Origin: Cupriavidus necator A5-1
Lineage (GTDB): Bacteria > Pseudomonadota > Gammaproteobacteria > Burkholderiales > Burkholderiaceae
NCBI RefSeq assembly: GCF_000744095.1
Contig: NZ_JQLI01000001.1
Coordinates: forward strand, 1,364,001-1,428,000
Direction: 5' to 3'
DNA length: 64,000 bases
The position numbers and the translations under genes are program-made. The first letter of the stretch is position 1, and every line of letters starts with the position of its first letter. This document shows positions 1 to 64,000 of the stretch, piece after piece. The notes beneath the pieces were generated by a model, which saw only the letters and a list, made by a program, of their open reading frames with translations, was not told the origin of the DNA and searched no databases.

Positions 1-443
1 TCGCGTTTCGAGAGACACCCGTAGGCCGCGCGCAGTGCCGACATCGATTCTTCGTCGCCCAGACGTCTTCGATCCAGCTCAAGCGCTTGGCTCACAGAGC
101 TTAGGAGCTCTTCCTCACAGAAAGGTTTGAGGAAGAAATCAAATGCACCAGCCTTCATCGCCTTCGCACATGCATCTGTATTTTCCCTGCACGATACGAA
201 GACGACTGGCATCCTCAGCCCGAGCACCGGCATTTCTTTCTGGAACTCCAAGCCATTTCCATTGACATTAATATCAAGCACAAGGCAACTTGGCAAAGTT
301 GAAGCGCCAAAATTGACAAATTCCTCCGTACATTTGAAACTTTCGGCACGCATGCCAGATGCCTGAAGTAGGTTATACGTAGATAGGCGCGCCATCTCGT
401 CGCTGTCGACGACGTAGATAACTGAAGAGTCGCTCACGTCCAT
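1..443 (-). CDS. FixJ/NarL-type response regulator, receiver domain (partial)
   Basis: Reading leftward from an ATG at 443, the frame stays open to the window edge, giving about 147 residues. The N-terminal part is a receiver domain: acidic pocket at D13/D15, likely phosphoacceptor D57 in the string LVLDI, a Ser in the conserved Thr/Ser position (about 84) and the K106-P107 pair in FFLKPF. This layout is that of FixJ/TodT/StyR-like two-component regulators, where a LuxR-type helix-turn-helix follows; that part lies outside the window, so output domain and target are unknown. No sensor kinase is visible on this side. The receiver assignment is firm; the FixJ subfamily is inferred from the KPF/EEL pattern. 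Confidence 0.8.
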   Translation of the reverse strand, partial: MDVSDSSVIYVVDSDEMARLSTYNLLQASGMRAESFKCTEEFVNFGASTLPSCLVLDINVNGNGLEFQKEMPVLGLRMPVVFVSCRENTDACAKAMKAGAFDFFLKPFCEEELLSSVSQALELDRRRLGDEESMSALRAAYGCLSKR

Positions 444-1324
444 AGTGGTTATATTTGAGGCTCAAGATCGGCATGCGGCGAGCACCGACGCACATTCACG
501 CCGCTGCCCATCCTCCACGAAAGGGGCTCCCTTCACCCCACCGCACGCCGTCCCGCAGTTGGTCCAATGAACTGTTGAATCGGTACCTCTTCGTACAGAT
601 GATGATGTCCTCCGAAGAATGCCCCGGCCGCGACTTCTCGGGGCGCTGTTATTCTCGATGCGAGCTCAAAACGCGTTACAGCCGGCGTTAGGCACCTGGC
701 ACTTCCTGTCGCGTCTTGGCTATCGCGCCGAAAGGCCGCTGTCTGCCCACATCGAATAGTTTTAAATTCATAATGAAGCATACCAAGTCTGATAGACATG
801 GGCTTTTTAAGATGGATGCTCCCTTGCTGGCTGTTGGATGTACACAAAAACAACCGTTAAAATTACCCAAGATCGCCCGTTTTATCGATATCTTCACGGT
901 CTGTGTGGCGCATTCGTTCCAGCGGACTCGCAGAACGGCCAGACTCATTCGCTAGCCATAAAGCAACGACATTTGCTCGGCGAGCAAAACAGAATTGAGT
1001 AGAGTCTGACATTGTTAGCCGTTTCCCTTGTGCCTAGAATAGGTTCACTCCGACGAGACCTCAAACGACCCGTTTTGGCGTTTGGAGACGGAGCTAATAA
1101 GGCCCGTTAGATGGAAGCGGCCGTCGACAGCGTGTTCGGATTACCAGCGCTTTCCTGGTAGCTTCAATTTGCAGCTCCTGCGCTGTAGCAGAGCGCTGCG
1201 TCGACCATGCCACGGCAGCTGACGTGGTGAATTGATGGATCAATGATGCACTTGCCTATGCCCGAAGCAGCCAATGATTGGCCCGTCGTGATCCACCCTA
1301 ACGCGCTGGGCAAAGGATAGGCTA
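444..1324. other. Intergenic region without a recognisable gene
   Basis: About 880 bases separate the response regulator from the next LysR gene. Short open frames exist on both strands, but none gives a recognisable family or has a good ribosome site. A perfect 8-bp inverted repeat with a 1-base centre lies at 972-988 (TTTGCTCG / CGAGCAAA) and could be a protein-binding dyad; it has no T-run and is not a terminator. The AT-richer stretches near 755-900 could hold promoters for either flank. Confidence 0.4.
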
Positions 1325-2248
1325 ATGGATCTATCGTCGGTTGAGGCGTTTGTTCGGGTCGCAGAGGCGAAGAGCATTACTGAGGCAGCCCGGATGATGG
1401 GCCTATCAAACTCCGGAGTGAGTCGGGCCGTCAGCCGCCTCGAGGCCCAGACTGGCGTGGTGTTGCTGAATCGCACAACGAGAAAAGTCGGCATCACGGC
1501 GGAGGGCGAGGCTTTCTTTGAACGTTGTAGGAGAATCCTCGCAGACCTAAAAGACGCAAAGACCGAGCTGATAGAGTCGGCCAGCGGCCCTACTGGGAGA
1601 CTGAGGATCACGGCACCTATTGGCTATGGCAGATCGGTGCTGATTCCGATGCTGACTCCGTTCAGGCGGCGCTATCCCAAGCTAGTTGTTGAAACAAACC
1701 TGTCAGACGCCGCGGTCGATGTCTTGGATGAAGGCTTCGATCTGGCGATCAGAGTTGGGGAGCTGATTCCTTCGAAGCTTGCGTCGTGCAGCCTCGGTGC
1801 CACACAATGGATTGCCTGCGCCAGCCCCGATTATCTTAGCGAACGTGGATTCCCCGAGGTTCCTGACGATCTACATGCCCACGACTGCGTCGCGTATTTT
1901 TCACCAAGCACCAGGCGCTTTCACGACTGGCACTTCTCGCTTGGCGACACGCCACGTGTTGTGAAGATCGGCGACATCGCGCGGAACGTTGTCGACCATT
2001 GCGATGCGCTCGTTGATGCAGCCCTGTCCGGCGCGGGCATCGTCTACCTACACGACTACGCTGTTCAGCGTCACATCGACAATGGCTCGCTTCTCCGGGT
2101 GCTCTCAGACTTCAAGACGCCACGACGGTCCATCCAGGCTCTCTATCCCATTGCCCGCGCTGTCACGCCCAAGATTCGAGCATTCATCGCACACGCTGTC
2201 GACAACCTGAGACCTTCGCCTTCGGCCCACCACGTCTCCGCGGCCTAG
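1325..2248 (+). CDS. LysR-family transcriptional regulator
   Basis: A 307-residue protein with the standard LysR plan: an N-terminal winged helix-turn-helix (about residues 1-60, with the LysR-type string SVEAFVRVAEAKSITEAAR) and a C-terminal effector-binding domain of periplasmic-binding-protein fold from about residue 90. The start is supported by AGGATAG a few bases upstream of the ATG. It resembles the CrgA/DsdC-like LysR regulators common in Burkholderiales that control adjacent oxidoreductases or exporters. It converges on the GST gene (2366-2995), so it is not divergent from an obvious target. Effector unknown. Confidence 0.93.
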   Translation: MDLSSVEAFVRVAEAKSITEAARMMGLSNSGVSRAVSRLEAQTGVVLLNRTTRKVGITAEGEAFFERCRRILADLKDAKTELIESASGPTGRLRITAPIGYGRSVLIPMLTPFRRRYPKLVVETNLSDAAVDVLDEGFDLAIRVGELIPSKLASCSLGATQWIACASPDYLSERGFPEVPDDLHAHDCVAYFSPSTRRFHDWHFSLGDTPRVVKIGDIARNVVDHCDALVDAALSGAGIVYLHDYAVQRHIDNGSLLRVLSDFKTPRRSIQALYPIARAVTPKIRAFIAHAVDNLRPSPSAHHVSAA

Positions 2249-2365
2249 ATCACCGGCCGCCCATCTGGTAGGCGGCTCCGTATTGGATCGATATCAGCCC
2301 GCCCCCGCCCGGTCCACTGCTAGCGGCAGACCCGCTATGCGGAATCGGCCGCCCAGATTTGACAC

Positions 2366-2995
2366 TTACGCGGTAACTGGAACCAGCCCCTCGACCTTCT
2401 TTATCGCTCGCCCAACGGCCGGACGGCTTTGCACTGCATCGTACCAACGCCGAACGTTGTCGAAGTCATCCAGCGTCAGATCGGGAAACCCACGACGCCA
2501 GATCCAACCGAAATGAGCAATGTCGGCAATGGAAAACTCGTTTCCCGCCGCGTATTCGCGCTCTTCTAAAACCCCATCGAGCAGCCCCAGTTGCCGCTTC
2601 GCTTCTGTGACAAACCGGTCCACCGCATGAGGAATTTGCTCAGGCGCAAACTTCTGGAAGTAGCCGGCTTGTCCGAAGGACGGACTGAGACCCGACGCGT
2701 GCACAAACAACTGCTCAAACGTCCTAGCTCTGGCAGCCGGGTCACGAGAAAGGAGTTCCCCGTGCTTTTCCGCAAGGTAGACCAGAATGGCCGCCGATTC
2801 GCTCAAGACAAAGGCACGCTCCAGGTCCGCGATTACCGGCACTTTCCCATTGGGGTTGAGCGCGAGAAAGCTATCACGCTTCTGCTCACCTTGGCGTACG
2901 TTGACGGCGTGAAGTTCGTACGGCACCCCGAGCTCCTCCAAAGCGATAGGGACCTTGACGCTGTTAGGCGTAGAGAAAGCGTAGACCTCATACAT
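2366..2995 (-). CDS. Glutathione S-transferase family protein
   Basis: A 209-residue protein of normal GST length. Residues 1-80 form the thioredoxin-like glutathione site: beta-alpha-beta start with TPNSVKV, the cis-proline loop GKVPVI and the ESAAI glutathione-gamma-glutamyl contact. The remainder is the helical domain with the N-cap box region SIADIAHFGW. It resembles the YfcG/YghU (nu-type) GSTs, which conjugate or reduce small electrophiles and disulfides in the cytosol. The start ATG is the only sensible one; upstream the frame is short. It sits alone between a convergent LysR gene and an eroded spacer. The exact substrate cannot be read from sequence. Confidence 0.9.
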   Translation of the reverse strand: MYEVYAFSTPNSVKVPIALEELGVPYELHAVNVRQGEQKRDSFLALNPNGKVPVIADLERAFVLSESAAILVYLAEKHGELLSRDPAARARTFEQLFVHASGLSPSFGQAGYFQKFAPEQIPHAVDRFVTEAKRQLGLLDGVLEEREYAAGNEFSIADIAHFGWIWRRGFPDLTLDDFDNVRRWYDAVQSRPAVGRAIKKVEGLVPVTA

Positions 2996-3396
2996 GAGAT
3001 GTTCCTCAGTTCATGTGCCGCATCCAACGGCGGCTGTGTTGGATTACAAGAATCAGAAAGTTGCGTGACTCGGCTGAAGAACGTGGTGCCGAGCCGCGTA
3101 GCGACGGTACGCCACGCGGCGGTCAATCAACCTCACCAGTGACCGCTAACCCGAGGGCCGGCTTAGCGAGGCATTCGTCGAGAACGCGCTTGTGCCAGTC
3201 GACCAGCGCCCGAAGCCGATCTTCGCGCAACCAGGCCGCTATGCTGGAACAAGATCCTCAGGCGCGGTAGACACCAGACACGAATAACAGCCATTCCCAC
3301 GCGGAATATGTGTCACCCGAACCTTTTGGTGCCGAACGTCCCCACACCGTCCGGCCCGCTGCAAATCTGCCGGCCGTAGCCGCAACGCCCTCGCGA
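2996..3396. other. Spacer with a C-terminal gene scrap
   Basis: About 400 bases between the GST and MFS genes. On the minus strand, 3123-3256 is an open frame of about 44 codons ending in TGA, with helical-looking text (ALVDWHKRVLDECL) but no plausible start; it is preceded in frame by a stop near 3257. This looks like the tail of a deleted gene whose family I cannot name. The rest contains nothing I recognise. Confidence 0.25.
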
Positions 3397-4638
3397 TCAG
3401 CGACGGGAGCGCGGCCACAGGCGTACGACGAGCGCGGCCAATGCGCTACCGAGCGCCAGGGCCGACACGCCAACCCAGCCCGAACGGGCCAACAGCACGC
3501 TTCCCAAAGCGGCCCCCGACGACATGCCGGTGAACATTCCTACAAAAAGCACTGCATTGAGTCGGCTGCGCGCACCCGGGTCGATGCCGTAGATGATCGT
3601 CTGATGTGCAACGAGGGAAATCTGCGCACCGAGGTCGAATACGATCGCACAGATAGCTATTAATGCGAGCTGCGCAAATGGGGCCAGCAGGGGAGAAAAA
3701 AGCATCGCCCCGAATGCCGCCGCCGTCAATGTAGCCCCGAGCCGCGTGACAAGCTCGGGACCGCGCTTGTCCGAAAGGCGGCCAGCTAATGGCGCGGCGA
3801 GCGCCCCGGCGGCGCCAGCCAGTCCGTACGCGCCGGCACTAGTGCTGCTCAAATGAAACGGCGCAGCGTGGAGCATGACCGACAGCGTCGACCAGAATGC
3901 GCTAAACCCAAGCGACAGAAAGCCCTGTGCCAGCGTCGCGCGGCGCAAGTCGCCATACTGTCTCCACAGCTTGAACAGTGAGGCAAGCAGCGAGAGGTAA
4001 GACATCCGCGCGGTTGGGAGAAAGCGCGGCAACTTTCGCCAGCACGCTACTCCGATCAATGCAATGCTCGCCGCCGCCATGAAGAACATCGTACGCCAGC
4101 CGTGGTGCTCCGCCACGAAGCCACCAACCGCTCTTGACAGCAACATTCCTATCAGCAAACCTGTCATCACCGTACCCACCACTTTTCCACGATGCCTGTC
4201 GGGCGCAAGTGTCGCCGCGGCCGGCACCACGTCCTGTGCCATCGTCGCCGTGAAGCCAATGCAGGCGCTGGCAACGAGCAGCATGCCAATTCCCGGGGAG
4301 AGAGCTCCAAGCAGGAGTGCCACCGTCAGAGCCGTCGCCTTGAGAACGATGACGCGACGGCGATCAAATCGGTCTCCCAGCGGCGCAAGCAGCAAGATCC
4401 CCGCCGCATAGCCAAGTTGCAACAGCGTTGGCACGAGGCCGATCGTGCTGCCGGATGCCCCGATATCGTCGGCAAGCACACCAAGCAACCCCTGGCTGAA
4501 GTACAGCGACGCGACAGGCAATCCCGCCGCTGCCGCCAGCAGCATGACCGTCTTATTGGGTAGCGTCGTGTGGGGAGCTGGGGACTGGCTGTCCGTCGGA
4601 CTCATGGTTCGCGTGGAAGGAGGCTTGGTGGTCGACAT
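3397..4638 (-). CDS. MFS transporter (drug/solute exporter type)
   Basis: A 413-residue integral membrane protein with about twelve hydrophobic segments, beginning near residue 30. The major facilitator signature between TM2 and TM3 is visible (PLGDRFDRRRVIV), and a second copy of the loop after TM8 (AGRLSDKRGPE). This pattern matches the arabinose-efflux/YnfM-like permeases that export small molecules by proton antiport. The first 29 residues are Pro/Ser/Thr-rich and cytosolic. It is transcribed in the same direction as the LysR gene upstream (4882-5823), 243 bases away, so they may share regulation. Substrate unknown. Confidence 0.9.
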   Translation of the reverse strand: MSTTKPPSTRTMSPTDSQSPAPHTTLPNKTVMLLAAAAGLPVASLYFSQGLLGVLADDIGASGSTIGLVPTLLQLGYAAGILLLAPLGDRFDRRRVIVLKATALTVALLLGALSPGIGMLLVASACIGFTATMAQDVVPAAATLAPDRHRGKVVGTVMTGLLIGMLLSRAVGGFVAEHHGWRTMFFMAAASIALIGVACWRKLPRFLPTARMSYLSLLASLFKLWRQYGDLRRATLAQGFLSLGFSAFWSTLSVMLHAAPFHLSSTSAGAYGLAGAAGALAAPLAGRLSDKRGPELVTRLGATLTAAAFGAMLFSPLLAPFAQLALIAICAIVFDLGAQISLVAHQTIIYGIDPGARSRLNAVLFVGMFTGMSSGAALGSVLLARSGWVGVSALALGSALAALVVRLWPRSRR

Positions 4639-4881
4639 ATTGATTGATGGTCAACTAAGGGAGTAGAACTAGGCGTCCCACTGCGCTTGCCGCAGTTGAG
4701 CCGGGCGTTGGCGCCAACCGCTTAGGAATCAATAAGGGGACTGCGCGAAAGCCCGTCTCGTTCGCCAAAGTGGTAGCTTGGAAAGTCTGATGACAGATCC
4801 GGTCGCCGCCAGCGCACGATTCACGAGCGCCCGAGAAGAGTCCTAGCACGCTGGCGGATCGACTCCCTTCGGGGAACGCCT

Positions 4882-5823
4882 CTATGCAGCAGCAAGCAGG
4901 TTGTCGGTGTGACGGCGGAGCGCTAGTGTCCTGTGCTCCGCCAGAACCTCCGAACACCAGTCAACAAACACGCGCGCTTTCGGGGGGATGTGCCCCTGCG
5001 GCAGGTACATGGCGGTCAGAGGTAGCGCCTCTTCATCCCAGCCCTGAAGTATCCTTCTGAGCTTATTTTCCTCCACTAGCGGCTCTACAAGCGCCAGGGG
5101 CAGACGTGCAATACCGTAACCCTCCAGGGCAAACGCTACCTGGACATCCAGGCTGTCGGTCGCCACCGCCGAGCCCTGGAACTGGTCGGCTTCCTGCCCC
5201 TCACTTGCAGCTCGCCTTTTACTCATGAAATCCGAGCGGTGTGCGATGTAGTTGATCGTGAGGTGATAAGACAGCTCATGCGGAGCGCAAGGCTCCCCGA
5301 AACGATCCAAATAATCGGGAGACGCGAAGTAGCCGGTCTCAAGTCGCCCAACGGGCTTCGCGACCAACGTGTCATCATGAGGTTCACCGACGCGCAGCAT
5401 TACATCGACACCTTCCCGGCGAAGGTCGACATGACGTTCGCTTACAGAAAGCTCCACCTTCAGGTCAGGGTATTTCTGGAAGAACTCGCGTAACCTCTTT
5501 ACCAGCAACGTCTTTGCAATCGCCGCCGTTGCGACTACCCGAAGGGTTCCGCTCGGCGCCAAGCCCTCCCGCGCAACAGAGCGCTCCGCGTCCTCCACAT
5601 CCGCAAGAATCTTGGCGCAACGTGTGTAGTAACTCGCGCCTGCAGACGTAACATCGATACGCCGAGTCGAGCGATGCAAGAGCTTTGTGCCTAGCTCACC
5701 TTCCAAATGCTGGATCATCCTGGTCAAAGTGGCCTTGGGTATGTCGAGCGTTCCCGCAGCCACGGAAAAACTCCCGTGATCCACAATCCTCGTAAACGCT
5801 CTCATCGAAAGAAATTTGTCCAT
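4882..5823 (-). CDS. LysR-family transcriptional regulator
   Basis: A 313-residue LysR protein: helix-turn-helix in the first 60 residues (FLSMRAFTRIVDHGSFSVAA, then KATLTRMIQHLE), effector domain after residue 90 starting with GTLRVVATAA. It belongs to the CrgA-like group by its LLHRSTRR and YYTRCAKIL text. It is divergent from the peroxiredoxin-like gene at 6119, with 295 bases between, and upstream of the MFS gene in the same direction. Either could be its target. The C-terminal tail (about 25 residues after WCSEVLAEHR) is longer than usual. Confidence 0.92.
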   Translation of the reverse strand: MDKFLSMRAFTRIVDHGSFSVAAGTLDIPKATLTRMIQHLEGELGTKLLHRSTRRIDVTSAGASYYTRCAKILADVEDAERSVAREGLAPSGTLRVVATAAIAKTLLVKRLREFFQKYPDLKVELSVSERHVDLRREGVDVMLRVGEPHDDTLVAKPVGRLETGYFASPDYLDRFGEPCAPHELSYHLTINYIAHRSDFMSKRRAASEGQEADQFQGSAVATDSLDVQVAFALEGYGIARLPLALVEPLVEENKLRRILQGWDEEALPLTAMYLPQGHIPPKARVFVDWCSEVLAEHRTLALRRHTDNLLAAA

Positions 5824-5914
5824 GGCGACCGGGACATGCTCAGGAGTCCTATCCGGAGTTCATCCTAGTGGCCGCCAGCTTCGCCTGGTAGTACCCGAAT
5901 CAACATATGAGTTA

Positions 5915-5927
5915 TTCCAACCGGGAA
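5915..5927. promoter_or_regulatory. Candidate LysR box (T-N11-A dyad)
   Basis: TTCCAACCGGGAA, part of the dyad ATTCC-N5-GGAAT (5914-5928), lies in the divergent spacer between the LysR gene ending its 5' side at 5823 and the peroxiredoxin-like gene starting at 6119. It fits the generic T-N11-A LysR recognition form. Such a short motif can arise by chance, so this is a weak call. Confidence 0.3.
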
Positions 5928-6118
5928 TGATCACGGCGCGCGAAGAACCACAGCTGCTCGCGGGCATATCACGGGCCTCTTTGCCGATCAACACCTGAGG
6001 GGCTATTCCTCCAGCGCATGACAGTTATCACCGCGCCGGGTCTATCCATCGCGCATCAATTCTGGGACGATTCCTCGTAAAGGGCGCGACTCAGCGATAG
6101 ACCCGATAGGAGAGCAAT

Positions 6119-6790
6119 ATGACATTGCAAGATAAGCTCGACGCTTTCAAAGCGGATTTTCGCGCTGGCAAAGCACCGTACTTCGCCCCTCCGGAGGTTC
6201 ACGCGGTCATGGTTAAGGCGACAAATGAACTGATTGCTTCAGGGCTTGCGGAACGCGCTTTGAAAGCCGGAGATGTTGCGCCCGCGTTCGAACTGGAGGA
6301 TGGGAATGGACAGATGGTGTCGTCCTCCAAGCTCCTCAAGGAAGGCCCCTTGGTAGTCTGCTTTTATCGCGGTGTGTGGTGCCCTTGCTGCAACATCGAG
6401 CTGCCCGCACTCGAAGAGGCGTTCCCCTCGTTCAAGGCCGAGGGAGCTAGTCTTGTTGCCATCTCTCCTCAGACACCAGCCAACAGCCGCAAATCTGCTC
6501 GGGACTGGAATATAAGCTTTCCGATACTATCCGACGCCCAAGGCAGGATCGCCGCGGCCTTCGGAGTCCGCCACGACTTGCCCTCTGAGTTGATCGAACT
6601 GTATTCGAGGCTCGCAATCAATCTACCGGCACTTAACAACGACTCGCGCTGGACCCTCCCGATGCCGGCGCGATACGTTATAAATCGAGATGGCAGGATT
6701 CTCTACTCGGAGATCAACCCGGACTACACGGTTCGCCCAGAACCCACAGACGTTTTGCCGGTCCTGCGGAGATCCCGCGCGAGCCCATAA
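6119..6790 (+). CDS. Peroxiredoxin-like (AhpC/TSA) thiol reductase
   Basis: A 223-residue protein with a thioredoxin fold from about residue 50. The active-site region FYRGVWCPCC (W87-C88-P-C90-C91) matches the AhpC/TSA 'peroxiredoxin-like' family in which the peroxidatic Thr/Cys pair is replaced by a WCPxC motif. Residues 1-45 form a helical N-terminal extension typical of this subgroup (TLQDKLDAFKADFRAGKAP). The conserved PARYVINRDGRI strand near residue 190 closes the fold. Likely a cytosolic peroxide- or disulfide-reducing enzyme. The ATG follows AGGAGAGCAAT, a good ribosome site. It is divergent from a LysR gene (4882-5823), the usual arrangement for a regulated stress gene. Confidence 0.88.
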   Translation: MTLQDKLDAFKADFRAGKAPYFAPPEVHAVMVKATNELIASGLAERALKAGDVAPAFELEDGNGQMVSSSKLLKEGPLVVCFYRGVWCPCCNIELPALEEAFPSFKAEGASLVAISPQTPANSRKSARDWNISFPILSDAQGRIAAAFGVRHDLPSELIELYSRLAINLPALNNDSRWTLPMPARYVINRDGRILYSEINPDYTVRPEPTDVLPVLRRSRASP

Positions 6791-6861
6791 CGTGGGCACG
6801 GCGGCAAACTAGTCTCTCGCAGGCACTTGGCACCAATGGCTAAACTCCCGCATTGGGTCGC

Positions 6862-7740
6862 TCACGCGCCGTGACACTCGATTGACACGAACTCCTTTGC
6901 CTTTGCGCTCGGCATTCTTCCGGTGGGAAACAGGGCCCAAAGGTCCATGGGGGGTAGCTCCCAATCGTCGAGCACGCGTAACACCTCGCCACGCTCGATC
7001 TCCTCCGCGAACATCCACCTGGAGGCGACCGCTACGCCTAGGTCAGCGAGAACTGCAGCGCGTACCCCTTCTGCGGCAGTGACGCGGATGAGTCCCGAGA
7101 CTTCGACAGAGGCCTCCGTGCTGCCGCGGCGGAATGTCCATGCTGCCCCGCCACCCTGCCTGTCATAGACTATCGCCTGATGGCCTGCTAGATCAGCAGG
7201 CTGCGCAGGAACGCCGGCGGTCTGAAAATAGCGCGGACTGCCAACTACGACTCGGTCGCTGCGCGCGATGCGCCGGGCGGTCATCGTTGAGTCGCCTAGG
7301 GCGCCCATTCTCAAGGCAACATCGATGCCGTTTGAGGTCAGGTCTAGATTGCCATCGTCAAGAAGAACGTCGATGGCGAGCTGCGGATGCCCAGACAGAA
7401 ACTTCTTTAGATGTGGGATCACATGCATGCGCGCGAAAGTAACCGCAGCGCTCACGCGAATGCGCCCCGAGAGAGTTCCCCCCGATCCTTGAGCGGCTTG
7501 CTCTGCCTCAGCCGCAGCCTCTATCGATCGCTTGGCGTGCTCGTAGTAGCTCACCCCCGCCTCTGTCGGCGACAGCCCTCTAGTGGACCTCAGCAGCAGG
7601 CGTACACCCAGACGCTTTTCTAGCTGCGCCACGGCTTTCGAAATCGCCGGCTGCTTAATTTTAAGAACGCGCGCTGCGCCAGAGAACGACCCGGCTTCGA
7701 TGACAGCGACCAGCGTTTCCATTGCGGTCATTTTGTCCAT
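6862..7740 (-). CDS. LysR-family transcriptional regulator
   Basis: LysR protein of about 292 residues. The helix-turn-helix is near the N-terminus (MDKMTAMETLVAVIEAGSF, KQPAISKAVAQLEKRLG), the effector domain begins at SGRIRVSAAV. The start at 7740 is chosen because GGGA lies six bases upstream; an alternative ATG overlaps one codon earlier at 7743. It converges on the peroxiredoxin-like gene and follows the thioesterase-like gene on the same strand (7794-8198), which could be its target. The C-terminus (VSIECHGA) ends a little earlier than in relatives. Confidence 0.92.
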   Translation of the reverse strand: MDKMTAMETLVAVIEAGSFSGAARVLKIKQPAISKAVAQLEKRLGVRLLLRSTRGLSPTEAGVSYYEHAKRSIEAAAEAEQAAQGSGGTLSGRIRVSAAVTFARMHVIPHLKKFLSGHPQLAIDVLLDDGNLDLTSNGIDVALRMGALGDSTMTARRIARSDRVVVGSPRYFQTAGVPAQPADLAGHQAIVYDRQGGGAAWTFRRGSTEASVEVSGLIRVTAAEGVRAAVLADLGVAVASRWMFAEEIERGEVLRVLDDWELPPMDLWALFPTGRMPSAKAKEFVSIECHGA

Positions 7741-7793
7741 CATGCTTCCCAATGCCCTGTTGGTGGGACAGGCACAGAGCCCGGACCATCGCC

Positions 7794-8198
7794 TCAGACT
7801 ATCGACTTTGTCACCCTGGCCGTCGCCACCAAGTTTCCTGCAGCTGTAGCGCCTGCATCGACAAATGCCAACGACCTTCCGTGCTTGACCACTCTGGCCT
7901 CAATTTCACATGTTTCGCCAAGGCCGATTGCGCGCATGACGGACGCGTGAAAGTCGTGCGTGACCGCGTGGTCCTCTTTGCCCATTGCCGGCAACAGTGC
8001 AAAAAGACATGTTGCCTCCATAGCGGCGTACAGCATGGCCGCATGTAGACTGCCCAACGCTAGGTGCTCTTGCTTCACGACGAAGCCCGTACGTGCCACC
8101 CCGCCCTTGCTGCCCTCCCACGCAAGCCCGATATAGACGTTCAATGGCAATGCCAAAACGATCGATATCCGTTGCTGCCAATCTGCGCTCTCGCTCAT
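7794..8198 (-). CDS. Hotdog-fold thioesterase-like protein (PaaI/YiiD-like)
   Basis: About 134 residues from the ATG at 8198, which is preceded by GGGGTGAG; an in-frame ATG at 8222 has no ribosome site. The sequence has the single hotdog domain pattern of acyl-CoA thioesterases: a central helix region (LGSLHAAMLYAAMEATCLFALL) and a strand pair FVDAGATAAGNLVATARVTK near the end, where PaaI-like proteins carry their paired acyl-binding strands. The catalytic Asp/Glu of PaaI cannot be placed with certainty. It lies just downstream of nothing obvious and upstream of the LysR gene at 6862-7740 on the same strand. Role inferred from fold only. Confidence 0.6.
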   Translation of the reverse strand: MSESADWQQRISIVLALPLNVYIGLAWEGSKGGVARTGFVVKQEHLALGSLHAAMLYAAMEATCLFALLPAMGKEDHAVTHDFHASVMRAIGLGETCEIEARVVKHGRSLAFVDAGATAAGNLVATARVTKSIV

Positions 8199-8434
8199 CA
8201 CACTCACCCCTGCATGGCACATCTACTGGATCCGGTGAGGGAGGCTAAACCGCTGGCCGGTCGCCTTGGAAGTACGCATCTTGGACTAATTGTTATGCCC
8301 GAGCGGAATAACAGCTATGGCCCGCGTTCTGGGATTATGTTGGCCGCCTCAAACCGAGCATGAGTGTCGTTTACGCCACATTCATCGCAACGATCTGACG
8401 AAGATTCTCGCCTTCACCCGTCGCCCGCCCGGGC

Positions 8435-8489
8435 GGCGGTCGTAGAACAAAGGAAAGTTGGGTCTTCCGCAATTTGTGTGACGACGGCG
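8435..8489 (+). repeat. Left terminal inverted repeat of the ISL3-like element
   Basis: This stretch matches the reverse complement of 9994-10048 at roughly 45 of 55 positions. Shared blocks are GGCGGTCGTAGAAC, TGGGTCT, CCGCAATTT and TGTGACG, equally spaced in both copies. A shorter relative of the outer half occurs again near 41922-41954. Confidence 0.6.
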
Positions 8490-8654
8490 AACTCGCCTGG
8501 AGGACCTTGCCGTCGTCTCCCCCGCCCCACTACCACCATTCTTCTGCTTGTTGACAAACGTGGGCGAGCCCGCCAGTCTCGTCCTGGCCGTACGAGCTCA
8601 CCCGCCTGCGATGGCGACCGGACTAGCGGGTCGAGCAGGACAAGGCAGGCCGGG

Positions 8655-9905
8655 TTAGCTTGGCTTCAATACCTGCAGCCGCAGAAGCTCGATGTTCGCG
8701 CGGCCATACATCTGGCGCTTGAGGAACTTGAGCCGGTTGACGTGACCCTCGGTCTGGCCCTTGCTCCATGGCAGCCTGAAGGCCGCCCGCACAGCCGGTA
8801 AGTCGGCGCGCAGGCTTCGCGCGAACCTACGCATTTCCGCAGCGTCGCAGCGCGACAAACGCTTCAACCATCGATCGAACTGCCGCGGACTTCGCCGGTG
8901 CATGAGCCCGAGAAACTCCCGGGCGAGGCTGCGGACCTCGCCCACCACGGGTTCGATCTTGCACAGCGCCTGTACGAAGCGCTCATGGTCCGCGCTCCTG
9001 GGCTCCTCGACGGCGAGCTTCCTCCATCCGACGAGCCATCCGAACACGCGCCGGGCCGACGGGCACGGCATCGTGCGCACGGGTGCCTGGACAAGCGGTA
9101 CCTTGCCCTGCGGAAAGAGGAGGCGGACCACGCAATTCTGCACGGCGGCGCGACTGCCCGTATAGCCTCGCTGCTTGAGTTCTTGCCAGATCAGTCTCGG
9201 ACAGCGACAGCCCTGGGCGATTCGTTCCTCGATATAGCTGCGATAGGGATCCAAAGGCGTCGGACCCCGCGCCTTGGGTGCGCGCTCGGGGAAGGCCCCC
9301 GCGGTGATGAACTTGCGCACGGTTCGATGGTCGCTTGAGAGCTCGCGCCCGATTCCTTTCATCGTGCCGCCCTGGGCGCGTAGCGCCATCACCCGCTCGT
9401 ACAGCGCCAGCCGCGTGGCGCGTCGCTGATCGCTCAGGCGCTGCCATGACCGCAGTGAGTTGCCGCTCAGCAACCCCTGCCGGCCCAGGGTCACGCCACC
9501 GACCTCGCCTTGCTGCGCGGCTTGGCGCAGTTGCGGCCCGAGTCGGTACAGCAACCTCTCGACGTTGTCGCGCAGGTTGCACAGCAGATGCCATCGATCG
9601 GAGACTTGCTTGGCTGCCGGCAGCGCGATGTCGACCGCCTCGGAGTAAGCCCCGGCCCAGTCCCTGGCGACGATCTCGATCGATGGGTGCGCCCGCATCC
9701 ATGCGGCCACCGCAGTTGTTTCCCTGCCGGCGAACACTTCGATCGGCTCACGTCGCTCCAGGTCGACGATGATCGTGCCGTACTGGTGACCGCGCGCGAT
9801 CGCCCAGTCATCGATGCCGACGACCCGCGGTTGTGGTTTGCGCTTGCGCCCTGGAGCTTTGCGCAACTCCCGCAGCACGGTGTCGGCACTGGTGCGCAAG
9901 CCCAA
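8655..9905 (-). pseudogene. ISL3-family transposase, N-terminally truncated
   Basis: The protein (about 416 residues from a TTG at 9905; the frame is open to about 10002 but has no ATG/GTG) matches the ISL3 transposase from the region just before the first catalytic Asp onward: VVGIDDWAIARGHQYG, the IEIVARDWAGAYSEAV strand, and the C-terminal SKGQTEGHVNRLKFLKRQMYGRA block carrying the catalytic Glu. Complete ISL3 transposases have a further 100-120 residues with paired CxxC zinc ligands and a DNA-binding helix; these are absent. In frame upstream, GEAAARLANALGLRTSADT still resembles the family, then similarity stops at the inverted repeat. The gene is probably inactive. Confidence 0.75.
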
Positions 9906-9993
9906 GGCGTTAGCGAGCCGGGCTGCCGCCTCACCACTTGGCTCATGGTAACGATCACCGTGGGGCCAGATCGGCCCGAAATCAAGCCCGCGA

Positions 9994-10048
9994 CGCGGCC
10001 GTCACATAAATTGCGGGAGACCCAGAATTACTTCGTTCTACGACCGCC
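9994..10048 (-). repeat. Right terminal inverted repeat of the ISL3-like element
   Basis: Partner of 8435-8489, on the opposite strand. The inner edge contains a TGA (about 10003-10005) that closes the transposase frame just upstream of its first recognisable residues. Confidence 0.6.
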
Positions 10049-10249
10049 CTGGTACATAAATTTCCCAATTCCTGCGCTGACATCCGGCCATCCCTCAATA
10101 ATTTGTCAGCAATCGGACGGGTCCTAGCGCGGCGGTCTTCATTCCATTCGCACGAAAAAAGAACGGCCGCCTCTGGGAAAACTCGGGCGGCCGCAAAACG
10201 AGCGTGAGCTCGGTGCCGATCCCATAAACTCGATAATCGCGACCAACAA

Positions 10250-10870
10250 ATCGCGGCACAAAAGAGCTGACGCGAAATCCCGGTCCAGCCCTCAACCCAC
10301 CGCTGCGCCTGCGCCCAAGCCAGCTCGGCCACGCGCGCAAAGCGTTCGCCCATGGCATGCGCGTCGGCATTGGAGGCCGTGCCGCGCGCAACTCTTCCCT
10401 TGATGCCATGCAGGATCGCGGCGAAGCGGAACATGTTGAAGGATGTAGAAATCGAGGTTCGGGATACCATCGCGGCCTGTACGCCTGCAATAGGCGTCGA
10501 CATACGCAGCCTCATCCGGCAATCCCAAGGCTGCCAAGTCCCGCCCCGCGATGCCACCCAGGATGTCAGACGGCATGCGGAACATCATTAAATGATAGGC
10601 GAAGTCGGCAAGTGGATCACCGAGGGTAGACAGCTCCCAATCCAGCACCGCCAGCACCCGGGACTCGGAAGGATGAAAAATCATGTTGTCGGCCCGGAAG
10701 TCGCCATGGGCAATGGCAACCTCATCGGCGGCTGGCAGATGCCGAGGCAACCAGTTGGCGAGCAGATCCATCGAGGGATGCCGACCGGCCACTCCGTCGC
10801 TCAGGTACTGGGCCGACCAGCTTGCGACCTGGCGAGCCACGTAACCGCCAGGCTTGCCGTAATCGCTTAG
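10250..10870 (-). pseudogene. APH-type phosphotransferase (acyl-CoA dehydrogenase-associated kinase), C-terminal part, frameshifted
   Basis: This is the C-terminal half of the kinase whose N-terminal half lies at 13836-14315. From about 10867 downward it reads SDYGKPGGYVARQV, then the catalytic loop HGDFRADNMIFH (Brenner-type HGD...N) and the Mg-binding LAVLDWELSTLGDPLADFAYH. After NLDFYI near 10445 the frame shifts: the continuation FNMFRFAAILHGIKGRVARGT is in another frame, about 35 more residues (ending near QRWVEG) being recognisable. So the gene carries both an insertion and a frameshift. Intact members of this family usually sit next to acyl-CoA dehydrogenases and phosphorylate unknown small molecules or acyl carriers. 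Confidence 0.8.
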
Positions 10871-11016
10871 CAGGCCGCTGAAGTACTCGCTGCAGACAGG
10901 GCAAAGCTTCCCCCTGCGCGACGCACATGCCTCGTATTTTTCATAATCCGGAAGCCGGGCGTCATTTCATCGATTTTCACGCGGTTTGATGCCCATTTTT
11001 GGCTTCCTTGCTCCCA

Positions 11017-12126
11017 TTACAGGCCCTGCGGACGGACTTGTCCTAGCGATCGCATCCGCACGAGGTTGTAAGCGGCCATGCTAAGTACAAACATCTGGTC
11101 GACCTTCTTCAAGCCGCGCACCATCACCTGACGCATGCGCCCGACCGTCTTGACCCAGCCGAAGCCCTGTTCGATCAGCTTGCGCTTCTGCTGCGAGATG
11201 GCATAGCCGACGCTGCGGGCAATCTCATCGGGCACCGCCGAGCGTCGCCCTGAAGTGTTTTGCGCCACGTGCGGAGTCACCTTCATATCAAGGCAGGCTT
11301 GAACGAACTCCTCTGCGTCGTAGCCCTTGTCCGCGCCCACGGTAACTTCGACGCCCGGCTCGTTAGCGACCTGCCGGGCGTCGTTGAGCATGGCCTTCGC
11401 GGCCTCGCGCTCAGCATATCCGTCGGCTTGGGTCACCACCGCGCTTACCACCAGGCCGTGGCGGTTGTCGCTCAAGGTGTGACCCATATAGCGCAGCTCA
11501 CTGGCGGTCTTGCCCTTGCGATAGAGCTTGGCGTCCGGATCAGTCTTGGACTGATGCGTCTCGTTGCTGCGCTTCTCTCCTTGGAAGCCGCCGGTGCCAC
11601 CGCTGTCGCTGTCAGCGCCATCGCCGCCGTCCTTGCGTACGAAGCTCTTGTGGCCGGCCCAGGCCTTAATCATCGTGCCATCCACGCTGAAGTGCTCGCC
11701 CGACAGCAAGTTGCGCTTGTGCGCGATGGCCAGCACCTCGTTGAAGAACGTGATCACTGCATCGTGCTGGATCAGCCGTGCACGGTTCTTGGTGAACACC
11801 GTTGGCACCCAGACTGCGTCGTCCATCGACAGGCCGATGAACCATCGGAACAGCAAGTTGTACTGCGTTTGCTCCATCAGTTGGCGTTCAGACCGGATGC
11901 TATACAGAACCTGCAGCAGCATCGCGCGCAGCAGCTTCTCCGGCGCAATGCTCGGGCGTCCGCCCTTGATATCGGCTTCATACATGCTTGCGAACAGCCG
12001 ATTCATCTTCGCCAAGGCCTGGTTGACCATGGTGCGGATCGGGCGCAACGGATGCGATTGCGGCACGAAATCTTCGAGTCGCCGCATGGTGAACAGGCTT
12101 TCGGTGAAGGTGTCGGCGCCGCGCAT
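11017..12126 (-). CDS. IS5/IS1182-like transposase (DDE)
   Basis: A 369-residue transposase, apparently complete. It begins with the family's typical DTFTESLFTMRRLEDFVP text, has the N-terminal DUF772-like domain (RPSIAPEKLLRAMLLQVLYSIRSER) and the DDE core: D in HFSVDGTMIKAW, D in VTVGADKGYDAEEF and E in KRKLIEQGFGWVKTVGRM. Between the first two Asp residues there is the usual low-complexity insert (GGDGADSDSGGTGG). Inverted ends could not be fixed by eye. It belongs to the insertion that splits the kinase gene. Confidence 0.9.
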   Translation of the reverse strand: MRGADTFTESLFTMRRLEDFVPQSHPLRPIRTMVNQALAKMNRLFASMYEADIKGGRPSIAPEKLLRAMLLQVLYSIRSERQLMEQTQYNLLFRWFIGLSMDDAVWVPTVFTKNRARLIQHDAVITFFNEVLAIAHKRNLLSGEHFSVDGTMIKAWAGHKSFVRKDGGDGADSDSGGTGGFQGEKRSNETHQSKTDPDAKLYRKGKTASELRYMGHTLSDNRHGLVVSAVVTQADGYAEREAAKAMLNDARQVANEPGVEVTVGADKGYDAEEFVQACLDMKVTPHVAQNTSGRRSAVPDEIARSVGYAISQQKRKLIEQGFGWVKTVGRMRQVMVRGLKKVDQMFVLSMAAYNLVRMRSLGQVRPQGL

Positions 12127-12552
12127 GAATCTCGGATGGAGTGGTGTCCGGTAATCAACGCTTTGGCACGCTACCGCGCTGACTTCGGGCTAGGTATTTC
12201 AGCAGCCTGCTTCTATGATGAGTCGGAAGGCAAGAATTTTTACGCAAATTGATCCAACTTCTTCCTTAATCTAGCTCGCGCTTACCACAGGCGTCTGTCG
12301 CTGTTGTTCACCAGTTTCAAAGTTCCCGGTCATCTTTACGTGAGACTTCGACGTCCCACCAACTTCTATCCGCTGGTATTTGCCCAGCCCAATCCTGCAT
12401 GCGCGTTGCGCTAAGGCGACCTTGATGCGAGAAGCCCCATCTAGTAGTGTCGGTTGCGTTTGCAACCAGCAGGCTGCACGGGCTTGTCTACTTCGAACTG
12501 ACTTGCGATATGACGGACAGGAGCAGCTAATGCGAGCGTTGCCGCCATGCCT
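12127..12552. ncRNA. Non-coding flank of the IS110-family transposase; possible bridge/seek RNA
   Basis: About 425 bases separate the two transposase genes. A 64-codon frame at 12271-12465 on the minus strand has no recognisable family. IS110-family elements carry a structured guide RNA in one non-coding end: upstream of the gene in IS110-type members, downstream in IS1111-type members. Here only about 80 bases lie upstream of the transposase before host sequence resumes, while up to 300 lie downstream, so the IS1111-type arrangement is more likely. The RNA itself is inferred; I did not fold it. Confidence 0.3.
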
Positions 12553-13749
12553 TCAAACTGCTGCCACCTCGCCGGCTGAACGTTTTAATCCTGTGGTCTT
12601 GCTGTTTTTCAGAAGCGCTCCCTCGGGTAGGATTCCATGCGTCAGATAGCGCCACAGAGCGATGACCAGCCGTCGCGCCACCGCGACTATAGCGATGCGC
12701 TTGCCCCGCTTGTTCTGGCTATTGCCTTGGGTGCGCTGCACGTACCACTGCGCCATCGCACTGCCGGGCTGATAGCGTAACCAGAGCCACGCCATTTCAA
12801 TAAGCAGAGAACGCACGCGCCGGTTGCCCTGCTTACTGATCCCCTGGTCGACCCGGCTCTGGCCGCTGTCGTACGGCTGCGGCGCCAAGCCGACACAGGC
12901 GCCCACCTGCCGGCGGTTGTCAAAGCTGCGCCAGAACAGCTCGAGCACCAGTCGTGTCGCGCCGACCGGGCCAACCGCCTTGAGCCGTTGCAGGTCGGCA
13001 ATACGCTTTTGTGCGGGTTCCGGCAATTGCCTGACCAGGTCTTTTTCCAGTGCAGCGAGTTGCTGCTGGGCTAAGGCCAAGCGCTGACACTCCCGGGTCA
13101 GCCGCGCATGCAACTGCGCAGGGATTGCCGCGCCGTCGTAGCAGGAGATTTCTCCCTTTGCTAGCCGCTTTGCGATATCGCCTTCGACGTCTTGCCAGCA
13201 ACCCACTGTTCGCAGCAGCTTGCGTATCCGGTCGCGGTGCTGTAGCGTTTCTTTTTGAAGTTCACCCCGGTCGCGCACCAGGTGCCGCTGGGCTTCGGTT
13301 TCAACGGCCGGTACGCGAATCACGTGCATGCGGTCATGTTCGCCGCGCAGCCAGGCGCGCAGGCACAACACCAGCTTGATCGCATCGAGTCGGTCGGTCT
13401 TGGCCCGCCGCGCGTGCCGCTCCACCGGGATGCTGGCGGGGTCGCAGATCACTACTTCGTATCCGAGCTTCGATAGCGCCCGCTCGATCCAGAAGCCGTC
13501 CTGACCAGCCTCGTACAACACGACGGTGCGCACGCCAGGGCCAATTCCCCATTTCGTCTTGATCTTCTCGATCGCTTGCATCGCTTCGTCCAGGCGGCAT
13601 GCCGGAACTTTTGCAGCTACAGTCTGGATCGCAGGCTTCTCCCGTTTGCCGTCGTGCAGGGCGATTTTCCAGGTGTTGTTGGACAGCTCCAGGGCCACTG
13701 CCAATACATCTTCTGCGGGTATAGAATGATTGATACGGGTCGGTTGCAT
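12553..13749 (-). CDS. IS110-family transposase (DEDD RuvC-like plus Transposase_20)
   Basis: About 398 residues. The N-terminal DEDD domain begins with VLAVALELSNNTWKIAL (first Asp replaced in the visible text by Glu in ALELS) and continues with VVLYEAGQDGFWIERAL and RRAKTDRLDAIKLV, the conserved KTDRxDA box. The C-terminal Transposase_20 domain has RLKAVGPVGATRLV and GACVGLAPQPYDSG with the Ser-containing QGISKQGNRRVRSLLIEMAW block. The start at 13749 is preceded by GGAGCACGTC; an earlier in-frame TTG is less likely. IS110 enzymes move DNA with an RNA guide and leave no long inverted repeats, in keeping with the junctions here. Confidence 0.9.
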   Translation of the reverse strand: MQPTRINHSIPAEDVLAVALELSNNTWKIALHDGKREKPAIQTVAAKVPACRLDEAMQAIEKIKTKWGIGPGVRTVVLYEAGQDGFWIERALSKLGYEVVICDPASIPVERHARRAKTDRLDAIKLVLCLRAWLRGEHDRMHVIRVPAVETEAQRHLVRDRGELQKETLQHRDRIRKLLRTVGCWQDVEGDIAKRLAKGEISCYDGAAIPAQLHARLTRECQRLALAQQQLAALEKDLVRQLPEPAQKRIADLQRLKAVGPVGATRLVLELFWRSFDNRRQVGACVGLAPQPYDSGQSRVDQGISKQGNRRVRSLLIEMAWLWLRYQPGSAMAQWYVQRTQGNSQNKRGKRIAIVAVARRLVIALWRYLTHGILPEGALLKNSKTTGLKRSAGEVAAV

Positions 13750-13835
13750 GACGTGCTCCAAGGTGAATGGGTCGCACCTTTACTTTAGGATCGCTTTGCG
13801 TGCGTTACCGACCCGTCTTCATTCATAGGATCTAG

Positions 13836-14315
13836 ACCGATCGAAGCGGGATCAATCTTATGCAACCGGGCCAGCGTCGCGCTCATCGCGTCCATGTACG
13901 CCGCACGGTCATGCCGTGAAATATCGGAAAAGCTGGCATCCCAGAAGATCCGGCCTTCGATCATATCCATGACAAAGAACCAGCTGCCAATCACCGAATC
14001 GTCGGTGCAAAGCCCGTGAATATACGGCACCGGAAAATCCGCTTGACCGAGCGCCGCCATCACGCACGCTTCCCGCTCCACCGCATGGGCGCCCTTCAGC
14101 AAGGCGCCGCGCGGTTTGCGCCGCAGCACATAGCTGCGGCCAGGCGTGGTCAGGCGGTATGTGGGGTTAGACTGCCCGCCCTTGAACTGGTCGATCGTGA
14201 GCGGCCCCGCGTAGCCCGCCACATTCAGTTCCATCCAGCGCTCCAGGGCCGTCTGGTCGAACAGATGCTGCTCGCGCACCGGTACCGTGCCGGCGAAATC
14301 ACGCCTGTTAGTCAT
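13836..14315 (-). pseudogene. APH-type phosphotransferase, N-terminal part, interrupted by insertion
   Basis: The first 160 codons of a kinase of the aminoglycoside-phosphotransferase superfamily: nucleotide-binding start with QFKGGQSNPTYRLTT, the Lys-bearing strand YVLRRKPRGALLKGAHAVEREA, and the hinge GSWFFVMDMIEGRIFWD. The native text stops at ASIGL; the next codons (DPMNEDG...) are contributed by the insertion and end in a stop at 13785. The remainder is at 10250-10867. The ATG at 14315 is the last gene of the minus-strand catabolic operon, 163 bases after the porin stop codon. It is probably non-functional in this strain. Confidence 0.85.
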
Positions 14316-14478
14316 GTTTGTCCTCGGCGTCGAAAGCGTTACGCTTCATCATCTTCGCTAGCGTCCATTTGTTAACTGCGATCGAGCCGTGATAGATTCG
14401 AAGGCATACGGCCGTTCCCGGCCATATGCCTGCACTCAGGATCTACACATCTTGCGTGCCGAGACCAGCGCCCTTATC

Positions 14479-15552
14479 TCAGAACTTGTGCCGAATCCCC
14501 AGCGCAACCCCGGTTTGGTTGGTTTTCCCCGGTGCGAGCGTCTGCAGCGAAGCGAAGTTGAGCGCAGAGTTTTTTGCGTAAGCGGCTACGCCATAGACGT
14601 CGGTGCGCTTGGATAACGAGTAGATTCCCTGCAACACGTACTGTTGCGGATTGGCCGGGTTGGCGACGCCTGCCTTCGACTTGATGTCGTCGTAGTAGTA
14701 GGCGAGCGTCAGCTGGAATGGCGTGGCGATCTGATAGCCGATGCCGGCCCAATACATATTGTCGCGCGACGAGGTAATACCGTTTGCGGCGACGTCCTTG
14801 CCCCAGCGGTAGCCGGCCGAGAGCCGGATCGGTCCCTGCGTGTAGGTGCCGGCCACTGCTGCCTTGCGCGACTTGGCGATGCCGGCGGCGGTATCGGGGC
14901 CATTGCCCTGGTCATAGATCGCCGAGACCGCAAACGGCCCCGACCCGTAGCTGACGCCGCCGCCCCAGGATGCGCTGGCCTGAATCGAGCCAGGCTGTTC
15001 GCCGAAAGCGTAGTGAGCCTGCGCCGTCAGCGCGCCGAGGGCGATGCGGTACTTGACCGAATTATCGACGCGCAAGGGCCCGAGCAGCACCGAGAACGGT
15101 TCGTAGGTCCCCGAGTAGTAGAGCGGCGTAAAGTTGGCCAGAATGTCAAAAAACGTCGTGTATTGCCTGCCAAACGTTAGGCGTCCATAGAGCGATTCCA
15201 TGCCGACAAAGGATTGTCGGTTAAACAAGCGCGAGGTGTCGGCCATCGTACCGGTGTCGATATTGAAGCCGCTCTCCAGCACGAACAGGGCCTTCATGCC
15301 GCCACCCAGATCTTCCACGCCGCGCAAGCCCCAACGCGGGCCGGACAAGCCGGCAGAGGTGAGCTTGACCGCCGACTTGGCGCTGTTATCTCCCGCAATT
15401 GCAGAACGATTGTTGCTGCTGTACTCCAGATAGGTATCGGCCACGCCGTAAATCGTAACACTGGATTGCGCGAATACGACCTGCGCCGACATACCCGTTG
15501 CACCCATCGCCATAACCGATGCCAGAAACCGAACCCGTCCAATCTTGTTCAA
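14479..15552 (-). CDS. Outer-membrane porin (Porin_4/OmpC-like trimeric type)
   Basis: About 357 residues from a TTG at 15552, chosen because AAGGAGGA lies just upstream and the resulting N-terminus is a proper signal peptide (NKIGRVRFLASVMAMG...VVFA, cleavage before QSSVTIYG). The mature protein has the beta-barrel pattern of burkholderial porins: SSVTIYGVADTYLEY first strand, the GPRWGLRGVEDLGGGMKALFVLESGF block, the FGRQYT motif and a C-terminal aromatic (GIRHKF) for BAM recognition. It follows two Bug binding-protein genes in the same direction, so it probably serves as the outer-membrane entry channel for the same substrate. Confidence 0.92.
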   Translation of the reverse strand: MNKIGRVRFLASVMAMGATGMSAQVVFAQSSVTIYGVADTYLEYSSNNRSAIAGDNSAKSAVKLTSAGLSGPRWGLRGVEDLGGGMKALFVLESGFNIDTGTMADTSRLFNRQSFVGMESLYGRLTFGRQYTTFFDILANFTPLYYSGTYEPFSVLLGPLRVDNSVKYRIALGALTAQAHYAFGEQPGSIQASASWGGGVSYGSGPFAVSAIYDQGNGPDTAAGIAKSRKAAVAGTYTQGPIRLSAGYRWGKDVAANGITSSRDNMYWAGIGYQIATPFQLTLAYYYDDIKSKAGVANPANPQQYVLQGIYSLSKRTDVYGVAAYAKNSALNFASLQTLAPGKTNQTGVALGIRHKF

Positions 15553-15670
15553 AACACTCCTCCTTATCGATGTGATGCAGACCCTGCGGGAATTCCCCAT
15601 TTCCCGGCGGCAACTTATTCTTCCTGCTGCCGGCTCATCAGGCAACAAATGGGCCGCCCTTTTCGAAGGC

Positions 15671-16648
15671 TCAGTCCAGCCGAATGTCGGCCGCCTTGAT
15701 CAAGGCGGACCAGCGTGCCTGATCGGCGCGGACATCGGCGGCGAATTCCGGCTGCGGCTTGCCCCCGGGCTCGTAGCCCAGGTCGGCAAATTTCTTGACG
15801 ACGTCCGGATTGCGCGTCACCGCCGAAATCTCGGTCTGCAAGCGCTTGACGACCTCCGGGGGCGTTCCCGCGGGTGCGAAGAAGGCGCCCCAGCCGAGCG
15901 CTTCGAAACCCGGCAAGCGAAGTTCCGACAGCGTGGGGACATCGGGCGTCAGGCGGCTTCGCTTGGTGCCAGAGGAGGCGATGATGCGCACCTTCCCGGA
16001 TGCGACATAGGGACGCACAGACGGATAATCGGTCCACATCGCGGCGACCTCCCCGTTCGCCAGCGCTTGCACCGCGGCACTCCCACCTTTGTAGGGAACG
16101 TGGAGCATGCCGGCACTTAGCGCCTGGTTCAATGCGTGGCCGTACAAGTGCGACGACGAGGCGTTGCCGAACGAGGAGTATTCCCACTTTTTGGTGGTGG
16201 CTTTCGCCTCGCTGGTGAATGCTGCGAAATCGGTGGCCTTTACGCGGCTGGTGCTGACTGCCAGCCACAGCGGCGCGCTAACCAGGGTGGTCACGGGAAC
16301 GAAATCGCGCAGCGGGTCATACGGGATCTTCGGCATCGCGCTGGCAGTCTGCAGCAGGATCGGAATCGTGAACAGTAACGTATAGCCGTCAGGCTGGGCC
16401 TTGGCGACATAGTCGCTGCCGATCACGCCGCTTGCGCCGGGCCGGTTGTCGACCACAATGGCCTGCTTCATATTGACCTGCAGCGCCGAACCGGCGATGC
16501 GCGCGACCACATCGGTACCGCCACCGGCGGGGAACGGCACCACGACCCGCACGGGCTTGTCGGGGTACGACTGGGCCGCAACCGGGCCACACAGCAGAAC
16601 CAGCATCGCCATCAGGGCGCGCCGGCGGGGGAATGAAATCCACGTCAT
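15671..16648 (-). CDS. Bug/TctC-family periplasmic binding protein (second of two)
   Basis: About 325 residues from the ATG at 16648, preceded by GAGGTGATCCA. The N-terminus is a signal peptide (RRRALMAMLVLLCGPVAAQS). The Bug family markers are present: YPDKPVRVVVPFPAGGGTDVVAR near the start, the carboxylate-binding loops VDNRPGASGVIGSDYVAKA and HVPYKGGSAAVQALANGEV, and the C-terminal YEPGGKPQPEFAADVR. Bug proteins bind carboxylates or other small ligands in the periplasm and feed TTT-type transporters or sensors. It is 112 bases downstream of a paralogue. No TctA/TctB membrane partner is nearby. Confidence 0.9.
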   Translation of the reverse strand: MTWISFPRRRALMAMLVLLCGPVAAQSYPDKPVRVVVPFPAGGGTDVVARIAGSALQVNMKQAIVVDNRPGASGVIGSDYVAKAQPDGYTLLFTIPILLQTASAMPKIPYDPLRDFVPVTTLVSAPLWLAVSTSRVKATDFAAFTSEAKATTKKWEYSSFGNASSSHLYGHALNQALSAGMLHVPYKGGSAAVQALANGEVAAMWTDYPSVRPYVASGKVRIIASSGTKRSRLTPDVPTLSELRLPGFEALGWGAFFAPAGTPPEVVKRLQTEISAVTRNPDVVKKFADLGYEPGGKPQPEFAADVRADQARWSALIKAADIRLD

Positions 16649-16760
16649 TGGATCACCTCGACAAATTCGGAAGTAAAAAGGGGGCTCTGCGCGTACGCGC
16701 AGTGGCAAATGTCACAGCATTGTTGCAACTGAACGGCCCTATCGGGCCGGCTGCGGCAGA

Positions 16761-17741
16761 TCAGTCCGGTTGAATCCCGGCCTTTCCAATCAGCTCGGCC
16801 CAGCGCACTTTTTCGGCGCCGACTCCCCTGGCGAACGATTCCTGGGACTGGCCGCCGGGCATGTAGCCGAGGCCGCCGAGGCGTGATACGACATCGGGCT
16901 GATGGAGAACCTTCACTGTCGCCGCGTGCAGCTTGCGGACGATCTCGGGCGAGGTCTTGCTGGGGACGAACAGTCCGGCCCACGTCGGCAGATCGAAGCC
17001 CGGATAGCCTTGCTCAGCCAGCGTCGGCACCTCGGGCGTCAACGGCGACCGCTTGCCGCCAGTGACCGCCAGAAGGCGGATCTTGGCCGATGCCAGTTGC
17101 GGCTTCAGCGTGACGATATCCAGGATCGTGAGTGACACCTCGCCCGCGACCAGCGCCACGCTCGCCGGGGCAGAGCCCTTGTAGGGCACGTGGATCATGT
17201 CTAGCCCGGCCACTGCGTTGAACTGCGAGCCGAGCACATGTGCCGAGGAGCCGTTGCCGAGGGAGGCGAAGCTATGCTTGGCCGGATGCGCCTTGACGTC
17301 CGCCACGAACTCCTTGACGGTGCGCGCCGAGGTCCTCGAGGTACTGACCGCCACCCATAGCGGCGACGTGACCACGTCAACGACCGGCGTCAGGTCGGCG
17401 ATCGGGTCGAATGGCAGCTTCTTGAACAGCGATGGCGTCTGCACCAGCAGCGGCACCGTCAGCAGGATCGTATTGCCATCCGGCGCCGACTTGGCCACCA
17501 CGTCAGTGGCAATCGTGGCGCTGCCCCCCGGCCGGTTTTCGACGATGACGGTCTGGCCCAGCTCGATGGAGAGCTTCTCCGCCAGCAGGCGCCCCAGCAC
17601 ATCGCCTCCTCCGCCGGGCGCGAAGGGGACGACGATCCGCGCCACCGGCTTCGACTGGGCCCACACGGGATTGCCGAGCCAAGCGAGGCACGCGGCCTGA
17701 GCAGCGAACGCGAGGAACGATCGGCGGGTTTTTGTGGACAT
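16761..17741 (-). CDS. Bug/TctC-family periplasmic binding protein (first of two)
   Basis: About 326 residues from the ATG at 17741 (ACAGGAGACAAAGCGT upstream). Signal peptide with a twin-Arg-like start (STKTRRSFLAFAAQAACLAWLG, cleavage after VWA). Ligand loops are those of the Bug family: RIVVPFAPGGGGDVLGRLLA, VENRPGGSATIATDVVAKS, HVPYKGSAPASVALVAGEV and GYMPGGQSQESFAR. Its text differs from the paralogue downstream in the ligand loops, so the two may bind different forms of the substrate. It lies 257 bases downstream of the SDR gene, a gap large enough for an internal promoter. Confidence 0.9.
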   Translation of the reverse strand: MSTKTRRSFLAFAAQAACLAWLGNPVWAQSKPVARIVVPFAPGGGGDVLGRLLAEKLSIELGQTVIVENRPGGSATIATDVVAKSAPDGNTILLTVPLLVQTPSLFKKLPFDPIADLTPVVDVVTSPLWVAVSTSRTSARTVKEFVADVKAHPAKHSFASLGNGSSAHVLGSQFNAVAGLDMIHVPYKGSAPASVALVAGEVSLTILDIVTLKPQLASAKIRLLAVTGGKRSPLTPEVPTLAEQGYPGFDLPTWAGLFVPSKTSPEIVRKLHAATVKVLHQPDVVSRLGGLGYMPGGQSQESFARGVGAEKVRWAELIGKAGIQPD

Positions 17742-17998
17742 ACGCTTTGTCTCCTGTAGACGGCTGTCATGGCCGCCTTTCTTATGGTCCGGCATGGTGG
17801 GACCTGCAGCGCCAGCTTTCCTTCATAGCCGAATTAGAGCGCACAACGCAGGCAGCAAAAAACAGAATCGAAAGAACGGCTCACACTGTGGGATTTCCCT
17901 GGTCGGCGCGGAAAGCATCGGACTTCAAGGGCATTCCGCGCCACCCTGCTCCGCTCGCCCTCAAAATCATGGCGTCGGCGCGGGGCCAGGCGTGGCGT

Positions 17999-18802
17999 TC
18001 ACAGCGGACTCACCAGATGTCCGCCATCCACTGCCAGCGTCGTCCCGGTCATTGCTGCGCCAGCATCCGATGCCAGCAGCAGAAGCGGCCCGTCCAGGTC
18101 AGTCAGCTGACAGAAACGCCGGCTTGGAATGCGCATGCGCAGCTTCTCTCCGGCGTCGCTGCGCAGGAAATCTTCATTCATCTCGGTCATCACGTACCCC
18201 GGCAATAGCGCATTGACCCGGGTCCGGTGCCGCGCCAGTTCGAGCGCCAGTGCCTTGGTCGCCTGGATCACGCCAGCCTTTGAGATGGCATATGGTGCAA
18301 CGCCGGCCGTCACCCTGGCGCCAAGAATCGAGGCGATATTAACAATGCTGCCGCCGCCGGCATTCGTCATGCGCCGCCCGGCTTCGCAGGCGACCAGCCA
18401 GCACCCTTTCAAATTAGTGTCGACCACCGCATCGAAATCCGCCTCGGTCTGCTCTAGCGCCGGCCCGGTCAGCGCGACCCCGGCATTGTTGACGACCACC
18501 TGCGGAGTACCCCACGGTATCGCGTCGAAGCAGGCCTGGATGCTTTTCTCGTCGGTCACATCGAGCGCCAATGCGCACGCCGTTCCGCCCGCCTGCGAGA
18601 TCACTTCGACGATCGGTTGCAGCTTGTCCACGCGACGCGCGGCGAGCGCGACACGCGCGCCGGCCTCCGCCAGCACAGATGCAAAGTGCTTGCCGAGTCC
18701 GCTCGATGCGCCGGTGACCAGCACCACGCGCCCATCCAGCCGGAAGCGCTGCGATGGCGCCACGGCTGCAGCGCTGTGTGTGTCCTGCAATTCACTGTTC
18801 AT
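17999..18802 (-). CDS. SDR-family oxidoreductase (FabG/3-hydroxyacyl-CoA dehydrogenase-like)
   Basis: A 267-residue classical short-chain dehydrogenase. The Rossmann nucleotide site TGASSGLG begins about residue 30, followed by the NNAG motif, the catalytic Ser in INIASILGA-like text and the YAISKAG catalytic Tyr-Lys pair. The C-terminal SDAGAAMTGTTLAVDGGHL is the standard closing. In the operon it follows an enoyl-CoA hydratase and a thiolase, so oxidation of a 3-hydroxyacyl-CoA is the natural guess, which would complete a beta-oxidation cycle. The first 20 residues precede the fold and may be cut by a later start. Confidence 0.88.
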   Translation of the reverse strand: MNSELQDTHSAAAVAPSQRFRLDGRVVLVTGASSGLGKHFASVLAEAGARVALAARRVDKLQPIVEVISQAGGTACALALDVTDEKSIQACFDAIPWGTPQVVVNNAGVALTGPALEQTEADFDAVVDTNLKGCWLVACEAGRRMTNAGGGSIVNIASILGARVTAGVAPYAISKAGVIQATKALALELARHRTRVNALLPGYVMTEMNEDFLRSDAGEKLRMRIPSRRFCQLTDLDGPLLLLASDAGAAMTGTTLAVDGGHLVSPL

Positions 18803-18858
18803 GTTGTCGCCCGACTCTTTTGCCGAGCGGAACAGCAGTCCGCTCGATCCGATTGATG

Positions 18859-19662
18859 TCAGCCAAAGTTAGCCTGCCTCTTCTGTAGCATCGCCGTCAC
18901 GCCTTCGGCGAAGTCCGCGCTCGCGGCACATAGCGCGAAGCTTTCGGCCTCGGCGCGTAGCTGGGCCGTCAGATCGCGCTGGCTGGCATCGAGCAGCAAG
19001 CGCCGCGTCAGCGCCAGGGCGAGCGGCGGGCCGGCCGCCAAGCGACGCGCGATCGCCTCGGCCTCAGCCATCAGCTCCGCCGGTGCCACCACGCGGTTGA
19101 CGAGGCCGGCAGCGCATGCGTCTGGCGCGGAAAGAGGCTCGCACAACAGCGCAAGTTCCAGCGCTCGGCGCAGCCCCACGGCGCGCGGCAGGCGCCAGGT
19201 CGTGCCGCACTCGGGACTCGCCCCGACCAGCGCGGCGGCCACATTGAAACGCGTATCGTCCGCGGCGACGATCAGATCCGCGGCCAGCATCACGCCAATG
19301 GCACCGCCCGCTATCGCGCCGTGCACGGCGGCCACCTTCGGGAATTCGAGGCGCTCCAGCACGGCAAGCGCGCCGTGCATTTCGTCGACGATCTCGGCGG
19401 CGCTGTCAATCGCCGAGGTCATCGCCTGCAGATCGCCGCCGGACAGGAAGGCCCGCCCTTCGCCGCTCAGAATCAGTGCGCGCACATCGGTGGCGGCGGC
19501 GAATTCTTCGCAGGCAAGGCGGAAGGCCCGTGCCAGTGCAAGGTCGACGGCGTTGCGTGCCGCCGGCCGGTTGAAGCGAATATGCGCAAGGCTTCCGTCC
19601 CGCCATGCCAGCACCGGCATCGCGGCGTTCGTATCGGCACGCAGATCAGCAAGCGGCTTCAC
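18859..19662 (-). CDS. Enoyl-CoA hydratase/isomerase family protein
   Basis: A crotonase-fold protein of about 267 residues from a GTG at 19662. The GTG shares four bases (GTGA) with the thiolase stop codon, and GGAGGGG lies upstream, so translation is likely coupled; a much longer upstream frame is an artefact. Crotonase motifs: NRPAARNAVDLAL, the oxyanion-hole loops GEGRAFLSGGDLQ and AIAGGAIGVMLA, and SPECGTTWRLPRAVG with one active-site Glu. Expected reaction: hydration of a 2-enoyl-CoA, or a lyase step such as feruloyl-CoA hydratase. Context with an acyl-CoA ligase and thiolase supports side-chain beta-oxidation. Confidence 0.9.
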   Translation of the reverse strand: MKPLADLRADTNAAMPVLAWRDGSLAHIRFNRPAARNAVDLALARAFRLACEEFAAATDVRALILSGEGRAFLSGGDLQAMTSAIDSAAEIVDEMHGALAVLERLEFPKVAAVHGAIAGGAIGVMLAADLIVAADDTRFNVAAALVGASPECGTTWRLPRAVGLRRALELALLCEPLSAPDACAAGLVNRVVAPAELMAEAEAIARRLAAGPPLALALTRRLLLDASQRDLTAQLRAEAESFALCAASADFAEGVTAMLQKRQANFG

Positions 19663-20900
19663 GCTTGCCCCTCCCTCTCGACCACAAAGCTGGCCACGGT
19701 GGCACACGACCCGCCGATATTCAGTGTCTGAAGCCGTCTTGCGCCTTCGATTTGCGCCTCCCCTGCCCTGCCGGTCACCTGGCGCGCGGCATCCAACAAC
19801 ATGCGTGCGCCGGTGGCGCCCACCGGGTGCCCACATCCGATCAGGCCGCCGCTCATATTGACCGGGCACCGACCGCCCGGTTCGATGCTGCCGTCTTCCA
19901 CGGCTTGCCAGCTTTGCCCCGGCGGCGTCAGGCCGAGGTGATCCAGCGCCACGTACTCGGTAGTGGTGAAGCAATCATGGGTCTCGACCCCGTCGATCGC
20001 CTCAATACCCGTCACATTGGCCCGTCGCCAGGCGTCCTCGATGGCGTGGCGCAGGTGCGGGAATACATAGGCCTGATCACGGCTGCGCTCCAACTTGTCC
20101 CGCAAGCGCAGGCCGGCGGTGCGGTGTCCCCAGCCTGCGATACGCGGCAGCTGGTCGACCGATGTGCCGCGCCGGCGCGCATACTCCTGCGCGAAACGCG
20201 GCGAGGCCAGTACAATGCCGCAGCCGCCGTCGGTCACCTGGCCGCAGTCCTGGCGGCGCGTGCCCGGCTCGATCAGCGGGTTGGCTTCGTCGTTGTCGGT
20301 GAAGCTGTCCGCATTGAACTGCCAGTTGCGGGTCTGCGCCAACGGATTGCGGCGGGCATTGCCGTAGTTGATCTCGGCGATCCGGTTCAGGTATTTACGG
20401 TCCAGGCCGAAGCGGCGCTCATATTCCTGCGCGATGCGCCCGAAAGCCGCAGGCCACATGAAGGTGCAATCGATATCTTCGCGGCCTTGCCACGCGGCGG
20501 AATTCTGATTCTTCGAGGCCTCGTGGCCCGAGATGTTCTTGAACTCCTCGGCGCCCAGCACCAGCACGCAGTCGTAGCGTCCGGCTTCGAGCTCCGCCAT
20601 CGCCGTCAGCACTGCCAGCGACGACGACGCGCAGGCGCCCTCATGGCGCATGGCAGGTATGCCCCACAGTTCAGGCACCACCTGCGCCACCATCGCGCCG
20701 AGGTGCGCCTGCTGGCGTTGCAGCTCACCGAACGCATTGCCGACGTGGATGCTCTCGATCTGCGCTGCATCGAGCGCGCAGGCGTCGAGGGTGCCGAGCG
20801 TGGTGTCGCGGATGATGTCGGAGATGTCCTGTCCGTGGCGGGACCAGACCTTGGCGAAGTCGGTCTGGTAGCCGCCGAGGATATATGCGGATTGGCTCAT
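19659..20900 (-). CDS. Thiolase of the SCPx/lipid-transfer type
   Basis: A 413-residue thiolase-fold protein. The nucleophilic Cys lies at about residue 90 in HEGACASSSLAVLTA; the C-terminal active-site loops are VETHDCFTTTEYVAL and GGLIGCGHPVGATGARM, carrying His and Cys. This arrangement (HDCF rather than NEAFA) is that of SCPx/acetyl-CoA acetyltransferase-like thiolases used in sterol or aromatic side-chain degradation. It starts 21 bases after the second oxygenase gene and overlaps the enoyl-CoA hydratase start by four bases. Probably cleaves a 3-ketoacyl-CoA to a shortened acyl-CoA and acetyl- or propionyl-CoA. Confidence 0.9.
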   Translation of the reverse strand: MSQSAYILGGYQTDFAKVWSRHGQDISDIIRDTTLGTLDACALDAAQIESIHVGNAFGELQRQQAHLGAMVAQVVPELWGIPAMRHEGACASSSLAVLTAMAELEAGRYDCVLVLGAEEFKNISGHEASKNQNSAAWQGREDIDCTFMWPAAFGRIAQEYERRFGLDRKYLNRIAEINYGNARRNPLAQTRNWQFNADSFTDNDEANPLIEPGTRRQDCGQVTDGGCGIVLASPRFAQEYARRRGTSVDQLPRIAGWGHRTAGLRLRDKLERSRDQAYVFPHLRHAIEDAWRRANVTGIEAIDGVETHDCFTTTEYVALDHLGLTPPGQSWQAVEDGSIEPGGRCPVNMSGGLIGCGHPVGATGARMLLDAARQVTGRAGEAQIEGARRLQTLNIGGSCATVASFVVEREGQA

Positions 20901-20921
20901 GTCAATGGCTCGGTTGGGGGT

Positions 20922-22397
20922 TCACAGCAAGCCAGCCCAATCGGACTGGATGTCCCTTGCGTCGGCCCAGCACGCATGCGTGCCGCTGCTGATGCGATGG
21001 GGTAGGAAAATGCGCGCGACCGGCCCTGCGGCGAGTTCGCGGGCGTCCAGCACTAGGCATTCGGAACGGTCGGTGTTCATGTCGGTGACGAAGCTGACCA
21101 CATAGCCATCGTCCTCGCCCTGCGCGTCGTGGCACGGCGCCATCGGCGATTCGCTGCCGAAACGGCCCTCGCCGAACAGGTACTGTTGCGACTCGCCCGT
21201 GGTATGGTCATAGCGTAGGATGCCGTCGAACAGGAACGCTCCGGGGTGCGCAAGCATGTTGTACGAGTAGCGGTACGGCTTGCCCCAGTACTCCATGTTG
21301 ACCATGCCGAATTCGAGATAGCGCTCGTCCAGGCGGCGTTCGCGCGTAGCGCCGGTGCGCAGGTTGAAGCGCCATTCGTAGAGCGTGGGGCCATACCGGT
21401 CCGGCCCCATGGTGTTGCCGGTGTTGTCGTAGCCGGCCTTCGGCATGGGCGTCTTCTGGTGATAGCCGTGCAGCACCACCTCGTCGCCGTCTTCCCACGC
21501 ATTGAGCCAATGCAGCACGTAGGTCGGACTTGCCTCGAACCAGCGGATCTGCGCCAATGCGGCCCTGCGGCGCGGCACGATGGCGAAGCGCGACGGTTTG
21601 TCGGGGTAGTAGCTGAGCTTGTGCTTTCCTTGCAGCAGGAGGTTTTCGTCCCAATGCAGCGGAAAGTCGTTCAGGATGGCGAAATGTTCGGTGAACGCCA
21701 TGTCGTGCGGAAGCCGTGGGCCCGGCAGCGGCACCGGCACGTAGTGCACCAGCCGGTTTTGCCGGTCGACCTCGCCGTAATGCATGTACGGAGCGTCCTT
21801 GCTGTAGTTGAAGAAGAGCAGATCGCCGGTGCAAGGATCGACCTTGGCATGGGCGGAGAGGCCGCAGTCCCGCAACACGTCGGCGCCCCAGGCATCGACC
21901 CCCTCCAATTCCAGGGTACGTGCATCCAACCGGTATGGTTCGCCGCATTGATAGAACATCGCGAGGGCTTTTCCGGCATGGACGATGACGTCGGTCGCGG
22001 CGCTGTCGCGCAGCCCGCCGCGCGCGCCCCAGCCCGGCAGCTCCGACAAGCTCGGCTTGTCGATCAGGCCGGCATACAGCGCCCGCCCGGCTTGTTGCTC
22101 CTGCTGGAACGCCTTGGTGCGGATGAAGCGGTTGCGGTACTCGCAGCGACCGTTTTGAAAGCTCATCAGGTGCAACATCGCGTCGCCATCGAACGGATGG
22201 AACTTGCCGAGCGGCTGGTGCACGGGGTTCTGCGTGTTGCGCAGATAGACGCCATTGAGGCGTGCCGGGATCGTCCCTTCGACCTCCAGGTCAACGGCAT
22301 TGACTTCGCGATAGTTTGGGGTGAACGGCCCCGCAGTGTAGGGATGCCCTTCGAGCGCCAGCGTAGGGTGGATTTCTCCGACGACTTCGACATGCAT
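20922..22397 (-). CDS. Carotenoid-cleavage-type dioxygenase (RPE65/lignostilbene dioxygenase family), copy 1
   Basis: A 491-residue protein of the carotenoid cleavage oxygenase family (seven-bladed propeller with a non-haem Fe held by four His). The likely ligands are all visible: H183 (LSAHAKVD), H231 (LPHDMAFTEH), H296 (VLHWLNAWED) and H474 (SGTHACW). The family's N-terminal GVYLRNTQNP and FHPFDGDAMLH blocks are also present. Enzymes of this family cleave C=C bonds in carotenoids, stilbenes or isoeugenol-type alkenylbenzenes. It lies between the acyl-CoA ligase and the thiolase in one operon and shares only the core motifs with the paralogue at 24195-25637. No signal peptide, so cytosolic. 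Confidence 0.92.
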   Translation of the reverse strand: MHVEVVGEIHPTLALEGHPYTAGPFTPNYREVNAVDLEVEGTIPARLNGVYLRNTQNPVHQPLGKFHPFDGDAMLHLMSFQNGRCEYRNRFIRTKAFQQEQQAGRALYAGLIDKPSLSELPGWGARGGLRDSAATDVIVHAGKALAMFYQCGEPYRLDARTLELEGVDAWGADVLRDCGLSAHAKVDPCTGDLLFFNYSKDAPYMHYGEVDRQNRLVHYVPVPLPGPRLPHDMAFTEHFAILNDFPLHWDENLLLQGKHKLSYYPDKPSRFAIVPRRRAALAQIRWFEASPTYVLHWLNAWEDGDEVVLHGYHQKTPMPKAGYDNTGNTMGPDRYGPTLYEWRFNLRTGATRERRLDERYLEFGMVNMEYWGKPYRYSYNMLAHPGAFLFDGILRYDHTTGESQQYLFGEGRFGSESPMAPCHDAQGEDDGYVVSFVTDMNTDRSECLVLDARELAAGPVARIFLPHRISSGTHACWADARDIQSDWAGLL

Positions 22398-22442
22398 GGT
22401 TGACTCGCTATATGAAATTTGATCGATGCGGGCGATTCAGTG

Positions 22443-24191
22443 CTACCCCTGCACCGCCGTACTCGTGTTCTGACTTACGCTCGCCAGCAACTGGCGCAAC
22501 TCCCGCTTGAGCACCTTGCCGACCGGGTTGCGGGGGAGCTCGGCCATGATCAGCAGTTGCTCCGGCAGCTTGAAGGCTGCGACACCTTCCGCGCGCAAAT
22601 GCGCCACCAGCGCAGGCAACGTGACGGTGGCGTCTGGTTGCGGCACTACTACCGCGCAGACCCGCTCGCCCAGTGTCAGATCGGGGCTGCCGATTACCGC
22701 CACCTCCCGGACATCGGGGTGGCCGAGCAGCAGGTTCTCGACTTCCTCCGACGAAATATTCATGCCACCGCGGATCACGATGTCCTTGTGGCGCCCTGCG
22801 AAGCGATAGAACTGATGACGATTCCCAGCGATTTCGAACAGGTCTCCGGTGCGGTAGTAGCCTTGCTCGTCGAACGCGCACGCCGACAGCTCCGGGGCGT
22901 TAAAATAGCCGCTGAAGATCGCTGGTCCCTGAAAGCGGAGTTCGCCGACGTGGCCCGGCCCATCGATCTCCGCGCCGGTATCGGGATCGACGAGGCGGGT
23001 GCGGATACGCTTTGCATTGGAGTGCGACCAGGTGTAACCGGGTACTCCCATGCGCGGAAAGTACAGCGCGCGCTGGCTGCGGTCGGGGATGTCCTCCGGC
23101 GTCGACGACAGTGCCGCGCCTTCATTCGAGCCGAAGTAATTGACGATTTCGACGTTGAAGCGCTGCGCGAACTGCGCCACCAGCCAGTCCGCCAGCGGGC
23201 CGCCGCCCGAACCGATGCGCTTCAGGCGCTGCAGGTCGACTTCGCTGAGACGTTCCGGCTCCTTGAGCAGCCGGCTCAGCACAGCCGGGGCCGCCACCGT
23301 ATAGTCGATCAGGCTGGTTCGCAACTGCGTAAGGAATACCTCGATGTCGAACGGGTGGTGATGATGCAAGCCGCCGCCGATCAGCAGCCACGCCACGAGG
23401 CTGGTCGAGACTCCCGCCATGTTGACGAAGGGGAAAGGAATCAGGAGCTGGTTGCCGGGCTGCAGGCGGCCGGCCTCCACTACCGACTGACCGACCACCA
23501 GCCACTCATTGTGGTTGCGCGGCACCCCCTTGGAGCGGGCTTCGGTGCCGGAAGTCCAGCAGATGGTGAAGACGTCATGCGCCGTCAGGCCAATCGCCTC
23601 CATGTGCGCGCATAGCGCCGCCGCGTTCCACCCAGTGGTGGCCGCTAGCGCGGCGTCAAGGTCGCCGATAGCAGGTGGCAAGGCTTCGCCCGAATCGTCC
23701 CGATAGGACCAGACTTGCTCCAGCGCGACGCATTGCGTCATGTAGGCGGACCACTGCTCGGCCGCTTGAAAGGAACCGACGCGCTGCGTCGTGATGGCGA
23801 ACCTGGCGCTGGTGGTGCTCAGCACATGGGACAGCTCATGCCCGCGGTACTGCATCGGCACAGGCGACACGATGACGCCGGAGATGGCACAAGCAATGTA
23901 TAGCGCGTGCAGCTCAACGCAATTCGGCAGCTGCAGCACAATGATGTCGTCCTTGCGCAAACCTTGCCGGTGCAGCCAGGCGGTGTAGCGGCCGACTTGC
24001 TCGAGCAGTTCGCCCCACGTCCACTGTTGCGCCGCCTTGCCCCACAGCTCAGACCGGTTAGGTGGGTCGGCGACTGCGAAGGCGGTGGGCTGCCGCACCG
24101 CGGTCTCGACGAACATTGCGCCAAGAGTCCGCTCGCCCCACCATCCGCGCGCGACATAGTCTTCGATTTTGTCCCTGGATACCAAGATCAT
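22443..24191 (-). CDS. AMP-forming acyl-CoA ligase (ANL superfamily)
   Basis: A 582-residue adenylate-forming ligase. Motifs in order: the phosphate loop FTICWTSGTEARSKGVPR (A3, about residue 190), the YFGSNEGAAL region (A5), GYYRTGDLFEI (A7), the hinge FAGRHKDIVIRGGMNIS (A8) and the C-terminal catalytic Lys in PVGKVLKREL (A10). It activates a carboxylic acid to its CoA thioester through an acyl-AMP. Its start lies three bases after the copy-2 oxygenase stop codon, so the two are tightly coupled. Likely substrate: the acid derived from the oxygenase product after aldehyde oxidation, or the imported acid itself; this is inference. No dedicated aldehyde dehydrogenase is in the operon. Confidence 0.92.
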   Translation of the reverse strand: MILVSRDKIEDYVARGWWGERTLGAMFVETAVRQPTAFAVADPPNRSELWGKAAQQWTWGELLEQVGRYTAWLHRQGLRKDDIIVLQLPNCVELHALYIACAISGVIVSPVPMQYRGHELSHVLSTTSARFAITTQRVGSFQAAEQWSAYMTQCVALEQVWSYRDDSGEALPPAIGDLDAALAATTGWNAAALCAHMEAIGLTAHDVFTICWTSGTEARSKGVPRNHNEWLVVGQSVVEAGRLQPGNQLLIPFPFVNMAGVSTSLVAWLLIGGGLHHHHPFDIEVFLTQLRTSLIDYTVAAPAVLSRLLKEPERLSEVDLQRLKRIGSGGGPLADWLVAQFAQRFNVEIVNYFGSNEGAALSSTPEDIPDRSQRALYFPRMGVPGYTWSHSNAKRIRTRLVDPDTGAEIDGPGHVGELRFQGPAIFSGYFNAPELSACAFDEQGYYRTGDLFEIAGNRHQFYRFAGRHKDIVIRGGMNISSEEVENLLLGHPDVREVAVIGSPDLTLGERVCAVVVPQPDATVTLPALVAHLRAEGVAAFKLPEQLLIMAELPRNPVGKVLKRELRQLLASVSQNTSTAVQG

Positions 24192-24194
24192 GAT

Positions 24195-25637
24195 TTACTT
24201 CCAACGATTGAGCGTCGCTTGACTGACAAAGGTGGCGTGAAAACCGTTGGGGACGCGGCGTGGCAAGAGCACGCGCGCAACCGGTCCTTGGGCGAGGTTC
24301 GCGCCCCTGCAATCAAACACCTGAATTTCCGAGCGGGCGTCAACGGGGTTCCAGACAAAGCAGACCAAGTAGCCGTCGTCTTCGGCCATGCTGTTGTCGC
24401 GCGGCGCGAAGCCGGGCTCGTTGTAGAAATGGCGCGGGCCGGCGCTGTATGCGACATAGCCGCCGGTATCGAGGTCATACTTGACCAGCCCCGGGAAGCG
24501 GGGCTTTTCGTGGCCGCCATGCGGAAACACTACGTTGTACGACCAGCGATTCCTGCGCCCCTGGTACATGCTGTTGATGACGGGGAATTCCGTGTTGAGC
24601 ACGTCGTCGATCGGGTTTTCGCGCGTCTCGCCTGTCTTTAGATTGAAGCGCCACTGGTAGAGCAGGAAGTCGCGCTGTCGCAAATGGATGGTCCGCTCCA
24701 GCCTGCGCGCGTCCGGCTGACCGTCGGGGCCTGCGTGGATCCGGTACGGCGTGCCGATCATCACGATCTCGTCGCCTTCTTCCCATGCATTGACAACGTG
24801 CAACATGTACGTTGGCTTGGAGTTGAACCAGCGAATCTCATCTGCGTGGCCATGGCGCGGAATCACTGCAAAGCGCGACGGCTGGCTGACATCGAAGCGC
24901 AGCTTGTAGCGGCCCGCGAGCAACGCCTCGGCATCCGGCCGCAACGGGAAGTCGTGCAAAATGCTGTAGTGCTCGGTGATGGCCATGTCGTGCGGAAGAC
25001 TTGGCGCGTCGAGCGGGATTTCGGTGCGATGCACGACCTTTCGATCCGGTCCGATCACGCCGTATTCCATAAACGGCCGCGTCAAGCCATAGTCGAAGAA
25101 CATCAGCTCGCCGGTGTGCTCGTCCGGTTTGGAATGCGCCGAGATCCGTGTAACGGCCCCGCTGAAATCAGCGGGACCAAAGGTCTGCAGACTGTCGGGA
25201 TCGACCGCGTACGGCATACCAGAGCGATACCACATGGTAATCAGCCGGCCCGCGTGGTACTTCACATCGGTGTTGGAGGTGTTCTTGAGCGGCTCGTCGG
25301 GTCGGTTCGCGCGCAGCGGTTCCTTGAGTCCCTTCCACAGCGCGCGCCCCGCTGCCTTCTCTTCCTGCAGCGCGCTGGTGGCGATCCATCGGTTGCGGTA
25401 GCTCACCTTGCCGTTGCGGAAGCGCACCGCATGCAGCATGCCGTCGCCGTCATAGGCGTGGTAGCGCCAGTCAGGTGGAAAGTAGTTGTTCGGTCCGTTG
25501 CGCACATACAGGCCATTCAGATCCGCCGGCACGCAGCCGATCACGGGCAACTCGTCAAAGGAGTCTTCCCGCTGAATGCCTGCGTTGTTGCCGCTCAGGG
25601 CGGGATTGTCGAGGATGGGCAGGTCGTCGACTTGCAT
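24195..25637 (-). CDS. Carotenoid-cleavage-type dioxygenase (RPE65/lignostilbene dioxygenase family), copy 2
   Basis: A 480-residue protein of the same family as 20922-22397. Four candidate Fe ligands: H168 (RISAHSKPDE), H216 (LPHDMAITEH), H280 (YMLHVVNAWEE) and H467 (GFHATFVS). N-terminal NGLYVRNGPNNYFPP and YDGDGMLHAVRFRNG are the family's standard text. It is closer in style to isoeugenol monooxygenase/lignostilbene dioxygenase-like bacterial enzymes, but the substrate cannot be decided by eye. It is the first gene of the minus-strand operon, 116 bases from the divergent IclR gene (start 25754), which probably controls it. Confidence 0.92.
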   Translation of the reverse strand: MQVDDLPILDNPALSGNNAGIQREDSFDELPVIGCVPADLNGLYVRNGPNNYFPPDWRYHAYDGDGMLHAVRFRNGKVSYRNRWIATSALQEEKAAGRALWKGLKEPLRANRPDEPLKNTSNTDVKYHAGRLITMWYRSGMPYAVDPDSLQTFGPADFSGAVTRISAHSKPDEHTGELMFFDYGLTRPFMEYGVIGPDRKVVHRTEIPLDAPSLPHDMAITEHYSILHDFPLRPDAEALLAGRYKLRFDVSQPSRFAVIPRHGHADEIRWFNSKPTYMLHVVNAWEEGDEIVMIGTPYRIHAGPDGQPDARRLERTIHLRQRDFLLYQWRFNLKTGETRENPIDDVLNTEFPVINSMYQGRRNRWSYNVVFPHGGHEKPRFPGLVKYDLDTGGYVAYSAGPRHFYNEPGFAPRDNSMAEDDGYLVCFVWNPVDARSEIQVFDCRGANLAQGPVARVLLPRRVPNGFHATFVSQATLNRWK

Positions 25638-25726
25638 ATGAGTGCCTCCGTTGCGCGGTGAAGATCAATGGCGCCAGTCTAGGGAGGGACCTCAAGGAAC
25701 GCCCAAGTATTTTTGATATACTGATC

Positions 25727-25751
25727 GTTGTTTCGATATGTCATAAACAAC
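25727..25751. promoter_or_regulatory. Inverted repeat in the IclR/oxygenase divergent promoter
   Basis: Perfect 7-bp arms GTTGTTT (25727-25733) and AAACAAC (25745-25751) separated by 11 bases, ending two bases before the iclR-type start codon at 25754. The position fits an autoregulatory operator that could also act on the divergent catabolic operon starting at 25637. An AT-rich stretch (TATTTTTGATATACTGAT, about 25709-25726) just beside it could hold a promoter -10 element. Confidence 0.5.
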
Positions 25752-25753
25752 TC

Positions 25754-26542
25754 ATGTCCGTCCCGCGCCGCGTACCGCTCGACCTCCTCGAATACGAGGG
25801 CGACCGCCAGTTCGCCACGACGTTGGCGCGCGGGATCGCTCTTTTGCGCTGCTTTACGCCGGAGGAGCCGGTTTTGGGTAACAAGGAACTCTCGCGCCGA
25901 TTGGAGTTGCCGGTGGCGACCATTTCGCGCTTGACCTATACGCTGGTGGCGATGGGCTATCTGGCACAGGACGAGCCCCACGGCAAATACCGGCTCGGAA
26001 GTGCGGTGCTCTCGCTGAGCTACCCGCTGCTGGAATTGTTCACGATCCGCCGGCGCGCACGACCCTACCTGCTCGAACTTGCCGAAAGCACGGGGGGCTC
26101 GGTGTCGATCGGTATCCGAGACCGCCTCAGCGTCGTCTATATCGAGGCAATCCGCTCGCACCACCACAAGGTCTATCCGCTGGATGTGGGGACGCGGCAG
26201 TCTCTCGCCGGGACCGCGATCGGGCGAGCCTACCTGATGTCATGCGCGCCATCAGAGCGCGAGGCCTTGATGAACCAGTTGCGGGTCCGCGCGCCGGAGG
26301 AGTGGCAGCGGCACCAGGCGGAGTTACGCCGCAACATGGCCGAGTATTCGCGCTGGGGGGCCTGCGTGTCGGTTGGCGAAATCTTTCCCGATGTGCAGGC
26401 GGTGGCCGTGCCACTCGGCCGGATTGATCGCGGAGAGCCTGCGGCGCTTAACTGCGCGTTCCAGGGACGTCCACTGAACCGATCCTGGCTGCTGGAAGAG
26501 ATCGGGCCAAAATTGCAAGCCTTGGCCCGACAGCTGATGTGA
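25754..26542 (+). CDS. IclR-family transcriptional regulator
   Basis: A 262-residue protein from the ATG at 25754; a longer upstream frame runs through the divergent gene and is an artefact. Residues 20-85 form the IclR winged helix-turn-helix (FATTLARGIALLRCFTPEEP, LSRRLELPVATISRLTYTLVAMGYL). The C-terminal effector domain contains GGSVSIGIRDRLSVVYIEAIRS and the family's late GEIFPDVQAVAVPLGR block. Such regulators govern aromatic and acid catabolism (PobR/PcaR/KdgR class). It is divergent from the oxygenase operon and the likely regulator of it. Confidence 0.93.
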   Translation: MSVPRRVPLDLLEYEGDRQFATTLARGIALLRCFTPEEPVLGNKELSRRLELPVATISRLTYTLVAMGYLAQDEPHGKYRLGSAVLSLSYPLLELFTIRRRARPYLLELAESTGGSVSIGIRDRLSVVYIEAIRSHHHKVYPLDVGTRQSLAGTAIGRAYLMSCAPSEREALMNQLRVRAPEEWQRHQAELRRNMAEYSRWGACVSVGEIFPDVQAVAVPLGRIDRGEPAALNCAFQGRPLNRSWLLEEIGPKLQALARQLM

Positions 26543-26579
26543 TACCAGGCGGGGCCAACCGCGCCTTGCCGCGCAAAGT

Positions 26580-27359
26580 CTATTGTTCCTCGCCGTGCCA
26601 CCCGAACGGGCTGACTTCTCGTATCAGCAACTCGCCCAGTTCCGCGCGACGCTTCGCCGGCATCCTCGAGTTGATCGCCGCGATACTAATCCCTGCATAG
26701 CTGTTGCGGGTGAGCGCGAACGCGCATCCTACACCACTCATTTCGACATGTGGATCCGCCGACTCCGAGTAACCGAGCTTTCGTGCGCGTGCGATCAGCT
26801 GGCGCAGCTGGCTTGCGCTGATACCGAGCCGGCTGTACTCCTTGCCATTTCTTGCGAGCATTTGTGCAATCTCTTCATCGGGCAGCATCGCCATGATTGA
26901 TGCACCCACTGCGCTGGTGGCGAGCAGTCGCCGAACGCCGACCTGCACGATGAAGGCCTTGACCGGATAATCGCCTTCCTCTCGGCACAGGCACACGGCG
27001 AAATCGCCGCTGCGCACGAGCAGGAATACCGTGTCACCGGTCTGGCGAGCCAGCCGCTGCATCACCGGGCGAAAACGATCGCTTACGCTAGACAGCCCAG
27101 CGGACGAGAACCCCCATTGCAGAGCTTCGATCCCGAGCCGGTAGAGCTTAGTGGTGCCGATGCGCTCGACGAAGCCCTCTTCGATCAGACACGTCAGCAG
27201 ACGATGGGTGGTCGAGCGATCAAGCCCTGACACCGCGATCAGATCGCGGAGCCGGATGCCGGAGCCATGGTTGGCGCCGACATGCCGCAGCAGCGACAGG
27301 GCTCTGGCGGCACTTTGCGTGCCGGCCACGGGGGCCAAAGCAGTCTTTTTCTCATCCAT
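26580..27359 (-). CDS. IclR-family transcriptional regulator
   Basis: About 259 residues from the ATG at 27359 (MDEKKTALAP); an earlier in-frame ATG at 27449 adds non-conserved text. Helix-turn-helix at residues 15-75 (SAARALSLLRHVGANHGSGI, GLDRSTTHRLLTCLIEEGFV), effector domain thereafter (GDTVFLLVRSGDFAVCLCRE, ATSAVGASIMAMLPDEE, ISIAAINSRMPAKRRAEL). It converges on the first IclR gene and is divergent from the alpha/beta hydrolase at 27536, so the hydrolase cluster is its probable target. Confidence 0.92.
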   Translation of the reverse strand: MDEKKTALAPVAGTQSAARALSLLRHVGANHGSGIRLRDLIAVSGLDRSTTHRLLTCLIEEGFVERIGTTKLYRLGIEALQWGFSSAGLSSVSDRFRPVMQRLARQTGDTVFLLVRSGDFAVCLCREEGDYPVKAFIVQVGVRRLLATSAVGASIMAMLPDEEIAQMLARNGKEYSRLGISASQLRQLIARARKLGYSESADPHVEMSGVGCAFALTRNSYAGISIAAINSRMPAKRRAELGELLIREVSPFGWHGEEQ

Positions 27360-27535
27360 TGAGCAAATATAGCAAATTCCACTTGTATGCCGAAAGTCCG
27401 TCCCTTGTAATCGCGACAAACGGGGCCGTCGGTCGCTGGCACTAACCATCGGGATGATGGTGATTCGGTGAACGCGCTGTCATGACAAGCAGGGAACAAC
27501 GCGCGACGCCCCACTCTAGTCGAACGGAGGCTGCA

Positions 27536-28243
27536 TTGAATCGCATCAGACTATGGCTGCTGCCGGGCATGATGAACACCGCCAGCGTGTGGGACCCGGT
27601 CGCCGCCGAACTCAGCGATGTGGCGGACATCAGCGTTGCGGATCTGAGCTGGCAGACCAGCATTGCCGAGATGGCGCAGAGCGTGCTGGCGCAGCAGCAA
27701 GGGCGCTTCGCGCTGGCCGGCTTTTCGATGGGAGGCTACGTCGCGCAGGAAATCGTGGCGCAGGCGCCATCGCGCGTGTCCCACCTCGCGCTGCTCGGTA
27801 CGTCCATGCGGGCCGAGAGTCCAGAACAGACGGCCGGCCGCAAGACGCTGCTCGACGCAGTCCAGACGGATTTCTCAGCGCTGACACACAAATTGCTGGC
27901 GCTTAATCTCCATCCCACGCATGCCGGGGACAGCGTCCCGGCCCAAGCGCTGCGCACGATGTTCGAAACGCTTGGTCCCGACGTCTTCGCTCGCCAGATC
28001 CGCGCCATCATGTCCCGGCACGATACGCGTGCTGCGTTGCTTGCGGCGCAGATGCCAGTCGCCGCCATCTGCGGACGCGAAGATCGCGTTGTACCGCCTG
28101 CATTGTCTGCGGAAATCGCCGCGCAGGTACCGGGCGCCAGCCTGACCTGGATCGAACAGGCGGGACATATGGCGCCGCTCGAACGACCCTCAGCAGTTGC
28201 CAGTGCTTTACGGGAGTTGCTGCGGGAGCGAGGCGCCGCGTAG
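27536..28243 (+). CDS. Alpha/beta-hydrolase
   Basis: About 235 residues from a TTG at 27536, which is preceded by GGAGG at the right distance; an in-frame ATG at 27482 has no ribosome site. The alpha/beta-hydrolase fold is clear: oxyanion loop LLPGMMNTASVWDPV, nucleophile elbow GFSMGG, acid strand AAICGREDRVVPP and catalytic His in EQAGHMAPLERP. Hydrolases of this type act on esters or on carbon-carbon bonds of ring-cleavage products. It is followed in the same direction by a limonene-epoxide-hydrolase-fold protein and an SDR. Confidence 0.88.
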   Translation: MNRIRLWLLPGMMNTASVWDPVAAELSDVADISVADLSWQTSIAEMAQSVLAQQQGRFALAGFSMGGYVAQEIVAQAPSRVSHLALLGTSMRAESPEQTAGRKTLLDAVQTDFSALTHKLLALNLHPTHAGDSVPAQALRTMFETLGPDVFARQIRAIMSRHDTRAALLAAQMPVAAICGREDRVVPPALSAEIAAQVPGASLTWIEQAGHMAPLERPSAVASALRELLRERGAA

Positions 28244-28453
28244 TGCCGCCGTTTTCTCGACATACGAGATATTTTTCAGATTGATCTGGATAAACAGCAC
28301 AGCAATCGCTGTAATTCAACTGCAAAGACCCTCGCCCGCGGGGCTAGCAGCATTCGATAGCAGCAGAATTCGCGGGCGCGAGACCACGCAGGACCAGCGG
28401 CCAGTCAGGGACGACAGCCGGCAATTCAACCGATAACGAAAAGAGGAATCCAG

Positions 28454-28864
28454 ATGGTCGCATCCACACTTTCCGCCGAACAGAAGAAAGATGTCTTTAG
28501 GGAAATGACACAAGCCTGGGAAGCAAAGGATTGGCAAAAGTGCGCCAGCCTGTTCGCCCCGGACGGCGTGCTGCATTCGGTGATGCTGGACCCTTGCGTG
28601 GGGCGGCAAGCATTCCTGGAGCGCATCGAGAAAGCGGCGAAACCTAACAAGCATGTCAAGCTGCATATCCAGCGCATGGGTACTGCCGACGAGGCGCTCA
28701 TCGTGGAGCGGATCGACGAAATCATCATTGACGGCGTTAGTCGTTCGGTTCCGACGGTCGGCATCCTCGAGTTCGACGGCGCGCTGATCTCGCTGTGGCG
28801 GGAGTACTACGACCGTCCTACGCTGCTGAAGGCCCTCGGCCTGAGCGCCGATCCTCACGCGTAA
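28454..28864 (+). CDS. SnoaL/limonene-epoxide-hydrolase-fold protein
   Basis: A 136-residue cystatin-like alpha+beta cone. By eye it aligns with limonene-1,2-epoxide hydrolase: the R-x-D pair (R86, D88 in VERIDEI) and a second Asp at 120 (LWREYYD) are where that enzyme has Arg99, Asp101 and Asp132. The Tyr and Asn that complete its water-activating site appear as Leu40 and Ser42, so hydrolase activity is uncertain and an isomerase or binding role is possible. AGAGGAATCCAG gives a good ribosome site. It sits 210 bases after the alpha/beta hydrolase and 55 before the SDR. Confidence 0.75.
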   Translation: MVASTLSAEQKKDVFREMTQAWEAKDWQKCASLFAPDGVLHSVMLDPCVGRQAFLERIEKAAKPNKHVKLHIQRMGTADEALIVERIDEIIIDGVSRSVPTVGILEFDGALISLWREYYDRPTLLKALGLSADPHA

Positions 28865-28919
28865 GGCTGATCCGCGGCACCGCACAACGCATTCCAGCTC
28901 AACTATCAGTTCCAGTATC

Positions 28920-29915
28920 ATGGCCAAGACCCCACTCAAGAAGATCATCGCGTTCTATTGCCGCTTCACGCCGAGCTACAGTGCGATCGGCTATCACGCG
29001 CGCCGCTTGTTCTGGCGCCGGATCAACCCGGATTTCCGCGGGCAAACCTGGCTGGTCACTGGTGGCTCGGAAGGGATCGGCGCCTCCGCTGCCCGGCAAG
29101 CCGTGGCGGCCGGCGCTACCGTCATCTGCGTGGCGCGAGACACCGCCAAGCTGAAGGCGTTCGCCGCCTCGGTGACGCGACCGGAAGCGTTACAGATCGA
29201 GACAGCGGACTTCTCACTGCAGGCTGACGTCTGGGCGCTGGTTGACCGCCTGGAGCAGCGCGGGGTGCGCATCGATGTGGCGGTCAACAATGTGGGCATC
29301 CAGAAGCGGGACCAGATCATCACCCGAGAGGGGCTCGAGACCTCGTTTGCCACAAACATTCTCGGCCACTATCTGCTGTTGCGCGAATTGCTGGGACGCA
29401 AGATGCTGCGCGAACATGCCACCGTGATCGAGGTGGCGTCGGGCGGCATGTACAACCACGCGATGGTGGTCGACGATCTCAATATCACCGGCCCCGGCTA
29501 TCTCGGCGTGCGCGCCTACGGCCTTGCTAAGCGCGCGCAGATGATGCTCATGACGCATTGGCGTGCGGCCTTCGCCGACACCGGGAGGTGCTTCTATGCG
29601 ATGCACCCCGGGTGGGTCAATACGGCCAGCGTCAACCGCTCGATGCCGCGCTTCGTGGCCATCCTCAAATCCGTTCTGCGTGACCATCAGAAGGGCGCCG
29701 ACACCATCGTCTGGTTGGCCAGCCGCCGGCCGGAGCAGGTACGCCCCGAGGCGATCTGGTTCGATCGCAAGGAGCGGCGCCCGCATATCTACGCACATAC
29801 ACCTAAGTCCACTGCGACACCGTCCGATGTAGTGGCCAAGCTCGAATCGCTGGTGCTTGCGCGCGGCGATTCTGAAATTGTGAACTTGGCGTCAGTGAAT
29901 TCGGTAGAAATCTAA
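28920..29915 (+). CDS. SDR-family oxidoreductase (DHRS12/retinol-dehydrogenase-like)
   Basis: A 331-residue short-chain dehydrogenase with an extra N-terminal segment (about 40 residues, partly hydrophobic and basic) before the Rossmann fold, as in the DHRS12-like group. Nucleotide site TGGSEGIG, NNVG motif (VAVNNVGIQKRD), catalytic Ser region VIEVASGGMYN and YGLAKRAQ with the Tyr-Lys pair. The long C-terminus (KERRPHIYAHT...) is also typical. Possible role: oxidation or reduction of an alcohol or ketone handled by the neighbouring hydrolase and epoxide-hydrolase-fold protein. Confidence 0.88.
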   Translation: MAKTPLKKIIAFYCRFTPSYSAIGYHARRLFWRRINPDFRGQTWLVTGGSEGIGASAARQAVAAGATVICVARDTAKLKAFAASVTRPEALQIETADFSLQADVWALVDRLEQRGVRIDVAVNNVGIQKRDQIITREGLETSFATNILGHYLLLRELLGRKMLREHATVIEVASGGMYNHAMVVDDLNITGPGYLGVRAYGLAKRAQMMLMTHWRAAFADTGRCFYAMHPGWVNTASVNRSMPRFVAILKSVLRDHQKGADTIVWLASRRPEQVRPEAIWFDRKERRPHIYAHTPKSTATPSDVVAKLESLVLARGDSEIVNLASVNSVEI

Positions 29916-30087
29916 GCCGTCGTAGGGAAGGTCCAGTTCCTGAAGAGACAGTGGAGACACCGGCAGATGTGGACATTTTTCACGCCGATTGCTCCGCTAT
30001 GCCGGCCAAACGTCTTTGAATTCAGTGACAAGTCAAGTTCGAATGAGCTGTTGCTGGGCTTGCGCGACGGGCGTTTCAGCCGGTCGA

Positions 30088-30230
30088 TTAGTAGCGACGA
30101 ACGCCGACCGTAGCGCCGGTCTGGTTCTCTATTGGCCGTGCTAGTTCTGTGCTGTCAGTTCCGGCATCCGTATAGAGAGCCGCTCCAGTCAGGGTGAAGG
30201 CAGGGATGAGCTTGTACAGCGCTCCGAGTC
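30088..30230 (-). pseudogene. Porin C-terminal remnant
   Basis: About 46 codons read LYKLIPAFTLTGAALY, then ENQTGATVGVRRY followed by TAA at 30088-30090. This is the last beta-strands of a burkholderial porin, with the terminal aromatic residue. A TGA at about 30231 precedes it and no start or signal peptide is present. It is not a copy of the porin at 14479-15552. Confidence 0.65.
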
Positions 30231-30416
30231 AGTAGGGATTGTCGTGGCAGGCCGTACGTCGCGCATCCAGTGGTTGCCGGCGAACGCCTTGGCCGCGCTA
30301 ATGGCATACGAGACGCCAATCGGGGCGCTTGGCGGCCATGCCCTCAGAACCAGTGTGCTGCCCTCGAACCGGGAGGAAGCCGTTAATAACCCGGGATGCA
30401 TTCGCTGGAGTTATAG

Positions 30417-30558
30417 AAGCCGCAATGGACTTACCGACAATAATGATGGCCAGCACGCCCAGCACATGTACCGGCAATTTCACCAGGATGGACGGCTCGA
30501 ACATCCCCACCGATACGAAAAAGAGCACAGAGAAAGCATTAGCAACGAATCGTCTCAT
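30417..30558 (-). pseudogene. CPA2 (KefB/YbaL-type) cation-proton antiporter fragment
   Basis: About 47 codons match the sixth-to-eighth membrane helices of KefB/YbaL-type antiporters: NAFSVLFFVSVGMFEPSIL and LPVHVLGVLAIIIVGKSIAA. After that the frame loses similarity and soon stops; upstream a TGA abuts the ATG at 30558. The remaining 500 or more residues of such a transporter are absent. Confidence 0.65.
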
Positions 30559-31133
30559 ACGTCACGACTACACCGCGCAACTGATGCAGCGGCGGGAAAA
30601 CGATGACCAACCGTGATAGAGCGATCTTGCCTTCCTCATCGCCCCATTTGGCGCAACGGGGCCAGCAACCTGACGCCGATCCGGCCGGCAAGGTGGGCAA
30701 ACCCCACAGCATATGGTATAAGTGAAGTCAGTCTCCGCATCCGGGCCGGGCAAGCAGCCCTGCAAGTCGAGCGGCGAAACCGAATATAGGGGGGCACTTA
30801 GCCCCACCGGAAGCCGGCCAACAGTGGCTCGGCGCACAACAACCGTCCTCCAGCAAACGTAGCGACCGAATGCACTCTGTACAGATCCGCACCGCCAACC
30901 GCCAGCATGCCAAGCATGTTGCGGCTGCGCGTGCCTGTGCACAGCAACGCGGCCTCGCCGCCCTGCAAGTCAGGGTCGCCCAACAGTTCCATCTTCCCGC
31001 CGTGCTTCTCTTAGCCGTGCGGGGAATCAGGGACTAGCCCACAGTCCGGATCTGATCTCCCTGCACGGCACATTGCCCGGGGGCCGCAAGCATCGATGGC
31101 GGCCCACTGTTCAACGTGCAAATGGGAGAGAGC

Positions 31134-31232
31134 ATGCCGACGATCAGCCGCAAGACCTTAGTCATCTATCGTAGGACACTCTGCGCAATGGGGGCGATGG
31201 CCGTCCTCTACATTGCCCTCAATCTCGATTGA
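31134..31232 (+). CDS. Possible small membrane protein (32 residues)
   Basis: ATG at 31134 follows GGGAGAGAGC, a strong ribosome site. The frame encodes 32 residues: a basic start (TISRKTLVIYRRT) and a hydrophobic run (LCAMGAMAVLYIALNL) long enough for one membrane helix, then TGA. The layout (positive inside, single helix) is like many bacterial small membrane proteins, but the region is eroded and chance cannot be excluded. Confidence 0.3.
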   Translation: MPTISRKTLVIYRRTLCAMGAMAVLYIALNLD

Positions 31233-31381
31233 TCAGACGCCGATACCGCTCGGATTAAATTCTGATCCAATGCGCGCCGGCCGGTCGTCCGGCGCGCAGA
31301 CTCCTTCGCACCAAATCCTTTGGCCGGCGCCGGACTTGTCCGTCGCACAACGGCCCTAGCCAGCTTACGAGCTACACCTTC

Positions 31382-32251
31382 ATGGCCATGGAGCTCTCTC
31401 AGAATTTTGTCAAAGCCAAACGCCCCTGCGCGGATGGATACAAATGGTTCCTGCGCAACCGCCACGGTGGAAGCGACTACCAGCGCCTGCTCGATGCGCT
31501 GGTCCAGGCTGACCGCGTCGGCGATGCGTGCTGGCTGCTCGACCAGTTCGGCCCGACAGACACCATCCTCACGCTGGATGCGCTCGATGCCAAGGCGCTG
31601 GTTTTCGCCGGCACCGTAATCGTGCGCGGCGTCATCGATGTCGAGTCAGTGATCAGGGCCGGGTGCAGCATCCGCGTCGGTGCGGGCATCCGGGCCGGCA
31701 TTTCCATCGTCGCCGGCGAGAACATCGACAGCGCGGGCAATCTCTACAGCGGCGGCACCATCGAAGCCGGCGGCGACGTCAAGGCCAACTGGGGCATCGA
31801 AGCCGAGACAGAAATCGACTGCAAGGGCAATGTCCGCGCTGGCTGGGATGTCACCGCCGGCGAGCGCATATCGGTGAGCGGCAACCTGCGAGCCGGGGAG
31901 AACATCGTGGCGCAAGGCGCTATCCGCTGCGGTCAGGGCATCAAGGCGGGTGGGAATATCGAAGGCCAGCACGACATCGTCGCCGGTTGCGGCATCGAGG
32001 CTGGCGGCGCAATCCGTGCCGGCCAGCACCTGGTGGCGGGCTGGGGCATCAAGGCCAGGGAGACCATCGCCGCCGAAGGCGCCATCAAGGCCGGCGAAGG
32101 CGTGCAGACCGAGGAAGACATCCTGACCGGGCCGGGCTACGGCATCTACGCCGGCCTGAACGTGCGCGTCGACGCCTGGGAAGATAGCGCTCGTATTGTC
32201 GCCAAGCAGAAGCCTTCCACACTGGTGTGCGGAAGCTGGCAGCCGCGCTGA
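31382..32251 (+). CDS. Glycine/alanine-rich repeat protein, beta-helix-like (bactofilin/FapA-like pattern)
   Basis: A 289-residue protein. Residues 1-70 are helical (DYQRLLDALVQADRVGDACW). From about 75 to 262 the chain is a series of short imperfect repeats of the form IxAGxxIxAGGxI, for example IRAGISIVAGENI, IEAGGDVKANWGI, IKAGGNIEGQHDI and IKAGEGVQTEEDI. The spacing of Ile/Val and Gly every 6-7 residues predicts a right- or left-handed beta-helix, as in bactofilins and DUF342/FapA proteins. No signal peptide or membrane helix. I do not know its function. It is followed by a two-helix membrane protein at 32317. Confidence 0.7.
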   Translation: MAMELSQNFVKAKRPCADGYKWFLRNRHGGSDYQRLLDALVQADRVGDACWLLDQFGPTDTILTLDALDAKALVFAGTVIVRGVIDVESVIRAGCSIRVGAGIRAGISIVAGENIDSAGNLYSGGTIEAGGDVKANWGIEAETEIDCKGNVRAGWDVTAGERISVSGNLRAGENIVAQGAIRCGQGIKAGGNIEGQHDIVAGCGIEAGGAIRAGQHLVAGWGIKARETIAAEGAIKAGEGVQTEEDILTGPGYGIYAGLNVRVDAWEDSARIVAKQKPSTLVCGSWQPR

Positions 32252-32316
32252 GGCACGGCCGCTGTGGATCGCATGACTCACTTAACTCTGAAGAGTCACA
32301 GGAGCAAGTAGTCGTT

Positions 32317-32493
32317 ATGGTAGGTATAGGGTGTGTATTGGCCGCAATGGGCCTCGCTGCACTCGTCGCGGCGATACAGGCAAGGCGAGCGGGCGAGTCG
32401 TTCCGGGATGTGCGATTGCTGACTGGCGTGTCGGCGGCCTGTGCTTTGGCAGGCCTGATGCTCGCGATGGACCTGATGGGATGGAACGGGTAG
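32317..32493 (+). CDS. Small two-helix membrane protein, hypothetical
   Basis: Fifty-eight residues from the ATG at 32317, with AGGAG upstream at a slightly long distance. Two hydrophobic segments (VGIGCVLAAMGLAALVAAI and LLTGVSAACALAGLMLAM) flank a short charged loop (QARRAGESFRDVR). No family recognised. It lies 65 bases after the repeat-protein gene, in the same direction, and could be co-transcribed. Confidence 0.5.
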   Translation: MVGIGCVLAAMGLAALVAAIQARRAGESFRDVRLLTGVSAACALAGLMLAMDLMGWNG

Positions 32494-32717
32494 CTGGCGT
32501 GCAGTCTGCGGCAAGGATCTCCCTGCCTTCAAAGATTGTGTGCAGCGATCTGTTCTGGCCCATCCCGGCCGCGGTGGCCCCGAGGGCATCACGGACAGCA
32601 ACGCCCTCTTTCGTCTTCACGCCCGCACTTGTGCCAACTGCGATCTCCGCCAAGGTCAAGTCCCCGCCTGTGGTGGGGGCTTAACCAAAGCGGCGCCACC
32701 CTGATCTTTGTAAAGCA

Positions 32718-33110
32718 TCAATGGATGCGTTCGGGCTCCATGACTTCCTCGACCGTGATTTCAAGAACGTTCAGGCTCTCAGGTACGGCGACACGGACAT
32801 GCTGGCCCTCGTGCAAACCAAACAGTGCCATACCCGCCGGCGACAGGATCGACAGCTTGCCCTGGCGATAGTCGGCGTCCTCAGGGTACACAATGCGCCA
32901 GAGAAGATGCTCACGATGCTGCGCTTCGATGCATAAAAAGGGGGTATGCAGCGTGATGGCCTTGGCCGGCAGGCTGGTGTGCGTGCAGACGATTGCTTGA
33001 TCAATTATTTCACGCAGGGACTGCCGCTTGTGCGTTGGCAACGCCTGATCCACCACAAGAGAATTGAGCCGCTCGACGTGGGCCCTTGTAAGGAAAATTG
33101 TCTTTCGCAT
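32718..33110 (-). CDS. rnk: Rnk-like nucleoside diphosphate kinase regulator (GreA/GreB C-terminal family)
   Basis: A 130-residue protein with the Rnk plan: a short coiled N-terminal part (TRAHVERLNSLVV) followed by the GreA/GreB C-terminal FKBP-like domain (EHLLWRIVYPEDADYRQGKLSILSPAGMALFGLHEGQHV). Rnk binds RNA polymerase near the secondary channel and affects nucleotide pools and stress responses. Length is normal. It stands alone on the minus strand, downstream of eroded DNA. Confidence 0.88.
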   Translation of the reverse strand: MRKTIFLTRAHVERLNSLVVDQALPTHKRQSLREIIDQAIVCTHTSLPAKAITLHTPFLCIEAQHREHLLWRIVYPEDADYRQGKLSILSPAGMALFGLHEGQHVRVAVPESLNVLEITVEEVMEPERIH

Positions 33111-33966
33111 CGCAAACTCCGCGCATCACTGTGAATCCACTCGCCAAGGAACTGTCCCTGGCTCCAGGGGAATGAGTTTCGGCCCGGAGCTCTGCAGACA
33201 GTACCAAACGGTGTCAGGCAGAGTGCCGGGCGGCACGGAGCATTGCGGCAGTCGCCGCGCGAAGGAGCAGGAATGTGCGTTTCACGGAAATACGGGCGCG
33301 AAAGTGAAAATCCTCACAGCCATCATTTAAACAGGGTTCGCATCTCAAGGGAAGCCATGAGGGCCGGGCGGCTCACAGCGCCAAGACAAGGATACCGGCA
33401 GCCGGTTTGCCCTTTTTCCAGGAAATGGATAAGATGACCGAATAGTCAACGGCTCGTTTTTGGTCTTCTGCTGAGGAACCAGGCAATGGATACGGTGGTG
33501 CAGTATTTCTGCCAATTCGGGTTATCAGGCATGAAGCGACAGCCGGTATCGCAGATAGTAGCCTTGCCGTTACAAATTGGCGCTGCAATGAAGGTCTCGC
33601 GCTCCTACAGCACGAGGCAGTCGCGGTATGGAGCGACTCTCGCCTGCCTCTAATTGTTCCGGAGCTTGCTGGGCACGCGATTAAAGCGCCCAACAAGCTC
33701 CGGAATCCCCCACCTTGCATTTCTTTTTCCGTATTGGTCATCCAATCAATGGGGTCGCCCTGTTGAATTTCGATTGACCATTGGCTTGCGGTCAAAGATG
33801 ACTGTTGCTTCCATGCAGCGGGCACATGTGCGAGGAGCATTCATGCATTTTCCTTGACCATCGGGCAGCAAGCCGGCTGAATCCGCTTTCCCGTGGCGGG
33901 ATCGCACGCCGGCCCCATCCCCATCAGCACGCAGAAAAAATGGCGTGTGCTTACAGGAGTGTGATC
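33111..33966. other. Spacer with a long hairpin and no clear gene
   Basis: About 850 bases between rnk and a phasin-like ORF. A minus-strand frame at 33373-33840 (155 codons) has no family text and poor codon usage. The striking element is the hairpin at 33657-33705, listed separately. I see nothing else. Confidence 0.4.
33657..33705. repeat. 18-bp inverted repeat (stem-loop)
   Basis: Arms TTCCGGAGCTTGCTGGGC (33657-33674) and GCCCAACAAGCTCCGGAA (33688-33705) pair at 17 of 18 positions around a 13-base loop. On the plus strand it is followed, after a C-rich stretch, by TTTCTTTTT at about 33720, too far for a standard terminator. No gene ends at it on either strand. It may be a displaced terminator, an RNA structure or a mobile-element end. 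Confidence 0.6.
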
Positions 33967-34260
33967 GTGAATTCACTAGCCATACACCATATTTCCATAA
34001 CGCAGCGGACGAACCTTGAAGTCTTGCGAGGCATGGCGGACATGGTAGGTCTCATGGACCAAGCTTTTGCTCACTTTGAGAAGCTGCTCGAATGGAATCT
34101 TCAGCTGGTCCCCTTCTCGCTGCAAGGATCCAGTGAGTGCACGAAGCGGATGTTTGCAATGGGCAGGCCGCAGGATCTCCTGGCAATGCAGATCGCTCTG
34201 ATGCAGTTCGCAAGCGGGCAAGCCTTCACATGCCAGCCCGCTTTGTCGATTCGATCGTGA
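33967..34260 (+). CDS. Phasin-family protein, short or truncated
   Basis: Ninety-seven residues from a GTG at 33967 with AGGAG seven bases upstream. The helical text NLEVLRGMADMVGLMDQAF, then LLEWNLQLVPFSLQ and QDLLAMQIALMQFASGQA is that of PhaP-like phasins, which coat polyhydroxyalkanoate granules. Typical phasins have about 180 residues; here the frame ends after CQPALSIRS, soon after the QxLLALQ box, so the C-terminal half is missing. It converges on the reductase gene with four bases between the stop codons. It may be a pseudogene. Confidence 0.6.
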   Translation: MNSLAIHHISITQRTNLEVLRGMADMVGLMDQAFAHFEKLLEWNLQLVPFSLQGSSECTKRMFAMGRPQDLLAMQIALMQFASGQAFTCQPALSIRS

Positions 34261-34264
34261 TTCG

Positions 34265-34990
34265 CTAGTAGCCAAAAAATTCTTCACTGCGAATCGCATC
34301 GTCATTGACGCCAAGATCACTCAGGACATTGCGCATCGATTCCACCATGCCCGGTGGCCCGGCCACATAGTAGACCGGCGCGGCATATTCGCTGCAGGCC
34401 CTTCTGACCATGTCTTCGTCAATCTGGCCAGTGCTGCCGTCCCACGGCGACGCGGATTTCACTACCTGCGTCATTGTCGCAATTAAGTGGAAATACTTGT
34501 ATCTCTGTTCAAGCTGCGTGAGCTCGGCGAGAAATGCGGCATCTTCAGGTCGGCGATTGGCGTAAAGCAGCACAATGCGTTGCGGCAACTGCTCGCGCGC
34601 CGCCTGCCGCAGCATACTGACAAAGGGCGTGACACCAATGCCACCCGCAATGAGGACCGCAGGCCGTGCGCGATCGCCATGCAGGGTCAGGGACCCGAAC
34701 GGCCCTTCCAGCCTGACGATGGCGCCCACTGACAAGGATTTGAGCACCCGTTTGAACGGACTGTCGCGCATTCGCGTCGCAATGACCAGTTCGTCCTGAA
34801 ACGGTGCACTGACAAGGGAGAACGTGTGCCGCGCAGCGTAATGCGCCGAGGCCGGCGCAGGATCGGGAAGGACGAGGTCGACGGCCTGGCCGGGCTTGAA
34901 ATGGAAACCGGCTGGCTTTTCAAAATGGAATGCGAAGGTGCCGTCCGCGACTTGTTCGCATCCTTTCAGCCTTGATTCGTAGGTGCTCAT
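34265..34990 (-). CDS. FAD/NAD(P)-binding ferredoxin reductase-like oxidoreductase
   Basis: About 241 residues from the ATG at 34990 (GGGAG six bases upstream; another ATG directly precedes it). FNR-type fold: FAD site RHTFSLVSAP (RxxS motif), phosphate loop GPFGSLTLHG, and the NAD(P) domain with LIAGGIGVTPFVSMLR, LLYANRRPEDAAF and YYVAGPPGMVESM. The C-terminal aromatic (EEFFGY) stacks on FAD in this family. There is no fused ferredoxin domain. It is the last gene of the sigma factor-folE2 unit, 49 bases after folE2. It probably supplies electrons to an oxygenase or desaturase not present here. Confidence 0.9.
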   Translation of the reverse strand: MSTYESRLKGCEQVADGTFAFHFEKPAGFHFKPGQAVDLVLPDPAPASAHYAARHTFSLVSAPFQDELVIATRMRDSPFKRVLKSLSVGAIVRLEGPFGSLTLHGDRARPAVLIAGGIGVTPFVSMLRQAAREQLPQRIVLLYANRRPEDAAFLAELTQLEQRYKYFHLIATMTQVVKSASPWDGSTGQIDEDMVRRACSEYAAPVYYVAGPPGMVESMRNVLSDLGVNDDAIRSEEFFGY

Positions 34991-35039
34991 CATATGCTCC
35001 CGAGAATGGATTGCCTGGTCCGGCTGCTTGCGCCTTCCC

Positions 35040-35858
35040 CTACCGCCTGCCCGGCAAGACCTGATCTGGTTGCGCGATGCGTGCGAAGGCCGAGTGATTG
35101 TGAATCGATTCAAAGTTCTCCGCCTCGACCTGGAATGCCGTCACGCGCGGATCGTCACCCAGGGCAAGCGCGATATCGCGCACCAGGTCTTCGACAAACT
35201 TCGGGTTGTCATATGCCCGCTCAGTGACATATTTCTCGTCAGCACGCTTGAGCAGGCCATACACTTCGCAGGAGGCGTTGCGTTCGGCGATGGCAATCAG
35301 TTCTTCAACGGCCATCTCCGCCACGAGCCTGACCCCGATGCAGATATGCGAGCGCTGGTTATGCGCGCCGTATGCGGAGATTTCCTTCGAGCATGGACAC
35401 AGGCTGGTAGCCGGGACCGTAACGTACATCCAGAATCCATACTGCCCGTCTTCCGCCACGGTACCTTGCCAGCGGACTTCATAGTCGAGCAGGCTCTGCG
35501 CGCCCGAGACCGGAGCGGATTTCCTGACGAAGTACGGGAACCGCATCTCAAGTTCCCCGCTATGTGCGTGCAATCGCTGCATCATGGCGAACAGGAATGC
35601 CTTGAACCCTGCCTGATCGAGCGCTGCCGTCTGCGCCTCCAGCACCTCGATGAACCGGGACATATGCGTGCCCCTCATGGTGGCCGGCAGCCCTACGGTC
35701 ATCGACAACGTTGCGATTGCCGGCACGACTCCCTTGCCAGTATGCAAGGTAACCGGGTAACGCACCCCCTTGACGCCGACGGCGTTGATGGCCAGTTTGC
35801 GCTGGTCCTCGGTCGCTTGCACGTCCGGAAGGAACGCGGTTCTCTCTGGGGCGTTCAT
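35040..35858 (-). CDS. folE2: GTP cyclohydrolase I, type IB (FolE2)
   Basis: A 272-residue FolE2 from the ATG at 35858 (AAAGGACGAAT upstream). Family markers: the N-terminal LPDVQATEDQRKLAINAVGVKGVRYP, the metal and active-site segment TSLCPCSKEISAYGAHNQRS and the C-terminal ENFESIHNHSAFA. The enzyme makes dihydroneopterin triphosphate for folate or queuosine using metals other than zinc, and is often induced under zinc shortage. Here it is placed after an ECF-type sigma gene and before a flavin reductase, not beside zinc genes. Confidence 0.95.
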   Translation of the reverse strand: MNAPERTAFLPDVQATEDQRKLAINAVGVKGVRYPVTLHTGKGVVPAIATLSMTVGLPATMRGTHMSRFIEVLEAQTAALDQAGFKAFLFAMMQRLHAHSGELEMRFPYFVRKSAPVSGAQSLLDYEVRWQGTVAEDGQYGFWMYVTVPATSLCPCSKEISAYGAHNQRSHICIGVRLVAEMAVEELIAIAERNASCEVYGLLKRADEKYVTERAYDNPKFVEDLVRDIALALGDDPRVTAFQVEAENFESIHNHSAFARIAQPDQVLPGRR

Positions 35859-35912
35859 ATTCGTCCTTTTCTTGCGCACGGCAGATCCCGTGGCTTGCCG
35901 GCGGTATTGGCA

Positions 35913-36635
35913 TCAGTGCGGCCTGATCAGGCCGCGCAGGTTGAGTTCGGTCAGCACATGATTGACCACAGCGTCACAACGTGGTCCGGCAAACGCGAAG
36001 GTGGCATGCAAGTATGGCGTTGCCTGCACAGCCAGGTTGGCGCGCAGCATTGTGCGCGCCCGCAGGAAACGCGTCTTGACGACATCATTGCTGACGTCGA
36101 GGCAGAATGCAGTTTCCTCGACGCTCATGTCTTCGATCGCGCGCAGAATGAACACGCTGCGGTAGATGGCCGGCAAACGCTCAATCGCGGCTTGCAGGAT
36201 CTCGCGCATCTGGCCCCGTTCCGCCATGGCATCTGGCGATTCGCTGTCCGCGGTGCGCAATGACATCAAATTCTCCCGCGAAGGTTCGGCCGCCGGTTCT
36301 TCACTGTCTTCCATCTGGACGAGCCGCCCTCTCTTGCGTTGCGCGCTCACCGCTATATTGATTGCGATGCGCACCAGCCAGGTACTCAGGGCAGCGTCAC
36401 CACGAAACGAATCGAGGCTGGTAAAGGCACGCAGATAGGTCTCCTGTACCACGTCCTGAGCCTCGGCATCGTCAGGCACCACACCGCGCGCCGCGCGGAA
36501 CAACAGACGGTTGTTGCGCCGCATGATGATCTCGAATGCGCTTGCATCTCCTGCTCTGGCGCTCGCGACGAGATCGGCATCCGGGCGTCCGTCGACGGTC
36601 GGTGGCGGATGCTGCGCAATCACGTTATTTGGCAT
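35913..36635 (-). CDS. ECF-type RNA polymerase sigma factor
   Basis: About 240 residues from the ATG at 36635 (AAGGAG upstream). Sigma-2 region: AFEIIMRRNNRLLFRAARGV and AEAQDVVQETYLRAFTSLDSFRGDAALSTWLVRIAINIA. Sigma-4 region: RLPAIYRSVFILRAIEDMSVEETAFCLDVSNDVVKTRFLRARTML. A C-terminal tail with YLHATFAFAGPRCDAVV follows, containing one Cys. There is no adjacent anti-sigma gene. It heads an apparent operon with folE2 (54 bases) and the flavin reductase, so it may control these genes itself. Confidence 0.92.
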   Translation of the reverse strand: MPNNVIAQHPPPTVDGRPDADLVASARAGDASAFEIIMRRNNRLLFRAARGVVPDDAEAQDVVQETYLRAFTSLDSFRGDAALSTWLVRIAINIAVSAQRKRGRLVQMEDSEEPAAEPSRENLMSLRTADSESPDAMAERGQMREILQAAIERLPAIYRSVFILRAIEDMSVEETAFCLDVSNDVVKTRFLRARTMLRANLAVQATPYLHATFAFAGPRCDAVVNHVLTELNLRGLIRPH

Positions 36636-37199
36636 TCTGGATACCACTCCTTTTTTTTAGCTTCTGGCAATTAGACGCGCTTCGCCCCGCAAAGGTGACA
36701 GACAAGTCGGCCATGACGCCTTGAATCGTGCGCGAGCTGATCCGCCTGGCTTCCGGCCACAGCCTTCGCGCCGGTGGCCGCACCCGGATCGTCTTGCAGG
36801 TCCCCTCAATGTTCCTCCTGCCCTGCCAGCGGGCGACAGATCCACCATCACTGCGCAGCCGGCCCGAGCGTGCTCCCGGCGCAGAGCCACGCCATTTCCA
36901 TGGCAGGTTTCATCATAGGCAATGTGTCCCGCGAGTTTGCAGGCAATGAATGCCCGGCGGCCTGTCACCGTTCGGCGGGTTGGTGCGTCTAATGGGCAGA
37001 AGCAGCAGAACGGATGGATCCCCATGTCAGAACGCCTCCCGAAGCGCAAGGCCCCCGGGCCGATCGACCCACCGCCGGAACGGGCGCCGATTGTGCTCAC
37101 GCGCCGCCCCACGTCATGTTGCCAGCATCGGCTCTCACCCGGCGCTGTCGCACCGCGGCTCAATCGCAGCGGATTTCTTCACAAGAAGGGAGACTGATC
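36636..37199. other. Divergent spacer between the sigma factor and cytochrome genes
   Basis: About 560 GC-rich bases. Several open frames on both strands are compositional; none has family text. It must contain the promoters of the sigma operon (leftward) and of the cytochrome gene (rightward), but I cannot place them with confidence. Confidence 0.35.
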
Positions 37200-38513
37200 A
37201 TGAAGCAGGTTCCGCACGTACATCCACCCGCGACCCGGGCACTCGGCAGCCAGCAGCCAGCAGCCAGCAGCCAGCAGCCACGTTCAATGATTGCATGTCG
37301 GCGTTTGCTGACCACAATGGCGACAGGCGCCGCCGTGGCGGCTGCCGCGGCTTGCGGCGGCTCCTCGGGCGAGACTGCGGCGGTCAGCGAGGATGCCACG
37401 GCTAAGCAGGCAGCGCTGGTCGAGCAGGGAAAGCAGATTTTCCGGTTCGAGACATTTGGCGATGAAGCGCATTGGACCGATACCCTGAAGATGCACGAGG
37501 TCATCGCCACGGCGGTCGACCCCGTGACCGCCCTGTCGGTCGGCCTGAAAGTGGATGCCGAAGCCTTGCCCGCGGCGGTCGTGGAAGGCATCCGGAATGG
37601 CACTGTCGACCTGAAGAGCCCGGCCACCACCGTGGCTCTGCTGAGACTGAACGCGGTCGTCGGGGTCAGGGGCACCGTCGAAACCATAAACGGGGTAGAC
37701 AAGCTGGTCCGGGTCGGGATCACCTGCGCGCTATGCCATTCCACGGTCGACAACTCGTTCGCACCCGGCATTGGCAAGCGCCTGGATGGATGGTCCAATC
37801 GCGATCTCAACCCGGGCGCCATCATTGCGTTGTCGCCGGCGGTGGACGTCGCCATGAAGAAGGTCCTCAATGCGTGGGGCGCCGGCAAGTTTGATCCCCG
37901 GCACAATATCGACGGGCTTAGCAAGCCGGTTGTGATCCCGCCCGCCTACGGTCTGGCCGGTATTCATCGCATCACCGTGACCGGCGATGGCGACGACATC
38001 GCCTACTGGAACCGGTATGTCGCCGTGGCAGAAATGGGCGGTCTTGGCACCGTTACCGAACCACGGCTGAACCTGTCCATCACGCATGGCACCGAGGACC
38101 TTGTCACCAGCAAGCTCCCTGCCCTGCAGGCCTACCAGCTATCCCTGAAGGCCCCGGCGGCACCGGCCGGCAGTTTCGACGAGTTGGCGGCGCAGCGGGG
38201 AAAGCTTGTCTTCGAAGGCGCAGGGAGATGTGCCACTTGTCATAGCGGCGCGACCTTCACGGACGCCAATTCGCGCCTGCATCCGCCTGCCGAATCGATG
38301 GCCGAACCCGAATCGCCAAGCTATGCATCCCGCTCCGCGACCAAGCAGTATCGGACCTCGCCCCTGAGCGGAGTGTGGCAACACGCGCCCTACTTCCACG
38401 ACGGGTCGGCTGCGACGCTGGCGGATGTGGCACAGACCTACAACACGAAGCAGGCGCTCGGCCTGACCAGCCAGGAGATCGCCGATCTGGCCGAGTACCT
38501 GAAATCCTTGTAG
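37200..38513 (+). CDS. Diheme c-type cytochrome, probable lipoprotein
   Basis: From the ATG at 37200 (AAGGGAGACTGATC upstream) the protein has 437 residues. Two haem-binding CxxCH motifs are visible: CALCH (176-180) and CATCH (344-348). The hydrophobic stretch from about residue 36 ends in AAAACGG, a plausible lipobox with Cys52; an internal ATG (residue 30, at 37287) would give a neat lipoprotein signal. Between the two possible starts lie five 7-bp repeats. The C-terminal half resembles periplasmic cytochrome c peroxidase-like or YhjA-like electron carriers (SPLSGVWQHAPYFHDGSAATLADV). Partner and substrate unknown; it stands alone. Confidence 0.85.
   Translation: MKQVPHVHPPATRALGSQQPAASSQQPRSMIACRRLLTTMATGAAVAAAAACGGSSGETAAVSEDATAKQAALVEQGKQIFRFETFGDEAHWTDTLKMHEVIATAVDPVTALSVGLKVDAEALPAAVVEGIRNGTVDLKSPATTVALLRLNAVVGVRGTVETINGVDKLVRVGITCALCHSTVDNSFAPGIGKRLDGWSNRDLNPGAIIALSPAVDVAMKKVLNAWGAGKFDPRHNIDGLSKPVVIPPAYGLAGIHRITVTGDGDDIAYWNRYVAVAEMGGLGTVTEPRLNLSITHGTEDLVTSKLPALQAYQLSLKAPAAPAGSFDELAAQRGKLVFEGAGRCATCHSGATFTDANSRLHPPAESMAEPESPSYASRSATKQYRTSPLSGVWQHAPYFHDGSAATLADVAQTYNTKQALGLTSQEIADLAEYLKSL
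37246..37280 (+). repeat. Five perfect tandem heptamers (GCAGCCA)
   Basis: GCAGCCA is repeated five times without error, followed by CGTTC. The tract lies inside the cytochrome reading frame between the ATG at 37200 and the internal ATG at 37287, encoding a Ser/Gln/Pro/Ala run. Seven is not a multiple of three, so gain or loss of one unit would shift the frame downstream. Confidence 0.9.
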
Positions 38514-39137
38514 CGTCGCTTGAGCCATGGTCGTACAAATCGCGGTTGCGCTGAGTGAATGCTTTCCCTGCAAAGACTCAACGCAACAGTCGATCCCTTT
38601 GCGGCCTGGCCCTGTGCGCGTGGCATGACCTCAGATTGGACCGAGAATCGGCTGGCACCCGAAAACTGCTGAATTGGCTGCCAGCCGGTGCCGAGGGGCT
38701 GCAATCGCGTGCCAGGATTCCGCTAGTGAGCCAGTTCCGACCGGATCATCGACAGGTCAAAGACACTATCAGTGGATGCACGCCTCTCCGCTGACCGGCC
38801 TGCTGGACGCCGTTATCGAATGGGAAATCGAGTCGGCCGTGAGCGCGTTGACGACCTGGCTCGATGCCATCGATCGGGGTGCCCTCCCCTCCGCGCGTGG
38901 CCATCCCCAGCACAGCATTTGTCTGTGCGAAACCGAGGACGGGCTGTCGCTGGTTCGATGGCTGCCATTGAGCCCAGCGAATGGCGGGCGGTCGGTACCG
39001 TGACACCGTGCGCTTGGCCCACCTCCATGGCGCCCGTCAGCCGGGGCCCATGGGGGCCAGGAACAAATCTATGCAAACCAACGCGTAAAGAGTACATGAT
39101 GGCCCATTACTTTTCTTACCTGATAAGCGACATTGAA
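38514..39137. other. Spacer without an intact gene
   Basis: About 620 bases between the cytochrome gene and the group II intron end. A plus-strand frame ending in YFSYLISDIE just before the intron (about 39096-39140) may be the start or end of the gene the intron entered, but it is too short to name. Nothing else is recognisable. Confidence 0.3.
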
Positions 39138-39205
39138 TAGGGGTAGGAAACGGCTTTCGCCGTCCCCTCCCTCCGAACCCGGTGTGCGGTTTTCCCGCGA
39201 CGGGC
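39138..39205 (-). ncRNA. Group II intron domain V/VI
   Basis: On the minus strand, GAGCCCGTCGCGGG, then GAAAA-type loop text, then the returning CACACCGGGTTCGGAGG form the catalytic domain V hairpin. It is followed by GGACGGCGAAAGCCGT, the domain VI stem, and CCTACCCC at the 3' end. This lies 8 bases downstream of the maturase stop codon, the usual place. Confidence 0.65.
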
Positions 39206-39212
39206 TCTCCAG

Positions 39213-39875
39213 TCAGTTGTTTCCACATCGGGATTGGCGCGCCAATTGATGAGCCTCGTACATCGTGAACAGCCCAAGATTGGCGAAGAAGGCATTTGGC
39301 CATCGACTGTGATCGCGAAAGCATCGGCCCTGACCTGGACGATGTAGCTGTCGGCGCAGGACCGCTCGCAGTCGACGACGAACAAAGCCGTCGACGGACG
39401 AGAAGGTGTATCGGTGGGCATGCCGGAAGTATCCGAACCAGCCCCGCAGGATCGGATTGATCGACGCGATGATGCTCTCGATCGAATCGCCCCGGTGGCG
39501 CTTGGTCAGGGCACGGATTCGATCCCGCAGCCCCATCAGACTCTTCTTGCGCACCCAGCGTTGGCCCGCCTCGAACCGGTAACCCAGAAACTCGAAGCCA
39601 TGACCCTGCAACCGGCAGTCCCCAATGTGGGTCTTATCGGGATGCAGTTTCAAGCCGTTAGCGTCCACCCAAGCCCGCAGGCGAGTGAAAGCAGCTTCTG
39701 CTTCCTCACGCGTACGGCATAACACCACGGCGTCATCCGCGTAGCGCACCATGACCAGCCCTGCCTGGCGCATTTCTACGTCAAGTTCGTGCAGGTACAG
39801 ATTTGCCAACAGGGGGCTGACAACCGCCCCTTGCGGACTGCCAGAAGTCGGCGTCCAACGCGTCATGTCTTCCAT
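39213..39875 (-). pseudogene. ltrA: Group II intron reverse transcriptase/maturase, C-terminal part
   Basis: About 220 residues. The visible part begins at RT domain 4 (GSPQGAVVSPLLANLYLHELD) and includes the catalytic YADD box (MVRYADDAVVLCRTREEAE), domains 6-7 (KLHPDKTHIGDCR, FEFLGYRFE) and the maturase X domain (INPILRGWFGYFRHAH). The N-terminal 200 or so residues, with RT domains 0-3, are missing. No C-terminal HNH endonuclease is present. Confidence 0.85.
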
Positions 39876-39900
39876 GACGTCTTGCTTGAGAAACGTGAAG

Positions 39901-40241
39901 TGTAGTAACGATGTAACGATGGTCCGTTTAAGTAGTAAAGTTGTTCCGCGACCTGATTAAGCTCATTTCACCGTCTCACGGCTCTCCTTTACTGCTGCGG
40001 TTTGGAAAGCGCGTGTCCCCTGCGCTCCTACTCTCACGCCGCGAAAGGGCTGCCTGGCTTTTTGTTCAGCGGCTTAGATTGCAGCCTATTTGGGCCATGA
40101 CGCGCGAGAACGCTCCTTTTACTCAACGAGATCGAAGCCCGCGTAGTCTGTGCGAAACGTAGTAAAGATGCGCCCAAGCGGCGGACCTGCGATCGTTTCA
40201 ACATTACTTCGCGCTGTCAGATGGTATCAACATTACTACTT
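39901..40241. repeat. Cluster of short direct and inverted repeats (TAGTAA-G-TG type)
   Basis: At least five related motifs occur: TGTAGTAACGATG (39901), AGTAGTAAAGTTG (39931) and CGTAGTAAAGATG (40158) on the plus strand, and AAGTAGTAATGTTG (40241 to 40228) and GAAGTAATGTTG (40210 to 40199) on the minus strand. The first also contains the tandem 8-mer TAACGATG twice. Such arrays occur at ends of Tn7- or Tn402-like transposons, or as protein-binding iterons. It lies between the truncated intron and the ISKra4-like element and contains no gene. Confidence 0.5.
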
Positions 40242-40252
40242 GAAAAATGAGC

Positions 40253-41842
40253 GCGTGCAAAAAATTGGGGAGGCCGATTTCGTTAGGCGCCCTGGCTTGC
40301 GGCGAGGATGTCACGGTAAATTCTGTTCGTTTGCCGATGCCGGTCTGGCGATGCATGTCCGACGCATTGGCTGTGACGGGAGGCGGCGATCTCGAGTGCG
40401 GAGATGCGGTCGGGTGAGAGTTCCCCGTTCAAAACCGCGACCCTGACCTGCACCATGCAGTGCGCCCCTTCGTCCGTCCAGCGCATCTGTCGCTTCTTGG
40501 CCATCCGATGGCTGACGACCTGGTTCACCGCGGACTCCGCGATGCTACTGCTGATCGGCAAGCCCTTTCGATGCCGGGCGCCGTAGTTGACCAACGTAGG
40601 CGCGTTGCTCCTGAGGTACCCGCAGACTTTATCCAGGTTCCACCACAGCGTGCTGAATTCATACCCCGTCCTCGTCAGTAGTTGCGCGTCCAATGCCTTG
40701 ATGCGCTCCAACGCTTTGCGACCCTTGCCATGCCAGACTAGCCACTTGGCGTGAGTGATTTCGGTCTCTATCGACTCTCGTTCCATTGAATCGATTATCT
40801 TGCTGCCGAACACGGAACGCTGCGCCGTGTTGAACTTCATGGCGATGTGAAACCAATCGAGAATCCTGCCGCGAGCGAGCTGACTGCCCTGGACGGTCTT
40901 CTCAAATTCACCGGCGTCGTCGCTGATCACGGTAACGCGTTCGTCGGTCGCCACACCGTTTCGAGTGAGAAACTGATCGAGCCGCGCTGCAGCCGAGGTA
41001 ACTTCCCGGTGCACATAGGCATAGAACTTTGGCGGCCTGTCGGTGAACGTCGCTCGTCCGGCGATGAGGTTGACGTGGCGGCCAAGGCCCCTCACGGAGT
41101 CGCAATGCCGCAGCCACGCCGAGTCGACGCTCACGGTTGCGACATGGCTGGATTCGCGAATCTGGACGTCGGCTACGGACTGGGGCAGCTTCGCGATATC
41201 ACGCTCGATGTCAGCGTCGAGTTGCTTTCCGATAGTGCGAATCCGATTCCGGGTGCCGCTGAACGAAATGCCCTTGTCCAGCGGCAGTACTTCCTTCAGC
41301 ATAGCCGTGGCCTGCCGGTACGGCAGATGGCTTGCCCACTTTGCCTGGAGGTATTCCAACTCCGGCGTGGCGCGATTAGTCAGAGCTTTAGACAAGGGAT
41401 GGATCACGGATCGCGGCGCCCGCACAGTCCGTTGGCAAGCACACGACCACAGCCGCGGACTGTTCACCGTCACCTTGCCGTACACCGTGCGCACCACCAT
41501 CGAGCGACGGTCCTTGTGGCTCAAGGCCGCCCCGCAACACCGACAATGAGTCTGGCCAGAGAGCCATCCCGCGACTTGTTTCGAAACCAGCTCGGTCTGA
41601 ACCTTGGCCAACAGCGACCGGCCCTCCGCGAGGGTCAGGCCTATGTCGGCAAGGCTATAGTCAGGGCGCTCAATCACGGCCACGACTCCGTCAACGTCTT
41701 GGCCGGTGTCGCTGCCCTCGTCGGCCAACCTGGCTTCGATGATTAAGCGCATGGTCTGCTCCCACCCTTGCGATACCAATCAGCGTAGTCCACAGGCATC
41801 CCGAGCAGCCCTCGCTTGGGGGCCTCCCCAACATTTGCACGC
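40253..41842 (-). mobile_element. ISKra4-family-like insertion sequence
   Basis: Bounded by inverted repeats: 40253-40275 on the plus strand (GCGTGC, A-run, TTGGGGAGGCC) and 41821-41842 on the minus strand (GCGTGCAAATGTTGGGGAGGCC). The single gene inside (40283-41752) is full length. The element is about 1.59 kb. I could not see a clear target duplication. Confidence 0.75.
40283..41752 (-). CDS. ISKra4-family transposase
   Basis: About 489 residues from the ATG at 41752 (GGGAG six bases upstream). N-terminal zinc-ribbon-like region (THCRCCGAALSHKDRR, SCAC) and the long central core: PLSKALTNRATPELEYLQAKWASH, VATVSVDSAWLR (first Asp), VTVISDDAGEFEKTV, RILDWFHIAMKF (second Asp) and SIAESAVNQVVSHRMAKKRQMRW with the catalytic Glu. 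This pattern (UPF0236-like) is that of ISKra4 transposases. The gene fills the element between its inverted repeats, so it may be active. Confidence 0.85.
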   Translation of the reverse strand: MRLIIEARLADEGSDTGQDVDGVVAVIERPDYSLADIGLTLAEGRSLLAKVQTELVSKQVAGWLSGQTHCRCCGAALSHKDRRSMVVRTVYGKVTVNSPRLWSCACQRTVRAPRSVIHPLSKALTNRATPELEYLQAKWASHLPYRQATAMLKEVLPLDKGISFSGTRNRIRTIGKQLDADIERDIAKLPQSVADVQIRESSHVATVSVDSAWLRHCDSVRGLGRHVNLIAGRATFTDRPPKFYAYVHREVTSAAARLDQFLTRNGVATDERVTVISDDAGEFEKTVQGSQLARGRILDWFHIAMKFNTAQRSVFGSKIIDSMERESIETEITHAKWLVWHGKGRKALERIKALDAQLLTRTGYEFSTLWWNLDKVCGYLRSNAPTLVNYGARHRKGLPISSSIAESAVNQVVSHRMAKKRQMRWTDEGAHCMVQVRVAVLNGELSPDRISALEIAASRHSQCVGHASPDRHRQTNRIYRDILAASQGA

Positions 41843-41921
41843 TCTCTTTCGAGTGTAAATAAAAGTGTCAACTCGTCGCCGGCACTTCTATATACGGCGC
41901 GGGTTCCAGGCAGATTCCGAA

Positions 41922-41954
41922 GTGACAGATTTGCTTCGTTCTACGACCATTGGC
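41922..41954 (-). repeat. Extra copy of the ISL3-like terminal sequence
   Basis: On the minus strand, GGTCGTAGAACGAAG followed by CAAATCTG matches the outer part of the right ISL3-like repeat at 10048 downward (GGTCGTAGAACGAAG then TAATTCTG), with two differences over the first 23 bases. There is no ISL3 transposase beside it. It may be a solo end left by another copy of the element. Confidence 0.4.
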
Positions 41955-42390
41955 TCCATCTCCGCCCTGCGCCTCTCCGTAAGGCCGCCCAATACATGAC
42001 CCGAAGTTCCGACGACAACTCTGCCTCCTCGATCCTGCATCCAGCCGGGAAGCCGCTCAAGTCAATGCCAAGTTCCACCGCCGCAGCAAGACAGATCACC
42101 ATGCGCCTCGGGCACGCTGAACGCATCTCCTCGCGATAGAGGAAGAGCAGCGCGGCCTGGTAGCCGATACCGTGACGCCTGGACAGATGCCGTGCCTGCC
42201 GTGCGGTGGCACCGCGCCAGTCACGCATCTCGCGCAGGATGTCGCCAAGGCGGTCGATCAACCGGTCTTCGCTGCCAATGCGATGCCGGACACGAGTCTT
42301 CTGATCCGCCACGGCCCGGCGCTCACCGATACCCCGAATGTGGAGAGCAGGGTCGGCGGGCCACCGAAACACATTCACGGGCGAACTCAC
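41941..42390 (-). CDS. Hypothetical protein, translationally coupled to the acyl-CoA synthetase
   Basis: A GTG at 42390 overlaps the synthetase stop codon by four bases (GTGA), giving about 149 residues. I do not recognise the family. The text is Arg-rich and helical (EDRLIDRLGDILREMRDWRG, ARQARHLSRRHGIGYQAALL) and ends SQWS at a TAG that lies in the ISL3-like terminal copy, so the C-terminus may have been cut by an insertion. A coupled start and ordered text favour a real gene; compositional ORF is the alternative. Confidence 0.4.
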   Translation of the reverse strand: MSSPVNVFRWPADPALHIRGIGERRAVADQKTRVRHRIGSEDRLIDRLGDILREMRDWRGATARQARHLSRRHGIGYQAALLFLYREEMRSACPRRMVICLAAAVELGIDLSGFPAGCRIEEAELSSELRVMYWAALRRGAGRRWSQWS

Positions 42391-44042
42391 GCCGGTACGT
42401 GGCCGGGCCAGAAAGCGTCGGAGCTTGCTCGTTGCCTGAGGAGGAACTTCTGGATCTTGCCGGTCGACGTCCTGGGAAGGTGGCCGATGACCACCTTCTT
42501 CGGCGCCTTGAAGTGCGCCAAGTTGGCGCGACAATGCTCGATCAGTTCGCGCTCGCCGACCCTCGCGCCCTCGACGACTTCGACAAAGGCGCATGGCGTC
42601 TCCCCCCAACGCTCGTCCGGCTGGGCGACGACGGCTGCCACGCGCACCGCAGGGTGCCGGTAGAGCACCTCCTCCACCTCCAGGGAGTTGATATTCTCTC
42701 CGCCCGAAATGATGACGTCCTTGGAACGGTCCCGGATCTGTACATAGCCATCCGGGCAGACGACTGCGAGGTCACCCGAGTGGAACCAGCCGCCGGCAAA
42801 AGCTTCCGCCGTGGCCTCGGGGTTCTTCAGGTAGCCCTTCATCGTCATGTTGCCGCGGAACATGACTTCACCGATGGTCTTCCCGTCCCACGGCACCGGC
42901 ACAAGGGTTTCGGGATGCAGCACCGCCATGCCTTCCTGCGCGGTGTAGCGGACGCCCTGCCGTCCTTTCCGTTCCACCAGCGCAGCGATGCCGAGGTCGT
43001 CCCATTCGGGCTGCTCCACGCAAACCGCCGCGGGGCCGTAGACCTCGGTCAGCCCGTAGATCTGGGTGATCCGGATCCCCATGCGCAGCAGGCCCTCGAT
43101 CACCGGCATCGGCGGCGGCGCGCCGCCGATGAGTCCGTGGACCGGATGGTCGATGCCCGCCTTCCACGCTTCGGGTGCCTGGGCAAGCATCGCATGCACG
43201 ATCGGCGCCCCGCAGTAGTGCGTGACCTGGTGCTCGCGAATCGCATCGAGCACGGCGGCAGCATTCACCCCCCGCAGGCAGACGCTGGTACCGGCGTTGG
43301 CCGCCAGCGTCCAGGCGAAGCACCAGCCATTGCAGTGGAACAGCGGCAGCGTCCACAGGAAGACGGCGTGCCGGGGCATGCCCCAGTCGAGCATGTTCGA
43401 GAGCGCAGCCAGATAGGCGCCGCGATGGTGGTAGACCACGCCCTTTGGGTTGCCCGTGGTGCCAGAGGTGTAGTTGAGGGCGATGGCCTGCCATTCGTTG
43501 GCGGGCTCGCCGCCCTCCCAGTGCGGATCGCCCCCGGCCAGGAAGCCCTCGTATTCGATCTCCGCCAGCCTGCGGCCCCCTTCCACGGCGGGATCGACGA
43601 TGTCGATCACCAGCGGCTTGTCGTCGAGCAGCGCCAGTGCGGCTTCAACTACGTCCGCGTACTCCGTGTCGGTGACCAGCACCTTCGCATCCGCGTGCCT
43701 GAGCATGAAGGCGATGGCGGCCGCGTCCAGGCGCACGTTCAGCGTGTTCAGCATGGCGCCGCTCATGGGCACGCCGAAATGCATCTCCAGCATCTCCGGC
43801 GTGTTGGCGGCCATCACGGCAACCGTATCGCCAGTCCTGACGCCGGCGGCCACCAGCGCCGACGCGAGGCCGCGGCTGCGGTCCAGCATTGCCCGCCAAC
43901 TCGTGCGGCGCTCGCCGTAGACGATGGCTGTACGCTCAGGGTAGACCTCGGCCGTCCTGCGCAGGAAGGAGATCGGCGTCAGGGGCACGAAGTTGACCGG
44001 GCTGCGCTCCAGCCCATCCGCGTTGTGTTCGACCTGTTCCAT
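42387..44042 (-). CDS. Acyl-CoA synthetase (AMP-forming)
   Basis: About 551 residues from the ATG at 44042 (GTGAGGCAATCC upstream). ANL motifs: ALNYTSGTTGNPKGVVYHH (A3), IYGLTEVYG (A5), GWFHSGDLAVV (A7), RDRSKDVIISGGENINS (A8) and STGKIQKFLLR with the catalytic Lys (A10). The FLWTLPLFHCNGWCF text is typical of medium-chain or aryl-acyl-CoA synthetases. It is the last large gene of the minus-strand operon beginning at 49575 and lies 28 bases after the acyl-CoA dehydrogenase gene. It likely activates the imported carboxylic acid. Confidence 0.93.
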   Translation of the reverse strand: MEQVEHNADGLERSPVNFVPLTPISFLRRTAEVYPERTAIVYGERRTSWRAMLDRSRGLASALVAAGVRTGDTVAVMAANTPEMLEMHFGVPMSGAMLNTLNVRLDAAAIAFMLRHADAKVLVTDTEYADVVEAALALLDDKPLVIDIVDPAVEGGRRLAEIEYEGFLAGGDPHWEGGEPANEWQAIALNYTSGTTGNPKGVVYHHRGAYLAALSNMLDWGMPRHAVFLWTLPLFHCNGWCFAWTLAANAGTSVCLRGVNAAAVLDAIREHQVTHYCGAPIVHAMLAQAPEAWKAGIDHPVHGLIGGAPPPMPVIEGLLRMGIRITQIYGLTEVYGPAAVCVEQPEWDDLGIAALVERKGRQGVRYTAQEGMAVLHPETLVPVPWDGKTIGEVMFRGNMTMKGYLKNPEATAEAFAGGWFHSGDLAVVCPDGYVQIRDRSKDVIISGGENINSLEVEEVLYRHPAVRVAAVVAQPDERWGETPCAFVEVVEGARVGERELIEHCRANLAHFKAPKKVVIGHLPRTSTGKIQKFLLRQRASSDAFWPGHVPA

Positions 44043-44070
44043 GGATTGCCTCACTGGCTGCAGCCGTGCG

Positions 44071-45213
44071 TCAGCGCATTACGTCGCGGGAGATGATCAT
44101 CCGCTGGATCTCGGAGGTCCCCTCAACGATCTCGAGCACCTTGGCATCCCCGAACGCGCGCGATACCGCGTACTCCGTCATGATCCCGTTGCCGCCGTGG
44201 ATCTGCACGGCCTGGTGAGCCGCCTCCATGGCCTTCTCGGTTGCGAAGAGCTTTGCCATCGAGGCCTGCCGATCGTAGGGCCGGCCCTCGTCCTTGGCCA
44301 CCGCGGCGTCGTACAGCATCAGGCGGGCAGCGTGCGCGTGGGTCGCCATGTCGGCCAGCTTGAACTGCAGCGACTGGAACTGGTTGAGCGTCTTGCCGAA
44401 CGCTGTGCGCTCGCTCATGTAGCGGACGGAGCGTTCCAGCGAGCCCTGCAGGATGCCCAGGCCCAGCGTTCCGATCAGGATGCGGCCGGTGCTCACCTGT
44501 GACAGGGTCTGCCTGAGGCCGGCCCCGACCTCGCCGAGCAGGTGGTCGGCAGGAATGGCGCAGTCCTCGAAGAACAGCTCGAATGTGGTCGAACCGCGCC
44601 AGCCGATCTTGTGCAGCTTCTTGCCATGGCTAAAGCCGGGCGTGCCGTTCGGCACGATGAAGTTCGAGATCTCCTTGCGGCCGTCGGGCCGGGTTCCCGT
44701 CACCGCCGCAATGACGATCGGGCCGGTGATCTCGGAACCCGAGTTGCTGATGAAGGTCTTGGCGCCATTGATGACCCAGCAGCCATCCCTCAGCACGGCG
44801 CGGGTCTGGATATTGGCGGCGTCGGAGCCGGCGTTCGGCTCTGTCAGGCCGATGCAGCCGACCTGCGTGCCCGTCAGGATCGGCCGCAGGAAGCGCGCCT
44901 TCTGGCCGTCGGTGCCGTAGTTGTTGAGCAGGCTGGCCGCCGTCGAGTTGGCCATGATGGCCACCGCCACGGCGCAATCGACGCGGGCGATCTCTTCCAG
45001 CGCAATGGCGAAGCCAAGCCAGTCGCCGCCGCTGCCTCCCCAGGCTTCGGGGTACGGCAGCCCGATATAGCCCAGTTCGCCGGCCCGGCGCCAGATCTCG
45101 TAGGGAAAACTCTCCTCTTCCCACAACCGGTGGGCGACCGGTGCGATCTCTTCCTCGGCGAAGCGGCGCACCGCCTCGCGGATCATCTCGTGGTGTTCTG
45201 CGATGTATGACAT
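44071..45213 (-). CDS. Acyl-CoA dehydrogenase
   Basis: About 380 residues from the ATG at 45213 (AGGAGGAAGACG upstream). Acyl-CoA dehydrogenase plan: N-terminal helical part (REAVRRFAEEEIAPVAHRLWEEE), FAD-contacting IGLTEPNAGSDAANIQT and the WVINGAKTFISNSG strand, then the helical C-terminus with QIHGGNGIMTEYAVSRAFGDAKVLEIVEGTSEI, where the Glu of EGTSEI is the catalytic base. It forms a 2-enoyl-CoA, passing electrons to ETF. It begins 11 bases after the alcohol dehydrogenase stop codon. Confidence 0.94.
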   Translation of the reverse strand: MSYIAEHHEMIREAVRRFAEEEIAPVAHRLWEEESFPYEIWRRAGELGYIGLPYPEAWGGSGGDWLGFAIALEEIARVDCAVAVAIMANSTAASLLNNYGTDGQKARFLRPILTGTQVGCIGLTEPNAGSDAANIQTRAVLRDGCWVINGAKTFISNSGSEITGPIVIAAVTGTRPDGRKEISNFIVPNGTPGFSHGKKLHKIGWRGSTTFELFFEDCAIPADHLLGEVGAGLRQTLSQVSTGRILIGTLGLGILQGSLERSVRYMSERTAFGKTLNQFQSLQFKLADMATHAHAARLMLYDAAVAKDEGRPYDRQASMAKLFATEKAMEAAHQAVQIHGGNGIMTEYAVSRAFGDAKVLEIVEGTSEIQRMIISRDVMR

Positions 45214-45224
45214 CGTCTTCCTCC

Positions 45225-46355
45225 TCAATACGATTCCTGCAGCATCGCCAAGTAGTCGTCGACCGTGGCAGTGCGGGGATTGGTGGCGTGGCAGTGGTCC
45301 TTCGTGGCGGCGACCGCGATGTCCTCCAACACGTCACGCGGCACGCCCATGGCGCCGAGACCGGCCGGCAAGCCGAGACGGGCGTTGAGTTCGCTGATGG
45401 CCTGAGCCGGGTCCCCGCCGGCGGGCAGGCCCATGGCCTGCACCAGTGCGGCCTGCTTGGCTTCGGTCGCCGGCTTGTTGAAGCGCAGCACGACCGGCAG
45501 CAGCACGGCGTTAAGCGTGCCGTGGTGCAACGAGACGCCGGGCACCGCGCCCAGCGGGTGCGACAGGGCATGCACCGCGCCCAGCCCCTTCTGGAAGGCC
45601 AGCGCGCCTTCCATGGCGGCCATCATCATGTTCCAGCGCGCGTCGCGGTCGCGGCCGTTGGCGGTGGCCTTGCCGATATTGGCCATGCCGCGGCGCAGGC
45701 CGTCCAGGGCGATCGCCTCGGCGGGCGGGTTGATGGCCGGCGCCAGGAAGGTCTCGATGCAGTGGGCGATGGCGTCCATGCCGGTCGCGGCGGTCAGGGC
45801 CGGAGGCAGGCCCAGCGTCAGCTCGGGGTCGCAGATGGCGAGCTTCGGCAGCAGGAACGGACTCAGCAGGCCGAGCTTGCGGCCGGACTCCATGACGATG
45901 ACCGCGCCCCGGCCCACTTCGCTGCCGGTACCCGCAGTCGTCGGGATGGCCACCAGCGGGGCGACCCGGCTGGTGATTAGGCTCGCGCCGCCCTCCACCG
46001 CCGCGTAGGTCTGCAGCGGTGCCGGGTGGGTCGCCAGCAGCGCGGTGGCCTTGCCCAGGTCGATGGGCGACCCGCCGCCCACGGCCACGATGCCATCGCA
46101 GCCATTGCCGAGGTAAAGGTCGGTCGCGGCGGACACCGCGGCTTCCGTCGGGTTGGGTGGGGTGTCCTCGAAGACGGTGGGCGTGCAATCCGGGCCTAGG
46201 GCGTCGAGCACCTTGTCGGCGATACCGGCGGCGCGGATGCCGCGGTCGGTGACGATCAGCGGTCGCTGGATGCCCAGGCGCTGCAGCTCGACCCCCAGCA
46301 TCCGGATGGCGCCGAAGTCGATGTGAACGGTAGTCAGGTAGTTGATGACAGCCAT
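45225..46355 (-). CDS. Iron-containing alcohol dehydrogenase
   Basis: About 376 residues from the ATG at 46355 (GAGGAAAAC upstream). The NAD site GGGSPIDLGKATAL lies near residue 95. Metal ligands are expected in MDAIAHCIETFLAP and in GAVHALSHPLGAVPGVSLHHG, the family's signature. It oxidises or reduces an alcohol/aldehyde pair. In an operon with acyl-CoA genes it may handle a hydroxy-acid, for example as a transhydrogenase-like enzyme. It starts 26 bases after the CoA-transferase stop. Confidence 0.93.
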   Translation of the reverse strand: MAVINYLTTVHIDFGAIRMLGVELQRLGIQRPLIVTDRGIRAAGIADKVLDALGPDCTPTVFEDTPPNPTEAAVSAATDLYLGNGCDGIVAVGGGSPIDLGKATALLATHPAPLQTYAAVEGGASLITSRVAPLVAIPTTAGTGSEVGRGAVIVMESGRKLGLLSPFLLPKLAICDPELTLGLPPALTAATGMDAIAHCIETFLAPAINPPAEAIALDGLRRGMANIGKATANGRDRDARWNMMMAAMEGALAFQKGLGAVHALSHPLGAVPGVSLHHGTLNAVLLPVVLRFNKPATEAKQAALVQAMGLPAGGDPAQAISELNARLGLPAGLGAMGVPRDVLEDIAVAATKDHCHATNPRTATVDDYLAMLQESY

Positions 46356-46381
46356 GTTTTCCTCGTAGATATGTCGATGCG

Positions 46382-47950
46382 TCAGGCGCGGAACAGCGTC
46401 GGGTCCATGCACGGAAGCGGCTCCGCCACGCGCACCGGCGGGAAGGCCATCAGGTCCAGCACCTGCGACCTGACGTCGATGCCGGGCGCAACCTCCTCCA
46501 GCACCAGTCCGTCTGGCGCCACCGAGAAGACTGCGCGCTCGGTGATGACCTTGGCCTCCTGACCGCGCTCGGCCACGTTGCGCCCGAGTGGATAGGTGAT
46601 CTCGTCCACGCGCTCGACGAACTTGCGCACGCTCCCCTCACGCCCGACCGACAGGAAGCCGTCGGTGGCGTCGGCGGCGAGGCCGCCGGTGGTGAAGGTG
46701 CCGGTGAACAGCAGCTTGCGCGCGTTGTAGGCGATGTCGATGAAGCCGCCCGGCCCCGGATTGGCCGCGCCGAAGCGGCTGACGTTGATGTTCCCGGCCC
46801 GGTCGAACTGGGCAAAGGCCAGCGCCGCCATCGGGCAGTTGCCGCCGTCGATGAAGTCGAACTGCGAGGGGCCGTCGATCAAGGCCTCCGGATACTTGTT
46901 GGCGGAGAATTGCCAGCCGCTCATCACGACGCCGCCGAAGGGGCCGTGCTCGGTGGTAAAGCTGTAGCGATGCAGGCCGCCGTCGGCGAACAGGCCGTCT
47001 TCCATCATCACCGTGGGCACGTCGGACGAAGCGCCGAAGCCGAAGATGCTGACCTCGCCGGGCCTGACCTCCCGGGCCGCCCGCCGGGCGATCACCTTGT
47101 CGGCGCCGGGCGGCAGGCGGTCCGAGGCGCGGCCGTCGAAAAGCTGGCCGCCGAGATAGGCATCGTCGTACCGGACGTCGGTGGTCATCATGGCGTCGGG
47201 CTCCACGACGACGCGATCCACCAGCACGCCGGGAATCCGCACCGCGTGCGCCGGCCGGGCGTGGCGCGGCACCAGCTTGCGCACCTGTGCGATCACGGTG
47301 CCGCCTGACGCCTTCACCGCCAGCGCCATGGCCAGCGCGCACGACGTGATCGGCTCCTCCTCGAAGCTCAGGTTGCCGTGCTCGTCGGCGCTGGTGGCGC
47401 GCAGGAACGCCACGTCGAGCGGCCAGCTCGGATAGAACAGGTATTCCTTGCCGTCCAGCTCCTGCATCCGCACCAGGTCGTCGGTGGCGCGCGCCGTGTA
47501 CTTGCCGCCCTGCTGGCGCGGGTCGATGTAGGAGCCGAGGCCGATGCGGGTCAGGTAGCCTGGGCTGCGCCGGGCGACTTCGCGCAGCCAGTGCATGGTG
47601 GCGCCGATCGGCCAGCAGTAGGCTTCCACCCGGTTCTCGCGGATCAGGCGCATGAACTCCGGGCGCTTGCCGGTGGCCGGATTCACCGCATTGGTAAAGT
47701 TGCCCGACACGATCCGCTTCATCAGCCCTTCGACGGCCACGTGATCCATGCCGCGGATGCCCATGCCGTCGCCGACACTGACCGGGAAGAAGAACGTCAG
47801 GTCACGGGGCGATCCTGTCTCGTGGAACCGTTGCGCCAGCGCCTGGAACAACGCGTCCGGCGTCAACCAGCCGATCACGCCGACGCTGCCCACGCTCTGG
47901 CCGGGCCGGATGTCCAAAACGGCCTGCGCCGCAGTGCAGATCTTGCTCAT
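46382..47950 (-). CDS. Acyl-CoA:acetate/3-ketoacid CoA-transferase (family I)
   Basis: About 522 residues from the ATG at 47950, the size of single-chain (alpha-beta fused) CoA-transferases such as propionate CoA-transferase. N-terminal half: GQSVGSVGVIGWLTPDALF and DLTFFFPVSVGDGMGIRGMDH. The C-terminal half contains the expected active-site Glu in VPTVMMEDGLFADGG, then GGVVMSGWQFSANKYPEALID and ANPGPGGFIDIAYNARKLLF. It would transfer CoA between acetyl- or other acyl-CoA and the operon's acid. It starts 37 bases after the MaoC gene. Confidence 0.9.
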   Translation of the reverse strand: MSKICTAAQAVLDIRPGQSVGSVGVIGWLTPDALFQALAQRFHETGSPRDLTFFFPVSVGDGMGIRGMDHVAVEGLMKRIVSGNFTNAVNPATGKRPEFMRLIRENRVEAYCWPIGATMHWLREVARRSPGYLTRIGLGSYIDPRQQGGKYTARATDDLVRMQELDGKEYLFYPSWPLDVAFLRATSADEHGNLSFEEEPITSCALAMALAVKASGGTVIAQVRKLVPRHARPAHAVRIPGVLVDRVVVEPDAMMTTDVRYDDAYLGGQLFDGRASDRLPPGADKVIARRAAREVRPGEVSIFGFGASSDVPTVMMEDGLFADGGLHRYSFTTEHGPFGGVVMSGWQFSANKYPEALIDGPSQFDFIDGGNCPMAALAFAQFDRAGNINVSRFGAANPGPGGFIDIAYNARKLLFTGTFTTGGLAADATDGFLSVGREGSVRKFVERVDEITYPLGRNVAERGQEAKVITERAVFSVAPDGLVLEEVAPGIDVRSQVLDLMAFPPVRVAEPLPCMDPTLFRA

Positions 47951-47987
47951 GCGATCTCTCACCTTTCTCGCCGCTCGCAGCCCGGGC

Positions 47988-48428
47988 TCAGGCCTGGAAA
48001 TGGATGATGTGGGTGCCGACGCAGACCGTCTCGCCCCGCTGGTTGAGTAGCGTCGCCTCGGCCCACAGGCGCTTCTTCTCGTCGTCGGCGCGGGCGATGC
48101 GGTAGTTCACGGTGAGGGTGTCGCCGATGCGCACGGGCTTGGTGAAGCGCACGTTGTCGTAGCCGTAGGAGACCGCCGGGCGCTGGATCATGTCGAGATA
48201 CTTGGTCACGGCGCCGGCGATGAAACCGACCATCATGGCGCCCTGCGCGATGCGGCCGCCGAAGCCCATGCGCTTGCAGTACTCGTCGTCCATGTGGTTG
48301 GGGTGGTTGTCACCGCTGATGCCGGCGAAGGCATAGATGTCGTACTCGCCGAGAGTGCGGGTGTAGCTGGTGTGCGTGCCAATAAGGGTGGATACGTTGC
48401 CTTCGTGCGGGATCTTGATGTCGGACAT
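47988..48428 (-). CDS. MaoC-like enoyl-CoA hydratase
   Basis: About 146 residues from the ATG at 48428; upstream frame text belongs to the neighbour. Single hotdog domain with the R-specific hydratase motif FAGISGDNHPNHMDDEYCKRMGF (Asp and His of the D-x4-H site) and RIAQGAMMVGFIAG. It hydrates a 2-enoyl-CoA to the R-3-hydroxyacyl-CoA. Its place after the GH88-type gene and before the CoA-transferase gene supports a CoA-based degradation path. Confidence 0.9.
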   Translation of the reverse strand: MSDIKIPHEGNVSTLIGTHTSYTRTLGEYDIYAFAGISGDNHPNHMDDEYCKRMGFGGRIAQGAMMVGFIAGAVTKYLDMIQRPAVSYGYDNVRFTKPVRIGDTLTVNYRIARADDEKKRLWAEATLLNQRGETVCVGTHIIHFQA

Positions 48429-48453
48429 GGGGTTCTCCGGAAGTGGGTTGGGT

Positions 48454-49575
48454 TCAGACCTGGGTGGCATCGATCCTGGTCTCGAGGATGAGCAGGGATT
48501 CGAGGAGAAAGTAGTCGCCCCAGACCAGTTCGTTATCCATGGCGACGCCATTGCGCTTGTTAAAGCAGCCGCCGGTGAGGATGCCAGGCTGCCGTACATC
48601 GCCTGGGCCGACCGGGGTCAGGAAGCGGGTCACGAGTTGCTCGATGCTGTCGACGGCGGCCTGGCGGTAGACCGCCGCGCGCTCCGGGATAAGCGCGGCC
48701 AGTTTGAGCAGGCTGGCGGCGACGATGGCGGTGGCCGAGGTGTCGCGGTTAGTGTGCGGGATGGCGGGATCGTCGAAATCCCAGAAGGCCACGCGGTCGG
48801 CCGGCAGGTGCGCGACCCACCAATCGGCCACGCGGATCGCGTCGGACGTGAACGCCTGCTCGCCGCACGACAGCGCCTGCGCGAGGCCGAGCATGCCCCA
48901 CGCCTGGGCGCGGGCCCAGGTGCTGCTGTCATGGATGCCCTTGTGCGTGTAGCGCTTCACGAGCGAGCCGTCGGTGGCGTTGAATGTGGCGGACTGGCAG
49001 ACCGAGCCATCCTCCCGCACGCACAGGGCGATGTGCTGGCGCAGGTGCTGGCGGCCGATCTCGCCCGTGCCGAGGGCGGCGTCGTGCCGCAACAGCAGCG
49101 CCACGGTGCCCGGAATCGCATCGATGTTGGCCTCGCTCGTCCCCACGCTGGAGGCCTCCTCGGCCTCGGTGCCGAGCGGGATCAGGCGGGCCGCTTCGCT
49201 GTACATCTCCGCCAGGCCACGCGTGCCGTCGAGGGCGAGCCCCGCGGCCTGCGGATCGGCCAGCAGCGAGCCGCCGAGTTGCGCGCCGTACCAGAAGAGG
49301 AATCCTTTGAACACCGACTTCGACGCCACCCGCGGCGCCAGCCGTGCGGACCACATGCGGGCGCTGTCGCGGTACTTCTGCTCGCCGGTGCGCAGGGCAG
49401 CCAGCCACAGCATCCCGACCCAGAAGCCCCCGGTCCAGTCGCCGGCCGGGGAGCGTGTCCAGGTGCCGTCGGCCGGATTGCCATAGTGCGGAAAGCCCGC
49501 CTCGTCCTGCGCGATCGTCGCATCGATGCGCTGCAGGATGCGGCCGAGCGCGTCATCTACCAGTCTGGAATCCAT
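48454..49575 (-). CDS. Glycoside hydrolase family 88/105-like protein
   Basis: About 373 residues from the ATG at 49575 (GGAG nine bases upstream). It has the (alpha/alpha)6 barrel text of unsaturated uronyl hydrolases: GDWTGGFWVGMLWLA, SEANIDAIPGTVALL, HDSSTWARAQAWGMLGLAQAL and NRDTSATAIVAASLLKLA, each carrying an Asp or His where the family's active site lies. Members remove an unsaturated uronic residue by hydrating a vinyl ether bond. As first gene of an acyl-CoA operon it is unusual. No signal peptide, so cytosolic. It is divergent from the LysR gene (49737). Confidence 0.85.
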   Translation of the reverse strand: MDSRLVDDALGRILQRIDATIAQDEAGFPHYGNPADGTWTRSPAGDWTGGFWVGMLWLAALRTGEQKYRDSARMWSARLAPRVASKSVFKGFLFWYGAQLGGSLLADPQAAGLALDGTRGLAEMYSEAARLIPLGTEAEEASSVGTSEANIDAIPGTVALLLRHDAALGTGEIGRQHLRQHIALCVREDGSVCQSATFNATDGSLVKRYTHKGIHDSSTWARAQAWGMLGLAQALSCGEQAFTSDAIRVADWWVAHLPADRVAFWDFDDPAIPHTNRDTSATAIVAASLLKLAALIPERAAVYRQAAVDSIEQLVTRFLTPVGPGDVRQPGILTGGCFNKRNGVAMDNELVWGDYFLLESLLILETRIDATQV

Positions 49576-49690
49576 ACGGTTTATCTCCATGCATACATTG
49601 GCTTGTCCGGTCTCCGGTGCCAGCCTTGCGGAGCGGCAGGCTGGCGCGCGCAGCGGGATGCATGGAATCGTAGGGATTGCGCAAATCGGT

Positions 49691-49708
49691 GTCCAATATA
49701 TAATTAAT
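49691..49708. promoter_or_regulatory. AT-rich motif shared with the Liv transporter promoter
   Basis: GTCCAATATATAATTAAT lies in the 161-base divergent spacer between the GH88-type gene and the LysR gene. The same motif with two changes (GTCCAATATATTATTTAT) occurs at 57658-57675, upstream of the Liv-type transporter. In both places it is oriented the same way with respect to the minus-strand operon. An ATACCTA (about 49719-49725) here and TAGGTAT (about 57694-57700) there may be a second element. Likely a LysR-type operator, by inference. Confidence 0.5.
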
Positions 49709-49736
49709 CGCTCTTTTATACCTACAGGATATAACG

Positions 49737-50615
49737 ATGGACCTTCGCCATCTCCGGTACTTCATCGCCGTGGCCGAGGAACTCAACTTCACGCGGGCGG
49801 CCGAGCGCCTGCACATCGCCCAGCCGCCGTTGAGCCTGCAGATTCGCCAGCTCGAGGAGGAGATGGATGTGACGCTGCTAAACCGGTCGCGCCGGCACGT
49901 GGAGCTGACCGAGGCGGGTCGCATTTTCCTGGAGCAGGCGCGGCAGATCCTGCGCGCTACCGAGAGTGCGGTCGTCCAGGCGCAGCGCGCGCATCGCGGC
50001 GAGACTGGCCGGCTGACGGTCGGCTTCTTCGAGCACATGTCCTATACGCTGCTGCCGCCCATCCTGCGCGCCTACCGGGAGCGTTTTCCCTCCGTGGAAA
50101 TCCTGCTGCGCTGGTTTCCAGTCGTCGAACAGGCGGAAGCGCTGCGGCGGGGTGACGCGGATATCTCCTTCATGCGGCCGGTGCCCGACTTGGAGGACGT
50201 AACGTGGGAAACCATTCTCGAAGAGCCGTTCGTGCTGGCCGTGCCGGCAAGGCACCCGTTTGCGAATGCCGAGTCAATCTCGCTGAAGGATTGCGCGCAG
50301 GAGCCCTTCATCATGTACATGCCAGAGATGGCGCCGGACTTCCACGCCATGAACATGCGCATGTGCGCGTCGGCGGGTTTCGTGCCGAAGGTCGTGTCTG
50401 AGGTGGGGCAGGTCTACACGCTGCTCGGCTTGGTCAGCTCCGGTGCGGGCATCGGCTTCGTGCCGGCATCGGTCCGGCAGATGAAGTTCGACCACGTAGT
50501 CTACAAACCGATCAAAGGCCGCCAACCAACAATCGAGATCATGCTCGGCTATAGCCAGCGCAGTCCAACGCCGCTGATGACGGCGTTTATCGAGACGGCG
50601 AAAAGCATGCTGTGA
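49737..50615 (+). CDS. LysR-family transcriptional regulator
   Basis: A 292-residue LysR protein of the BenM/CatM/CbnR style. Helix-turn-helix: DLRHLRYFIAVAEELNFTRAAERL and PLSLQIRQLEEEMDVTLLNR. The effector domain begins at GRLTVGFFEHMS and has the RWFPVVEQAEALRRGDADISFM segment of aromatic- or muconate-responsive members. The ATG follows AGGATATAACG. It is divergent from the GH88/CoA operon, and the shared AT-rich motif suggests it also controls the Liv-type transporter 7 kb away. Confidence 0.94.
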   Translation: MDLRHLRYFIAVAEELNFTRAAERLHIAQPPLSLQIRQLEEEMDVTLLNRSRRHVELTEAGRIFLEQARQILRATESAVVQAQRAHRGETGRLTVGFFEHMSYTLLPPILRAYRERFPSVEILLRWFPVVEQAEALRRGDADISFMRPVPDLEDVTWETILEEPFVLAVPARHPFANAESISLKDCAQEPFIMYMPEMAPDFHAMNMRMCASAGFVPKVVSEVGQVYTLLGLVSSGAGIGFVPASVRQMKFDHVVYKPIKGRQPTIEIMLGYSQRSPTPLMTAFIETAKSML

Positions 50616-50800
50616 AGGTTCTCCGGCCTCGCCGGCTGTAACGTGGGCGAGGCGCAGAAAGGCACGGACGTTCAGTCGCGCTGCCGGCGATAGGCAGCCG
50701 GCGACGTAGCGGTCGACCGCCAGCGAGTTGACGTCGGCCGGGGCGGCCAGGAGCAGACGTGATGAGAAGTTCTGATAACAAACCGGGCGCAGGAACCGCT

Positions 50801-50818
50801 CGCTAGCCCGAACTTTGA
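50801..50818 (+). repeat. IS1634 left inverted repeat
   Basis: CGCTAGCCCGAACTTTGA, identical to the reverse complement of 52743-52760. The true end may be two or three bases inside if the outer CGC is part of the flank. Confidence 0.8.
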
Positions 50819-50825
50819 CTTCTCG

Positions 50826-50868
50826 AATAGCCGGAACCCGCATCAGCAGTGGGTTCCGGCTATTTTTT
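50826..50868 (+). terminator. Intrinsic terminator inside the IS1634 left end
   Basis: Perfect 14-bp stem AATAGCCGGAACCC / GGGTTCCGGCTATT around an 11-base loop, followed by a run of Ts (50863-50868). Placed between the inverted repeat and the transposase start (50943), it would stop transcription entering from the flanking LysR gene, a common insulating device in insertion sequences. Confidence 0.8.
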
Positions 50869-50942
50869 GAGGCTATTATGTAGCCATGTAAATTAGTATT
50901 TATCTATTGTGTTTCGGTAGGTTTGCGCTTGAATACGTGTTC

Positions 50943-52685
50943 ATGTATATCGAACACGTCCCGAACCGCAACTCGCCCCCCGCGATCCTGCTGCGCGAGT
51001 CCTATCGCGACGGCAACACGGTCAAAAAACGCACCCTCGCCAACCTCTCGTCGCTGTCCGCCGAGGTCATCGAAGGCTTGAAGGTGCTGCTACGCGGTGG
51101 CGTCGCGGTGTCGTCCGCCGATGAGGCCTTCGTGATCGAGCGCAGCCTGCCACACGGACACGTGGCCGCCGTGCTTGGCGCGGCGCGCGCCTGCGGCGCC
51201 GAGCAGTGGTTTGCATCGGCACCGGCCGCGCTGCGCTCGGTGGTGATAGCACTGCTGGTGACGCGGGTGGTGTCACCCGCTTCCAAGCTCGCCACGCATC
51301 GCATGTTGCGCGACGAGACCGCGACCCACTCGGTGTCGCGGCTGCTGAAGTTGGGCGACGTCGAACTCGAGCAGGTCTATGCCGCGCTCGACTGGCTAGG
51401 AGAAGCTCAGGAAGGCATCGAGAAGCGCCTTGCCAGGCAGCATCTGAGCGGCAGTACGCTGGTGCTCTATGACCTCACTTCCACGTGGGTGACGGGACGC
51501 TGCTGCGAGCTTGCCGCCCACGGCTACAGTCGCGATGGCAAGCGCGACGATCCCCAGATCGTGTTCGGTCTGGTTTGCACTCGTGAGGGCTGTCCGGTGG
51601 CGGTCGAAGTCTTCGCCGGCAACACCGCCGATCCGGCAACCGTGGCCTCGCAGGTGGACAAGCTCAAGAATCGCTATGGCATCGAGAAGCTCGCGTGGGT
51701 GGGCGACCGGGGCATGCTCACGCAGGCGCGCATCGACTCGGTCTTGCGCCCGGCTGGCCTGGACTGGGTGAGCAGCCTGCGCGCGCCGCAGATGGCCGCG
51801 CTTGCTCACGAGAAGGGTCCCTTCCAGCCCTCGCTATTCGATGAGCGCAACCTGCTGGAGGTGACCAGCGAGGCGTTCCCCGGCGAGCGGCTCATCGTGT
51901 GTCGCAATCCGCTACTGGCCGAGGAGCGCAGCCGCAAACGCGAGGCGCTGCTGCAGGCCACCGAAGCCGAGTTGATGAAGATCACCGACGCGACCACGCG
52001 TGCCCGCAATCGCCTCAAGGGCACCGAGGAGATTGCCCTGCGCGTAGGCCGCGTCATCGATCACTTCAGGATGGGCAAGCACTTCGAGTTGAACATCACC
52101 GACTCGAGCTTCACGTGGGGGCGCAAGGCCGAACAGATTCAGCAGGAGGCCGCACTCGATGGCCTTTACGTGGTGCGTACGAGCCTGCCGGCAACGGAAT
52201 TGCCGGCTGAGGCGGCCGTGACGGCCTACAAGGGTCTGGCGGTGGTGGAGCGGGCCTTCCGTTCGCTCAAGACGGTCGATCTGCAGGTGCGTCCCGTATT
52301 CCATTGGAACGCAGCGCGCGTGCGCGCTCACGTCTTTCTGTGCATGCTTGCCTACTACATCGAGTGGCACATGCGCGAGAAGTTAAAGCCGATGCTGTTT
52401 GACGATGAATACGTCGAGCTCGCGCGTGCGGCCCGGCCTTCGCCAGTGGCCAAGGCACGACGCTCGGACCAGGCGAAAGCCAAGGACGCCACCAGGCTTG
52501 GCGAGGACGGCTTGCCTGTGCACAGCTTCCGCACGTTGCTCGATGATCTGGCCACGCTCGCGTACAACGTCTGTCACACCCCCCTGAACCCGCAGGCAAA
52601 GATCGTCATGATCACGCGGCCGACCCCAGTTCAAGAAAAGGCCTTCCGCCTGCTCAACGTCAGCCCCGTCGCCTGTACCCAGTAA
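50943..52685 (+). CDS. IS1634-family transposase
   Basis: About 580 residues from the ATG at 50943 (MYIEHVPNRNSPP, the usual family start); an earlier ATG at 50907 is unlikely. Typical IS1634 text: RESYRDGNTVKKRTLANLS, first Asp in LVLYDLTSTWVTGR, second Asp in LAWVGDRGMLTQARID, and the catalytic Glu in YKGLAVVERAFRSLKTVDLQVRPVFHW. Full length and in an element with intact ends, so it may be active. Confidence 0.92.
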   Translation: MYIEHVPNRNSPPAILLRESYRDGNTVKKRTLANLSSLSAEVIEGLKVLLRGGVAVSSADEAFVIERSLPHGHVAAVLGAARACGAEQWFASAPAALRSVVIALLVTRVVSPASKLATHRMLRDETATHSVSRLLKLGDVELEQVYAALDWLGEAQEGIEKRLARQHLSGSTLVLYDLTSTWVTGRCCELAAHGYSRDGKRDDPQIVFGLVCTREGCPVAVEVFAGNTADPATVASQVDKLKNRYGIEKLAWVGDRGMLTQARIDSVLRPAGLDWVSSLRAPQMAALAHEKGPFQPSLFDERNLLEVTSEAFPGERLIVCRNPLLAEERSRKREALLQATEAELMKITDATTRARNRLKGTEEIALRVGRVIDHFRMGKHFELNITDSSFTWGRKAEQIQQEAALDGLYVVRTSLPATELPAEAAVTAYKGLAVVERAFRSLKTVDLQVRPVFHWNAARVRAHVFLCMLAYYIEWHMREKLKPMLFDDEYVELARAARPSPVAKARRSDQAKAKDATRLGEDGLPVHSFRTLLDDLATLAYNVCHTPLNPQAKIVMITRPTPVQEKAFRLLNVSPVACTQ

Positions 52686-52742
52686 TCGACTCGCTCGCGC
52701 GCATATAACCGTGAGAAATCAAAGCATTAGCGCGCCGCGAGC

Positions 52743-52760
52743 TCAAAGTTCGGGCTAGCG
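52743..52760 (-). repeat. IS1634 right inverted repeat
   Basis: Perfect reverse complement of 50801-50818. It lies 58 bases after the transposase stop codon. Confidence 0.8.
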
Positions 52761-52884
52761 GCGCTGCCGACCGACGTGCTGCGCGCATCGGACAAAGGGG
52801 CGTATCGAACGGGGCCCAGTCGCAGTGCCTGGCCCGAACAACCCCGCGAACAGCCGCTACTGGCTCAGCAGTGTCCGGTGATCT

Positions 52885-54105
52885 TCATGACGTCTTCTTC
52901 CTAACGAGCGGGCAGCCACCTTCTTCCATCGGCCGGAACGCCTCGTTAGCGGGAATGGAGGCGATGAGCTTGTAGAAGTCGCCCGCATACTTTGATTCCG
53001 ACGGCTTCTTCACCTCGAACAGATAGAGCGGATGGATCTTCCGGCCGTCTTCGCGAATGCTGCCCTTGCCGAACAGCTTGTCGTCGGTGGGCATCGCCTT
53101 CATCTTCGCTACCACGGCGGCGCCGTCGCCATCCGCCTTCATCGCCGCTACTGCCTTCAGGTAGTGGATCACCGCCGAGTACGTGCCCGCCTGCGCCATG
53201 GTCGGGAACTTGCCTTTGTTGGAGGCGGCGAATTCCTTGCCGAACTTGCGGTTCTCGTCGGTCATATCCCAGTACCAGGTCTCGCTCAGCAACAGGCCTT
53301 GGGCGGCCTTGAGGCCGAGCGCCTGGACGTCGCTGCTAAAGACGAGCAGGCCCGCCAGCTTCTGGCCGCCGGCGGTCACGCCGAACTCGGCGGCCTGCTT
53401 GACCGCGCCGATGGTGTCGCCCCCGGCGTTGGCCAGGCCAACTACCTGCGCCTTCGACGCCTGGGCCTGCAGCAGGTAGGAGGAGAAATCGTTGCCCGGG
53501 AACGGATGCCGGACCTTGCCGAGGACCTTGCCACCGTTCTTGACGACAACGGCCTCGGTGTCGCGTTCGAGCGAGTGACCGAAGGCGTAGTCAGCAGTCA
53601 CGAAGAACCAACTCTTGCCCCCCGACTTGACTACCGCCTTGCCGGTCCCATTCGCCAGTGCCCACGTGTCGTAGGCCCAGTGGATCGCATTGGGCGTGCA
53701 GGCCTTGCCGGTGAGGTCGGATGTGCCACCGCCGGTGACGATCATCGCCTTGTTCTTCTCCTTGACCACCTGGTTGACTGCCAGGATAACCGACGAGGTT
53801 GGCACGTCGACGATGGCGTCCACCTTGTCCACGTCGAACCAGCGGCGGGCGATGCTCGCCCCAACGTCCGGCTTGTTCTGGTGGTCGGCGGCCACGATTT
53901 CCACCTTCAGGCCATGCTTCTCGGGCGAGAAGTCCTGGACCGCCTTCTTCGCGGCCCAGACCGAACCGGGACCAGCGAGCCCGGCATAAACGCCGGTCTG
54001 ATCGTTAAGCACGCCGATCCGAACCACGCCGTCCGTGATCTCGGCCTGCGCCGTGGAGGCCGCCAGAAGCGCGGCGAGCGAAAGCAGCTTGATGCGATTG
54101 TTCAT
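52885..54105 (-). CDS. Branched-chain-amino-acid-type ABC transporter, periplasmic binding protein
   Basis: A 406-residue LivK/UrtA-like protein. Signal peptide NNRIKLLSLAALLAASTAQA, then VVRIGVLNDQTGVYAGLAGPG at the ligand cleft and the two-lobed type I periplasmic fold (IVTGGGTSDLTGKACTPNAIH, WFFVTADYAFGHSLERDT, GLANAGGDTIGAVKQAAEFG). The GCPL C-terminal text is common in members that bind aromatic acids or other carboxylates rather than amino acids. It is the last gene of the transporter operon (livG-F-H-M-K order). Confidence 0.92.
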   Translation of the reverse strand: MNNRIKLLSLAALLAASTAQAEITDGVVRIGVLNDQTGVYAGLAGPGSVWAAKKAVQDFSPEKHGLKVEIVAADHQNKPDVGASIARRWFDVDKVDAIVDVPTSSVILAVNQVVKEKNKAMIVTGGGTSDLTGKACTPNAIHWAYDTWALANGTGKAVVKSGGKSWFFVTADYAFGHSLERDTEAVVVKNGGKVLGKVRHPFPGNDFSSYLLQAQASKAQVVGLANAGGDTIGAVKQAAEFGVTAGGQKLAGLLVFSSDVQALGLKAAQGLLLSETWYWDMTDENRKFGKEFAASNKGKFPTMAQAGTYSAVIHYLKAVAAMKADGDGAAVVAKMKAMPTDDKLFGKGSIREDGRKIHPLYLFEVKKPSESKYAGDFYKLIASIPANEAFRPMEEGGCPLVRKKTS

Positions 54106-54167
54106 CCTGTGTCTCCTCTACTGTGGGGATATATGTGGGGTGTTCCGTTCAGCGCTCGATTTCATGC

Positions 54168-55196
54168 CTATCCTTCCACGCGCTGGCCATGCACGACCTG
54201 CTCCGGCGGGCGTTTCGTCATGACTTGGTGCCGCACGGCAGCGTGGCACGGGGCGGGCCGTGCGCGGCGGTTGCCTACGATGTTCTGGCACAACGCGTTC
54301 AACTCGCCGACGATGCCGCGGCGGAACGCCAGCACGCACACGACGAAGATGCTGCCCAGGATCACAGTGATCATGGAACCCACCTTGTCGGCCAAGGCGT
54401 TCTGGATAGCGACCACGATGCCCGCGCCCACCACTGGGCCGAAGGCAGTGCCAAGGCCGCCCAACAGAGTCATCAGCACGACTTCGCCGGAGGTGTGCCA
54501 GTGCGCGTCGGTCAGCGTGGCAAACTGGAAGACCAGGGTCTTGGTGGCCCCGGCAAGGCCGGCGAGGCCCGCCGAGAGGACGAAGGCCAGCAGCTTGTAG
54601 CGCGCGACGTCGTAGCCCAGCGAGGTGGCGCGCGCCTCGTTCTCGCGGATCGCCTTCAGGATCTGGCCGAAAGGCGAATGGATGATGCGGTGGATCAGCC
54701 AGAAAGTGAACAGGAAGATCGTCAGCACGAAGTAGTACATGCGCAGGTCCGACGCCAGGTCGATCAAGCCGAACAGCCTGCCTCGCGGAATGTCCTGCAT
54801 GCCGTCCTCGCCGCCGGTGAACGGCGCCTGCAGGAACAGGAAGTAGAACATCTGTGCCAAGGCAAGCGTGATCATCGCGAAGTAGATGCCCTGCCGGCGA
54901 ATTGCGAGCGCCCCTACGACAAAGCCCGCGGCAGCCGAGACGGCCGCGCCGAGCAGCAGGCCGAGTTCGGGGGTCAACCCCCAGGTCTTCATGCCGTAGC
55001 CCGATATATAGGCCGCCGTGCCGAGGAACGCCGCATGGCCGAACGACAGCAGGCCGGTATAGCCGAGCAGCAGGTTAAAGGCGCAGGCGAACAGGGCGAA
55101 GCACAGCACCTTCATCAGCATCACCGGATAGAGCACCGCCGGGGCCCCCAGCGCGCCCAGCAGCAGGACACCGTAGCCAAGATTTCTCATTTTCAT
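54168..55196 (-). CDS. livM: Branched-chain-amino-acid-type ABC transporter permease (LivM-like)
   Basis: About 342 residues from the ATG at 55196, with eight or nine hydrophobic segments. The LivM marker LLLGYTGLLSFGHAAFLGTAAY lies near residue 50, and the cytoplasmic coupling loop IRENEARATSLGYDVARYKLLAFV near residue 190. After the last helix the protein has a 40-residue basic tail (NRRARPAPCHAAVRHQ...) longer than usual, perhaps from a frame change at the gene's end. It starts 7 bases after the livH stop. Confidence 0.92.
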   Translation of the reverse strand: MKMRNLGYGVLLLGALGAPAVLYPVMLMKVLCFALFACAFNLLLGYTGLLSFGHAAFLGTAAYISGYGMKTWGLTPELGLLLGAAVSAAAGFVVGALAIRRQGIYFAMITLALAQMFYFLFLQAPFTGGEDGMQDIPRGRLFGLIDLASDLRMYYFVLTIFLFTFWLIHRIIHSPFGQILKAIRENEARATSLGYDVARYKLLAFVLSAGLAGLAGATKTLVFQFATLTDAHWHTSGEVVLMTLLGGLGTAFGPVVGAGIVVAIQNALADKVGSMITVILGSIFVVCVLAFRRGIVGELNALCQNIVGNRRARPAPCHAAVRHQVMTKRPPEQVVHGQRVEG

Positions 55197-55203
55197 ATTC
55201 GCC

Positions 55204-56091
55204 TCACTTTTCCTTGCCAAACAGGCCTGCCGGCCGAACTATCAGCACGATGACCATGATCACGAAGACCACCGTGGCCGACGCCTCCGGATAAAACACC
55301 TTGGTCAGTCCTTCGACCACGCCCAGCCCCAGCCCGGCGACGATCGCGCCAAGGATGGAACCCATGCCGCCGATCACCACTACCGCGAACACGACGATGA
55401 TCAGGTTCGACCCCATCAGCGGACTTAGTTGCCCCGTCGGCGCTGCCAGCACGCCGGCCAGCCCGGCCAGGCCCACGCCGAAGGCATAGGTCAGCATCAC
55501 CATCACCGGCACGTTGATGCCGAAGGCCTGGGTAATGCTTGGGTTCTCGGTGGCGGCGCGCAGGTAGGCGCCGAGGCGGGTCTTCTCGATCGTGAACCAA
55601 GTCAGCAGGCACACTGTGAGCGAGGCGCCGATGACCCACGCGCGGTATTTCGGCAGGAACATGAAGCCGAGGTTGAAGGCGCCGGCCACCTCGTCGGGAA
55701 TCGAATAGGGCTGCCCCGAGACGCCGAATTGGAAGCGGAACAGGCCTTCGATAATGAGCGCCAGCCCGAAGGTGAGCAGCAGCCCGTACAGGTGGTCGAG
55801 CTTGTACAGCCACCGCAGCAGGCCGCGCTCGATGGCGATACCCGCCAGCCCGACCAGCGCCGGCGCCGCCAGCAGCGACCACCAGTAGCTGATGCCGAGA
55901 TACTCCAGGCCCGCCCAGGCGACGAATGCGCCCACCATGAACAGCGCGCCGTGGGCAAAGTTGATGATGTTGAGCATGCCGAAGATCACGGCAAGCCCGA
56001 GGCTGAGAATCGCGTAGAACGAGCCGTTCACCAGCCCGAGCACGAGTTGCCCCAACAGCCCCTGTAGCGGGGCTCCCAGAATCGTTGTCAT
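55204..56091 (-). CDS. livH: Branched-chain-amino-acid-type ABC transporter permease (LivH-like)
   Basis: A 295-residue permease with about eight hydrophobic helices. LivH features: LVLGLVNGSFYAILSLGLAVIFG at the start, MLNIINFAHGALFMVGAFVA, and the coupling loop RAATENPSITQAFGINV. Final helix VVFVIMVIVLIVRPAGLFG is the standard end. It forms the membrane channel with LivM. Confidence 0.94.
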   Translation of the reverse strand: MTTILGAPLQGLLGQLVLGLVNGSFYAILSLGLAVIFGMLNIINFAHGALFMVGAFVAWAGLEYLGISYWWSLLAAPALVGLAGIAIERGLLRWLYKLDHLYGLLLTFGLALIIEGLFRFQFGVSGQPYSIPDEVAGAFNLGFMFLPKYRAWVIGASLTVCLLTWFTIEKTRLGAYLRAATENPSITQAFGINVPVMVMLTYAFGVGLAGLAGVLAAPTGQLSPLMGSNLIIVVFAVVVIGGMGSILGAIVAGLGLGVVEGLTKVFYPEASATVVFVIMVIVLIVRPAGLFGKEK

Positions 56092-56112
56092 GTTGTCTCC
56101 TCCGCAGCGGTC

Positions 56113-56817
56113 TCAGACACCCAGGAGTTCCTGGAGCAGGTGCTGCTTCTCGTGAATCTCGTGCTGGTGGATCTCCGCGCCGATTTGGCCGTGCTCCACC
56201 ACGTACATGCGGTCAGCCAGCGGCGCGGCGAACCGGAAGTTCTGCTCCACCAGCACGATCGTGTAGCCCTTCGCCTTGAGGTCGCGGATGACCTGGGCGA
56301 GCTTCTGCACGATCACCGGCGCCAGTCCCTCGGAGATTTCGTCCAGCAGCAGCAATCGCGCCCCGGTGCGCAGGATGCGCGCCATCGCCAGCATCTGTTG
56401 CTCGCCGCCCGAGAGCCGCGTGCCCTGGCTATGCCGCCGTTCGTAGAGGTTGGGGAACATCGCGTAGATCTCGTCGAGGCTCATCCCGCCGCCACCCACC
56501 TGCGGCGGCAGCAGGAGGTTCTCCTCGCACGAGAGGCTGGAATAAATCGCCCGCTCTTCCGGGCAAAAGCCGACGCCGAGACGCGCGATGCGATGGGCCG
56601 GCATGCCGATTGCCTCGCGGCCGTCGATCATGACCGAGCCGGCGCGCCGCCCCGTCAGGCCCATGATGGCGCGCAGGGTGGTGGTACGGCCTGCCCCGTT
56701 GCGGCCGAGCAGCGTCACGCACTCACCCTCGTTCACCAGCAAGTCGATGCCGTGCAGGATGTGCGATTCGCCGTAGAAGGCATGGAGGTCGGTGACCCGC
56801 AGGTATTCCGTCGCCAT
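56113..56817 (-). CDS. livF: ABC transporter ATPase (LivF-like) with altered Walker A lysine
   Basis: A 234-residue ATPase of LivF type. The Walker A loop reads GRNGAGRTT: the catalytic Lys of GxGxGKT is Arg (codon CGT). The rest is standard: Q-loop region GVGFCPEERAIYSSLS, signature LSGGEQQMLAMARIL, Walker B LLLLDEISEGLAP and the H-loop position occupied by VLVEQNFRFA. In LivFG pairs LivG is the partner subunit and here it keeps a normal Walker A. If the base call is right, this site would bind ATP weakly. It starts two bases after the livG stop. Confidence 0.92.
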   Translation of the reverse strand: MATEYLRVTDLHAFYGESHILHGIDLLVNEGECVTLLGRNGAGRTTTLRAIMGLTGRRAGSVMIDGREAIGMPAHRIARLGVGFCPEERAIYSSLSCEENLLLPPQVGGGGMSLDEIYAMFPNLYERRHSQGTRLSGGEQQMLAMARILRTGARLLLLDEISEGLAPVIVQKLAQVIRDLKAKGYTIVLVEQNFRFAAPLADRMYVVEHGQIGAEIHQHEIHEKQHLLQELLGV

Positions 56818-56819
56818 GA

Positions 56820-57599
56820 TCAGTGCCCTCCCGGCGCAGCGAGCGCGGCATCAGCGCTGCCCATATAGGCCGTGATGACCTGCGGGTTGGCGGAGACTTC
56901 CGCGTATGCGCCCTCGGCCAGCACGCTGCCGCGCGCCAGCACCGTGATGGCGTCGCAGATGCCGGACACCACTTTCATGTTGTGCTCCACCATCAGGATG
57001 CTGCGATTGGCTGAGACCTTCTTGATGAGCTGCATGACGCGGTCAACGTCTTCGTGGCCCATGCCCTGCGTGGGCTCGTCGAGCAGCATCAGCTCGGGGT
57101 CGAGGGCCAGCGTGGTGGCGATTTCCAGCGCGCGCTTGCGGCCGTAGGGCATCTCGGCGGTCGTCATGTCGGCGAAGTCCTCCAGTCCGACGTCGGTGAG
57201 CAATGCCATGGCCCTGTCATCGAGCGATGCGAGGACTTTCGCCGAGCGCCAGAACTGGAAGGAAATCCCGAGCCTGCGCTGCAGCGGGATACGCACGTTC
57301 TCGAGCACGGTCAGGTGCGGAAACACCGCCGAGATCTGGAAGGAGCGCACCACGCCCCGGCGTGCGACCTGCGCCGGCTTCTCGCCGGTGATCTCGGCAC
57401 CGTTGAACCGGATAGTGCCGCGCGTGGGATCCAGGAACTTGGTAAGGAGGTTGAAGCAGGTGGTCTTGCCCGCGCCGTTCGGACCAATCAGCGCGTGGAT
57501 GTGCCCACGCCTGACCTTGAGACTGACGTCGTTTACGGCGACAAATCCCTTGAACTCCTTACTCAGTCCGACGGTTTCAAGAATGAGATCGTTTGCCAT
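56820..57599 (-). CDS. livG: ABC transporter ATPase (LivG-like)
   Basis: About 259 residues from the ATG at 57599; an in-frame ATG two codons earlier is possible. Normal Walker A GPNGAGKTTCF, LivG-type long insert (RLGISFQFWRSAKVLASLDDRA), the signature-like EMPYGRKRALEIATTLA, Walker B LMLLDEPTQGM and switch His in ILMVEHNMKVV. It is the first gene of the transporter operon, with an AT-rich regulatory motif 59 bases upstream. Confidence 0.94.
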   Translation of the reverse strand: MANDLILETVGLSKEFKGFVAVNDVSLKVRRGHIHALIGPNGAGKTTCFNLLTKFLDPTRGTIRFNGAEITGEKPAQVARRGVVRSFQISAVFPHLTVLENVRIPLQRRLGISFQFWRSAKVLASLDDRAMALLTDVGLEDFADMTTAEMPYGRKRALEIATTLALDPELMLLDEPTQGMGHEDVDRVMQLIKKVSANRSILMVEHNMKVVSGICDAITVLARGSVLAEGAYAEVSANPQVITAYMGSADAALAAPGGH

Positions 57600-57657
57600 G
57601 GTCATTTCCGCGCCCGTTGTTTGGGTCTGCTGGAGAATATGGTCGCAGCTAGATCAC

Positions 57658-57675
57658 GTCCAATATATTATTTAT
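57658..57675. promoter_or_regulatory. AT-rich motif shared with the GH88/LysR divergent promoter
   Basis: GTCCAATATATTATTTAT, 16 of 18 bases identical to 49691-49708. It lies 59 bases upstream of the livG start, where an activator site would be expected. The two copies are the only ones I found in the window. Confidence 0.5.
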
Positions 57676-58405
57676 TAGTGGTTGAGACTTTTTAGGTATA
57701 TATGTCGGAGGTGCGCAACCAGTCGCGCGCCTCGCGGATTGTCGCGGACGTCTTCGCACGACGGAACGCTCTAGCCTAGGCTGGCGCGTGGCGCCGGACC
57801 GAGCGCAAGCTGGAAGAGCGGGCCAACGTCTATAGATGGCAATTGCGACAGTTGCAGCCGACCGTCTCACAAAGTCGTTACTCGAATCCTCGCTATTTCG
57901 TACCAACCCGCAGCGGATCCTCGTGGATGGATGTCAAGTGAACCAAGAGCCGCTTTCAGCGGCAGTCCAACGAATTCGCGCTTCGCGTCAGGGCAGTCTC
58001 GCTAATTCCGGTTCCTCACAAGTGTTAAGCACCTTGGAAATCGGGAACGGGCGTTAAGCTTCAGCGACTTGGCGTCTGCCGAGGTTTGAGATGAAAGTCA
58101 TCATTCGCGAGGAGACCATCACCGGCGAATGCAACACCCGGAGCGGAGATGCCCGCCGACTTGGCCGAGTTCTTCGACCAATTAAGACGGATTACTGAAG
58201 CCGAATCCCCAAGGTTCTTAACGCTCCCAGCAGAGGTAGCAGCCCGTGTAAGTTATTTCACTATCATGAAACTATGGTGGGCGCCCACAAGCGCGCTATG
58301 TTGACCCCCTGTCGTCTCACCGGCGTTGCAACCGGTCCGCCACACAAGGGGAATTGCCATTCGTCGAACGACGCTCGCGCTCCCCACCAGCCAAGGCACA
58401 CCATC
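57676..58405. other. Spacer without a recognisable gene
   Basis: About 730 bases between the transporter operon and the SDR gene. A 35-codon frame from 58091 starts with a plausible MKVIIREETITG but has no known family. Lower GC content than the flanks. Nothing else identified. Confidence 0.35.
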
Positions 58406-59206
58406 ATGGATCTCGAACTCCGCAATCAACGAGTGCTCATCACCGGCGGCAGCCGCGGCATCGGCCTCTCTTGCGCGGCCGGCTTTCTGCGTGAGGGCGC
58501 GCGCGTGGCCATCGTTTCGCGCAGCGCCGAAAACTTGGCGAAGGCTTGCGCCAAGCTGGCCGAAGGCCAGGGTGAATTTGCCAAGGACGTGGTCGCGGTA
58601 TCCGCCGATCTGACCAATATCGCCGAGGCCGCTCGCGCGGTGGAAGAAGCGGAGGCAGGACTTGGCGGCATCGACATTTTGGTGACCTCCGCCGGCGCGG
58701 CCAAGCGCCGGCCGCCGGACGAGCTGACCCCACAGCTGTGGCAGGAAGCAATGACCGCCAAGTATTTCAGCTACATCAATGTGATTGACCCGGTGGTCAA
58801 GCGCATGGCGCAGCAAGGGCGCGGCGCCATCGTCAACATCGTGGGCATGGGTGGCAAGATGGCCAACCCCGCCCACCTCGCGGGTGGCGCAGCTAACGCT
58901 GCACTGATGCTGGCCAGCGCCGGACTGGCCAATGCCTACGGCAAGCTGGGTGTGCGCGTGAACGCTGTCAATCCGTCGGCTACGCATACCGAGCGCCTGC
59001 AGCAGGGCATGGAAGTGGATGCGCGTATCGGCGGCATGACAGTGGAGCAGGCGCTGGCGCGCGCCAACGCGCGCACCGGCCTGGGCCGCCTGGCCACGCC
59101 GGAAGAGGTGGCGGACGCCGTGCTGTTCCTCGCCTCGCCACGCGCCAGCTATATTTCGGGCTCCATCCTGTCGATCGATGGCGCTACCACTCCGATGGTA
59201 GTCTGA
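58406..59206 (+). CDS. SDR-family protein lacking the Tyr-Lys catalytic pair
   Basis: A 266-residue short-chain dehydrogenase-like protein from the ATG at 58406. The nucleotide site is normal (LITGGSRGIGLSCAAGF) and so is the C-terminal end (SPRASYISGSILSIDGA). Where classical SDRs have Ser and then Tyr-x3-Lys, this protein reads NIVGMGGKMANP and then AHLAGGAANAALM: the Tyr aligns with Gly and the Lys with Asn. This variant subgroup exists in proteobacteria; its reaction is not established. It stands alone before an integrase fragment. Confidence 0.85.
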   Translation: MDLELRNQRVLITGGSRGIGLSCAAGFLREGARVAIVSRSAENLAKACAKLAEGQGEFAKDVVAVSADLTNIAEAARAVEEAEAGLGGIDILVTSAGAAKRRPPDELTPQLWQEAMTAKYFSYINVIDPVVKRMAQQGRGAIVNIVGMGGKMANPAHLAGGAANAALMLASAGLANAYGKLGVRVNAVNPSATHTERLQQGMEVDARIGGMTVEQALARANARTGLGRLATPEEVADAVLFLASPRASYISGSILSIDGATTPMVV

Positions 59207-59253
59207 GGCTGCCAGCCTATTGCGTAGGGGTGCATGGCCACGCAGCGCGTGCG

Positions 59254-59492
59254 GGGGGCGCGTGCCGGAATGGGAACCGCAAGCCGCGGTGCTGGCCAGC
59301 GCCTCGGCGCACTGGCTGCGCCACACCGCCGGCTCGCACATGACCGACAAGCAGGTCGACCTGCGTTTTGTGCGCGACAACTTCGGGCACAGCTCGCTGT
59401 CGACCACGAGCGGCTACCTGGACAGCGAAGAGGATGCACGGCATGCGGCCACGCAGGAGCGGCACCGGATCGGCTTGGGAACGGAGCGCTAG
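59254..59492 (+). pseudogene. Tyrosine recombinase (phage integrase-type) C-terminal fragment
   Basis: About 78 codons carrying the C-terminal catalytic boxes of a tyrosine recombinase: HWLRHTAGSHM (His-x2-Arg), VRDNFGHSSLSTTSGYL with the second His and the nucleophilic Tyr. The N-terminal core-binding domain and the first catalytic Arg are missing. It ends four bases inside the convergent LysR gene's stop region. A relic of an integrated element. Confidence 0.75.
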
Positions 59493-60421
59493 GTCAGGCT
59501 ACCGCCTTCGATCGGAGCCTGCTCCATCCCAGAAACCCGCCTGATTTCCTCGGTCACGATGGCGATCAACGCCTCAGTTGCTGTGCTTAACGGCCGTTGC
59601 GGATGGCTCACGCAGACCAGATGCCGAACGATACGCGGCGCGACGATGGTATGCATGCGCAGCCTGCCATCTTCCACTGCGCGCTGCACCACGATGCGCG
59701 GCAGCACCGTGACAAAGCGCGTGGCTTGCACGAACCGCACGATGGTGCCGAGGATGTCGATCTCGAACTTCGGCGCAAGCGTGACGTCCTGCGCCTGCGT
59801 GGCCGTGTCCAGCACGACGCGCAGGCCATGGCGCTTGGTCGGCAGCACCAACTCCAGTGCCGGTAGCTTTGCCATCTCCACGGATTCCGGCAGGTCCGGG
59901 CCGTGCTCTGCGCTGGTCACCAGCACCATTTCCTCGTCGTGCATCGGCTGCACCTGCAGCGCCAGCCGGCCACGCTGGCGATGGACCACCGCCGCGTCAA
60001 GCTGGCCGGCGGAAACCAGATCGATCAGAGCGGTACTGAAGCCGTCCGCGACCGATACCTCTACGTTCGGATAGCGCGCGTTGAAACGCGCCAGCGAATC
60101 CACCAGCACGCTCTCCGTCTCGGACGCCACCATGCCAAGCGTGATGCGGCCGGCCATCTGCTCTTCTCGCTGCATCATCTGCTGCCGAGCGCCGGCGATG
60201 TCACGCACGATGGGAAGGAACAGACGGTACATCATGCGACCTGCAGCAGTCGGCACCATGCCGTGCGGGATGCGCTCGAACAGCTTCTGACCGAATTCCT
60301 CTTCCAGCCGTGCGATCTGCATGCTGAGCGCCGGCTGCACGATGTTCAGCCGCTTGGCCGCGCGCGTGACGGAGCCGTCCTCGAACAGCGCGATGAAGTA
60401 TTGGATTTGCTTGAGGTCCAT
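59489..60421 (-). CDS. LysR-family transcriptional regulator
   Basis: A 310-residue LysR protein of the NAC/Cbl-like group: DLKQIQYFIALFEDGSVTRAAKRL and QPALSMQIARLEEEFGQKLFER in the DNA-binding part, and an effector domain beginning at GRITLGMVASE. It is divergent from the molybdenum-hydroxylase operon (60689), with a 267-base AT-rich spacer, and is the likely regulator of it. Its 3' end touches the integrase scrap. Confidence 0.93.
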   Translation of the reverse strand: MDLKQIQYFIALFEDGSVTRAAKRLNIVQPALSMQIARLEEEFGQKLFERIPHGMVPTAAGRMMYRLFLPIVRDIAGARQQMMQREEQMAGRITLGMVASETESVLVDSLARFNARYPNVEVSVADGFSTALIDLVSAGQLDAAVVHRQRGRLALQVQPMHDEEMVLVTSAEHGPDLPESVEMAKLPALELVLPTKRHGLRVVLDTATQAQDVTLAPKFEIDILGTIVRFVQATRFVTVLPRIVVQRAVEDGRLRMHTIVAPRIVRHLVCVSHPQRPLSTATEALIAIVTEEIRRVSGMEQAPIEGGSLT

Positions 60422-60688
60422 GTGCAGGCAGATATCAATAGAAGTATGGCAACCACATCAATTTTCATGATGGCAGACGCAACCGTGGCGCTGCGCGAAA
60501 TCAGTTCATTCTCTCGCTATCCGGGGGTCATCAAGTGAAAGTCTATTTATCTATACATCATAATATTTGATTGCGTGGATCAAAAAACAATATTAGTCGT
60601 TATATCGAAATCTCCCTAATCTCCGTTTGACGTTGAACGGTTCCGCTGGCCTCCCGGCCCGAAACCGTCTCGCAACACGGAGTCGCAA

Positions 60689-63600
60689 ATGAAGAGATTC
60701 GATGCTGGCGAAACGACCGGCACGGTTCAGGAGACACAGGAGATCCGGCGTGCGCCCCACGTTGGCCGCCCGATGCAGCGCGTCGAGGACGCCGCCATCC
60801 TGACCGGTCGTGGACGCTATGCCGACGACCTGGGCGTGAGGCCCGGCACCCTGCACGCCGCCATCCTGCGCTCGCCGCACGCGCACGCTGAACTTGGCGC
60901 CATCGACTGCGCCGCCGCGTTGAAGGCGCCGGGCGTGCACGCCGTGCTGACCGGGGCCGATCTCCGCGGCTGGTCGAGGCCCTTCGTGGTGGGCGTGAAG
61001 GCGCCGATGGAGCAGTGGGCACTCGCCATGGAGCGCGTGCGCTATGTGGGCGAGCCGGTAGCCGTGCTGGTGGCCGAGAGCCGCGCGCTGGCGGAGGATG
61101 CGCTCGACCTCGTGCGGGTGGAGTACCGCGTGTTGCCGCCGGTGGTGTCGATCGAGGCCGCCGTCGCCGACGACGCGAGCGTGCTGCATCCCGGCCTCGG
61201 CAGCAACGTGGCCAGCGACCGCCATTTCCGCTATGGCGACCCCGAGGCCGCCTTTGCCGCCGCGCCGCACCGCGTGGCGCTGACCGCCCATTACCCGCGC
61301 AACACCTGCACGCCGATCGAGTGCGGCGTGGTGATTGCCGAACACTTGCCGGCCAACGAGGGCTACCAGGTCACTTCCAACTTCATGGGGCCGTTCTCGC
61401 TGCACGCCGTCATGGCAATGGCGCTGCAGGTCCCGGCCAACCGCCTGCGCCATGTCGCGCCGCGCGACTCGGGCGGCAGCTTCGGCGTCAAGCAGGCGGT
61501 GTTCCCCTACGTGGTGCTGATGTGCCTCGCCTCGCGCAAGGCGGGCGCGCCGGTGAAGTGGGTGGAAGACCGGCTCGAGCACCTGAGCGCCGCCACTTCT
61601 GCTACCGCGCGGCTTTCCACCTTGGAAGCCGCGGTCGAGGCGGACGGTCGGATCGTCGCGCTCTCGTACGACCAGCTTGAGGACTGCGGCGGCTACCTTC
61701 GTGCCCCGGAGCCCGCCACCTTCTACCGCATGCATGGCCTTCTGACCGGTGCCTACGCGATTCCGAACCTGCTGGTGCGCAACCGCGTGGTGCTGACCAA
61801 CAAGACGCCTACCGGACTCGTGCGCGGTTTCGGCGGGCCGCAGGTGTACTTTGCGCTGGAGCGGCTGGTGCAACGGATCGCGGTGGAGCTGGGCCTGGAT
61901 CCGCTCGACGTCTACCGGCGCAACTTCGTGCCCGCCGATGCCTTTCCTTATCGCGCCGCGGCGGGCGCACTGCTCGACTCCGGCAACTACCAGCTGGCGA
62001 TGTCGCGTGCGCTGGACGCGGGTGGCTACGGCGAGCTGAAGCGCCGTCGCGACGCCGCGCGTGCCGAGGGAAGGCTGTACGGCATCGGCTTTGCGGCCAT
62101 CGTCGAGCCCTCGGTGTCAAACATGGGCTATATCACCACCGCCACGCCGGCCGAGGCGCGCCGCAGGGCGGGCCCGAAGAACGGCGCCATCGCCAGCGCC
62201 ACGGTCAGCGTGGACCTGCTCGGCGGCGTGGTGGTGACCATCGCTTCCACACCGGCGGGACAGGGCCACATGACCGTGTCGGCGCAGGTCGTAGCCGACG
62301 TGCTCGGCATCGATCCGGGCGACGTCGTGGTCAACGTCGAATTCGACACGCACAAGGATGCCTGGTCCGTGGCCGCCGGCAACTATTCCAGCCGCTTCGC
62401 CGGTGCCGTGGCCGGCACCGTGCACCTGGCGGCCACGCGCGTACGCGACAAGCTGGCGCGCATCGTGGCCTCGCACCTGGGCTGCGACCCCGCCGAACTG
62501 GCCTTCGCGGATGGCCGCATCCAGCGCCGGGGCGCGCCCGATACCGCCCTGCCCTTTGCACGCGCGGCCAGCAATGCGCCGCACTGGTCGCCGCAGCTGC
62601 TGCCGGCCGGCGAGGAGCCCGGCCTGCGCGAAACCGTGTTCTGGTCGCCCCCCAACCTCGACGCCCCGGACGAACAGGACCGCGTCAACACCTCCGCCTG
62701 CTACGGCTTTGCCTTCGACCTGTGCGGCGTGGAGATCGACCGCGCTACCGGCCGCGTGCGCATCGACCGCTACGTGACGGCGCACGACGCCGGCAAGCTG
62801 CTCAACCCGGCGCTTGCCGACGGCCAGATCCGCGGCGCCTTCGCGCAGGGACTGGGCGCGGCGCTGATGGAGGAATTCCGCTACGGCCCGGACGGCAGCT
62901 TCCAGTCCGGCACGCTGGCGGACTACCTGATGCCGACTACGTGCGAGGTGCCCGACCCGCTCATCGTCCATCTGGAGACGCCGAGCCCGTTCACGCCGCT
63001 CGGCGCCAAGGGGCTGGGCGAGGGCAACAACATGAGCACGCCGCCATGCGTCGCCAACGCGGTGGCCGATGCGCTCCGCGTACGCGACATCCGCCTGCCG
63101 CTCACGCCCGCCAGGGTGATGGCGATGATCGGCTTCGACGACCCGCCGCCGTCGCGTCCTGAACTGGCCGAGGCAGCAAGTGCAGCCTCGGCGAGCGGCA
63201 AGGGTGGGGGCAAGAGCGGCAAGGCCCTGAGCGCGCGTGGCACGGTCGACCTGGACGCCACACCCGACGCCGTCTTTGCCGTCCTGCTCGACCCGCAGGC
63301 GCTGGCCAATGTCGTGCCGGGCTGCCACGCGCTCGTGCCCATCGGCGACAACCGCTACCGCGCCGACGTGACCGTGGGCGTGGGCATGATCAAGGCCCGC
63401 TACGAAGCCGAGATCGCGCTGTCCGACCTGGAGCCGCCGCACCGCCTGCGGCTGGCGGGCGCCGGCCTGTCGTCGCTCGGCAGCGCGCGCGGCGCGGGCC
63501 TGGTCGAGCTGGCCCCGCACGGCGCCGGCACCCGTCTCACATACGACTACGAGGCCGAGGTGTCCGGCAAGGTCGCCGCCGTCGGCGGCCGCATGCTCGA

Positions 63601-63724
63601 AGGCGCGGCCAAGGTGGTGTTGCGCCAGTTGTTCGAATCGCTCGGCCGGCAGGCCGGGGGCAAGCCCGCGCGTAAGCCGGGGTGGATCGCGCGCCTGCTG
63701 GCGCTCCTGGGAGTCCGTCGATGA
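60689..63724 (+). CDS. Molybdenum hydroxylase large subunit (CoxL-like) fused to a CoxG-like SRPBCC domain
   Basis: A 1011-residue fusion. Residues about 20-820 form the xanthine-dehydrogenase-family large subunit: GRPMQRVEDAAILTGRGRYADD start, the molybdopterin loops GGSFGVKQAVFPY, GLVRGFGGPQVYFALE and GAKGLGEGNN, the last with the catalytic Glu (about 777). The CODH-specific AYRCSFR loop is absent (RGFGG instead), so it is not a CO dehydrogenase. After a Gly/Lys/Ser linker (GKGGGKSGK), residues about 849-990 are a CoxG/SRPBCC domain (ARGTVDLDATPDAVF, LANVVPGCHALVPIGDNRYRAD). CGGAG lies before the ATG. The stop overlaps the next gene start by four bases (ATGA). Confidence 0.92.
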   Translation: MKRFDAGETTGTVQETQEIRRAPHVGRPMQRVEDAAILTGRGRYADDLGVRPGTLHAAILRSPHAHAELGAIDCAAALKAPGVHAVLTGADLRGWSRPFVVGVKAPMEQWALAMERVRYVGEPVAVLVAESRALAEDALDLVRVEYRVLPPVVSIEAAVADDASVLHPGLGSNVASDRHFRYGDPEAAFAAAPHRVALTAHYPRNTCTPIECGVVIAEHLPANEGYQVTSNFMGPFSLHAVMAMALQVPANRLRHVAPRDSGGSFGVKQAVFPYVVLMCLASRKAGAPVKWVEDRLEHLSAATSATARLSTLEAAVEADGRIVALSYDQLEDCGGYLRAPEPATFYRMHGLLTGAYAIPNLLVRNRVVLTNKTPTGLVRGFGGPQVYFALERLVQRIAVELGLDPLDVYRRNFVPADAFPYRAAAGALLDSGNYQLAMSRALDAGGYGELKRRRDAARAEGRLYGIGFAAIVEPSVSNMGYITTATPAEARRRAGPKNGAIASATVSVDLLGGVVVTIASTPAGQGHMTVSAQVVADVLGIDPGDVVVNVEFDTHKDAWSVAAGNYSSRFAGAVAGTVHLAATRVRDKLARIVASHLGCDPAELAFADGRIQRRGAPDTALPFARAASNAPHWSPQLLPAGEEPGLRETVFWSPPNLDAPDEQDRVNTSACYGFAFDLCGVEIDRATGRVRIDRYVTAHDAGKLLNPALADGQIRGAFAQGLGAALMEEFRYGPDGSFQSGTLADYLMPTTCEVPDPLIVHLETPSPFTPLGAKGLGEGNNMSTPPCVANAVADALRVRDIRLPLTPARVMAMIGFDDPPPSRPELAEAASAASASGKGGGKSGKALSARGTVDLDATPDAVFAVLLDPQALANVVPGCHALVPIGDNRYRADVTVGVGMIKARYEAEIALSDLEPPHRLRLAGAGLSSLGSARGAGLVELAPHGAGTRLTYDYEAEVSGKVAAVGGRMLEGAAKVVLRQLFESLGRQAGGKPARKPGWIARLLALLGVRR

Positions 63725-64000
63725 AACCCGCCGCCTTTGACTACCTGCGCGCCGAATCCGCGCAGCATGCGCTGGAAGCGCTGGCCCGTGCCGGCGAGAG
63801 TGCCCGCGTGCTGGCCGGCGGCCAGTCGCTGATGGCCGTGCTGAACATGCGCCTCGCGCAGCCGCAACTGCTGGTCGACATCTCGCGCACCTGTGACCTG
63901 GATACCGTGCGCGTCGAAGACGGCCACCTGGTGGCGGGCGCCGCCGCCACGCAGGGCAGTGTGGAATGGCGCCCGTCATTGGCCGACGAGGTACCGCTGC
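63721..64000 (+). CDS. Molybdenum hydroxylase FAD-binding subunit (CoxM-like), partial
   Basis: Starts with an ATG overlapping the large-subunit stop (ATGA), and runs off the window after 93 codons. The text KPAAFDYLRAESAQHALEAL and the FAD-binding loop VLAGGQSLMAVLNMRLAQP identify the medium subunit of CoxM/XdhB type. The iron-sulfur small subunit is expected just beyond the window. Confidence 0.9.
   Translation, partial: MKPAAFDYLRAESAQHALEALARAGESARVLAGGQSLMAVLNMRLAQPQLLVDISRTCDLDTVRVEDGHLVAGAAATQGSVEWRPSLADEVPL

What the first reader, a model, noticed from the sequence alone, without database searches (positions are those of the whole stretch)
14479..26542. Candidate undescribed catabolic system: two carotenoid-cleavage-type oxygenases with CoA ligase, beta-oxidation set, two Bug proteins and a porin under an IclR regulator
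On one strand and closely spaced (3 bases, 45, 21, a 4-base overlap, 56, 257, 112, 118) lie oxygenase, ligase, oxygenase, thiolase, hydratase, SDR, two periplasmic binding proteins and a porin, then a kinase. Family knowledge: such oxygenases cleave C=C bonds of stilbenes, isoeugenol-type alkenes or carotenoids. The rest fits uptake of an acid followed by CoA activation and side-chain shortening. I know of no described operon with this composition. The substrate is inference.
Basis: partly seen in the sequence, partly recalled or inferred. Interest (0 to 1): 0.75.

Follow-up and report, generated by a model that had tools for sequence, protein, structure and literature searches.

The report
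Oxygenase operon for polyene-acid breakdown
A Cupriavidus gene cluster combines two oxygenase-family proteins from a distinct, widely spread branch of the carotenoid-cleavage family with members of acid-activating and chain-shortening enzyme families; it is predicted to let the bacterium feed on a still unidentified, likely polyene-type acid.

Summary
In detail: nine intact same-strand genes with the stated spacing plus a kinase fragment, two of the genes carotenoid-cleavage oxygenases (CCOs). Four other Cupriavidus records carry the same set, one of them plasmid pBB1 of C. necator N-1. The core (CCO, CoA ligase, SCP2-type thiolase) recurs in several phyla. New here: both CCOs belong to one clade (71 of 71 tips, support 0.997) that keeps the four iron histidines but lacks one of three second-sphere carboxylates and carries a one-residue insertion. 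In a PF03055 sample, 14 of 24 CCOs of this clade have the ligase family nearby, against 0 of 79 ordinary ones; genomes with the thiolase nearly coincide with genomes with the clade (5 shared, 1 and 1 alone, of 349; 5 shared, 0 and 1 alone, of 299). The stilbene-binding Tyr/Lys pair is absent, which disfavours lignostilbene or isoeugenol; a methyl-branched polyene or enone (apocarotenoid-like) acid is inferred, untested. The kinase gene, ACAD11-like, is broken by a 2,962-bp insert. A divergent IclR/hydrolase/SnoaL/SDR unit extends the locus to 29915. Ten paper searches found no description.

The parts
24195..25637 (-). CCO1, class-B carotenoid-cleavage-type oxygenase, first gene of the operon (480 aa)
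   Evidence: PF03055 394.8 bits; His168, 216, 280, 467, Glu350 and Glu407 invariant in 36 aligned proteins; Trp136-Tyr137-Arg138 in place of the usual x-Glu; AlphaFold pLDDT 91.1, family fold
22443..24191 (-). LIG, AMP-forming acid-CoA ligase (582 aa)
   Evidence: PF00501 177.5 bits and PF13193; none of the 25 NCBIfam models shown is over its cut-off; same family in 57 of the 85 clustered loci
20922..22397 (-). CCO2, second class-B oxygenase (491 aa)
   Evidence: PF03055 402.5 bits; four His kept, motif Phe-Tyr-Gln
19659..20900 (-). THL, SCP2-type thiolase (413 aa)
   Evidence: NF004936/PRK06289 595.8 bits, cut-off 375; motifs HEGACAS 86, HDCFT 308, GCGHPVG 355 (their SCP2-type meaning is recalled)
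18859..19662 (-). ECH, enoyl-CoA hydratase/isomerase family (267 aa, GTG start, overlaps THL by 4 bases)
   Evidence: PF00378 161 bits; the 25 NCBIfam models shown are all below cut-off
17999..18802 (-). SDR, short-chain dehydrogenase (267 aa)
   Evidence: PF13561 180.9 bits; TGASSGLG and YAISK motifs
16761..17741 (-). Bug2, periplasmic binding protein (TctC family)
   Evidence: PF03401 225.7 bits
15671..16648 (-). Bug1, periplasmic binding protein (TctC family)
   Evidence: PF03401 200.3 bits (scanned with two extra codons)
14479..15552 (-). outer-membrane porin (TTG start)
   Evidence: PF13609 158.3 bits (scanned with four extra codons)
13785..14315 (-). N-terminal part of an ACAD11-type kinase gene (APH family), interrupted
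   Evidence: PF01636 74.9 bits over profile 2-118; alignment with pBB1 stops at 13833
10871..13832 (.). insert carrying IS110-family and DUF772/IS5-type transposases inside the kinase gene
   Evidence: alignment with three relatives breaks at 10870 and 13833/13834; transposase Pfam hits
10292..10870 (-). C-terminal remainder of the kinase gene, in two frames
   Evidence: PF01636 profile 128-223; two pieces
25754..26542 (+). IclR1, divergent IclR regulator
   Evidence: PF09339 and PF01614; nearest NCBIfam PcaR/PcaU/PobR 113.7 bits, below its cut-off 284.75
26580..27359 (-). IclR2, second IclR regulator
   Evidence: PF09339 and PF01614; near the operon in L025, L026, L086, L087, L089, L090
27482..28243 (+). 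ABH, alpha/beta hydrolase, distantly PcaD-like
   Evidence: PF00561 50.8 bits; PcaD model 85.4 bits, cut-off 255.85; an ABH-family hit follows the ligase in 22 loci
28454..28864 (+). SnoaL/LEH-fold protein
   Evidence: PF07858 43 bits, cut-off 24
28920..29915 (+). SDR2, second short-chain dehydrogenase
   Evidence: PF00106 76.3 bits; beside the thiolase end of the operon in L019, L025, L026

Best explanation
This conserved gene cluster is predicted to be a catabolic operon for a conjugated, likely methyl-branched polyene or enone acid (apocarotenoid-like), which its ligase would activate with CoA, its two class-B oxygenases would cut at C=C bonds, and its thiolase, hydratase and SDR would shorten. 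Shown by calls: gene order, conservation, the oxygenase clade and its missing carboxylate, co-occurrence with the ligase and thiolase, absence of the stilbene-binding Tyr/Lys. Inferred: co-transcription, uptake through porin and Bug proteins (no membrane partner is in the operon), binding of iron, C=C cleavage, the order ligase before oxygenase, the isoprenoid nature of the substrate, control by IclR1/IclR2, and a 4-hydroxyacyl-CoA step through the ACAD11-type kinase whose gene at this locus is broken in this strain.
For: The gene set from CCO1 to porin, with the kinase, is present in C. numazuensis, Burkholderiaceae bacterium 16, C. necator N-1 pBB1 and C. necator C39. CCO1 at 93% or more identity in 5 of 398 genomes of the family search, own included. 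Ligase next downstream in 27 of 31 testable loci at 60% identity or more. Class B is one clade, 71 of 71 tips, 1 Fitch change, motif columns masked. Class B versus class A ORFs with the ligase family nearby: 14 of 24 versus 0 of 79; per locus without the query genomes, any of ligase/NMO/thiolase 6 of 13 versus 1 of 75, p = 2e-5. Thiolase NF004936 and class B occur in the same genomes: 5 both, 1 and 1 alone among 349; 5 both, 0 and 1 alone among 299; none of the other 32 and 31 genomes with a PF03055 match has the thiolase. SCP2-type thiolases favour alpha-methyl-branched 3-oxoacyl-CoA (recalled), and an NMO/FabK-family protein joins the module in 30 of 85 loci, which fits an enone or branched acid. 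Kinase: 398 bits to 3dxp, 248 to ACAD11.
Against: No substrate, product or expression was measured. Nine of 24 class-B ORFs in the sample have neither ligase, thiolase nor NMO nearby (9 of 17 in the independent part). The window operon itself lacks NMO, PaaN-like dehydrogenase and ACAD; the nearest NMO homologs lie elsewhere (49% and 46% to the L013 protein). IclR1 and ABH are distantly like beta-ketoadipate-pathway proteins, which leans toward aromatic acids. The residue I place at the occluding site is Thr, as in the stilbenoid clade and others. The broken kinase may mean that the pathway is decaying in this strain.
Confidence: 0.5

Rival explanations
1. The operon degrades an aromatic alkenoic acid or stilbenoid acid: the oxygenases cut the C=C beside an aromatic ring, as lignostilbene dioxygenases do, and the CoA enzymes handle the rest.
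Against: The Tyr101 and Lys134 positions (LsdA numbering recalled) are Leu/Ile/Val and Tyr/Ser in nearly all class-B proteins (1 Tyr in 110 at the first); 249 and 234 bits against a cut-off of 800 for LigStilDioxAlpha; a thiolase is not needed to process simple stilbene products (inference).
Confidence: 0.25
2. The oxygenases are no longer C=C dioxygenases: the class-B change in the iron surroundings gives another activity (isomerase, hydratase, monooxygenase) within a beta-oxidation-like pathway.
For: 108 of 109 class-B proteins have no acidic residue at the aligned second-sphere position, all 109 with a one-residue insertion; RPE65 shows that the fold can do non-oxidative chemistry (recalled).
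Against: All four His and the other two Glu (109 and 108 of 109) and the Thr are kept; the fold prediction is ordinary.
Confidence: 0.15
3. Abscisic acid catabolism: the acid would be activated, its C2 unit removed by the thiolase set, and the remaining side chain cut by the oxygenases.
For: ABA is a carotenoid-derived, methyl-branched dienoic acid; Rhodococcus sp. P1Y shortens its side chain by enzymes not yet identified (PMC9599779, passages and discussion section read).
Against: No gene link of any kind was found here; ABA would not obviously suit freshwater Limnohabitans or Bacillota (inference).
Confidence: 0.07

Closest known systems
Plant carotenoid 9,10-dioxygenase CCD1 and VP14 (solved structures)
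   Different: Only 31-35% identity in the structure alignments; lack of the second-sphere Glu that both references carry; bacterial cluster with CoA enzymes
Lignostilbene dioxygenases LsdA, LSD4, NOV1
   Different: No Tyr101/Lys134 pair, no second-sphere Glu at that site (LsdA checked), scores far below the NCBI models
Second-type CCO clusters on C. necator NH9 pENH92, C. basilensis pRK1-2 and Sphingopyxis granuli pRW412b
   Same: Glu-less CCO with ligase, NMO, thiolase, hydrolase, SDR, aldehyde dehydrogenase
   Different: Other regulators (HxlR/HTH), MFS or TonB uptake, FadA-type thiolase; no NF004936-like match to THL in G228, G257, G318; motif Met-Ser-Gln in the two Cupriavidus, Phe-Ser-Arg in Sphingopyxis
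Levulinate (lva) pathway of Pseudomonas putida (recalled)
   Same: APH-family kinase, SDR and CoA ligase
   Different: No oxygenase there; the window operon has no ACAD partner
Genomic island MmGI-1 of Mycobacterium massiliense (PMC4263727, passages)
   Same: Only paper found whose text holds 'carotenoid oxygenase', 'thiolase' and 'operon' together; lipid-type genes
   Different: Mce transport, other gene set, no assigned substrate; not compared by sequence

Membership tests
Carotenoid cleavage oxygenases (PF03055) | Pfam model over cut-off | tested here: met
   402.5 and 394.8 bits, cut-off 27
Carotenoid cleavage oxygenases (PF03055) | four iron-binding His | tested here: met
   110 of 110 aligned proteins, both window proteins included
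Carotenoid cleavage oxygenases (PF03055) | three second-sphere carboxylates on three of the His (PMC12051055, passages) | tested here: not met
   two kept (Glu350, Glu407); the third is Arg in CCO1 and Gln in CCO2, non-acidic in 108 of 109 (by alignment, not coordinates). So: member of the superfamily, but a deviating clade
Carotenoid cleavage oxygenases (PF03055) | oxidative C=C cleavage | not testable with these tools
   needs assay
Lignostilbene / stilbenoid-cleaving dioxygenases | NCBIfam equivalog cut-off | tested here: not met
   NF053778 249.4 and 234.4 versus 800; NF053780 206.5 and 181.4 versus 650
Lignostilbene / stilbenoid-cleaving dioxygenases | Tyr and Lys that hold the 4-hydroxyl (LsdA numbering recalled) | tested here: not met
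   Leu and Tyr in CCO1, Leu and Tyr in CCO2 in the multiple alignment
Lignostilbene / stilbenoid-cleaving dioxygenases | Thr at the occluding site (PMC12051055; column assigned by me) | tested here: met
   Thr in 109 of 109 and in 24 of 24; not specific, also Thr in 67 of 79 class-A proteins
8'-apo-carotenoid 13,14-cleaving dioxygenase (NF052295) | NCBIfam equivalog cut-off | tested here: not met
   238.1 (CCO2) and 227.7 (CCO1) versus 675
SCP2-type thiolase, PRK06289 family (NF004936) | curated cut-off | tested here: met
   595.8 versus 375
ACAD10/11-type acyl-CoA kinase | sequence kinship to the ACAD11 kinase domain | tested here: met
   intact pBB1 homolog: 247.9 bits to 8v3v residues 6-347; the window copy is broken
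ACAD10/11-type acyl-CoA kinase | phosphorylation of 4-hydroxyacyl-CoA | not testable with these tools
   function of ACAD11 recalled
PcaR/PcaU/PobR regulators | TIGR02431 cut-off | tested here: not met
   113.7 versus 284.75

The most novel reading that the evidence does not exclude
Class-B carotenoid-cleavage oxygenases are a separate functional branch that cuts C=C bonds in CoA-bound acyl chains, using an iron site with only two second-sphere carboxylates and a Trp/Phe-Tyr element where stilbene enzymes hold their substrate; the operon is one form of an undescribed pathway for apocarotenoid-like acids spread across several bacterial phyla.
Probability: 0.25. Interest if true: 0.82.

Novelty: new variant of a known kind. 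Interest (0 to 1): 0.62.

Why it matters
The bacterial carotenoid-cleavage oxygenases with known roles that I can name (lignostilbene dioxygenases, apocarotenoid oxygenases; recalled) work outside CoA chemistry. A clade tied to a CoA ligase and a thiolase in distant phyla points to a whole catabolic route that my searches did not find described, possibly a missing route for carotenoid breakdown products in soil and fresh water. It also offers a natural test of what one second-sphere glutamate of these iron enzymes does, since on the tree made here it was dropped once while the rest of the site was kept.

Tried and rejected

Rows dropped before counts: 5 of 112 related CCO cluster members by length (421-559 aa kept); two ambiguous ORFs (L228, L229), and for the independent count also L191, L197 (a neighbour 100% identical to a query protein) and L277-L283 (chosen from the family search); I did not fetch the fragments in G523, G823, G786, nor one match in G864 (C1:858315), so genomes counted as having PF03055 without class B include G523, G823, G786 and G662, whose CCO was not classified. 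The tree used 45 randomly drawn of 107 related proteins, labelled class B by cluster. The thiolase search scored at most 5 candidates a genome. The neighbour queries were drawn from class-B loci, so remoter ligases near class-A genes would be missed. My own gene caller is rough and can miss or merge genes.
Full report
What is there. IclR1 is divergent at 25754-26542; beyond it lie IclR2 and, on the plus strand, an alpha/beta hydrolase, a SnoaL/LEH-fold protein and a second SDR, to 29915. Consensus promoter and terminator counts in the region are near the shuffled means, so they say nothing about the transcript. The window lies on a 4.69-Mb contig of a 9.74-Mb genome in the same genus as the held genomes of C. 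numazuensis and C. necator N-1 (places match).

The kinase. Compared with pBB1, C. numazuensis and C. necator C39, the kinase gene is split by a 2,962-bp insert at 10871-13832 with two transposase genes, and its C-terminal part is in two frames. In the three relatives an uninterrupted 353-aa kinase follows the porin. The pBB1 protein matches 3dxp (398 bits) and the kinase half of ACAD11 (248 bits) best. ACAD11's role in 4-hydroxyacyl-CoA breakdown is recalled. The own genome has uninterrupted homologs elsewhere at 54% and 47%.

Conservation. A scan of genome contigs with CCO1 gave 78 loci, the best 80 of 335 relatives kept. Two carry the operon from CCO1 to porin at 93-98% protein identity; pBB1 and the C39 plasmid match 95% of window 13000-30000 at 98.4% and 95.0%. 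In the 32 loci of the 60-85% band the ligase is next downstream in 25 of 29 testable, the thiolase is somewhere in 20, a second same-strand CCO in 19, and IclR1 is the divergent neighbour in 21 of 31. The exceptions for the ligase are L007, L032, L033 and L035. In the 44 loci of the 40-60% band the ligase is next downstream in 11 of 41, somewhere in 24, the thiolase in 19, and IclR1 is the neighbour in 0 of 42. By record title these include Bacillota, Actinomycetota, Chloroflexota and Gammaproteobacteria; two Saprospiraceae loci have the thiolase but no ligase. Recurrent partners among 85 clustered loci are an NMO/FabK-family protein (30 loci), a second thiolase (27), an HxlR regulator (19), a PaaN-like dehydrogenase (13; 522 bits against a cut-off of 579 for the one scanned) and a lipocalin-like protein (11). 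In the family-level search 26 of 398 genomes have a CCO1 match at 1e-60, and 5 of 398, own included, have it at 93% or more: the operon is accessory.

A distinct oxygenase clade. Aligned with LsdA, 5v2d, CCD1 and VP14, CCO1 and CCO2 have one extra residue just before the usual second-sphere Glu, and no Glu: Trp-Tyr-Arg and Phe-Tyr-Gln. In 109 related proteins position 136 is Trp, Phe, Met or Tyr, 137 is Tyr (104) or Ser (5), and 138 is non-acidic in 108. A Glu or Asp is found at position 141 in 44 of 109, so partial compensation cannot be excluded. The equivalence rests on sequence alignment, not on coordinates. CCDs in general have three second-sphere carboxylates (PMC12051055, passages read). 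The genome's third CCO has the usual Glu. To sample without choosing by CCO1 I took the PF03055 matches in 349 genomes of the order and 299 of the phylum (38 and 37 genomes with a match), fetched about 8 kb on each side where the contig allowed, added seven loci from the family search, and classified 105 ORFs: 79 with Glu, 24 without, 2 ambiguous. The ligase family is near 14 of 24 Glu-less and 0 of 79 Glu ORFs; NMO near 15 of 24 and 1 of 79; SCP2-type thiolase near 7 of 24 and 0 of 79. Leaving out loci shared with the query set and the family loci, any of the three is near 8 of 17 against 1 of 75 ORFs, or by locus 6 of 13 against 1 of 75 (p = 2e-5). So about half of the independent class-B genes lack these neighbours. 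With the motif columns masked, all 71 Glu-less tips of a 154-protein tree form one clade (support 0.997).

The thiolase from the other side. The NF004936 thiolase is over its cut-off in 6 of 349 and 5 of 299 genomes. It shares 5 genomes with class B in each sample; one genome has only the thiolase (G527) and one only class B (G659) in the first, one only class B (G822) in the second. None of the other 32 and 31 genomes with a PF03055 match has it (one genome is in both samples, and four of these genomes have no classified CCO). Fisher p without the own genome is 4e-8 and 1.6e-8; kinship of the genomes is not corrected for.

Novelty. Ten full-text searches returned no description of such an operon; most papers were seen only as listings, three were read in passages or one section; subscription journals and preprints are not covered. 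I rate it a new variant of a known kind: known protein superfamily, a clade and an operon type for which I found no report.

Noticed in passing
window 10871-13832: 2,962-bp insert with IS110-family and DUF772/IS5-type transposases inside the kinase gene; uninterrupted relatives exist in three other Cupriavidus records.
   Followed up: yes
window 8655-9905, 39213-39875, 40283-41779, 50907-52685: Further mobile genes: ISL3-type transposase and, by eye, a group II intron-type reverse transcriptase and two more transposases.
   Followed up: no
window 41944-54000: Block with acyl-CoA synthetase, aldehyde dehydrogenase, CoA-transferase, ACAD and iron alcohol dehydrogenase, 95-96.5% identical to segments of five Cupriavidus plasmids.
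   Followed up: no
window 30000-39077: Continues the match to C. necator N-1 pBB1 at 98.1%, so a pBB1-like stretch of about 25 kb sits on a 4.69-Mb contig here.
   Followed up: partly
L091, L092, L093: A second type of Glu-less CCO cluster on C. necator NH9, C. basilensis and Sphingopyxis granuli plasmids, with NMO, ligase, hydrolase, MFS or TonB uptake and aldehyde dehydrogenase.
   Followed up: partly
L026: A contig named Pantoea sp. 18069 carries the Burkholderiales-type operon; contamination or transfer was not tested.
   Followed up: no
Caulobacter vibrioides control genome: Rings for both PF03055 and NF004936; a model organism that may carry the pathway.
   Followed up: no
G000:C1:4165114-4166463: Third CCO of the genome, ordinary class A, with no ligase, thiolase or NMO hit in the fetched flanks.
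   Followed up: yes
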